From Clostridiaceae bacterium (lineage in GTDB: Bacteria; Bacillota; Clostridia; Lachnospirales; Lachnospiraceae), in the NCBI GenBank assembly GCA_021200535.1, contig JAJQGL010000074.1, forward strand, positions 1 through 34,052: a stretch of 34,052 nt of DNA, in the 5' to 3' direction. The position numbers were made by a program, and so were the translations under genes. Under the pieces are notes generated by a model. It worked only from the letters and a program-made list of their open reading frames with translations. It ran no database searches and was not told where the DNA came from. Positions 1-34,052 of the stretch are shown in pieces (positions within the stretch are counted from its first letter, which is position 1; the number at the start of each line of letters is the position of its first letter).

Positions 1-26
1 TCTTTCCATGGAAATTGTCAGGATGC

Positions 27-55
27 TTGAAAAAAATCAAAAAAGGGACTATACT
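27..55 (+). promoter_or_regulatory. Predicted sigma-A promoter of the 186-aa gene
   Basis: A TTGAAA -35 box (27-32) and a TATACT -10 box (50-55) are separated by exactly 17 bases. The predicted start of transcription is near base 62, about 70 bases before the first gene. Seen by eye only. Confidence 0.6.
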
Positions 56-130
56 AATGGTAATCATGATTCGTTTACAATTAATTAAGGTATTTTCTTT
101 TTAAAATAAAGATAAGACGGAGGTATAAAT

Positions 131-691
131 ATGAACCAGACAAAGAATAACCCAAGCTTTTCCCTGTTAAACCAGGAAGAAATCGATACCCTGATTAGTT
201 TTCTGACTGCGAAAAAGAATACCGTTGACAGCGATATCCTAAGCCAGACCAGTATTGATAAATTGATTATGTTAATTCAGACGGACAAACAGCGTCTGGC
301 ACTGAATTATGCAATGGCATTTAACGATCTGGATTCTTCTCTTCTGAAAAAACTTGATTTCAGAACAAGCAGTACAGATGTCTGCGAGCTTCGATGCAGT
401 ATTGATTCTGACACGAAGCAGCTGATTTTGACCGCATACAATCAGGCAACCGACAAGACGATAACCATAACGCCGGACATGATCAGCGAAGAGGACGGAA
501 AAGACTGGGGATTATCCATGCCTCCTGCCTTCTTCAATTATATCGCCTGCGCGCTTTCTCTGAAATACACGCAGGAGACCTATGATTTTGTCTGCAGTAC
601 ATACGCAAAGCATAATTTCGGAGATGAAAACCACAAAATACCGGAAATTTATCTCTTATCCAATGAAGCGCTTTTAGAAGGTCTGATCTAA
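131..691 (+). CDS. Conserved hypothetical protein, 186 aa, FliM-like N-terminal motif
   Basis: This is a soluble protein of unknown function with no signal peptide or membrane segment. The start is supported by GGAGG eight bases upstream. Residues 13-22 read LNQEEIDTLI, which resembles the LSQ(D/E)EIDALL peptide at the N-terminus of flagellar switch proteins FliM/FliY, the CheY-P binding segment in FliM. The rest shows no FliM core that I can recognise, so this may be coincidence or a borrowed docking peptide. It has its own promoter at 27-55. A structured repeat starts four bases after the stop, followed by a bidirectional terminator, and the gene converges on valS. The function is not known. 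Confidence 0.8.
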   Translation: MNQTKNNPSFSLLNQEEIDTLISFLTAKKNTVDSDILSQTSIDKLIMLIQTDKQRLALNYAMAFNDLDSSLLKKLDFRTSSTDVCELRCSIDSDTKQLILTAYNQATDKTITITPDMISEEDGKDWGLSMPPAFFNYIACALSLKYTQETYDFVCSTYAKHNFGDENHKIPEIYLLSNEALLEGLI

Positions 692-694
692 ACC

Positions 695-822
695 AGAAAG
701 AGTTCCGCAAGCAGAACTCTCGCGCCAGGTGCGGTCGCTTTTGCGGCATATTTCGTTCCGCACGCGTGCGCATCCCCTCGGAGCGTATTTAATTTTATAG
801 AGAACAAGGTTTCCTATCTAAT
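695..822 (+). repeat. Dispersed structured repeat, copy 1
   Basis: Bases 695-786 match 14779-14870 without gaps, with about 12 differences in 92 bases. The similarity continues more weakly through a second hairpin (the tatag...ctat region, about 793-817). The first part holds an imperfect hairpin around GAGTTCCGC and a GC-rich block with several GCGC motifs. This copy lies directly after the stop of the 186-aa gene and directly before a terminator hairpin. A minus-strand reading frame through it looks like an artefact. Confidence 0.75.
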
Positions 823-823
823 A

Positions 824-879
824 AATACCGGTACAGCGAAAGTTAAGTTTTTAACCTAATCCGCTGTACCGGTATTTTT
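824..879. terminator. Bidirectional rho-independent terminator
   Basis: A perfect 15-base stem (824-838 with 862-876, AATACCGGTACAGCG) is flanked by A-rich and T-rich tracts. It lies between the convergent 186-aa gene and valS and can serve both. Confidence 0.85.
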
Positions 880-894
880 ATCATTTGTCCGCAA

Positions 895-3549
895 TCAGCC
901 GAGCGCGCTTAACTCTTCTTCTACTTTCGCCATCATGGCAGTGTATTTTTCAAGCTTCGCCCTCTCTTCCTCAACTTTTTCCTTCGGCGCTTTGCTCATA
1001 AATTTCTCATTGTTCAGCATACCATTCGCACGCTTTAGCTCTCCTTCAAGCCGTTTCTTTTCTTTTGTCAGACGTTCCTTTTCTTTTTCGAAATCTACCA
1101 GATCGGCAAGAGGCATATAAACCGTCGCTCTATCAAGCACAGCAGATACTGCATTTTCTGCAATTCCGCTCTTATCTGTCTGTACAAACACCTCAGATGC
1201 AGAAAGCATATGCCGGTACACTCCTGTCAGGTCCTGCAATACCGTGCAGACACCGGCATCATCTGCCACAATATATACCTGTGCTTTTCTGGACGGCGCT
1301 ACATTCATCTCTGTCCGGACATTTCTGACAGCACGGATCAGATTTTTCATTAGCTCCGCTTTCTGTTCCGCTTCCGGATTTTCCCATGCAGCATCAAAAA
1401 GCGGCCACTGCGAAATCATAATGGATTCCTCTTCTGACTGCAATGTGCAGAAAATTTCTTCCGTGATAAACGGCATGTACGGATGCAGCAGCTTCAAAGA
1501 AGTAATCAGCACCTTTTTCAGCGTCCAAAATGCCGCATTGGCAGATTTCGGATTATCCTCTTTCGAAAAAAGCCTCGGCTTTACCAGCTCAATATACCAG
1601 TCACAAAACTCTGTCCACACAAAATCATAGATTTTCTGAACAGCAATACCCAGCTCATACTTTTCCATATTTTCCGTTACTTCTTTTGATAATGTGTTGA
1701 CAGCAGAAAGAATCCACTGATCAATCACCTCTAATTCCCCTGCAGATGGCTCCGTAACCTCTTCATCACCCAGATGCATCATAATAAAGCGGGAAGCATT
1801 CCAGACTTTATTAGCAAAATTCCGGCTTGCCTCAACGCGCTCCCAATAAAAACGCATATCATTTCCCGGCGCATTTCCGGTAACCAGCGTAAAGCGCAAT
1901 GCATCTGCGCCATATTTATCAATAACTTCTAACGGATCAATACCATTTCCAAGCGACTTGCTCATCTTTCTTCCCTGGGAATCACGCACCAGCCCATGAA
2001 TCAGAACCGTGTCAAACGGAACCTTCCCAGTGTGCTCTAACCCGGAAAACATCATGCGGATTACCCAGAAAAATATAATATCATAGCCTGTTACCAGTGT
2101 GCTTGTCGGATAAAAATAATCAAATTCTTCTGTCTGGTCAGGCCATCCCAGCGTAGAAAACGGCCACAGCGCAGAAGAAAACCAGGTATCCAGCGTATCC
2201 GGATCCTGCCTCATTGGTTTTCCGCACTTTGGGCAAACCGGATTCTGCTGTTTTGTAACGGTCATCTCCCCGCAGTCATCACAGTAAAACGCCGGAATCT
2301 GATGCCCCCACCAGAGCTGACGGGAAATACACCAGTCACGTATCCCCTCCAGCCAGTGATAATATGTCTTGTCAAAATGAGGCGGAACAAACTTTGTATC
2401 TCCATTTTTCACTGCATCAATCGCAGGCTTCGCCAGTTTTTCCATCGCGACAAACCACTGCTTGGACACCCTCGGCTCTACCGTCGTACCGCAGCGGTAG
2501 CAGGTTCCTACATTGTGAGCATGATCCTCTGTTTTTAACAGTGCGCCCTCGGCCTCCAGATCTGCCACAATCGCCTTTCGTGCCTCATAACGGTCCATGC
2601 CGGCATATTTCGGATAATCCTCCACAATCCTTGCGTCCTCTGTCAGGACATTGATAACCTCTAAGTTATGGCGTAAACCTACTTCAAAGTCATTCGGGTC
2701 ATGTGCCGGCGTAATCTTAACGACGCCTGTACCAAATTCCATATCGACATATTCATCTGCTATAATCGGAATCTCGCGGTGTACCAAAGGCAGATCCAGC
2801 ATTTTGCCAATCATGTCCTTATATCTGTCATCATCCGGATGCACTGCCACTGCGGTATCTCCGAGCAATGTCTCCGGACGGGTTGTCGCCAGGTCAATAT
2901 AACTTGTCCCATCCGTTGTTTTATAACGCAAATGCCAAAAATGTCCTGCCTGGTCCTCATACTCTACCTCTGCATCCGAAATAGAAGTCAGGCACTTCGG
3001 GCACCAGTTAATAATGCGCTCTCCGCGATAAATCAATCCCTTGTTGTACAGCTTTACAAAAACTTCACGAACCGCCTTACTGCAGCCTTCATCCATTGTA
3101 AAACGTTCTCTGTCCCAATCGCAGGACGAACCAATCTTTTTAAGCTGCTCTACGATTCTTCCGCCATACTGCTTCTTCCAGTCCCAGACATGCTCCAGGA
3201 ATTTCTCGCGTCCGATCTCCTCCTTCGAAATCCCCTCTTCTTTAAGCTTTTCTACTACCTTTGCTTCTGTGGCAATCGACGCATGGTCCGTTCCCGGCAC
3301 CCAGAGCGCCTCATACCCCTGCATCCGCTTAAAACGGATTAAAATGTCCTGCAGCGTATTGTCAAGCGCATGTCCCATATGAAGCTGCCCGGTAATATTA
3401 GGCGGCGGCATGACAATCGTAAATGGTTTCTTTTCCCGATTGACTTCCGCATGAAAGTATTTCTTTTCCTGCCATCTGTCATATGTTCTTTTTTCAATGT
3501 CGGCAGGGTTGTAATTTTTTTCCAATTCCTTTTCCATCGTTAGTTTCAT
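895..3549 (-). CDS. valS: Valine--tRNA ligase
   Basis: This cytoplasmic class I aminoacyl-tRNA synthetase charges tRNA-Val with valine. At 884 aa it has the usual length for bacterial ValS. The HIGH-type motif reads HMGH near residue 57 in the PPPNITGQLHMGH context, and the KMSKS motif lies near residue 527 (GRKMSKSLGNGIDP). Cysteine pairs CDDC and CPKC near residues 430-450 fit the zinc knuckle seen in many ValS/IleS. The last 70 residues form the ValS-type C-terminal coiled coil that contacts tRNA. Two starts are possible, ATG at 3549 and ATG at 3537 (MEKELEK); neither has a strong ribosome binding site. The gene stands alone behind its T-box leader and ends at a bidirectional terminator. 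Confidence 0.98.
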   Translation of the reverse strand: MKLTMEKELEKNYNPADIEKRTYDRWQEKKYFHAEVNREKKPFTIVMPPPNITGQLHMGHALDNTLQDILIRFKRMQGYEALWVPGTDHASIATEAKVVEKLKEEGISKEEIGREKFLEHVWDWKKQYGGRIVEQLKKIGSSCDWDRERFTMDEGCSKAVREVFVKLYNKGLIYRGERIINWCPKCLTSISDAEVEYEDQAGHFWHLRYKTTDGTSYIDLATTRPETLLGDTAVAVHPDDDRYKDMIGKMLDLPLVHREIPIIADEYVDMEFGTGVVKITPAHDPNDFEVGLRHNLEVINVLTEDARIVEDYPKYAGMDRYEARKAIVADLEAEGALLKTEDHAHNVGTCYRCGTTVEPRVSKQWFVAMEKLAKPAIDAVKNGDTKFVPPHFDKTYYHWLEGIRDWCISRQLWWGHQIPAFYCDDCGEMTVTKQQNPVCPKCGKPMRQDPDTLDTWFSSALWPFSTLGWPDQTEEFDYFYPTSTLVTGYDIIFFWVIRMMFSGLEHTGKVPFDTVLIHGLVRDSQGRKMSKSLGNGIDPLEVIDKYGADALRFTLVTGNAPGNDMRFYWERVEASRNFANKVWNASRFIMMHLGDEEVTEPSAGELEVIDQWILSAVNTLSKEVTENMEKYELGIAVQKIYDFVWTEFCDWYIELVKPRLFSKEDNPKSANAAFWTLKKVLITSLKLLHPYMPFITEEIFCTLQSEEESIMISQWPLFDAAWENPEAEQKAELMKNLIRAVRNVRTEMNVAPSRKAQVYIVADDAGVCTVLQDLTGVYRHMLSASEVFVQTDKSGIAENAVSAVLDRATVYMPLADLVDFEKEKERLTKEKKRLEGELKRANGMLNNEKFMSKAPKEKVEEERAKLEKYTAMMAKVEEELSALG

Positions 3550-3587
3550 TTCTGCTAATCACATAAATGTTTTCTAATTATGCAAAA

Positions 3588-3613
3588 CGCCCTCTGCCAT
3601 CCGGCAAAGGGCG
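3588..3613 (-). terminator. T-box attenuator terminator
   Basis: On the minus strand CGCCCT (3613-3608) pairs with AGGGCG (3594-3589). An inner TGCC/GGCA stem is present, and TTTT follows. It lies immediately after the T-box sequence and would end transcription before valS when tRNA-Val is charged. Confidence 0.85.
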
Positions 3614-3883
3614 AAAATACGCGGTACCACCTTTGATTTTGATAGAATACTATCAACTTTCCCGCCGATAACGAGGCGAACCGCCAACTCCTAATAATCT
3701 CTGTTCAGAGCAGGTTCTCAGAAGCTACCTTCCGAAACAGATGCACTAAAGCAGCCTTTCAGCCGATGCGCCGCTCTCTCTTTTAGGAACTGTTCCGTAC
3801 TCCTCTTCGTCATAGAATCATAACTTTGCTTAGAAACTGTTAAGAATTATCTTTGCATGTGACGCAGGATAATTCTTTAACAG
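3588..3883 (-). promoter_or_regulatory. T-box riboswitch leader of valS
   Basis: The minus strand contains the conserved T-box AAGGTGGTACCGCG (rightmost base 3633, leftmost 3620), which forms the antiterminator and pairs with the tRNA acceptor end. Farther upstream are the Stem I signatures GAAGAGGAGTA, AGAGAG and GGCTGAAAGGCTG. A GTA codon at 3728-3726, in the context GAAGGTAGCTTCTGAGA, is the likely specifier and codes for valine, matching the downstream gene. An imperfect 17-base-pair hairpin (3835-3851 with 3868-3885) precedes Stem I and sits at the predicted 5' end of the RNA. Uncharged tRNA-Val should allow readthrough. The specifier assignment is by eye. Confidence 0.92.
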
Positions 3884-3889
3884 TTCCTT

Positions 3890-3918
3890 AGTTTACATGA
3901 GAAGTCTCACGCTGTCAA
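3890..3918 (-). promoter_or_regulatory. Predicted valS/T-box promoter
   Basis: Minus-strand TTGACA (3918-3913), a 17-base spacer and TAAACT (3895-3890). The predicted transcription start near 3883 lies just upstream of the T-box RNA. The -35 box is only a few bases after the stop of the zinc-ribbon gene. Confidence 0.7.
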
Positions 3919-3922
3919 GAGG

Positions 3923-5377
3923 CTATTTCAAGTCTCCGAAAGCATCCCCTTCATAGCTTCCCTTTTGCGCTGTCAGCAATTCATTCTTCATGATTCCCTG
4001 ATCTATATATCCCGGCACCTGATTCCAGAAGGAATACTCTAAGCCCGTCTCTCCCTCTATGCTGGTGCTGTTCAGCTCAACATACTGGGTTCCGTCTGCA
4101 TACTGAATCGCATTGACATACTTTACCGGAAAATAAACAGTCGCGCTTTTAAAGGATTTGTCTGTACTCTTTACCTTTGCAGAATACACAATATAAATCT
4201 GGTTTGAATCACCCCAGTTATCTGCATTCTTTTTACTCAGGAAATAATATCCAACATATTTTAATCCGCTCTGTGTTATGTTGTCCTTATCTGCAAAGTA
4301 TGCCTCCACAACATCTTCTGTCTGCTTTTTCATACTGCTCAGAACATCATCATCGATATCGTTTCCACTGGAAATATAGGCATCTACATCTTCACAGGTA
4401 TACTCTTTTTCTGTCTCTGTCAGCTTACAGCCGTATTCCTGAAGCAACGCTTCCTCATCATAGGAAACAGTAACCTTTACGGTATCCCCAATCGCCAGAT
4501 CGCTGGAAGGCTCCACCTCGAAATCATATTCAGACAACATATCATCTGAAGAAGAATATGTCAAACTGGCTGTTGCCTGCGGAGATGTCCCTGAAAAGCT
4601 TAGCGTTACATCATCAAATGGGTTGATTTCTTTAATTGCGTCCAATCCGGAAACCTCTTGTTCCAATTCGTCGCCAATCAGTTCAATGCCCAGCTCATTT
4701 GCCAGTTCGTTGTCAAAAGTATAACTAACCGTTACTGTATCTCCATTTTTTAATTCACTGCTGCTGTCCAGCTCACAGCTCATTTCAGAAAATACCTGCA
4801 GCATCTTTGTATAATCACTGTTGCTGCTGCCCTGTATGAGACCCGCCAGATCAGATAAGCTGGAGAGATCAGAAAGCTGCTCATTCAGATTACTTTCCTT
4901 AATATCTGCCTCATCCGCAAAATCTTCCATCAGTTTATCATAATCCAGATTTACAGAAGCAGTGCCATATCCGTCATATCCGGAAAACTCAACCTCTGTA
5001 TAATCCTGCAGATCAATCTTTGTCTTGTGCGTTACCACCAAAACAATAATAACAATCAGCAATATAAAAATTGCAGCAATGCCGCCGATTACAGCAGCAA
5101 GCTTCTTCTTATCTGCTATTAGTTTCTCAAAAAACACCTTAAACGATGTAAGAATTTTTTGCAATGCTCCCGGCATCTGACCTCGCTGTGGTGCCTGCTG
5201 CATCCCCGGCTGCTGACCTCCCTGCGGTGCCTGCTGACCTCTCTGCTGCTGGCCTCCCTGCGGCGCCTGCTGCATCCCCGGCTGCTGACCTCCCTGCGGC
5301 GCCATAAATTGAAAACCACAAAATCTGCATATCCTGCTATCGTCTTCAATGGTGTTTTTACATTTTGGACATATCAT
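3923..5377 (-). CDS. Membrane-anchored zinc-ribbon protein with PQGGQQ repeats
   Basis: This 484-aa protein of unknown function has a clear modular order. Residues 3-20 form a zinc ribbon (CPKC...CRFC). Residues 26-73 are four 12-residue repeats of the type APQGGQQPGMQQ. A single strong transmembrane helix spans about residues 91-113 (AAVIGGIAAIFILLIVIIVL). A long acidic extracytoplasmic part follows, starting with DLQDYTEVEFSGYDGYG and holding two or more similar beta-rich repeats. The zinc ribbon should be cytoplasmic and the C-terminus outside. AGGAGG lies upstream of the ATG, and a promoter is predicted at 5470-5499. Similar zinc-ribbon/TM proteins are common in Lachnospiraceae but I know of no assigned function. 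Confidence 0.9.
   Translation of the reverse strand: MICPKCKNTIEDDSRICRFCGFQFMAPQGGQQPGMQQAPQGGQQQRGQQAPQGGQQPGMQQAPQRGQMPGALQKILTSFKVFFEKLIADKKKLAAVIGGIAAIFILLIVIIVLVVTHKTKIDLQDYTEVEFSGYDGYGTASVNLDYDKLMEDFADEADIKESNLNEQLSDLSSLSDLAGLIQGSSNSDYTKMLQVFSEMSCELDSSSELKNGDTVTVSYTFDNELANELGIELIGDELEQEVSGLDAIKEINPFDDVTLSFSGTSPQATASLTYSSSDDMLSEYDFEVEPSSDLAIGDTVKVTVSYDEEALLQEYGCKLTETEKEYTCEDVDAYISSGNDIDDDVLSSMKKQTEDVVEAYFADKDNITQSGLKYVGYYFLSKKNADNWGDSNQIYIVYSAKVKSTDKSFKSATVYFPVKYVNAIQYADGTQYVELNSTSIEGETGLEYSFWNQVPGYIDQGIMKNELLTAQKGSYEGDAFGDLK
5159..5302 (-). repeat. 36-bp coding minisatellite (4 units)
   Basis: Four in-frame 36-bp units encode residues 26-73 of the zinc-ribbon protein. Units 1 and 3 are identical at protein level (APQGGQQPGMQQ), while units 2 and 4 are variants. 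Because the unit is a multiple of three bases, changes in copy number would keep the frame and only alter linker length. Confidence 0.85.
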
Positions 5378-5469
5378 GTTTTATCCTCCTGTGCTAATTT
5401 AGCAATATACTGCTTTCCAGACATACCCGTATATCCGGTGTATATTTGTTACGTACTGCATCAAAATAC

Positions 5470-5499
5470 AGTATAACATACGCTTTCCCCCTTTGACAA
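5470..5499 (-). promoter_or_regulatory. Predicted promoter of the zinc-ribbon gene
   Basis: Minus-strand TTGTCA (5499-5494), an 18-base spacer and TATACT (5475-5470), with a start predicted near 5463. In the rest of the 5378-5657 gap I see no other feature, and no clear terminator for the lipoprotein gene that ends at 5658. Confidence 0.6.
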
Positions 5500-5657
5500 G
5501 CAAAGGAGAGTCCTTTATCATTTTATCTGAATTGCAAGTTTACCTTTATAACCATCGCATAAGCTTGATTGTTGTCTGAACAGCAACCCTATATTGCAAT
5601 GATTACTGCCACAATACAAATCGAATAAGCGTACATTTTTCAATATAATTATTTTTA

Positions 5658-6833
5658 TTACCATACTTTTATTATTTCCTGCTTATCTATAATATCATCA
5701 TCGTAATGTATTTCTCTTTCCTGAAATTTTACATATCCTTCTAAGATTGTAATTCCAATTTCCCCATTGTAATCATATATTTTTTCTTCTTTATCTGATC
5801 CTAATTTTGTATAATAAACACCATCTAATTTATGATACAGACAATTATATTCATCTTCATATATAAGTTCAATGTTAGTATACTCATTTGCCTTATATAA
5901 TTTATCTTCTTTTTCATCATAAGAAAAAGAAAAACTATAATCAAAATCATCCGTACAAAGAGTTAATAGATCTCCACATTGACTATATACATTACAAATG
6001 CCGTATATTTTGTCATTGGTTTGAAAACTATAGATCAGAAAATTCTCTTCCTCTGTTTTCATCATACTATATATTTGATTCAAACGAGAACGTATATCTG
6101 TATCATACTCCTCGGATACTAATTCCCCTTCACAATATTTTACATAATCTATTTGTGCAAAAACAGATAAGGGGTTTTGATCACTATAATAGTCTGTTCC
6201 ATGATAACAATCCGATGAACAGTGATACAATTGTCGTTCACCAATACTTACTGTTTTTCCTTTGCTTATTTTGTTCCAATCTTCCATACTGTCAGGAAAT
6301 TTTTCCAAAAATTTTCTCTCACTAATATAATGGGTTGCTTCAATATGACTGTTCGAGATATTGGAACCCCATTTAAAAAAATCTGTCCTTTCACTTTCAT
6401 CGTAATATCCATACACGATTTCATTGCTGACACTAACTCTTTTGAACGGTAATGATACTTCTTTTATTAACTCCCCTTTATTATCAAAAACATTTAAAAA
6501 CCCGGCTGTTTCATCTTCGTTGGAACAATACACATAAAAGTAATCATTTCCTGCAGTAATCTCTAAAGCTTGACGATCCTCAGATAATTCAGCAGAACAT
6601 CTGTTTTTCTGTTTTTCATCTAAAAACGCAACCTCTTTTGGATCTATAGTGAGAAAAGCAATCTCCCCCGTTCCTAATGCAGCAAATGAAAAATCTGATG
6701 AGATTGTCCCAATGGAAGAAGGTAAATCCTGATTTTCCTCATCTAACATCATTTCACTTAAACCTATAACCGAACAGCCACTTAGAACATTTATTATAAC
6801 AAAAAACATGAAATATTTTAATATTTGTTTCAT
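5658..6833 (-). CDS. Hypothetical lipoprotein, 391 aa
   Basis: The start is placed at ATG 6833 because GGAG lies just upstream and because the protein then opens with a textbook lipoprotein signal: MKQILK, a hydrophobic run, then the lipobox LSGC with the modified cysteine near residue 19. The longer 421-aa reading adds 30 residues that look non-coding. The mature protein is acidic and rich in beta-strand-like Tyr/Asp/Glu segments with repeated short motifs of the type GEI, YDYNGEIGI and YDDD. It could be a beta-propeller-like surface protein, but I recognise no family. The A+T-rich composition and isolated position beside a degraded region suggest accessory DNA. It probably sits on the outer face of the membrane. 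Confidence 0.8.
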   Translation of the reverse strand: MKQILKYFMFFVIINVLSGCSVIGLSEMMLDEENQDLPSSIGTISSDFSFAALGTGEIAFLTIDPKEVAFLDEKQKNRCSAELSEDRQALEITAGNDYFYVYCSNEDETAGFLNVFDNKGELIKEVSLPFKRVSVSNEIVYGYYDESERTDFFKWGSNISNSHIEATHYISERKFLEKFPDSMEDWNKISKGKTVSIGERQLYHCSSDCYHGTDYYSDQNPLSVFAQIDYVKYCEGELVSEEYDTDIRSRLNQIYSMMKTEEENFLIYSFQTNDKIYGICNVYSQCGDLLTLCTDDFDYSFSFSYDEKEDKLYKANEYTNIELIYEDEYNCLYHKLDGVYYTKLGSDKEEKIYDYNGEIGITILEGYVKFQEREIHYDDDIIDKQEIIKVW

Positions 6834-6990
6834 ACTAATCTCCATTCCACTGCCTTCCAGTTGGCGGCACAAATAGTAATGAAAGATTTTCAAAACCTCT
6901 ACTCTGTGCAATAATAGACTCAAGAAGCTATACTACAAAGCACGGGAGGAGGAGTTATAAAAACCTTCTTGTTTTAAGATAGCATACTAA

Positions 6991-7452
6991 TCAGTGTAAA
7001 TTGGCAGCTTCTGTCTCATAAATGCTGCGCTCGTCTTCGTTCTTAATTCGCATTAATTGCAAATAATGGGACCAAGACACCTTAAATGGCTTTTCCCTTT
7101 CAAAAAAGCTAAACACTGTTTCACTTTTTTCAATTGCGAAAAGGCTAAACACTGTTTCACTAATTCTATCTTGATATGTCAAATAAAATCTTCTGCAATT
7201 TTTTAGAGTATCTATTGAAAATCCTTTTTCATACTTCTTTTGTAATCGTTCCGACAATTTTGAAATTACATGCGCACCATATTTTGCACGTTTTTTGCCA
7301 CCTTGCTGAACATCAACGATCCACTTACCTAGCGAAAAATATGTCATAATCTGTATAATATTAATTTGCTTATTTGCCAAGCCTTGTGCATAATCAATCA
7401 GCTCCTCTGAATTTGCTATTAAATTTTCTATAGCTATTTCATCAGCCAACAT
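6991..7452 (-). pseudogene. Truncated YhcG/DUF1016 N-terminal domain protein
   Basis: The 153-aa frame matches the N-terminal helical domain of the YhcG (DUF1016) family. Recognisable segments are IMTYFSLGKWIVDVQQ, YGAHVISKLSERL, FSIDTLKNCRRFYLTY and WSHYLQLMRI. Full members have roughly 330-380 residues and carry a C-terminal PDDEXK-type nuclease domain. Here the frame stops right after YETEAAN, so the whole nuclease domain is missing and the gene is very likely inactive as a nuclease. YhcG-type genes often travel with restriction or other accessory loci. No intact partner is present. Confidence 0.8.
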
Positions 7453-7473
7453 AACATCCGCTTTTTTTCCATA

Positions 7474-7554
7474 TTACAACACCTTCCTTACCGTATCAGG
7501 ACTCATCGTCTCAAATATCTTGTATTCCTGGAGTTCAAGCGCGTCAACATATTC
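7474..7554 (-). pseudogene. C-terminal remnant of a small accessory gene
   Basis: Between two in-frame stops the minus strand reads a 26-residue tail (EYVDALELQEYKIFETMSPD and six more residues, ending VRKVL). It has coding character but no start. It lies just upstream of the DUF1016 fragment, and an in-frame TAG separates it from a short upstream extension. I do not recognise the family. Confidence 0.3.
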
Positions 7555-7771
7555 CTAGCGTTCCTCCACATAACCATACAGAATTGATATCCAAAAATAA
7601 AATCCGGTATTTCATCATTTTAGCATTATCTGCAAGAAATTTCTTTCCGGAACAATAGATATCCACCACACAGGGAATTTGATTTTCATTGCAATAAAAT
7701 TCTATTATTGCCTTTAACTTTTCTGCAAAAATCATTTCATCATCACATATAGCAATTTTAATTACTCCCAT
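7544..7771 (-). pseudogene. Truncated response-regulator receiver (LytTR/AgrA type)
   Basis: From ATG 7771 the frame reads IKIAICDDE, the acidic pocket of a receiver domain, and later ILFLDIN, the strand carrying the phospho-accepting Asp. The sequence matches the first half of a receiver of the LytTR/AgrA class. After LDIN it switches to an unrelated tail (SVWLCGG) and stops. The rest of the receiver and the DNA-binding domain are gone. No histidine kinase is nearby. This is a decay product of an accessory regulator. Confidence 0.75.
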
Positions 7772-8080
7772 TTTTATAATCCGCCTTTCTGCGAAAGGCA
7801 CCAATGGGTCATGAAACAAATTGGCTGCCCTTCGCTTTTAATTCTGTTTCCCTTCTGATACAATTCTTCTATAAGACTGACACACTACAGAACACGCGGA
7901 AGTGAGTGGCGGAGCTGTAATAGCGGCAACCTCGTATTCTTATATGTTGTCGGTCATCCGTTAAGGCATCAATGATTGGCGCATAACAGCAGCCCATAAA
8001 TTTATCTCTTCCAAAGTCAGCTCAATTTTGCCGGATGACCAGTCACTGCCAGTTTCATAACTATAAAATATCAGGAGGTT
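7772..8080. other. Gene-free degraded stretch
   Basis: No intact gene was found. On the minus strand around 7965-8055 a short frame (SGKIELTLEEINLWAAVMRQ) looks like a gene fragment without a start. The right end carries the region upstream of the IS110 remnant. Otherwise nothing is recognised. Confidence 0.4.
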
Positions 8081-8317
8081 ATGTTATTGTCGTTTAAAAT
8101 TTTCAAAAACAACTGCTGTGATCTTGGTGTCCACAAAACTTGGATCTATGCCTGCATTGGTATTACGGATTCCAACAAACGTACGGAGTATAAGCAATCC
8201 CGCTTTTCTTCCTTTATCCCATCTGCCGACATCCGCGAATTAAGAGTTCTGGTAAGATACCGTTTCAAGCTCACCAGTATGATTAGCACTTCATCTGTTC
8301 CGATTGCTTTGTCATAA
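8081..8317 (+). pseudogene. IS110-family transposase remnant
   Basis: The frame starts at ATG 8081 after GGAGG. It reads VHKTWIYACIGITD and YKQSRFSSF, typical of the N-terminal DEDD catalytic part of IS110-family transposases. It then jumps to ADIRELRVLVRYRFKLTSMI, which belongs more than 50 residues later in intact members. The usual GIDVHK Asp context is altered to DLGVHK. After SMIS the match ends and the frame stops. An internal deletion and a C-terminal loss make it non-functional. Confidence 0.75.
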
Positions 8318-8547
8318 AAAGTCTCCTTGCCGCACCTGTCCGGTGCTTGCAATCGGCACATCTATATAGTTATATTTTACCACAGATATTCCGATTACGA
8401 TACGCTGTTTTGATTTTTTGAGAAAAAAGACAAAGCGTGCGACACTGCATAAAAGATATTTCTTGTTCTTCATTAATAGGAGATTTTGAGCGGGGTAATC
8501 GGAACTGTTTTTTTGAAAAATATTATTTCACTAATTTTTGCAATATT

Positions 8548-8575
8548 TTGATTGAACTTCTTGCATAGCTATAAT
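8548..8575 (+). promoter_or_regulatory. Predicted promoter of the holin-like toxin mRNA
   Basis: TTGATT (8548-8553), 16 bases, TATAAT (8570-8575). A start near 8582 gives a 5' leader of about 108 bases before the toxin start codon, long enough to hold the inhibitory structure described below. Bases 8318-8547 hold nothing recognised. Confidence 0.6.
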
Positions 8576-8689
8576 AATATTTGTATACGGAAAAGCCCTA
8601 TGACAGGGTGGTAGCCTCCCAAGCTGTCACTGTAAATTCAGCCGGTGGCCATTGGTTCACCGGTCTTACACCAGATGGGAGGGGCGCTG

Positions 8690-8806
8690 ATGACGGATTA
8701 TGAAATCATGATGATTTTTCTGGGGATATTGGCATTGCTAATTTCTTTCGGAACTCTGCTGATAGCGTTGCTTGCCTACATAGATAGAAAACACAAGCGA
8801 AAATAA
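8690..8806 (+). CDS. Holin-like type I toxin, 38 aa (Hol_Tox family)
   Basis: The 38-codon frame starts MTDYEIMMIFLGILALLISF, continues with a second hydrophobic stretch, and ends in the basic tail DRKHKRK. This is the size, order and wording of the Gram-positive putative holin-like toxin family (Hol_Tox), small membrane peptides of type I toxin-antitoxin loci of the TxpA/BsrG kind. One transmembrane helix spans about residues 8-30. The ribosome binding site GGGAGGGG lies six bases before the ATG. The seven bases TGGGAGG (8676-8682) are perfectly complementary to CCTCCCA at 8615-8621 in the leader, so the site can be sequestered. A terminator-like stem and a predicted antisense RNA overlap the 3' end. 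The frame has no lesion. Confidence 0.85.
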   Translation: MTDYEIMMIFLGILALLISFGTLLIALLAYIDRKHKRK

Positions 8807-8941
8807 AAATTGCCTAGCCTGTCTGCAAACAGGCTAGGCGGTGTCCGTTAGGACATTGAAACCTACGCTTGGGAGCATCCACTTTTGGAGTAGGATACTT
8901 TCCGTATGAAAGGCATCTGTTATCGGCAGATGTCTTTCTTT
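8800..8941 (-). ncRNA. Predicted antisense antitoxin RNA
   Basis: A minus-strand promoter is predicted at 8948-8976. The transcript would begin near 8941, form an early hairpin (CATCTG/CAGATG around 8914-8932), carry CTCCCAAGC, and end at the 11-base-pair stem 8812-8839 followed by ATTTTTATTTT on the minus strand. It would overlap the last codons and 3' end of the toxin mRNA, the geometry of TxpA/RatA-type systems. Existence and ends are inferred, not shown. Confidence 0.55.
8812..8839. terminator. Shared terminator hairpin of the toxin-antitoxin locus
   Basis: A perfect 11-base-pair stem (GCCTAGCCTGT / ACAGGCTAGGC) with a six-base loop. The T-rich tract follows on the minus strand, so it is best as the terminator of the antisense RNA. 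On the plus strand it begins five bases after the toxin stop. Confidence 0.8.
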
Positions 8942-8947
8942 GCGTTT

Positions 8948-8976
8948 AGTGTAGCATAGTATGAAAATAAATTCAA
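8948..8976 (-). promoter_or_regulatory. Predicted antitoxin RNA promoter
   Basis: Minus-strand TTGAAT (8976-8971), a 17-base spacer, TACACT (8953-8948). The -35 part falls in sequence that also reads as the start of the IS3 orfA remnant, so IS insertion may have changed or created this promoter. Confidence 0.45.
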
Positions 8977-9307
8977 GTCCAAGTTGGTTATCGAGTTGCT
9001 TGAGGGAGAGAAAGATCTCAATTCCCTTGCTGTTGAAAATAACATCCAACCAAACCCGCTCCGTAACTGGAAGCGTGAGTTTCTTGCGAATGCTTCTCTT
9101 GCTTTCGACAACAAGCGGGAGGATAACCTCAAAGAAAAGCTTGCTGCAGAGCGCAAAGAAAAAACAGAATACGCCAAGAAAGTTGGATAGTTGACCATGC
9201 AGGTTGGACGCCGCAAAGCCGTAAGATATATGCGCGAAATGGACATTACACCAATTTATCCAAAGATGAATCTGTCTAAGCGCATGCAACAAGCAAAGGT
9301 ATTTTGA
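8969..9307 (+). mobile_element. IS3-family element remnant (fused orfA/orfB fragments)
   Basis: One frame reads orfA of an IS3-family element (VIELLEGEKDLNSLAVENN, then NPLRNWKREFLANASLAFD, then a basic EKLAAERKEK stretch). A TAG replaces the usual Gln codon after KKVG. After LTMQV the frame jumps directly into orfB (VGRRKAVRYMREMDITPIYP, then KMNLSKRMQQAKVF). It stops at 9307 before the DDE catalytic core. An in-frame deletion joining the two genes plus a nonsense codon show that this is dead DNA. No terminal inverted repeats were identified. Confidence 0.75.
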
Positions 9308-9374
9308 ACTTTTTCCGAAGATAAAGAACAATTCTCCTATCCTAATATATCCAAGCGACATAACTATACTAACA

Positions 9375-9537
9375 TTAGTTTATTTCTTCATAAACTTCTG
9401 ATAAATCTTTTTCCAACTGAGCAGAAATACTTTCATACTCTGCACTTTCAATCTCTTCATTTTTAATTATTTTTTCGTACTTTTCTACAATTGGGGATAG
9501 TTTATCTATTCTATTATTAATATCTGTCACCACTTCA
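9375..9537 (-). pseudogene. Out-of-frame 3' half of the secreted helical protein gene
   Basis: Directly after the run of seven G (9545-9551) the -1/+2 frame stays open for about 52 codons (VPDEVVTDINNRIDKLSPIV, continuing in the same Glu/Lys-rich style, ending EEIN) and stops at 9375. Its composition and helical pattern continue that of the upstream frame, so it is very probably the original C-terminus of the same gene. Confidence 0.7.
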
Positions 9538-9945
9538 TCAGGAACCCCCCCTCTCTTTATCTCGTTTCATATCTTCTATTGCAGTCTTTACCGTAGCAAT
9601 CCGTAATTCTACCTCTTCTTGAAAATTGTATACCTCACATTCTAATTCTTGATTAATAATTTCTTCATTCAAATCTTTGTACTCATTTTCATCAAAATTT
9701 TCTTTTTCGCACAAATCATCCATTTCTTTTTGCAAATCATTCAATTCTTCCATTTCCTCTGAAGACCTCTCCTTTTGGATGTCATTTACAGAGAATGTAT
9801 CATTCATCATAGTAACTGCTAAAACTGGTTCTCCACTTGAAAGGATTGGTTTTACATCTTCTGCTGCCATAACTGTAGCTTCTGACATCAACAATGCTGT
9901 TCCCAACATAAATCCCATCATTTGTTTTCTTGTTTTTTTGAACAT
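9538..9945 (-). CDS. Secreted Glu-rich helical protein, frame interrupted at a G7 tract
   Basis: The start ATG 9945 follows AAGGAGG. Residues 1-28 form a signal peptide (MFKKTRKQMMGFMLGTALLM, then Ala-rich MAAEDV). The mature part is highly charged and probably a helical hairpin (SSEEMEELNDLQKEMDDLCE and similar). The present frame ends at residue 135 only because of seven consecutive G (9545-9551). With six G the protein would run on to about 189 residues, ending at 9375. Whether this is a phase-variable tract, slippage during expression, a recent mutation or a sequencing error cannot be told here. The gene lies 80 bases downstream of the sigma/anti-sigma operon and could be its target. An inverted repeat ATTCGTT/AACGAAT (9964-9988) sits just upstream. 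The family is not recognised. Confidence 0.75.
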   Translation of the reverse strand: MFKKTRKQMMGFMLGTALLMSEATVMAAEDVKPILSSGEPVLAVTMMNDTFSVNDIQKERSSEEMEELNDLQKEMDDLCEKENFDENEYKDLNEEIINQELECEVYNFQEEVELRIATVKTAIEDMKRDKERGGS

Positions 9946-10025
9946 AAAAAAATCCTCCTTTGAATTCGTTCTAACTATTATAACGAATCAAAAAAGGATT
10001 TCCTGACAATTATTTTTATTTTTTT

Positions 10026-10724
10026 CTACTTCAAATAAATATCCTCCATCATTTTTGTTAATACTTCCTTGGCCTCTGTTATATTGGTAGCAATAATCTG
10101 ATAACCATACTCTAAGTCATCCCATATCATCCAAGCCTCCTGTCCTTTGACACAATATTCACACGAATAACCAGAGACAGTGATTTTCTCCTTGTAATCA
10201 TATTCTGCATCCGTAGCTATAGACAGCCCTTCTGACAGCTTAACACGATCATACTGTAAATACTCTTCACCATACTTCCATTCCACATATAAATCATTTG
10301 TATCTTCCAAACGAACATTTTCCTTGAAATTCTTCGGAATTGTTTCCGGTACATTCTTCTTCGCTTTTAGGCATTCTTCCTGTTTTGAAGTTGTCTTTTC
10401 CGTGTATGTTTTTTCATCCATTCTATTTTCAGCCAAAAATGATACCACATACTTCCATATATCAAAGTCAAACACTTTTGCACTTACCTGATTGGCGGTA
10501 AAAAGGCTTGTAACAATAAGCACTATAATTGCAATCTTTCGTACTACATATCCTAAATGAATTTTATTACCAAAATATTTTTCACTCCAAAACATACGTC
10601 TTATCTTCTTGCGAAATTTCTTCGAAAACTTATGTTCATAATCTGGCATTTCGCTTTCCTCAAGCAAATTCATTTCAGCCGTAATATATCCATGTAAATA
10701 CTCTACTATTTGTTGCTCTGTCAT
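10026..10724 (-). CDS. Anti-sigma factor-like membrane protein (DUF4367 type)
   Basis: This 232-aa protein has an N-terminal cytoplasmic region of about 65 residues, one transmembrane helix (about 66-80, AIIVLIVTSLFTANQ) and an extracytoplasmic domain that ends with a DUF4367-like pattern (ITVSGYSCEYC, IWDDLEYGYQIIATNIT). The N-terminal part should bind the sigma factor encoded directly upstream. The two genes overlap by four bases (ATGA at 10721-10724), with GGAG inside the end of the sigma gene, so they are translationally coupled. The proposed role is to hold the ECF factor at the membrane until an envelope signal arrives. The family assignment is moderate; the sigma/anti-sigma pairing is strong from gene order. 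Confidence 0.8.
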   Translation of the reverse strand: MTEQQIVEYLHGYITAEMNLLEESEMPDYEHKFSKKFRKKIRRMFWSEKYFGNKIHLGYVVRKIAIIVLIVTSLFTANQVSAKVFDFDIWKYVVSFLAENRMDEKTYTEKTTSKQEECLKAKKNVPETIPKNFKENVRLEDTNDLYVEWKYGEEYLQYDRVKLSEGLSIATDAEYDYKEKITVSGYSCEYCVKGQEAWMIWDDLEYGYQIIATNITEAKEVLTKMMEDIYLK

Positions 10725-11248
10725 TTTCCCATCTCCTCTCCAAGCATTTTCCGCCCTCTGGACAGTCGTTTTATAACCGCATCCTCTTTTATATCGAATA
10801 ACTTCGCAATCTCCCTACCAGTCAATCCGTGGATATAATGTAATATCAAAACTTCAGCATATTTCTTTGGAATATTTCTCATCACGTGATATAACTCAAT
10901 ATTTTCAAATTCTTTTTCCCGTGTAGCAAAAAAAGGAGAGTCCTCACACTCCGTTAATGCTGCCATTATCTTTCCTCTTCTACTTTTTTTTCGATACAAA
11001 TCGATTGCTGTCCTTTCAGTTATAATAACGAGGAAACTCTTCGTTTCCTGACAATCTATTTCATTAATTTTATCTAAATGAACAATAATCTTTTCCCACG
11101 CTTCCATCAACGCATCCTCTGCATCTTCACTATGTTTTAATACGTTAAACGCAACCATATACATAAATCTGTTATATTTTTCATATAATTTTTCAATTTT
11201 ACGTTTTTCTTCCGGTGAATCTGCCATTGCAATTACCATACAAAGCAT
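10721..11248 (-). CDS. ECF-type RNA polymerase sigma factor
   Basis: The 175-aa protein has a sigma-70 region 2 (YMVAFNVLKHSEDAEDALME) and region 4 with its helix-turn-helix (IPKKYAEVLILHYIHGLTGR, then EIAKLFDIKEDAVIKRLSRG). There is no region 1 or 3, as expected for ECF factors. The start is placed at ATG 11248 (MLCMVIAM) because GGAGG lies nine bases upstream. An ATG at 11263 would put that ribosome binding site inside the gene. The next gene overlaps by four bases and encodes its probable membrane anti-sigma factor. Targets are unknown; nearby secreted proteins are candidates. Confidence 0.92.
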   Translation of the reverse strand: MLCMVIAMADSPEEKRKIEKLYEKYNRFMYMVAFNVLKHSEDAEDALMEAWEKIIVHLDKINEIDCQETKSFLVIITERTAIDLYRKKSRRGKIMAALTECEDSPFFATREKEFENIELYHVMRNIPKKYAEVLILHYIHGLTGREIAKLFDIKEDAVIKRLSRGRKMLGEEMGK

Positions 11249-11459
11249 TTCTATATCCTCCATCCGTTTCGTTACTTATCCTCAGTAAAATTTTCTCTTC
11301 ATCATATTTAATATACTACGCTGCCCTTTCTCCCGCTACACAAATTATGTTTATATGTCATATTTTTTTATTATCTCCTGCTGACTTTCCGAGACCACAC
11401 ATAATCTCAATACCAACATATCCCTCTTCTTTAATTTTGGCATTTTCCCTTATCGTCTG

Positions 11460-11491
11460 GCGTCTCATAACGGTTAACCATTGCAAGACGC
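11460..11491. other. 32-base inverted repeat between the duplicated gene and the sigma gene
   Basis: GCGTCT (11460-11465) pairs with AGACGC (11486-11491), and the centre holds the palindrome GGTTAACC. No T-run follows on either side, so it is not a standard terminator. It may be an operator or an RNA hairpin. The rest of 11249-11504 shows nothing else. Confidence 0.4.
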
Positions 11492-11504
11492 TCAACTCAA
11501 TGGC

Positions 11505-12068
11505 TCAGTCCTCATCTGCTCTCTTCGCTAAAAAATACCGAGGTCCAGAAATTACAATATGATTTTTATCTTTAATCCAAAATCTTGTGCCAAAACCCGC
11601 TTTTTTACTTTTAATCTCTACTATTGGCACTGTCTTGTCATCTTCAAACTGAAAGCCTTTATATAACGCATAACGTTCCATAAAAAAATCATTTGCGCTT
11701 TGCCATTGCATTACAAATTTAGGATTTTTAATAACATAATCATATTCATCATTTGGCAGATCGCACATAATAGAATCATCGCAAATTTCTATTGTACCGC
11801 CAATATAATCCGTCTCCGGTCCTAAGTCACTATAAATGTAGGCATATCCTGTAACAGCAGTAACTACCCATTTACCAAAAGCCATTGAAAAGATACTGCT
11901 GCAACAATCAGATTGTGTCGGTGATGCTATAGGACATGCCGTCACCTCCGGTAATGGCGTCTCAATGGTTGTCTCCTGTTCGTACTCGGATTTCTTTTCT
12001 TCTGCCTGATTATCATCCAATACATTTATGGCACAAATCAATAAAAATATAATAATAACCTTGTTCAT
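11505..12068 (-). CDS. Membrane-anchored hypothetical protein, paralogue B
   Basis: The 187-aa protein starts with a hydrophobic signal-anchor (MNKVIIIFLLICAINVL). A Thr/Pro/Ala-rich linker follows, then CCSSIF, then a globular domain opening GKWVVTAVTGYAYIYSDLG and ending FLAKRADED. The domain pattern (GKW near the start, IGGTIEIC, NPKFVMQW, FWIKDKNHIVI) suggests a small beta-barrel such as a lipocalin-like fold. This is an inference, and no family is assigned. AGGAGG lies ten bases upstream of the ATG. It follows paralogue A by 25 bases, probably in one transcript. Compared with A it lacks a ten-residue piece of the linker. Confidence 0.82.
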   Translation of the reverse strand: MNKVIIIFLLICAINVLDDNQAEEKKSEYEQETTIETPLPEVTACPIASPTQSDCCSSIFSMAFGKWVVTAVTGYAYIYSDLGPETDYIGGTIEICDDSIMCDLPNDEYDYVIKNPKFVMQWQSANDFFMERYALYKGFQFEDDKTVPIVEIKSKKAGFGTRFWIKDKNHIVISGPRYFLAKRADED

Positions 12069-12093
12069 CCATATTTCCTCCTACCTCAATAGC

Positions 12094-12702
12094 TCAGTCC
12101 TCATCTGCTCTCTTTGCCAAAAAATACTGAGGTCCGTCAATTACAATATGATTTTTATCTTTAATCCAAAATCTTGTGCCAAAACCACCTTCCTTGCTTT
12201 TAATCTCCACTAGAGGCACTTTCTCGTCATCTTCAAACTGAAAGCCTTTATATGGCGCATAGCGTTCCATAAAAAAATCATTTGCGCTTTGCCATTGCAT
12301 TACAAATTTAGGATTTTTAATAACATAGTCATATTCATCATTTGGCAAATCGCACATAATAAAATTATCGCAAACTTCTATTGTACCACCAATATAATCT
12401 GTCTCTGGTTCTAAGTCACTAAAAATATAGCCATACCCAGTAACAGAAGTGACTACCCATTTACCAAAAGCCCTTGAAAAGATACTGCTGCAACAACCAG
12501 ATTGTGTCGGTGATGCAGTAGAACTCACTGTTATTTCCGTTGATGCCACAGGACATGCCGTTGCTTCCGGTAGTGGCGTTTCAATGCTTGTCCCCTGTTT
12601 GTGCCCAGATTCCTTTTGTTCTGCCTGATTATCATCCAGTTTATGTATGACACAAATCATCAATAAAAGTATAATAATAACTGCGATAATAACTTTTTTC
12701 AC
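12094..12702 (-). CDS. Membrane-anchored hypothetical protein, paralogue A
   Basis: The 202-aa protein starts with a GTG codon at 12702, with AGGGGGA upstream. It has an N-terminal hydrophobic anchor (VIIAVIIILLLMICVI), a linker rich in Ser, Thr and Pro, the pair CC in SGCCSSIF, and the same globular domain as its neighbour (GKWVVTSVTGYGYIF, IGGTIEVC, NPKFVMQW, FLAKRADED). It is the upstream member of the tandem duplication. It is likely extracytoplasmic and anchored by its N-terminus. Location beside an ECF sigma/anti-sigma pair hints at an envelope role, but the function is unknown. Confidence 0.82.
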   Translation of the reverse strand: MKKVIIAVIIILLLMICVIHKLDDNQAEQKESGHKQGTSIETPLPEATACPVASTEITVSSTASPTQSGCCSSIFSRAFGKWVVTSVTGYGYIFSDLEPETDYIGGTIEVCDNFIMCDLPNDEYDYVIKNPKFVMQWQSANDFFMERYAPYKGFQFEDDEKVPLVEIKSKEGGFGTRFWIKDKNHIVIDGPQYFLAKRADED

Positions 12703-12773
12703 CTATATATTCCCCCTGACCAAAGCAGAAAACATTCTTATTCCAAAGAATTTTTTCATTCTCAATTTAGCTG

Positions 12774-13001
12774 TTATTTCCCTTTAAATTTCCAACCCTT
12801 TTGTGCTAATTGTTTCTCAGAATAATATTTGTATTCCCCTGTTGTAAACAATAGACCTTCATTAAGATGGCTTCTCCATAGCCCTTTATTTTCTATTTTC
12901 TCTCCATTTGCATCCCTCGCATGATCATATGATAAAAATTGTTTTATTACTTTCTTGTGGTTTAATTCTCCACTTTTTAATAATCTAATATGGCAGCTCA
13001 C
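12774..13001 (-). CDS. Small hypothetical protein, probably a gene fragment
   Basis: A 75-aa frame with the only possible start at GTG 13001 and no convincing ribosome binding site. The text (FLSYDHARDANGEKIENKGL, then LWRSHLNEG and KQLAQKGWKFKGK) looks genuinely coding and basic, but I recognise no family. A TTGACA box at 13008-13003 would place a transcription start inside the frame, which argues that the 5' part of the gene is missing. It is probably the tail of a lost accessory gene. Confidence 0.4.
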   Translation of the reverse strand: MSCHIRLLKSGELNHKKVIKQFLSYDHARDANGEKIENKGLWRSHLNEGLLFTTGEYKYYSEKQLAQKGWKFKGK

Positions 13002-13039
13002 TTGTCAAGACAAAAATCAGAGATTTTTATAATGAACTG

Positions 13040-13261
13040 TTGACGGGTCTGGGTGCCCCTTGGCTTTGCAAAATGCAATATCGCTATTCAAAAGTTTACT
13101 CTAGAAAAGTACTTTCAGGATTAGCGGGAATTTCAAAAACATTTTTATACGAAATTAAGACAGGAAGAAAGGGATTTTCTGTAGTAATTCTATTTGCCCT
13201 GGCAGATGCACTAGAGATAGCTGCAACTGATATTATAGCAATAGACAAAAAGAGACTCTAA
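13040..13261 (+). pseudogene. XRE-family helix-turn-helix fragment
   Basis: The middle of the frame, LAGISKTFLYEIKTGRKGFS followed by ILFALADALEIAATDII, is the recognition-helix half of a Cro/CI-type DNA-binding domain. The usual first helix (R.R..KGLTQEELA) is missing and is replaced by unrelated residues. The frame opens with TTG at 13040, or ATG at 13073, without a ribosome binding site. It is most likely a 5'-truncated remnant. Confidence 0.6.
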
Positions 13262-13411
13262 AGTAGCCGTTCTTCAAAAAAACCGTTTTAAAAACACATC
13301 CCTAAAGAAGAACAAACGATATTACTATAAAATACAGGCCTACACCACAACCTCATCCGGCAAATATATGGAAATAAATCAAAAGCCAAGAGCATAAAAA
13401 CAAAAAATTAA

Positions 13412-13461
13412 TTTACTATAATTTTCCATTTTACTATAATTTTCCATACTATATTTTCCAT
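13412..13461. repeat. 18-bp tandem repeat, 2.8 units
   Basis: TTTACTATAATTTTCCAT occurs at 13412-13429 and 13430-13447, with a shortened third unit at 13448-13461. It lies directly beyond the rplT terminator. Bases 13262-13411 contain nothing recognised. Confidence 0.8.
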
Positions 13462-13463
13462 AG

Positions 13464-13516
13464 AAAAAAGGCTTCCGCATTCACGATGAGAACCGTGAGG
13501 CGGCAGCCCTTTTTTA
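13464..13516 (-). terminator. Terminator of the infC-rpmI-rplT operon
   Basis: On the minus strand GGGCTGCCGCCTCACGG pairs imperfectly with CGTGAATGCGGAAGCC and is followed by TTTTTT. It lies about 25 bases after the rplT stop. Confidence 0.85.
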
Positions 13517-13540
13517 TTTTCTATATTTTCAGCGTAAAGC

Positions 13541-13897
13541 TTAAGCAAGCTTAGACTTCGCAGTTTCTACCAGAGAAGCAAATCCTTCCGGATCACTGAT
13601 CGCCATTTCAGAAAGCATCTTTCTGTTAATATCAATTTCTGCCAGCTTTAATCCATACATAAATCTGCTGTAAGAAAGTCCATTCAGGCGTGCTGCTGCG
13701 TTGATACGTGCAATCCATAATCTTCTGAACTGTCTCTTTCTCTCTTTTCTTCCTGAGAAAGAAGAGGTGAGCGCTCTCATAACAGACTGCTTTGCAACTC
13801 TGTACTGCTTTGACCTTGCACCCCTGTAACCCTTTGCAAGCTTTAATGTTCTATTGTGTTTCTTCTTTGCATTTAAACCGCCTTTAATACGTGCCAT
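13541..13897 (-). CDS. rplT: 50S ribosomal protein L20
   Basis: 118 aa, the usual length. It starts [20 protein letters not shown] and contains the L20 core [16 protein letters not shown] and [14 protein letters not shown]. It binds 23S rRNA early in large-subunit assembly, and in Firmicutes also represses its own operon through the infC leader. It is the last gene of infC-rpmI-rplT, 20 bases after rpmI, with GAGGAGG before the ATG, and is followed by a strong terminator. Confidence 0.98.
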
Positions 13898-13917
13898 TTC
13901 TCTTTCCTCCTCAACTC

Positions 13918-14118
13918 TTATTTAACATATGGTAAACATCTCTTCATCATCTTTACATTTGATGCATCAACCTCAACAGCTTTTCTCAGATGTCTCTTCC
14001 TCTTAGCTGTTTTCTTGTTTAAGATGTGGCTTGTATTTGCGTTCATCTTCATCAGTTTACCAGTTCCTGTTGTTTTAAAGCGCTTTGCAGCTGCTCTTCT
14101 TGTTTTCATTTTTGGCAT
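13918..14118 (-). CDS. rpmI: 50S ribosomal protein L35
   Basis: 66 aa, very basic. It begins [20 protein letters not shown] and continues with [10 protein letters not shown], the normal L35 pattern. It is the middle gene of the translation operon, about 95 bases downstream of infC, with AAGGAGG upstream of the ATG. It is a component of the large ribosomal subunit. Confidence 0.98.
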
Positions 14119-14213
14119 AAAAAAATCCTCCTTAACTATTTCGTTTTTCTATTGAGAAAACAGTTGTTATCTCTGTCTTCCTTTGAAAGACTTGCCTGTA
14201 TACAGACAAAACT

Positions 14214-14723
14214 TTACTGGCGTTTTTCTGACAGGAACATCACCATACTGCGGCCTTCCATCTTCGGCTGCTTATCGACAACCGCAATATCCTCAAGCTT
14301 TTCATAAAAGCTGTCCAATATCTGCTTACTATAATTAACGTGTGCCATCTCACGGCCGCGGAAACGCAGCGTCACCTTTACCTTGTCGCCCTTTGAGATA
14401 AACTTTCTTGCCTGATTTGCTTTTGTGTTCAAATCATTTTTATCAATATTTGGAGAAAGGCGTACCTCCTTTACTTCCATCGTCCTCTGTTTTTTCTTTG
14501 CCTCTTTTTCCTTACGGGTAAGCTCATAACGATATTTTCCATAATCAATTATTTTGCAAACCGGCGGTTTGGCGGTCGGCGCAATTTTGACCAGATCCAG
14601 CTCTGCCTCCCTTGCCAGCTTCATTGCCTCTCTGGATGACATAATACCTAACTGCTCTCCGTCCTGACCGATCAAACGGACTTCCCTGTCTCTAATTCTC
14701 TCATTAATCATTAAATCGCTAAT
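14214..14723 (-). CDS. infC: Translation initiation factor IF-3 (AUU start)
   Basis: The 169-aa protein binds the 30S subunit, checks start codon-anticodon pairing and keeps 50S away. The N-domain reads MINERIRDREVRLIGQDGEQ, the linker is rich in Lys/Glu, and the C-domain includes RKFISKGDKVKVTLRFRGRE. The start is set at ATT 14723. GGAGGTG (14737-14731) ends seven bases before it, whereas the first ATG in frame (14711) is twelve bases farther and badly spaced. A rare AUU start is a known autoregulatory feature of infC, because IF-3 discriminates against it. A 242-residue reading from 14942 would translate the leader and an inserted repeat and is rejected. The gene begins the infC-rpmI-rplT operon. 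Confidence 0.95.
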   Translation of the reverse strand: MSDLMINERIRDREVRLIGQDGEQLGIMSSREAMKLAREAELDLVKIAPTAKPPVCKIIDYGKYRYELTRKEKEAKKKQRTMEVKEVRLSPNIDKNDLNTKANQARKFISKGDKVKVTLRFRGREMAHVNYSKQILDSFYEKLEDIAVVDKQPKMEGRSMVMFLSEKRQ

Positions 14724-14778
14724 GGTAGTGCACCTCCAAATTTTGATAGTGATGAAATCCTCCGAAATTCCATAAATA

Positions 14779-14906
14779 AGAAAGAGTTCCGCTTGCGGAA
14801 CACTCGCGCCAAGCGCGGTCGCTTTTTCGGCATATTTCGTTTCGCGCGCGTGCGTATCCTCGCGGAGCGTTTTTATGATATAGGAAACAAAGTTTTCTAT
14901 ATCATA
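14779..14906 (+). repeat. Dispersed structured repeat, copy 2, inside the infC leader
   Basis: Bases 14779-14870 align without gaps to 695-786 with about 12 differences. The segment after that forms the hairpin ATGATATAG...CTATATCAT (14875-14905), matching a weaker hairpin in copy 1. GAGTTCCGC/GCGGAAC gives a near-perfect first hairpin. The element lies within the 5' untranslated region of infC, in the opposite sense to transcription. Confidence 0.75.
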
Positions 14907-14940
14907 AAAAACGTAGATGAAAAGCCATCCACGTTTTTTC
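14905..14940. terminator. Terminator-like hairpin in the infC leader
   Basis: ACGTAGATG (14911-14919) pairs with CATCCACGT (14926-14934) with one mismatch, flanked by A6 and T6. On the minus strand it precedes infC by about 180 bases and could act as an attenuator or mark the edge of the inserted repeat. Confidence 0.55.
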
Positions 14941-14975
14941 AAAAAGCATTATCATACTGTTTTGATCATTTGATA

Positions 14976-15046
14976 AAAACCCGAGTCACGCCTCCGTGCT
15001 AAGGTGAGAGTGGATCAGCTCTACTTTGTCTGCTTGCACAGCACTT
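14976..15046 (-). promoter_or_regulatory. Probable L20-type ribosomal leader of infC-rpmI-rplT
   Basis: The first ~70 bases of the predicted transcript read GCAGAC, CCACTCTCACCTTAGCAC, GGAGGCGTGACTCGGGTTTTT. This pattern resembles the Firmicutes L20 leader, in which L20 binding triggers premature termination. The AGTGCT start can pair with AGCAC to close the structure, and the T-run after CTCGGG would be the attenuator. Identified from memory of the motif, not by a covariance model. Confidence 0.55.
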
Positions 15047-15049
15047 AGA

Positions 15050-15078
15050 ACTATACCACGCTCAAATCATTCTGTCAA
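15050..15078 (-). promoter_or_regulatory. Promoter of infC-rpmI-rplT
   Basis: Minus-strand consensus TTGACA (15078-15073), a 17-base spacer and TATAGT (15055-15050). The start near 15043 gives a leader of about 320 bases before the infC start codon. Confidence 0.8.
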
Positions 15079-15283
15079 GTATTTTCCCAAATTTTTGCAG
15101 CCGAAAATTTTTGCAACTACTTATAACTAACGTTACTATTCACAGTATGTTTTCATAGCAAATTTGCAAAGTCAAATACAGTTCGGCGGTAAACTGTTTG
15201 TTTTTATGCTACTTTCGCATAGTCAATGCCCCTTTCTTATTTTAAAATCATCTTCCCATTGTTCGGGATTTGGATACACGATC
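15079..15283. other. Intergenic region upstream of the infC promoter
   Basis: The 11-mer AAATTTTTGCA occurs twice, 16 bases apart (15089-15099 and 15105-15115), immediately upstream of the infC -35 box. It may act as A/T-rich upstream promoter elements. A small hairpin TATGC/GCATA lies near 15207-15224. No clear terminator for the operon ending at 15284 is seen. Confidence 0.4.
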
Positions 15284-16567
15284 TCACCCCTCCGGTTCCG
15301 CGCCTTCCTGACCGCCTTTGGTCCACGCCTCCACAACATCCAGAATTTCCTTCCGGTTATCCGGATTTTCTTTGATCAGGGTATCAACCTCCTCAAGAAT
15401 ACCTTTTTTCACGCCTTCATTATATTCAATCTGTTCCCGCAGTTGCTGCCTTTGTCCGTTAAGCTTATGACGGATTTCCACCATTTCCCGGTCATCCACA
15501 AGCGCGAGCACCTGCCCCATCCAGATTTCACAATCCTTTAAGTCTTTTTCCTTCAGGAAACCGAGCAGCTCTTCATTGTAAGCATTTAGCTGTTCCGTAT
15601 TTTCACGAAATTTCCTCTCATACTCCTTCGCTTTACAATATTCTGTCCAGAGGCGTTCAAAATGCGCCCCATCCTGAACACCAAACTTTTGTCTGTTATA
15701 ATCCAGTACATTTAGATTGTTGACGCATTTAATCTTAACCCGATTCAACAGGCTGACCGCCTTGTCCATCTTCCTCTCTGCCAGAGCCATATCCCTGCGG
15801 TTACGGTTGGACTCCACAAAAATTGCTGTCGAAGAAACCGCCGCCAGAAGTACCGTTCCAAGATACGGATATGTCATGTCAGTCTGCAGCGCATAGTAGA
15901 CCACAGCAAAAAGAATGAACAAAGAAAAAATCAGCACGATCAGCACCTTCGCCATTCTTTTTAATGAGTTTTGTTTTTCAACAATCTCCTGTTTCTCCTT
16001 GCGCAGCTTTTTCTTTTCCTGTTCAAGCTTTTCCATATCGCCGTCTATTGCCTTCTGATAGGCCTCTGCCTCATACATTTTTTTAATCTCTGTAACCAGA
16101 TCTGTCTCATACAGCTCCAATCTGCGAATTTCCAGATCAGAGATCGAAAGATGCCTGTTTTTATATTGGTTTCTTTCTTTTGTAAGACGGGCAATATTCC
16201 TTGCAATATCCCGCAGATGTCTTTTTTCCTCTCCGGCAACACGGTCAATTTTCTGAATGTCCATCAAATAATCCGTCACAGACTGATATTCACGGCGCAC
16301 CTCGGCAATCTGCCGGTCAACGTCCTGAATTGCCTCGCAGCACTCTGCAGCGTAACGCTTTTGATCTTTTTTCTGCGTTGGCATTCTATTTTCACGTTTA
16401 TACTGCATCTCCGATTTTGCTGCCGGCTGCTTTGCCTGTACTTTTTTTTCTGTTGTGCCTTCTTTCTTTTTTTCACGGAGCGCATCCAGTTTTTCTCTTG
16501 CCTCACGCTCCAATGCTTCATCCTGCTCTCTCTGTAATTTCTTTTTTTTGCGATTCCAAAAAGCCAT
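15284..16567 (-). CDS. Coiled-coil protein with two central membrane helices, 427 aa
   Basis: The start is ATG 16567 (MAFWNRKKKKLQREQ), with GGAG eight bases upstream. The longer reading from 16636 would overlap the preceding gene. The N-terminal 200 residues are extremely charged and predicted coiled coil. Two close membrane helices follow, about 206-227 and 233-253, forming a hairpin. A second coiled-coil half follows, with a WxxYCKAKEYERKF segment and an acidic tail. Both ends should be cytoplasmic. It is the last gene of the DUF5717-DUF5716-TPR operon, 28 bases after the TPR gene. The architecture suggests a membrane anchor or scaffold for that complex. I know of no characterised homologue. 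Confidence 0.88.
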   Translation of the reverse strand: MAFWNRKKKKLQREQDEALEREAREKLDALREKKKEGTTEKKVQAKQPAAKSEMQYKRENRMPTQKKDQKRYAAECCEAIQDVDRQIAEVRREYQSVTDYLMDIQKIDRVAGEEKRHLRDIARNIARLTKERNQYKNRHLSISDLEIRRLELYETDLVTEIKKMYEAEAYQKAIDGDMEKLEQEKKKLRKEKQEIVEKQNSLKRMAKVLIVLIFSLFILFAVVYYALQTDMTYPYLGTVLLAAVSSTAIFVESNRNRRDMALAERKMDKAVSLLNRVKIKCVNNLNVLDYNRQKFGVQDGAHFERLWTEYCKAKEYERKFRENTEQLNAYNEELLGFLKEKDLKDCEIWMGQVLALVDDREMVEIRHKLNGQRQQLREQIEYNEGVKKGILEEVDTLIKENPDNRKEILDVVEAWTKGGQEGAEPEG

Positions 16568-16595
16568 GTTAATCTCCATTCCAGGTGTTTTACTA

Positions 16596-17435
16596 TCACA
16601 CACTAATCTGCCTTCGGTATTCGTCCTTCCACCCAAAAATATAGTGATTTACTTTATCATAATATTCCTCTACCGCACCCGTTTCAAGCAGCCCCTTCAG
16701 CTTATCAATCTGGACTGCTTTTTTACTGTGCGAAGCTTTGTCAACCGCCTCCTGATACTGTTTTTCCCAACGGCTCTGCTGCTCTTGTGTAATCTCCAGC
16801 TCATTGATAAGCTTCTTAAACGTCTCCACATCCTTTCCAAGGCGCAGTGCGAACAGACATTGGGAAACAGACTCCTGTCTGTTATTCTTTTCATATGCTT
16901 TCAAAAATAATTCGGAAGCCTTTTGATATTCTCCAATATGGGTATAGGCGACCCCCATATTATGAAAAATATCTCCATATACCGCCGGATCCGCCTGGAG
17001 AATTTCATCACTTTCAAAAACCTTTTCGTATTCCTCAACCGCCTTTTCATAGGATGCGCATTGAAGGTAATTATCTCCTTTTTTCTTTCTTCTTGCATAT
17101 CCGGGCAGCTTTGCCGTCTCATCCATAATCCGGATTAGCCCATTAATTTCTTCTTCCTCATAGTAATCGCAGCTACAGCAGATCGTGACAACAATATCTT
17201 TCAAATTATGGTGATCATTCAGCAGGCGTTCCAGCTTTGCTGCCGTTGTCTCCATATGAAGCTCATTGCGGAGCCAGTTTACAAATTCTCTGTCAAACAC
17301 TTCCTCCTGCATCATATAAATATTGTGGCGGATATAATAACACACCTCTTCAATACTGTAAACATTTGTCTTAGTAAGGCGAAACAGATACGGTTCTTTT
17401 GCTATTTCGCTGCTGCATCGAATCAATTTTCCCAT
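16596..17435 (-). CDS. TPR-repeat protein of the DUF5716/DUF5717 operon, 279 aa
   Basis: The start is ATG 17435 (MGKLIRCSSEIAKEP). GGGAGG lies six bases upstream, whereas the ATG at 17441 touches that site and is rejected. Residues 1-125 form an unknown helical domain (PYLFRLTKTNVYSIEEVCYY, VFDREFVNWLRNEL, then an acidic YYEEEEI). Residues about 130-200 contain two TPR units (GDNYLQCASYEKAVEEYEKV, then FHNMGVAYTHIGEYQKASEL). A charged C-terminus completes it. There is no signal or membrane segment, so it is cytoplasmic. It sits between the DUF5716 protein and the membrane coiled-coil protein, with gaps of 35 and 28 bases. A TPR adaptor beside an Hsp70-like protein fits a co-chaperone or assembly role; this is inference. 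Confidence 0.88.
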   Translation of the reverse strand: MGKLIRCSSEIAKEPYLFRLTKTNVYSIEEVCYYIRHNIYMMQEEVFDREFVNWLRNELHMETTAAKLERLLNDHHNLKDIVVTICCSCDYYEEEEINGLIRIMDETAKLPGYARRKKKGDNYLQCASYEKAVEEYEKVFESDEILQADPAVYGDIFHNMGVAYTHIGEYQKASELFLKAYEKNNRQESVSQCLFALRLGKDVETFKKLINELEITQEQQSRWEKQYQEAVDKASHSKKAVQIDKLKGLLETGAVEEYYDKVNHYIFGWKDEYRRQISV

Positions 17436-17470
17436 AGTCATCCTCCCTGCCGGAACACATTTTCCAACGT

Positions 17471-18736
17471 CTATGCTATGTCAATATAACGCTCCCATAC
17501 CCGGTTGCTGGAAGGGCAAAATTCCCCAAATCCATTGTCCTTTAGCGTAACAATACATGTTGTATTATCGGCAAAGCGAATCCGTATTGTAAAACGCGTC
17601 ATTTTGTTTCCCCTGCCGGAAAACCCACTGAGTGAGAGCATATGTGCTTTGGTTTCATGCTTTAGCACATCCTGAATAATCAACTGCAGTTCCTCTTCTT
17701 CATCTGGAATGACATCAATGCTGCAATCTACCTCGCTCCACATGCTTCCTGCCTTGGCAAGTAATACATCCTGCATATGTGCGTCCTGATAAACCCGCAG
17801 GGATACATTGCTGGAAATCATATCCTCGTCCAGAAAAAGACAGTGGTCCAGCTTCCCCTCGCCAGACAGCTCTCTGGCAGCATAGCATGCCCCTCTTGTA
17901 AACAGATTCTGTCCCCGGAAAACCCTTCTTCCGGCGCAAAGCTCTTTCAACGCATCATTTGCCCAGTTTTTCTCAAACTCTTTTCCTGTCACATAGACTG
18001 TCGTTACCAGCTGCTTGTGCAATACGGTATTTGCCGCATTGACAAATGCGTAAGCCTTTTGCTGGCTGCCCGAATCCTCCAACAGCTCCCAGTCAATTCC
18101 ATCCGAGAGACTTTTTTGCGATACCCCTACAATATAAGGAATCGTCTTTCGGTCGATATCAATCTGAGAATACGAAAACTCTTTTCCGTTCCACTCAAAC
18201 AGTCCGACATTATTCCCCCAAAGCTCTTTTGGCTGGCTCACTGCATAATACATATAACTCTGCCGGTGATTCTGAATCACAAAATTGTTTTGCGGAATCC
18301 CGATCTCCTGACAAGTCTGTGAGAGATACCGCACCAGCTTTTCATCCTTCTCTGCAACGGATATCACCAGCTTACGGATCATTTCATTGGGGTAATATTC
18401 TGTCAAAAGGCTGAGCACTTTGACCAGAAAGCGCTTTATAACCTGAAAGCTCTCCACCGAATATTTCCCAATCTCAATCATCTCTTCCTGAAGCACGTCT
18501 TTCAGAAGATGGTTCAGACAGACCATGCCTTCTTGTGCAGCCCTGTCATCATCAATCCAGTACCATTCCCCCCTTGCCGGATCCACTGCAAGCGCCGTGG
18601 GAATCTCATAGACACGTTCCCCCTGAATCATCCGTCCAACCGGAACCGGCTCATACGTTACAAAATCAAAACAATTCATCTGGGTAATCTCTTCACCCAG
18701 ATCAAGCCCCACCAGAAGTTTTCTTTCCTCTTCCAC
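17471..18736 (-). CDS. DUF5716 family protein, Hsp70/actin-like ATPase outline
   Basis: The start is placed at GTG 18736 because GGGAGG ends eight bases upstream. A TTG at 18778 overlapping the previous stop would add 14 residues but has no good site. The protein (421 aa) opens LLVGLDLGEE, like the first phosphate loop of the Hsp70/actin ATPase fold. Near residue 250 it reads VYVTGKEFEKNW, then RRVFRGQNLFTRGACYAA, matching in order the adenosine-binding GG...GAA region of Hsp70 proteins. The C-terminal 100 residues end FGEFCPSSNRVWERYIDI, the DUF5716 signature, and follow a beta-rich segment that could replace a substrate domain. No J-domain partner is nearby. It is the second gene of the operon. 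ATPase activity is inferred, not known. Confidence 0.88.
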   Translation of the reverse strand: MEEERKLLVGLDLGEEITQMNCFDFVTYEPVPVGRMIQGERVYEIPTALAVDPARGEWYWIDDDRAAQEGMVCLNHLLKDVLQEEMIEIGKYSVESFQVIKRFLVKVLSLLTEYYPNEMIRKLVISVAEKDEKLVRYLSQTCQEIGIPQNNFVIQNHRQSYMYYAVSQPKELWGNNVGLFEWNGKEFSYSQIDIDRKTIPYIVGVSQKSLSDGIDWELLEDSGSQQKAYAFVNAANTVLHKQLVTTVYVTGKEFEKNWANDALKELCAGRRVFRGQNLFTRGACYAARELSGEGKLDHCLFLDEDMISSNVSLRVYQDAHMQDVLLAKAGSMWSEVDCSIDVIPDEEEELQLIIQDVLKHETKAHMLSLSGFSGRGNKMTRFTIRIRFADNTTCIVTLKDNGFGEFCPSSNRVWERYIDIA

Positions 18737-18774
18737 GTCTTCTGCCTCCCTTAACAGCTGCCAAGCAGCAATAT

Positions 18775-21700
18775 TCAATCAATCTTCTCAAATAGCAGGT
18801 CCACGCTTTCCTGCAGCTGCACATATTCCTTCATCATATCCACCAGCGTCCCCTCTTCTTTCATTTCCTGCGCTATCATCATGAGATTTAACATATGGTA
18901 ACGGCTGCTGGTACGCTCATTATCCATGGTTTCATCAAATCCGACGCTCACACTCTTTGTAATCACTTCTCCCTCCGGACGGCTCTCGGAAATATAATAC
19001 TGCAGCGTCTCATCCTGAAAAAGCACAAATTCTTTCACACGGATACCGTAAAAAATATCCCGCATCGTCTCTGTGACATATTCGCCCTCTTCATAACCGG
19101 AAGAAATCAGATAGTGGATTTTCACTTCATACTCCGGATTCGCTGTATATTCTACATAATATTGATCTAAAATATGAATCGGCAGGGCAAACTTGCCATA
19201 AAAATCCCGGTAAAACGGAAATACAATTTTCTTTTCATACAGCTTATTGATATTATAATCTGCAAATCTGATTTCCTCCGGCGTCAGCTCCTTCTTCTGG
19301 CTAAGATATTTCAGGCTTGCAATCAGGCAGAAAAGATTATCCTGCACCTGCGCCTCCCTGTAAAAACAGCTATACATTTCATTTGGAATCAGCCAGCCAT
19401 GTACCAGACAATGATATGCAATAAATTTAATAAATCCGAGAATCAGCCGCTTATCCTTTCCTTTTTCATAATACGCAAAAAAGATGCCGTATGCGTCCGG
19501 GGACATCTCACCGGTAAATAAAATCTGTCCCAGAACCCGCTCCGCAAAATCTTCGGTGTCAATCTCAAAGCCTTTTGCATAGCGCCAAAGCTGCACCATT
19601 TCATTAATGCCGCCAGAAAAATATTTACACAGGTAACGCATCATATTTTCATCAAACTGTCCAGACTGAAAAATATGCCATGCCAGCTTAACCAGCCAGG
19701 CATCCTCTTCGTCCACACTCCTTGCAAATGTATCTGATGCAATCTTTAAAAGACGCTTTCCGTCAATCTTCTCATAGCCATACCTCCGGATGCCCTCCAT
19801 CGCCTTATCAAAAAATCTTCTGACGCAGCAATACTCAACAAATTCCTCCCTCTGCGACGGGCTGATTACAGACCAGTCTAAATTTTGGAGCGTACTGTCA
19901 AGCATTTCTCCTTCAAAATTATCATAGTAATAGCGAACCAGGGATGCAAAACTTTTTTTGTAATAATACGTACTCAAATCCGGAATTTCCAACACCTTGC
20001 GCCGGATATCCATCGCATTTTTCCCATTGCCGTTCATCCGCTCAATCCTGTCATACAGATGGAGCAGCAGCCTGTAATCACTGCCGTTTTTTTCCAGGCA
20101 GCATTCCGCCAGATGATCCAGATTTAAAAGCTTGTTATCCGTATAATCTATAGAAAGCACATACCGGTTATCCAAATGATCCGCCAAAAAAATCTGATAA
20201 TTTTCCGTAAAAATATTTACTACAGCCCTGCCCTTTTTTAATGGAACAAACTCTTCCCCCTGCAGCTCCCTGTGTGTGACATATACCCCTGCAATTTCAG
20301 GATTTTTACAGAGAATCTCATGGCAAAACATTACATTGGGAAGCTGTTTTGCCACATCGGCTGTCACTGCCTCTTCCACCAGAAACTCTTCATATAAGAC
20401 GGCAAGATTGCTGCTGATCCGTGCAGCAGCAAGCTGCCGCAGCGCAAACTCCTCCATGACAGGGCGGTACGATTCGTAGGTATCCCCCAAAACCTGTTTG
20501 TTTTGGATAACATAAGCATACAGCATTGCTTTTTTGGTAACGGTTAAATGGTTATCATACAAAAAATACAAAAGGGTATTATCTGACAGCTTAATCTCCT
20601 GCTCCTCGTCAATCGAATACATATAATATTCATATAAATCCGTCAGCTTCAGGTTATGCTCCACACCCAGACTATACCAGTAAAAGGCATCCTGATCTGT
20701 AATCTGCCCCTTCATCAGCATCTTACAGATTGACGCCAGAATTTCTTCCTCCCGGAACTGCTCATAGAAGCGGCACATATCTCTTTTCACTACTTTCGAA
20801 TACTCTCTGAGCCTTCCGGCAAGATAGCAGAATCGCAGCGCCACATCCTTTACAATATACTGCTGCTTGCAGCCCCAATGAACCGCCTCGCACAGTCCCG
20901 GCGTCAGTTCAGTTAAAAGCTCCGGCATATCGTTAAGGAGACTGCATATCTCCAGAAACAGCACTGGGCTGTGGCAGTTCCGGTCAAGCTGTGCCAGAAT
21001 ATCTTCATATTTTTTCCGGTCTGACTGCCGGTAAACCGGAGAAAGATACAACAAAAACCACAAAAGCTTCCAATTTGAAGTGTCCTTTTCATAACATTCC
21101 TTAATTTCTTTGATGCAGGCATTTACCACTTCGTCATTGTCTGCCCAAAGCCCTCTCAGATAAAAACATGCACAGTACAGCGACACATCTGCTTTTTTCA
21201 GTTTTTCCTCTTGTGTTTCCAGAAAAGCAAGCCCATTTCGGACCGTCTGCTCTCTGTGTTCCATAATTCCCAAATGGATTCGGAACAGCTGTGTGACAAG
21301 CGACATTCCGGTCTTTTCCATCGAGTATACAATATCACCCATTGCATGCAGGTACGCATCCCGGTCAATATGGGACATACAAAATTCCAGATACAAATGC
21401 AGCAGCTGATACAAATTTTTCTGATTGGCCAGCCCTTCCTGAACCGCCTCATGATTCTTGCTGATTTTGTTTACCTGCACTGTAATTTCAATCGTCTGAC
21501 GCACGCAGGAAACCGTAATCCGCGCATAATTTCTGCTGGCCTGCATTTTTTCAACGTCCACGAGAAACGGCAGCGAATATGTATTGCCGACAAAATCCTC
21601 CGACCAGATAATCTTTCTTTCTGGAACGACAAATTCACTGTCTGATTGAATATGGTATTCTCCATATCCCCAGTTGTCTTTTGTAATAACAAATTTATCC

Positions 21701-22329
21701 GTAAAGCTTTTCTCGCAATTCTCGTATTGAAAACTTGTCTGGCTGACAGACAGCTGAATCGGAATTTTTTTATGAATCGCAATCAGAAATTCTTCCATAG
21801 CGATCCCCCGGCTGGCACCTTTTGACAATCCGCGGTACAATTCAATGTTTACATTGTCGCGCTGTAAAAGCACTTCCTCAAAATGCGGGCTTCGAAACAG
21901 CGTAGCCGCTTCATCCGCATTTTCCTTCGCAACATTTGAAAAATGAAATAAATCACGGATTTTCCCCGTAGAAATTTCACAGAAAGGAACGCCTGCCACC
22001 GCCGTAAAGGAAACGATCTGTGTGCCGCAGTCTGTCACAATGCGAATAATCCCCTTCACTGAACCGCCCTGCAATAACGTTTCACCATGAAATACATATG
22101 GGATTTCACACGTTACACCCTGGAAAAATTCCTGGGGCAGTTCCAAAAAATGGCTGTCAGAGCTGACCTGGCCGCGCATTGGGCGTGCAAGCTCATTCGT
22201 CACGCATATCTTCCCCTCGGCCGTCTCCCCCGCATTCACTTCAATTTGAAGCTCCTGATCGGAAACCAGCAGTTTTGACCTGCTATATTCAAATATACCC
22301 TTTGCCGCCTGATTGATTCTTTCTCTCAT
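18775..22329 (-). CDS. DUF5717 family protein, giant solenoid scaffold, 1184 aa
   Basis: The start is ATG 22329 (MRERINQAAKGIFEYSRSKL). GAGG lies six bases upstream, and the longer 1228-residue reading would translate leader hairpins. Residues about 20-330 look like two or more immunoglobulin-like beta domains (LVSDQELQIEVNAGETAEGK, later EYHIQSDSEFVVPERKIIW). From about 340 to 1000 the protein is an uninterrupted alpha-helical array, probably a TPR-like solenoid (LYQLLHLYLEFCMSHIDRDA and many similar). A mixed C-terminus follows (FPFYRDFYGKFALPIHILDQ). No signal peptide or membrane segment is present, so it is cytoplasmic. It is the first and largest gene of the four-gene operon and has its own extended -10 promoter. 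I know DUF5717 only as a partner of DUF5716 in Lachnospiraceae, with unknown function. Confidence 0.9.
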   Translation of the reverse strand: MRERINQAAKGIFEYSRSKLLVSDQELQIEVNAGETAEGKICVTNELARPMRGQVSSDSHFLELPQEFFQGVTCEIPYVFHGETLLQGGSVKGIIRIVTDCGTQIVSFTAVAGVPFCEISTGKIRDLFHFSNVAKENADEAATLFRSPHFEEVLLQRDNVNIELYRGLSKGASRGIAMEEFLIAIHKKIPIQLSVSQTSFQYENCEKSFTDKFVITKDNWGYGEYHIQSDSEFVVPERKIIWSEDFVGNTYSLPFLVDVEKMQASRNYARITVSCVRQTIEITVQVNKISKNHEAVQEGLANQKNLYQLLHLYLEFCMSHIDRDAYLHAMGDIVYSMEKTGMSLVTQLFRIHLGIMEHREQTVRNGLAFLETQEEKLKKADVSLYCACFYLRGLWADNDEVVNACIKEIKECYEKDTSNWKLLWFLLYLSPVYRQSDRKKYEDILAQLDRNCHSPVLFLEICSLLNDMPELLTELTPGLCEAVHWGCKQQYIVKDVALRFCYLAGRLREYSKVVKRDMCRFYEQFREEEILASICKMLMKGQITDQDAFYWYSLGVEHNLKLTDLYEYYMYSIDEEQEIKLSDNTLLYFLYDNHLTVTKKAMLYAYVIQNKQVLGDTYESYRPVMEEFALRQLAAARISSNLAVLYEEFLVEEAVTADVAKQLPNVMFCHEILCKNPEIAGVYVTHRELQGEEFVPLKKGRAVVNIFTENYQIFLADHLDNRYVLSIDYTDNKLLNLDHLAECCLEKNGSDYRLLLHLYDRIERMNGNGKNAMDIRRKVLEIPDLSTYYYKKSFASLVRYYYDNFEGEMLDSTLQNLDWSVISPSQREEFVEYCCVRRFFDKAMEGIRRYGYEKIDGKRLLKIASDTFARSVDEEDAWLVKLAWHIFQSGQFDENMMRYLCKYFSGGINEMVQLWRYAKGFEIDTEDFAERVLGQILFTGEMSPDAYGIFFAYYEKGKDKRLILGFIKFIAYHCLVHGWLIPNEMYSCFYREAQVQDNLFCLIASLKYLSQKKELTPEEIRFADYNINKLYEKKIVFPFYRDFYGKFALPIHILDQYYVEYTANPEYEVKIHYLISSGYEEGEYVTETMRDIFYGIRVKEFVLFQDETLQYYISESRPEGEVITKSVSVGFDETMDNERTSSRYHMLNLMMIAQEMKEEGTLVDMMKEYVQLQESVDLLFEKID

Positions 22330-22370
22330 ACTTAACCTCATGTCGCGCCCGCAGGAAGCTGCTAATGTTA

Positions 22371-22445
22371 AATCGAATAAATTCGATTGACGTTGGCGGA
22401 GCCTGCGACACCAACTCGTAGTGTGAAGGTCTTTGACTTTCACAC
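22371..22445 (-). promoter_or_regulatory. Three consecutive hairpins in the DUF5717 mRNA leader
   Basis: Hairpin 1 is AATCGAA/TTCGATT (22371-22388). Hairpin 2 is GTTGG/CCAAC (22392-22415). Hairpin 3 is GTGTGAA/TTCACAC extended by GTC/GAC (22421-22445). They fill most of the roughly 140-base leader between the predicted start near 22467 and the start codon at 22329. No T-run follows, so they are not terminators. They may be regulatory or stabilising. Confidence 0.5.
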
Positions 22446-22473
22446 TTTCCCCGATAAGCATACAGTTATGGTT

Positions 22474-22503
22474 AGTATAGCACTAAAGCAGGGTAACTTT
22501 CAA
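22474..22503 (-). promoter_or_regulatory. Promoter of the DUF5717 operon
   Basis: Minus-strand TTGAAA (22503-22498), an 18-base spacer and TATACT (22479-22474) preceded by TGC (extended -10). It is back to back with the plus-strand promoter at 22516-22544, and the two -10 regions form an 11-base inverted repeat. Confidence 0.75.
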
Positions 22504-22515
22504 GTGACAGGATCC

Positions 22516-22544
22516 TTGAGTTTCCGTCTCCGCAGTGCTATACT
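22516..22544 (+). promoter_or_regulatory. Promoter of the PLP enzyme gene
   Basis: TTGAGT (22516-22521), 17 bases, TATACT (22539-22544) preceded by TGC. The two divergent -35 boxes are only 12 bases apart. The start near 22551 leaves a leader of about 145 bases containing 26-bp repeats. Confidence 0.7.
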
Positions 22545-22567
22545 GTTAAACAGCAAATACCCGGCCG

Positions 22568-22645
22568 GCTTACCGCGAAACAAGGCTGATTCAGCTTGCT
22601 GCGAAACAGGGTAGTTTCAGCTTGCCGCGAAGCAGGGCAGGCGCG
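22568..22645 (+). repeat. 26-bp tandem repeat in the PLP gene leader (3 units)
   Basis: Units at 22568-22593, 22594-22619 and 22620-22645 share the core GCTTGCCGCGAAACAGGG, and a decayed fourth may follow. They lie within the predicted 5' untranslated region of the aminotransferase-like gene. A related AAAGCAGGGTAACTTTCAA lies at 22485-22503 between the two promoters. Confidence 0.7.
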
Positions 22646-22694
22646 CAGCTTCTAAACAGCAGGGCAGAAAAAGCAATGCAGAAATGAGGATTAT

Positions 22695-23804
22695 ATGACA
22701 GAACAAAAAGAACATTTTCACGGAAGCGATCTGGAAAAAATCGAAAAAAAGTATGGAATAAAAAAAGAAAAAATCATCAGCTTCTCCGCAAATGTGAATC
22801 CCCTTGGGATTTCCTATCAGCTAAGGCAGGAGCTGCCCAGCCAGATTGATGTGATAACCAGCTATCCCGACCGGGAATACACCAGCCTGCGCAAGGCAAT
22901 CGGGGAATATATCCTGGCTGATTACGAAAACATTTTAGTCGGCAATGGAGCAACGGAACTAATTTCTCTGCTCATGCAGATACTGCGCCCAAAACATGCG
23001 CTCATTATCGGGCCGACTTATTCCGAATATGAACATGAAATCACTCTGGGAGGCGGTCATTTTGATTATTTTGAATTAAAAGAAACGGAAAACTTTTTGC
23101 TTCGCGAAGAAGCTCTGTTTCCTGCCCTGACGCCGAATATTGATCTGCTTGTCATCTGCAATCCAAACAATCCGACCTCTTCCCTGATTGCAAGGGAGGA
23201 CATGCGTCACATTCTGGAACACTGTAAGAAAAACGGAATTTTTGTCATGGTAGATGAAACCTATATTGAATTTTCCGAAAACTGCTCCGGGCTTACGGCG
23301 GTTCCATTGGCACAGGACTACCAAAATCTCATCATTCTGCGCGGTATCTCTAAATTTTTTGCCGCTCCGGGACTTCGTCTGGGCTACGCCGTCTGCAGCA
23401 GCCGCAGGCTGCGGAATGATATCGAACGGTTTAAAAATCCATGGACCATCAATTCTCTTGCTGTGGCCGCAGCGCAAATTATGTTTCAGGACAGGCAGTA
23501 TATCGAGGACACAAAGCAACTGATCTGCACAGAGCGCAGACGCATCTGCTCTATTTTAGACCAGTACCAGGGGCTGAAATACTACACACCGCACGCGAAT
23601 TTTGTGCTGGTGCACATTTTAGAAAAATCCATTACAGGTAAAGAGTTGTTTGAGGATGCGATTCAGAAAAATTTTATGATCCGTGACTGTTCCTCATTTC
23701 CGTTTCTTGACAATAAATTTGTCCGTTTTTGTTTTATGAAACCAGAGGAAAACGATGCATTACTAAAGATCCTTCTGCACAAATTTAAAAAGAAAAGGGA
23801 TTGA
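22695..23804 (+). CDS. PLP-dependent class I/II enzyme, CobD/HisC-like
   Basis: The 369-aa protein is a fold-type I PLP enzyme. It opens with an HGSD motif and ISFSANVNPLGIS, the style of threonine-phosphate decarboxylase (CobD) and histidinol-phosphate aminotransferase (HisC). NPNNPT is at residues 156-161, VDETYIEF near 187, and the Schiff-base lysine is K220 in GISKFFAAPGLRLGYA. A C-terminal Arg lies in VRFCFM. Length is normal. GAGG precedes the ATG by six bases. No cobalamin or histidine genes are nearby, so the substrate is open. It is divergently transcribed from the DUF5717 operon with back-to-back promoters, which suggests a joint control region. Confidence 0.9.
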   Translation: MTEQKEHFHGSDLEKIEKKYGIKKEKIISFSANVNPLGISYQLRQELPSQIDVITSYPDREYTSLRKAIGEYILADYENILVGNGATELISLLMQILRPKHALIIGPTYSEYEHEITLGGGHFDYFELKETENFLLREEALFPALTPNIDLLVICNPNNPTSSLIAREDMRHILEHCKKNGIFVMVDETYIEFSENCSGLTAVPLAQDYQNLIILRGISKFFAAPGLRLGYAVCSSRRLRNDIERFKNPWTINSLAVAAAQIMFQDRQYIEDTKQLICTERRRICSILDQYQGLKYYTPHANFVLVHILEKSITGKELFEDAIQKNFMIRDCSSFPFLDNKFVRFCFMKPEENDALLKILLHKFKKKRD

Positions 23805-23829
23805 CCGGCCGCCGGACTAAAGCGGGATA

Positions 23830-24159
23830 TTATTCACAATCCTCCAAATATGCGTCAATAATATTATAGAGACGTTCCCTGTCCGGCTTCATAAGATTTC
23901 CAATCTGCTCTTCGTATCTGGATAACCGAATCTTATAGCCATACTGAACAACATCACATAATATGAAATCCGCCGACACTTCCAATGCAATAATAATATC
24001 CAGAAATGTTTCCAACCGCGGTAGGCGCTCTCCCCGTTCTATCATTCCAACATATGTGGCTGTCTTTCCAATTTTTTCTGCCAAATCCTCCTGACGCCAA
24101 TTTTTATCTTCCCGTGCTTTGCGAATACGAGCCCCTATCTTTCCGGCATTTAGATTCAT
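23830..24159 (-). CDS. XRE-family transcriptional regulator, 109 aa
   Basis: Residues 7-65 are a complete Cro/CI-type helix-turn-helix: IGARIRKAREDKNWRQEDLA, then EKIGKTATYVGMIERGERLP, then LETFLDIIIALEVSADFIL. The C-terminal 40 residues (DRERLYNIIDAYLEDCE) may mediate dimer formation. The start ATG follows GGAGGTGC. It converges on the PLP gene, with only 25 bases between stops, and is separated from the AI-2E-family gene by a terminator. Its targets are unknown. It is a cytoplasmic DNA-binding protein, and the call as a regulator is secure. Confidence 0.92.
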   Translation of the reverse strand: MNLNAGKIGARIRKAREDKNWRQEDLAEKIGKTATYVGMIERGERLPRLETFLDIIIALEVSADFILCDVVQYGYKIRLSRYEEQIGNLMKPDRERLYNIIDAYLEDCE

Positions 24160-24290
24160 GCATGCACCTCCATCCGTTTATTCATATAACATATAGTATA
24201 AAATTTATAATCTGCATAATGAAGAAACCATATGTGCAAAACAACAACACTTGGTTATGATTTTTACGAAAAATTTATTTTTTCCGACAA

Positions 24291-24334
24291 AAAAACAGAC
24301 CAGACAGAGAATTCTCTCTTGCTGGTCTGTTTTT
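24291..24334. terminator. Bidirectional terminator after the AI-2E-family gene
   Basis: A strong stem AAACAGACCAG / CTGGTCTGTTT is extended inward by AGAGAATTCTCT-type pairing and flanked by A-run and T-run. It lies 37 bases after the stop of the AI-2E-family gene on the minus strand. Confidence 0.85.
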
Positions 24335-24370
24335 ATCTGCAAAACCACTTTTATTCACTTTTCAATTTAG

Positions 24371-25504
24371 TTAATACTTCCGATATTCATCTAAATCTTT
24401 TATCAAAATCCGAATCCCCCGTATCTGGGAGTCGAAAACCCCCTCTTCCCAGAAAGTCATAATAACCATGGCAACCGGAATCCCCAAAATCAAACCAAGC
24501 ATGCCGATCAGCCGGTAGCCGATCAGCATGGAAATTAAAATCGCCATCGGGCTGATCTCTACACTGTTGCTGATCAGCTTCGGCTCCATCAAACGATGCA
24601 CCAAAAGACAGATCAGATACGTGATGACAAGAATCAATACATTCAGATATTCCCCCGTCACCGCACAGTAAACCGCCCACGGCACAATAATGATACCGGT
24701 TCCTAAAAATGGAAGGAAATCCATAAATGCCGTTAAAAATGCAAGCAATACAGTATAATTTGTATGCATGACCGCACCAAAAATCACAATCAGAATCAAA
24801 AACACAACAATTCCAATAATCAGACAGGCCTTCAAATATGCGCCAATGGCACGGATACAGGTGTTCATTGCCATATTCCAAAAATCTCTGACCCCCTGCG
24901 GTGTATGGCTGCGGACTGCCTCTTTGATTGCATCCATTTTAACGACAAAGAAGTAGGACAGCATCAGCGTCAGTATTGTCAAAATAACCATCTCAATAAT
25001 CGAGCTTGCAACCGAGCCTGCAGACTGCAGCAAGCCATCCTTTACCGAATCAAACAAAGACGACACCATGCCGCTCAGACTGCTTCCGTTTTTTCCTATA
25101 ATATCCTGCAGATCAGCCGGGATAAAATAGAACCGCTTATGCAGGCTTTCCAGCGTAGTTTCCAGATTATTCAGCACCTGATCATACAGCGCAGGGAAAT
25201 CCTTTGAAAAGGCCAGAACCAAATGAACTGCCCCATTAACCAACAGCACCAATGCAGCCGCCACGATCAGCAGCACAGCTACAATCACAATCACAGAGCC
25301 GTGTTTCCTCAGCATCCTGATTTTGGTTTCCAGCAGATGCACCAGCGGATTGGCAATCATCGCAATAATCCATGCTATGATCATTGGCATAAAAAAGCGA
25401 ATCAGCCCCGGAAGCAAAAATATCACAAACGCAATCACAAATAATGTAAGCAGTAAATTAACACATATTTTTTTGTGCAGCTCTTTTTTTGATTCATCTT
25501 CCAT
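24371..25504 (-). CDS. AI-2E family transporter (YtvI/PerM-like permease)
   Basis: The 377-aa membrane protein has about eight transmembrane helices. The N-terminal pairs (LLLTLFVIAFVIFLLPGLI and MIIAWIIAMIANPLV) are followed by a soluble middle segment (FYFIPADLQDIIGKNGSSL). The C-terminal helices carry the family signature FLPFLGTGIIIVPWAVYCAV and PKLISNSVEISPMAILISML. The family includes proteins proposed to export autoinducer-2 and others with Na/H antiport activity, so the substrate cannot be set from sequence. GAGGGG lies before the ATG. It is 20 bases downstream of the DUF368 gene and probably co-transcribed from the promoter at 26444-26472. Confidence 0.92.
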   Translation of the reverse strand: MEDESKKELHKKICVNLLLTLFVIAFVIFLLPGLIRFFMPMIIAWIIAMIANPLVHLLETKIRMLRKHGSVIVIVAVLLIVAAALVLLVNGAVHLVLAFSKDFPALYDQVLNNLETTLESLHKRFYFIPADLQDIIGKNGSSLSGMVSSLFDSVKDGLLQSAGSVASSIIEMVILTILTLMLSYFFVVKMDAIKEAVRSHTPQGVRDFWNMAMNTCIRAIGAYLKACLIIGIVVFLILIVIFGAVMHTNYTVLLAFLTAFMDFLPFLGTGIIIVPWAVYCAVTGEYLNVLILVITYLICLLVHRLMEPKLISNSVEISPMAILISMLIGYRLIGMLGLILGIPVAMVIMTFWEEGVFDSQIRGIRILIKDLDEYRKY

Positions 25505-25524
25505 AGAAATTCCCCTCTGTCAAA

Positions 25525-26373
25525 CTATTTGCCCAACAAGGATGCGATGAACACACCGGCAAATAATGTTACTGCACCAGTAAGGATTGTAACCAGACCG
25601 ATGCTGCCAAACGCTGTACCCATCAAAATGACCACTGGTGAAGAAACAACCAACCCGAGAATGGCTGAATACGTGTGGCTTTTCCATTTCTGTAAAAGTA
25701 TTTCGATAATTTTCGCAATCACGAAAATGCCCAAAACAACGCCAATGCCAAAAGGCACCAACGATACACTGACATGCAGCACCGCAGCCCAGTCGCCATT
25801 TTTTACGCCTGATACAAAAGTTGTAATCGCATCCATAATCGGATAATAATATCCCAGAATCTGCAGCATCATGGAGCCGCTCACTCCCGGAATAACCATT
25901 GTTGCAGAAGCGACAATGCCGATAAAAAACATCTTCAAAAGCGCCAGAAAGCTAATGGTCAGTTCTGCGCTTGTTCCATCATTTCCAAAATATTGCATTG
26001 CAATAATTGCTGCAAAAAACAGAAGGAACAAAATAAACTGCGGCACCCCTGTCTTTTCCGCTTTTACTTCCTTCCAGATCATTGGCAGCCCGCCGAAAAT
26101 CAGGCCAATAAAGAGCATGTTAGTCTGAAACGGGTAATTTGCATACAACCACTGGATAGCGTAGGCAAGCCCAACAACTCCAAGCGCCATTCCGATAAAA
26201 TACGGAAGCAGTGTCATGATACTCTGTTTAACCTGCTTAAATAAATGGGTAATACAGTAAATAATGTCATCAAAAACCCCCATCGAAACCATCATGGTTC
26301 CACCACTCACCCCCGGAATCGCATTGGCAACCCCAATGATAACTCCTTTGAGAACATCAGTAATAAACTTCAT
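25525..26373 (-). CDS. DUF368 membrane protein (PopT-type undecaprenyl phosphate translocase candidate)
   Basis: The start is ATG 26373 (MKFITDVLKGVIIGVANAIP), preceded by GGAG. A 315-residue reading from 26472 begins upstream of the predicted transcription start near 26437 and is rejected. The 282-aa protein has about eight membrane helices. It carries the paired DUF368 motifs IPGVSGGTMM near residue 20 and IPGVSGSMML in the middle, an inverted-repeat fold. DUF368 proteins (PopT) have been reported to recycle undecaprenyl phosphate across the membrane for cell wall synthesis. That this gene does so is inferred from family membership. It forms an operon with the AI-2E-family permease. Confidence 0.93.
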   Translation of the reverse strand: MKFITDVLKGVIIGVANAIPGVSGGTMMVSMGVFDDIIYCITHLFKQVKQSIMTLLPYFIGMALGVVGLAYAIQWLYANYPFQTNMLFIGLIFGGLPMIWKEVKAEKTGVPQFILFLLFFAAIIAMQYFGNDGTSAELTISFLALLKMFFIGIVASATMVIPGVSGSMMLQILGYYYPIMDAITTFVSGVKNGDWAAVLHVSVSLVPFGIGVVLGIFVIAKIIEILLQKWKSHTYSAILGLVVSSPVVILMGTAFGSIGLVTILTGAVTLFAGVFIASLLGK

Positions 26374-26443
26374 AACAACTCCATTCCGCGACTCTCTCGC
26401 CTTTTTCATTCCGACAAGATAACCTCCGCTGCCGTTTCTTCTT

Positions 26444-26472
26444 ACTATAGCATAAAAGAATATTGAACACAA
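26444..26472 (-). promoter_or_regulatory. Promoter of the DUF368/AI-2E operon
   Basis: Minus-strand TTGTGT (26472-26467), a 17-base spacer and TATAGT (26449-26444) with an upstream TGC (extended -10). The start near 26437 fixes the choice of the shorter DUF368 start codon. Confidence 0.7.
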
Positions 26473-26534
26473 TAAATATTATCTTAACTTAGCCTAAGCG
26501 CAAAAATGGTTTGACTATATTACACGCAAAATAT

Positions 26535-29500
26535 TCATCGATTCTTTTTCTTAACAACAGCTGACCAATTTCCATAAACGGTCTCTCCACTCTTCTTTCG
26601 ATATGCGCACACTTTGATATAATACGTTTTCCCTGACTTCAGCTTTTTCAGCGTTTTCTTTGCAACAGACACAGAAACGATTTTCACGCCATTTACCTTC
26701 CCCGCCTTTCCATTTTTCAGCTTATTAAGTTTCGATTTTTTTGTACTATATGCAATTTTATATTTTACATTATTTTGTTTTTTCCATGTTACCGTCCATT
26801 TCTTTTTACTATTTATTTTGACCTTAACCCCTGTTACTTTCTTCGGTTTGGAAACTTCCGTTTTAGTGTACGAATCAGAAGATGGGTCTGCTGTCTGTGT
26901 TGGCTGTACTGTAGCCTGAGGTTCCTCGCTGGCAGAAATAGAATCTGTATTATCCGACTGCTCCGTTGAACCGGGCGACTCCATTGGCTGTTCACTTTCT
27001 GTCGGCTCCGTACTTGCTTCTGCATCTGAAACAGATACACTCGGGTATTGTTTCGATATCTCCATTGCATCCGTCTGTTCACTTACCGGTAAAATTGTAT
27101 ACACATACGAACAAGTTTTATCAGTAACCAGATACTGCTCTAATGCACTTGGCCCACAGGATTCGTTACCAACGCCACGTACTTTTGCATCAATACTCAG
27201 ATATGTTTTCTCTGACGGCAACAGATCATAAGTATGTCCTGCTTCATTTAGTTGCTGTGCAGTAAAATGAAGTGCAGATGCATTTAACTCCTGATCTCCC
27301 GTAACCAAAACACCGTATCCCGTGTCAGGATTTGTCACACTAATCCATTTCACCCCTGTAAGGTTTCCGCAATCCTGTGGGTTTGCAAACGGATAATACA
27401 TATCACTGACAGTTGAAGTGTACTCACCCACTCTTGTATAACTGTTACGGTCACTATAGCTTTCACAATCTCCGTTTCCATACCATGTAATATTTTCACT
27501 CCCCTCAGGAAGTACAATGACAGTACCTTGTTTTAAATATTGACTACGATTTACATTTGTCAAGTCTATATTGACATTCACATTGACCGCACCATTTTTC
27601 TGTACAGTATATATCATCGTTGCATAGGCATCACCTTTTTTATATGCAGCCTTTAAACTGACAGAAATAACCTGTCGCCCATCAGAATCTGTCGATACCA
27701 CCGGCTCCCCCTCCGGCATAAACAATTCCTGAATTCCCGTAAAAATCAGCGACTTATCATTATCTAGTTTTGCTCTGTCTAAATTCGGCACAGGCCCTTC
27801 CAGTAATACCGTTTCTCCCTGATAGACATAATTCTGCATTCTCCCTGTTGATGTATTAACCTCAAAAGAAAAATCATCACCGGATATCAGATAATTATCC
27901 CCCTGTTGTTCTACTGTAACACCGGTTCCATCTGTATCTTTTTCAACGATCTCTACATCTGCTGATACCTCAAACTGCTCCCATGCAATCTCGCTTCCTT
28001 TGTCTGCATACAAGCTATCTTCCTTTGTCTGCACAGAAATATTCAGATAATACTCTGCACCCTCCTTCAAAGTTTTGGGCATTTCAAATGGAACTGCCAC
28101 TTCACTCTCCTGTCCTGCAGAAAGCGCAATGTCTAGTGTGCCGTTGGAAATAATCTCATCATCTTCTTTCAACTCCCAAACCACATTATACTCTGACAAA
28201 TTCTTAGAAACGCTCTCATTTTTAATGGTTATGACATTGCTGGTTATAATTTCCTCAGATGCAGTAAACCAGAAATCCTGATACTGGTATTTTACCTCTT
28301 TTAACTCAGGCTGCGGATCACGATCTGCCGATACTAGCCCATTCTGACAGAAATTTCCATCATTTTTTGTATCACCCCAGTCTCCACCGTAACCCAGATA
28401 ATAACCAGCAAGATCATTTAACCCACTGGCATGTGCATTTTCCGTCGCATAATAATCCCACTGGTCTGAGTCCCCATCCAGTGCAATCTTTCTGGACTGA
28501 TCTACCCAATCCCAGATAAAACCGCCCAACATATTGTCACTGGAGCGCACAATATCCCAGTACTCTTTCATGCTTCCGACTGCATTTCCCATCGCATGGT
28601 TATACTCACACATCAGATACGGCATATGATTCGACAATTCCGATGCCGACTGTACACTAGAAAATGACGGATACATATGGCTTACCATATCCACACCGCC
28701 TGTCGCCGTATTATTAGAGCAATATCCCTCAAAATGAACAGGGCGCGTAGAATCCTGATCTTTAAAATACCAGATCATTTTTGCAAACATAGCATCTGCC
28801 AAACTGGTATCTGACTGATCACGCACAGACTCATTTCCGATTGACCACATAATATTTGCCGTCGTATTTTTAAACCGTTCATAAGAAGTCACCTGACGAT
28901 CCATCGCCGCGCTCTCCAAAAGAGATAAATCACTCTTGTTCTGCAATGCATGAGATTCATTATTTGTCTCACACATCAGATAAAGACCATACTTATCACA
29001 CAGATAATATAAATAGTCATCATTTGCATAATGAGATGTCCTAATCGCATTAATGTTATTTTTCTTCATTAACTTCACATCTGTCTCATACACCTCATGT
29101 GATACATATTTTCCCGTTTCAGGATCCGTATCATGCCGATTTACTCCTTTGATAATCAAACGTTTCCCATTGATTTTTACTGTATCATAATCCGTTGTAA
29201 TATGCACGTAATCTGTCCTGTCCTCTACCTCAGTACTAGTAAAAGACAGCTCTCGAAATCCAACATTTTGCGACACATTTTCATATTCCTCACCTGTTTC
29301 TGTATCGTAAAGTGATAATATCATAGTATACAGATTTGGATGATCTGCATCCCAAAGTTTAGGGTTTTCCACATCAAGCTGCATTTCTGTCTCAACATTC
29401 GCAGCAGACATTGTATCCTGCAATATAAAATTCTGACTCTGAAACAACTCATCTGTATCCGTATCGTATAACTCTACTTTAAGCCCCAGATTCTCTGCAT

Positions 29501-30437
29501 CAAGATTACCATCATTCTGCACAGCCACTTTGAGCTTTAATGCTGCACTGCTGTAATCATCTGATAAATCTGTTTCGACAGAATAATCTTGTACATGTAC
29601 CAGCGATGTACTTGTCAGGTAAACGTCACGGAAAATCCCTCCATCATAAATCATATCCTGATCCTCCAACCAAGTTGCATCTGAAAATTTGTACACTTTT
29701 ACGGCAAGTATGTTTTCCTCGCCCTGATCATTGAGCAAATCCGTAATATCAAACGTGTGTGGGCTGTAGCTATCCTCACTGTAACCTACCTGCTGCCCAT
29801 TGAGCCAAACATAATATGCGGATTCCACCCCGCCAAACGTCAAATAAACCTTTCCATCCTCCTGAAGCATAGAATCCTTTACGACGAACGATTTTCGGTA
29901 AAGCCCCACCGGATTCTGATCCTCTGGCGCTTCAGGTACTGATACAGATGTCTGAAACGGCATTTTCGAATTGGTATAAATAGAATAATCAAATCCATAA
30001 CTGGTCCAACTTGCAGGAAGCTCTACTTCCTTCCAACCATTATCCGTATTTAGCTCATAACTGCTCTGCCAAAATTCTCCAAGCTCTTCCGCCTGTTCCG
30101 GATTCTCCGTTACTATCAAATCCCAGGGTTCCTCTTCCCCTGTTAAAAGCTGATAATATGCAGAACCCTCCCTGTTATAATCTTTTGCACCAGAATAAGC
30201 AGTTGCATGATCTGCATATGGAATTGGATTACAACTGTCCGGCAAAGTATTAACTGTTGTAATATCAATATTTCCATCTTTACCGGTCCACTCGTTCCCA
30301 GTAAATTCGGTTCTCTGTACAGCATTTGCCTCTGCCGTCAGTGACTCCTCCGCTTTTACCTCCGCTGGTGCCAACAGTCCGCATGCCAAACTGCATGCCA
30401 CCATATTGGCAATTACTTTTTTTACTCTTTTTTTCAT
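26535..30437 (-). CDS. Secreted GH2 beta-galactosidase with C-terminal FN3-like domain
   Basis: The start is ATG 30437, with AAGGAG eight bases upstream; an extra 11 residues from 30470 are unlikely. The 1300-aa protein has a signal peptide (MKKRVKKVIANMVACSLACG, cut near VKAEE). It then has the LacZ order: sugar-binding jelly roll (GGVESAYYVWLNGQQVGYSE), immunoglobulin-like domain, TIM barrel with acid/base E536 in IGNESV and nucleophile E611 in CEYNHAMGN, and a domain-5 beta-sandwich near 850-1120. The two Glu are 75 residues apart, as in E. coli LacZ (76). A Ser/Thr/Pro-rich stretch leads to a basic FN3-like domain (KVTGVKVKINSKKKWTVTWK) likely for wall contact. It lies 86 bases after the GH59 gene, same strand. 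It should remove terminal beta-galactose outside the cell; lacZ-like but not intracellular. Confidence 0.95.
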   Translation of the reverse strand: MKKRVKKVIANMVACSLACGLLAPAEVKAEESLTAEANAVQRTEFTGNEWTGKDGNIDITTVNTLPDSCNPIPYADHATAYSGAKDYNREGSAYYQLLTGEEEPWDLIVTENPEQAEELGEFWQSSYELNTDNGWKEVELPASWTSYGFDYSIYTNSKMPFQTSVSVPEAPEDQNPVGLYRKSFVVKDSMLQEDGKVYLTFGGVESAYYVWLNGQQVGYSEDSYSPHTFDITDLLNDQGEENILAVKVYKFSDATWLEDQDMIYDGGIFRDVYLTSTSLVHVQDYSVETDLSDDYSSAALKLKVAVQNDGNLDAENLGLKVELYDTDTDELFQSQNFILQDTMSAANVETEMQLDVENPKLWDADHPNLYTMILSLYDTETGEEYENVSQNVGFRELSFTSTEVEDRTDYVHITTDYDTVKINGKRLIIKGVNRHDTDPETGKYVSHEVYETDVKLMKKNNINAIRTSHYANDDYLYYLCDKYGLYLMCETNNESHALQNKSDLSLLESAAMDRQVTSYERFKNTTANIMWSIGNESVRDQSDTSLADAMFAKMIWYFKDQDSTRPVHFEGYCSNNTATGGVDMVSHMYPSFSSVQSASELSNHMPYLMCEYNHAMGNAVGSMKEYWDIVRSSDNMLGGFIWDWVDQSRKIALDGDSDQWDYYATENAHASGLNDLAGYYLGYGGDWGDTKNDGNFCQNGLVSADRDPQPELKEVKYQYQDFWFTASEEIITSNVITIKNESVSKNLSEYNVVWELKEDDEIISNGTLDIALSAGQESEVAVPFEMPKTLKEGAEYYLNISVQTKEDSLYADKGSEIAWEQFEVSADVEIVEKDTDGTGVTVEQQGDNYLISGDDFSFEVNTSTGRMQNYVYQGETVLLEGPVPNLDRAKLDNDKSLIFTGIQELFMPEGEPVVSTDSDGRQVISVSLKAAYKKGDAYATMIYTVQKNGAVNVNVNIDLTNVNRSQYLKQGTVIVLPEGSENITWYGNGDCESYSDRNSYTRVGEYTSTVSDMYYPFANPQDCGNLTGVKWISVTNPDTGYGVLVTGDQELNASALHFTAQQLNEAGHTYDLLPSEKTYLSIDAKVRGVGNESCGPSALEQYLVTDKTCSYVYTILPVSEQTDAMEISKQYPSVSVSDAEASTEPTESEQPMESPGSTEQSDNTDSISASEEPQATVQPTQTADPSSDSYTKTEVSKPKKVTGVKVKINSKKKWTVTWKKQNNVKYKIAYSTKKSKLNKLKNGKAGKVNGVKIVSVSVAKKTLKKLKSGKTYYIKVCAYRKKSGETVYGNWSAVVKKKNR

Positions 30438-30469
30438 AGAAATCTCCTTCCTAAACCGTTTAATCTGCA

Positions 30470-30511
30470 AAAAGCAAACAGAAATTTCATCTCTACCTGC
30501 AATTTGCTTTT
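30470..30511 (-). promoter_or_regulatory. Long-loop hairpin between the GH59 and GH2 genes
   Basis: AAAAGCAAA (30470-30478) can pair with TTTGCTTTT (30503-30511). A second palindrome, TAAACCGTTTA (30452-30462), lies just before the GH2 ribosome binding site and resembles a LacI-type operator core. Either could tune expression of the downstream gene. The evidence is weak. Confidence 0.3.
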
Positions 30512-30523
30512 ACCTTTTCTGTT

Positions 30524-33500
30524 CTAACATCTTGCGCCCGCTTTGCGAAACAGCTTCCGATATGCCGCCTTCTTTTTCATCGGAGTACTCAGTTTAAGCT
30601 TTGACGCAGTCAATGAAAAAGCTTTTTTCCCTACTGTTTTTATAACATTTCCGCTGCACTTGACTGTTTTTAATTTCCGGCAGCCATAAAAAGCCTTTTT
30701 CCCTACTGTCGTAATGTTTTTTCCTATTTTCAGTGTATTTAATTTTTTGTTGTTCTTGACTGCTCCGGCAGAGATTGATGTAACCTTATATTTTTGTTTT
30801 TTAATTGACACTGTCTCTGGAATCGTCAAAGCTGTTTTCTTCTTCTGTGCTGCTGTAAGCTTCTTTACTGCTACTGTTGGATTAGTCCCTGTTTTTGTAA
30901 CCTTATATACAATTCCATTAACCGTAGCCGTACTTCCTTTTTTCAATGTGTTATCAGATGTATCAGCTGGCGACGGGCTTTCTGTTGATGGGCTTTCTGT
31001 CAGTTCTGTCGGCGTTTCTGTTGTATCCGGCATTTCTGTTGTATTCGGCATTTCTGTTGCCGTCGGCTCCTCTGTAACAGTTGGTACCAGCGTTGGTTTT
31101 GTCGTCCTTGCAGGTCTCTCTGCAACATTAGATGCTGCCTCTCCTTCTATTTCAACCGTATCAATCACATATGTATCAGACTGCACCGTCAACTCCACCG
31201 TATATGTCCCATAAGTAAGACCTGAAATCAATGTATTAACTTGACGATTTGATGCAATCAGCCGTTTTGCATTATCATAAGTTTCTCCATTGACAGAAAT
31301 CTGCAAATCCGGCATTTCTGACGCTTCTCCTGTGAAGTATATTCCTGTTCCTTCAAAAGTCACAGATACACTGGCACCTGACGCTGTATTGCACGACATG
31401 GTTCTGTCATACAGCGTATAGCTATTGCCAGAGGTGCGCTCCCATTCATCTGAAAATGACAGGACTGAAGATAAATCATCATATCTGGTAATATATGGAT
31501 TAGCACCGTTGATTCTCTCAACATATAAGTCATCAAAGCAATTTCTGTATTTTGCACTTCCCAAGCAAACTCGCCCTGCCAGAGAAATATTTTTTTCTGC
31601 CTCTGCAAATACCAACTCCTCTCCATTGACCGATGCCGAAACAGTTGTTCCATTTACAGCCACAGTCAAGGTGTTCCACTCTTTTAACTCCTCCAGTGTT
31701 CCCGAAGCATATGTCTTTTCAGCACTTTCAAAACTCCACTTTCCATTCTGATAAAGCTTCAATGTATAACCAGTATCAGCGCTGGTACAACTATATCTTG
31801 CAGTCAGTGTCACATAATTGTCATCTGTGCCCCTCTCATCAAAACAAGTATCAATCGAAACTTGATAGTTTGCCCATGTATCATCTCCCAAAGATGTAGA
31901 TGGATCTGCACCGGCTCCTCCGCTCCAACCTACCGTTTCATTTCCATCATAAATCTGCTGCATCAATGCATGATTGCCATTATTCTGCTCTACTACTTCA
32001 AACGCACCGTTCAAATCTGTTGTGTAACGCGGCGTTCCTCCACGGCTTTCCAAATAATCCTCAGAATAATCTGCATATTCAAAATCATCCGTATACTCCA
32101 AAGCTAATGGCTGATCCAAAGATGTATCGTTTGCAGATGTCATCTCTGCAATCTCCTGATACTCTTTCTGCCCATCTGTTGTTGTCAATGTAACGATCGT
32201 ATAAGGTGCCACTTCAACTGTGTAAGTATATATACCGTCACTCCCCTGTGTCGGCGTGATTGTATCAATCTTTCGCAGCCAATTTTCATCATAATTACTA
32301 GTGCTTCCGCTCGCTTTTGTCTCCCAGACCGCAACCTCTTTTGACGCAGAATCAAGATTTGTCACGCTAATATTATATGTACGGGTATATGCACTGTCAT
32401 TTGTAATTACACTGGAATAATCCTCTGTTTCCGGATCCATTGCAGTCATTTCGTTTCTTGTTGTATTTAAAATCGGACGATCTTTTTCTCCATCTCCATA
32501 ACATGCACTGTCAATATACTTCCATCCCTTTTTTATAAAATGAGTAAAATGCATTGTCATCGGCACAGAAGCATCCACTGTATAGTAACCGCTCCACGGA
32601 TGGTTTGCGCTCATCAACTGTTTCGGATAATACACCGACCCGGAAAAATAAGCTGCCACAGAAGGCTGGTATTCCATCATCGTCATGCTACTATAGTAAT
32701 ACCCATTAATAAAACGGTTAGCAATATCCAAAATACCATTGCCACCAGTTGCCGGGGAATCCAGATTAGTAGCATTGTCTGCATTTTGGCTCACTGTAGT
32801 AGATGGGCTATCCTCGCTATTCCAGATTTCTTTCTGATATGTTTCATTTAATTCTTTCAGCCAATTTGACGGATTACTGTATCCCTCTTTTCCATTATCA
32901 TAATTAGTATGATAATGAGTTCCAACCACATCCACCGCCTCACGAAATTCCTTTGCCAACTGATATTTTACTTGTTCTTTTACAGATGGATTTTCTTCAT
33001 CCTGATTAATAATGTCATAAAGAAGACATTTTGCCACGGCACAATTTGATACCTCGTCAGCAACCACAATTTTGATACTGCTATAGTCATATCTTTCATC
33101 CTCTTCACTCTTTAATGCATTGGACAGATAAATTGTCCATTTCATCGCATTATCTTTTGTATTATTAATCTCTCCATCATCAGAAATGCTTGGAAAGGAC
33201 ACTGATTTTTCATTCTGACACGCCCCTACATAATCAATTTTCATACCATATACGTCATATACCGCATCAATTGTTTCTTTAAACCATTTATATCGTGCAG
33301 CATATATCTCTTCGTCTGTTTCCTTTTCATTGGTAATCCACCCCGGTTCACCCCAACGAAGAATATCAACCGTAATGTCCGGATTAATTGACTTTGCATC
33401 TGCAGCAAAATGAAATCCGGCTCCTCGACTAACATTAGCAGGTTCATCTTCCGTCCGTTTTGTGCTAGGTTCCGCACCGGATGAAGTGTCTTGGTCACAG

Positions 33501-33841
33501 CCCAACTCTACCTTTACATGGGTAAGCCCGCACCCAGTCTCCGGATTAAACAGCCAATTCATAATTTCCCAATATTCATCCGGATGCTCCTCCTTATAAT
33601 CTAAAAGAAGCCTTGATGAATTATTGCATGATACAGTACCAAGCCCCCGGAACACATCTACCGGGTTTTCATTAACTGTACTGCCATCAATCTCCATTTC
33701 ATAAGTCACATCCTCTGAAAGCTTTGCTGAAGAGTGTGACGTTACTCCCCCATCTATAAAGTGCATAGACGTTATCAACAATCCCACAATGCAAAAAATT
33801 GCTATTCCTTTTTTCCATAATTGACTCTTTTTTTCTGTCAT
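30524..33841 (-). CDS. Secreted GH59 galactocerebrosidase-like enzyme with lectin and LRR modules
   Basis: 1105 aa with an N-terminal signal-anchor (KGIAIFCIVGLLITSMHFID). The catalytic barrel starts FRGLGTVSCNNSSRLLLDYK and contains CGLTHVKVELGCD, SGAEPS and WGEPGWI. These follow the GH59 (galactosylceramidase, GALC) order GLGG..SRLL, ILKVEIGGD, GTEPS, FPGW. Acid/base E211 lies in QNEKS (WNERS in GALC) and nucleophile E343 in WNSEDS (WSSEDF in GALC). The spacing is 132 rather than 76 residues, pointing to insertions. Residues about 600-800 form the GALC-type lectin domain. A further beta-sandwich (FEGTGIYFTGEASEMPDLQI), a Thr/Glu/Pro linker and a BspA-like leucine-rich repeat tail (ITTVGKKAFYGCRKLKTVKC) follow. 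GAGGAGG precedes the ATG. The predicted activity is release of beta-galactose from galactolipid-like substrates. Confidence 0.9.
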   Translation of the reverse strand: MTEKKSQLWKKGIAIFCIVGLLITSMHFIDGGVTSHSSAKLSEDVTYEMEIDGSTVNENPVDVFRGLGTVSCNNSSRLLLDYKEEHPDEYWEIMNWLFNPETGCGLTHVKVELGCDQDTSSGAEPSTKRTEDEPANVSRGAGFHFAADAKSINPDITVDILRWGEPGWITNEKETDEEIYAARYKWFKETIDAVYDVYGMKIDYVGACQNEKSVSFPSISDDGEINNTKDNAMKWTIYLSNALKSEEDERYDYSSIKIVVADEVSNCAVAKCLLYDIINQDEENPSVKEQVKYQLAKEFREAVDVVGTHYHTNYDNGKEGYSNPSNWLKELNETYQKEIWNSEDSPSTTVSQNADNATNLDSPATGGNGILDIANRFINGYYYSSMTMMEYQPSVAAYFSGSVYYPKQLMSANHPWSGYYTVDASVPMTMHFTHFIKKGWKYIDSACYGDGEKDRPILNTTRNEMTAMDPETEDYSSVITNDSAYTRTYNISVTNLDSASKEVAVWETKASGSTSNYDENWLRKIDTITPTQGSDGIYTYTVEVAPYTIVTLTTTDGQKEYQEIAEMTSANDTSLDQPLALEYTDDFEYADYSEDYLESRGGTPRYTTDLNGAFEVVEQNNGNHALMQQIYDGNETVGWSGGAGADPSTSLGDDTWANYQVSIDTCFDERGTDDNYVTLTARYSCTSADTGYTLKLYQNGKWSFESAEKTYASGTLEELKEWNTLTVAVNGTTVSASVNGEELVFAEAEKNISLAGRVCLGSAKYRNCFDDLYVERINGANPYITRYDDLSSVLSFSDEWERTSGNSYTLYDRTMSCNTASGASVSVTFEGTGIYFTGEASEMPDLQISVNGETYDNAKRLIASNRQVNTLISGLTYGTYTVELTVQSDTYVIDTVEIEGEAASNVAERPARTTKPTLVPTVTEEPTATEMPNTTEMPDTTETPTELTESPSTESPSPADTSDNTLKKGSTATVNGIVYKVTKTGTNPTVAVKKLTAAQKKKTALTIPETVSIKKQKYKVTSISAGAVKNNKKLNTLKIGKNITTVGKKAFYGCRKLKTVKCSGNVIKTVGKKAFSLTASKLKLSTPMKKKAAYRKLFRKAGARC

Positions 33842-33870
33842 ATCTTCCTCCTCATCTCAAAAATATATTC

Positions 33871-33892
33871 CTGCAACATTCTATTTTTGCAG
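33871..33892. promoter_or_regulatory. Possible operator upstream of the GH59 gene
   Basis: CTGCAA (33871-33876) and TTGCAG (33887-33892) form a 6-base inverted repeat with a 10-base spacer, 30 bases before the start codon. It could be a regulator site or an RNA hairpin. No clear sigma-A promoter was found for the GH59 gene in the A/T-rich 33893-33990 stretch. Confidence 0.3.
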
Positions 33893-33999
33893 ATTACTAC
33901 ATAAAAAATTTTAACATTATCAAAACAATCAAACCATTTCATATCTGGCGAAAAAATCAGAAAAATATCCGATTTTTAGAGAACAATTGTATTTTTTAT

Positions 34000-34007
34000 G
34001 ATATAAT
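34000..34007 (+). promoter_or_regulatory. Probable rightward promoter at the window edge
   Basis: TATAAT (34002-34007) is preceded by TGA, an extended -10, in A/T-rich DNA. No clear -35 is seen. A small hairpin CACGC/GCGTG (34017-34029) starts about ten bases downstream. It would drive a gene outside the window. Confidence 0.35.
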
Positions 34008-34052
34008 AAAGACTGCCACGCGGAGCGTGTGTAGATAACGATCATGAAGCTC

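Follow-up and report, generated by a model that had tools for sequence, protein, structure and literature searches.

The locus described here lies in a window of 34,052 nucleotides, the whole stretch of DNA that was analysed, which corresponds to contig C26 in a draft genome of 2.9 Mb from the family Lachnospiraceae. Its four open reading frames, all on the minus strand, were confirmed and contain the following features, with gene starts given as likely starts read from the sequence:

18775..22329, minus strand: DUF5717 protein, 1184 aa (ATG at 22329; Pfam and BETA/SOLENOID profile matches)
21427..22329, minus strand: N-terminal beta region of DUF5717, approximately residues 1-301, a homologue of free-standing BETA (profile match; boundaries approximate)
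18778..21396, minus strand: solenoid region of DUF5717, from approximately residue 312 to the C-terminus, a homologue of free-standing SOLENOID (profile match; boundaries approximate)
17471..18736, minus strand: DUF5716, a degenerate Hsp70 (pseudo-Hsp70), 421 aa (GTG at 18736 after GGGAGG; Pfam, alignment, model, ATP-site count)
18683..18709, minus strand: degenerate phosphate-1 loop of DUF5716, GLDLGEEIT as compared to GIDLGTTNS of the DnaK from the same genome (alignment)
17846..18736, minus strand: predicted nucleotide-binding-domain fold of DUF5716, about residues 1-297, without subdomain IIB (alignment, model)
17882..17941, minus strand: most conserved 20-residue block of DUF5716, LCAGRRVFRGQNLFTRGACY, which aligns with the final stretch of the nucleotide-binding domain of Hsp70
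17474..17845, minus strand: predicted C-terminal domain of DUF5716 resembling SBD-beta, approximately residues 298-421, without a helical lid (model)
16596..17435, minus strand: TPR protein, 279 aa (ATG at 17435 after AGGGAGG; Pfam, outgroup TPR profile)
15284..16567, minus strand: charged coiled-coil-like protein with a TM hairpin, 427 aa (ATG at 16567 after GGAG; hydropathy, outgroup COIL profile)
15815..15955, minus strand: predicted TM hairpin of the coil protein, residues 205-251 (hydropathy)

With these starts, the intergenic gaps amount to 38, 35 and 28 bases, thus recovering the four closely spaced minus-strand genes (28-38 bases) of the original prediction, and the ribosome binding sites which it had noted are found in front of the genes coding for DUF5716, the TPR and the coil protein. 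In a comparison with the nearest relative L099, NG86 dN/dS ratios of 0.048-0.064 were obtained for three of the genes at dS values above 2, which are near saturation, and the ratio was not computable for the coil gene. Together with the recurrence of the gene order in the 80 loci described below, these ratios speak against a chance arrangement.

The protein types proposed from the sequence were equally borne out. The 1184-residue protein, which had been described as a beta-domain combined with a helical solenoid, matches DUF5717_N (E 5e-287) and the C-terminal DUF5717 family (E 5e-90) in Pfam (PF18984 and PF18983, 955 and 302 bits, curated cut-offs 25), and its profile matches two proteins encoded by separate genes in other families of the order, BETA (E 6e-39) and SOLENOID (E 3e-80). 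As judged from these matches, DUF5717 combines in a single chain the counterparts of a beta-domain protein and of an alpha-solenoid protein. The N-terminus of DUF5717/BETA looks beta-rich and has no fn3 match in Pfam. Among solved structures, the DUF5717 profile has no match up to an E-value of 1 and the BETA profile a single one at 0.79. The second of the two helical-repeat proteins that had been predicted, besides the one matching the large helical-repeat family, is the TPR protein (Pfam TPR_2 3e-6; outgroup TPR E 8e-34). The coil protein finds no Pfam family above cut-off and matches outgroup COIL (E 9e-49), and the two TM segments ascribed to it appear in the hydropathy profile at residues 205-223 and 233-251.

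Within the Lachnospiraceae, the set was studied in the best 80 loci of at least 588 relatives. In the ORF table, 63 of these 80 loci show all four genes in the order DUF5717-DUF5716-TPR-COIL on one strand; the counts that follow also take in genes that are fused or masked by overlapping ORFs. DUF5717 and DUF5716 are present in all of the best 80 loci, in line with their proposed partnership in this family, and the TPR gene in 78, with the two remaining loci (L121 and L141) being cut by contig ends. The coil gene was found in 65 of the best 80, it is cut off in three (L118, L121 and L141) and it is missing in 12 which have sequence beyond, including Blautia, Oliverpabstia and Eisenbergiella-type records. 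The expectation that the four genes are conserved together thus holds for them as persistent neighbours but not for the coil gene in each locus. In L131 and L144, DUF5716 and the TPR protein form a single reading frame of 708-709 residues, which is evidence, although short of proof, for the two proteins working side by side.

DUF5716_C is found in 197 of 200 Lachnospiraceae genomes (196 of 199 genera) with one match per genome. Two of the three genomes without a match (G062 and G115) also lack DUF5717, and the third (G121) carries DUF5717 at a contig end. A class-level search matched 10 of 243 genomes, all ten from the same family, and the BETA profile 10 of 238 genomes at class level, nine from the family and one with a marginal score (E 3e-4). 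DUF5717_N was detected in four of 299 genomes at phylum level, all four from the family, and in 68 of 147 at order level, 19 from the family and 49 from other families; among the order-level genomes lacking it, the 20 that were listed out of 79 all belong to other families. In 14 control genomes, neither family had a match.

The other families of the order are represented by an outgroup set of 27 loci from 26 genomes and 12 family codes, where the halves of DUF5717 are mostly separate genes, although BETA and SOLENOID also share one ORF in L195, L201-L203 and L209. In 16 of the 27 loci, covering nine family codes, the genes follow the order BETA-SOLENOID-Hsp70A-GrpE-B-Hsp70C-Hsp70D-TPR, which is partial in three more family codes. 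Among the other loci, L064, L065, L190 and L192 are cut short by the contig or by the limit of the fetched stretch, L063, L067, L198, L199 and L208 carry part of a split set, L066 is a reduced locus, and in L209 the B slot is unrecognised (the B profile finds it at 3e-16) and the TPR slot weak. A COIL gene was recognised in five of the 16 full-order loci and in six of the 27 overall. The nature of the additional proteins is illustrated in L062, where Pfam detects Hsp70 in A (2e-77), GrpE in its neighbour (1e-14), HSP70 (3e-57) together with DUF5716_C (1e-10) in C, and HSP70 (2e-95) followed by a C-terminal VWA domain in D. Protein B of the same locus is recognised by both DUF5716_C (2e-25) and HSP70 (PF00012, 1.9e-16).

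This bridge is essential for the assignment of DUF5716. The window protein is a full member of its Pfam family (DUF5716_C, PF18980: 4e-101, 338 bits, curated cut-off 34.7), just as the neighbouring protein is of PF18983 and PF18984, and the description lines of these families give neither a function nor a link to Hsp70. Since the protein has no match to PF00012 in Pfam up to an E-value of 1, and since one true Hsp70 of its own genome (552 aa) matches it at 0.059 only, its homology to Hsp70 rests on the B bridge, on the group profiles and on the predicted model. A DUF5716 profile matched only two DnaK sequences, with E-values of 0.005-0.01. In the model, an actin-like nucleotide-binding domain fold is present and the C-terminal domain is all-beta, with alignments to DnaK structures extending to chain residue 503-504 and structure matches including the Ssz1-related entries 4gni, 6sr6 and 5mb9. 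A helical lid (SBD-alpha) is not seen, as the model contains no helix of four or more residues beyond residue 293. Predicted model and structural comparison thus agree with the Hsp70/actin-type fold that had been proposed.

A different picture emerges for the ATP site, which we described by 14 residues (the two threonines of P1, K70, E171, the D-GGG-T motif of P2, D201, K270, S274 and the two glycines of the adenosine site) and counted in 77 sequences, namely 76 DUF5716 proteins of 391-469 residues, with two fused and one cut sequence of 79 omitted, and the window protein. The latter retains two of the 14 residues and each of the 77 between one and four. Not one of the 77 sequences retains K70, E171, D201, K270, S274 or the second glycine of the adenosine site; T11 is lost in 76 and T12 in 71. 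Subdomain IIB, as followed at three ruler residues, corresponds to a gap in every one of the 77. What is kept are the aspartate of P1 in 73 of 77, the first adenosine-site glycine in 77 of 77 and the aspartate of P2 in 33. In the outgroup groups A to D, from which fragments below 450 residues were omitted and one D fragment of 494 residues retained, all 14 residues are found in 21 of 21 Hsp70-A, in 21 of 21 Hsp70-C and in 18 of 19 Hsp70-D proteins. Protein B may still bind nucleotides, because it mostly retains D194, G196, K270 and the glycines of the adenosine site. The sequences thus show an operon of eight or nine genes encoding three Hsp70s with an apparently intact catalytic site, a GrpE-like protein and a degenerate Hsp70 B. 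In DUF5716, alignment and model together show a protein that would keep the fold of the nucleotide-binding domain and of SBD-beta with a destroyed ATP site, and that differs from the Hsp70 family (PF00012; DnaK) in this site, in the lack of subdomain IIB and in the lack of the lid. The GLDLG start and the later VTG...GAC motif of the original prediction are both present, but the ATP-binding residues at these positions are mostly missing, and in view of the residue losses the role as ATPase which it had assigned to DUF5716 is not supported. Its overall interpretation therefore stands for the fold, the neighbours and the protein types, but not for the activity.

With a homologous operon encoding three Hsp70s with intact catalytic residues and a GrpE-like protein, the window carries the reduced form of a chaperone-type operon. 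Profiles and model show it as a collapsed relative of the eight- or nine-gene arrangement, in which DUF5716 appears as the further degraded counterpart of B that is devoid of subdomain IIB. At the best 80 Lachnospiraceae loci of at least 588, the profiles of A, D and the GrpE-like protein found no ORF, and the Hsp70-C profile scored highest, with 55 bits, on a DUF5716. In 60 genomes of the family, this profile reaches up to 196 bits, the level of DnaK, compared to 778-972 bits for true members, and several DUF5716 genes appear as weak matches (E 7e-8 to 2e-4). The absence of the additional proteins thus refers to A, D and the GrpE-like protein at these best 80 loci, to the Hsp70s in the genome of the window and to Hsp70-C in the 60 genomes. 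An Hsp70 pair on contig C41 of the window's genome was considered as the missing Hsp70-A, C or D and rejected, since it scores 115-206 bits, below the 202-313 bits of its own DnaK; the lowest full-length true members reach 892 (A), 870 (C) and 794 (D) bits. The larger gene set is probably the older one, with loss leading to the form of the window, because of its presence in nine family codes and of the tree, a quick calculation on 62 chosen rows with SH-aLRT only, long branches and odd composition in many rows. Two other row sets, A3 and A4, comprise 73 and 65 rows. A separate reduction is found in G039 alone, whose locus contains only BETA-SOLENOID-B and whose genome yields a DnaK-type protein of 611 residues, B and one weak match in the Hsp70-C search; the same set of parts has thus persisted on two occasions. 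In G292, G028, G247 and G355, Hsp70-C resides elsewhere in the genome, away from BETA-SOLENOID. A stepwise loss via G292, whose locus L208 is without C, D and TPR, was discarded, as its Hsp70-C is found on another contig (778 bits) and the operon is thus split.

Collectively, we consider it reasonably probable that the four genes are a collapsed chaperone operon encoding an ATP-free DUF5716 adaptor on a DUF5717 scaffold, together with the TPR and the coil protein. In such an assembly, DUF5717 would serve as main scaffold and the TPR protein would dock on DUF5716, whose SBD-beta-like domain and rebuilt cleft would hold a partner or client, a step that is suggested by the retained fold of this domain in the model. 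The coil protein, where present, would tether the assembly to the membrane, although such tethering is not universal because the gene is missing in 12 of the best 80 loci of at least 588 and present in six of the 27 outgroup loci. By analogy to Ssz1, which helps Ssb in yeast, the assembly may hand clients to the housekeeping DnaK. A more far-reaching version, which we put forward tentatively as a possibility, holds that the whole family runs an ATP-free Hsp70, where a dead Hsp70 in a membrane-tethered complex binds clients via SBD-beta as remnant of a GrpE-fed assembly of four Hsp70s.

It is possible, if doubtful, that the complex is instead a purely structural scaffold of envelope or division, which uses the Hsp70 fold as building block without binding clients. 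Such a role is consistent with DUF5717 being its largest part, with the TM hairpin of the coil protein and with the location of the most conserved block of DUF5716 in the nucleotide-binding-domain part and outside the SBD part, but the retention of an SBD-beta-like domain in the model and the three Hsp70s and GrpE-like protein of the counterpart operon speak against it. We regard as unlikely a co-chaperone resembling the ribosome-associated complex (RAC; Ssz1-Zuo1), where the pseudo-Hsp70 complex would recruit the housekeeping DnaK in replacement of the lost Hsp70-A, C and D. In yeast, Ssz1 of this complex is a non-canonical Hsp70 and a partner of other chaperones, as described in two reports (PMC8476630, PMC7083937). 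DUF5716 resembles it as a non-canonical Hsp70 with Ssz1-related entries among its structure matches, but whereas Ssz1 is eukaryotic and has a J-protein partner in these accounts, DUF5716 is encoded beside a solenoid, a TPR protein and a coil protein with a TM hairpin, and Pfam finds no J-domain in the four window or ten outgroup proteins (for one TPR protein among the best 25 of 30 families).

It is very unlikely that the genes form a phage-defence or conflict system. Kaur et al. (2020, PMC7159879) assign GAP1-N2 GTPase-centred systems to conflict; in one theme of these systems, an Hsp70 occurs with GrpE and with an FNIII protein fused to DnaJ or TPR, and a subset has a second Hsp70 that lacks the peptide-binding domain. 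The outgroup operon shares Hsp70, GrpE, a further Hsp70 and TPR with this published theme, and its Hsp70-A, C and D partially match the PADLOC candidate model PDC-M61B (4e-5, 5.5e-9 and 3e-6), probably by virtue of the shared Hsp70 domain. Unlike the systems described there, Pfam detects no GTPase in the four window and ten outgroup proteins, and the genes form a single-copy core of the family (197 of 200 genomes) next to a neighbour that is conserved at some of the loci. PADLOC finds nothing for DUF5716, DUF5717 and the coil protein of the window and for the TPR protein only Cas1 at 0.005, and a defence system was rejected on these results and the comparison with the published systems. Least credible is an active Hsp70-like ATPase driving the complex, to which the predicted fold and the residual P1 and P2 aspartates and adenosine-site glycine would conform, but not the general loss of catalytic residues and of subdomain IIB compared to the complete sites of A and C.

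With DUF5716 recognised as a dead Hsp70, and with Hsp70s of intact sites and a GrpE-like protein next to its counterparts, the collapsed chaperone operon that we favour gives an anonymous DUF a place in chaperone biology that can be tested. A gene found once in nearly every genome of a large gut-associated family, to which its Pfam description had assigned no function, appears to be the core that remains of a larger chaperone assembly not described so far. In the literature searched, which comprised neither most subscription journals nor bioRxiv preprints, we found no description of the operon, in accordance with its presumed uncharacterised status; DUF5717 is unmentioned and a mention of DUF5716 is unrelated by its title. 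The family would provide a bacterial counterpart to eukaryotic non-canonical Hsp70s with natural full and reduced genomes, and it raises the question which role is left to an Hsp70 once its ATP use is gone. If the more far-reaching version is true, the ancestral assembly would itself be a machine not described so far, in which three live Hsp70s and a dead one share a scaffold.

The surroundings of the operon are recurrent in part. Upstream of the best 80 Lachnospiraceae loci of at least 588, we found a divergent aminotransferase gene in 29, one on the same strand in a single locus, another gene in 41 and a contig end in nine, and in the outgroup an aminotransferase gene adjoins the operon in eight of the 27 loci and is one ORF away in L197. 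Downstream, 21 of these best 80 loci have a valS-like gene on the same strand, in 11 of them directly adjacent, and it is present in five of the 27 outgroup loci.

The window's own genome encodes a second chaperone-like cluster, in which a PASTA Ser/Thr kinase and a protein of 1055 residues accompany two Hsp70s, one of them carrying a VWA domain at its C-terminus:

L187 (G000:C41) 782-17578, second chaperone-like cluster

The Hsp70s of this cluster were considered as the missing Hsp70-A, C and D and were rejected by their scores against the profiles of these three proteins.

Among the outgroups, the B protein nearest to DUF5716 is found in the genome G027, where the genes of Hsp70-D and the TPR protein are each split across two reading frames (L061 3208-4231 and 4343-6384), reflecting either real decay or an assembly error. 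In a second outgroup locus (L209 9783-11018), the B slot is occupied by a 412-residue protein that is matched by the B-group profile with an E-value of 3e-16, and which had been missed at first labelling because it is strongly diverged. The typical four-gene operon is also present in a record titled Anaerolineaceae (L125 10001-11260), a draft genome that probably either carries the wrong label or is mixed.

Two features were located in the stretch upstream of DUF5717:

22568-22645, 26-base unit repeated three times side by side, the copies 69-77% alike, in the interval separating DUF5717 from the aminotransferase gene
22503-22474, minus strand, promoter-like TTGAAA-18-TATACT

Sites of the latter type number 24 in the region compared to 13.5 in shuffles.

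Further features reside elsewhere in the window:

3604-3822, minus strand, T-box leader ahead of valS (Rfam RF00230, 100.9 bits)
11505-12702, minus strand, tandem duplicate of adjacent, very similar proteins of 187 and 202 residues with hydrophobic start
26535-33841, minus strand, 1311-residue GH2 beta-galactosidase-type protein adjoining a GH59 galactocerebrosidase-type protein

The T-box is the sole Rfam match above the gathering score in a scan of the whole window. A Pfam scan of the 202-residue duplicate returned no match, and the GH59 galactocerebrosidase-type protein contains BspA-type leucine-rich repeats.
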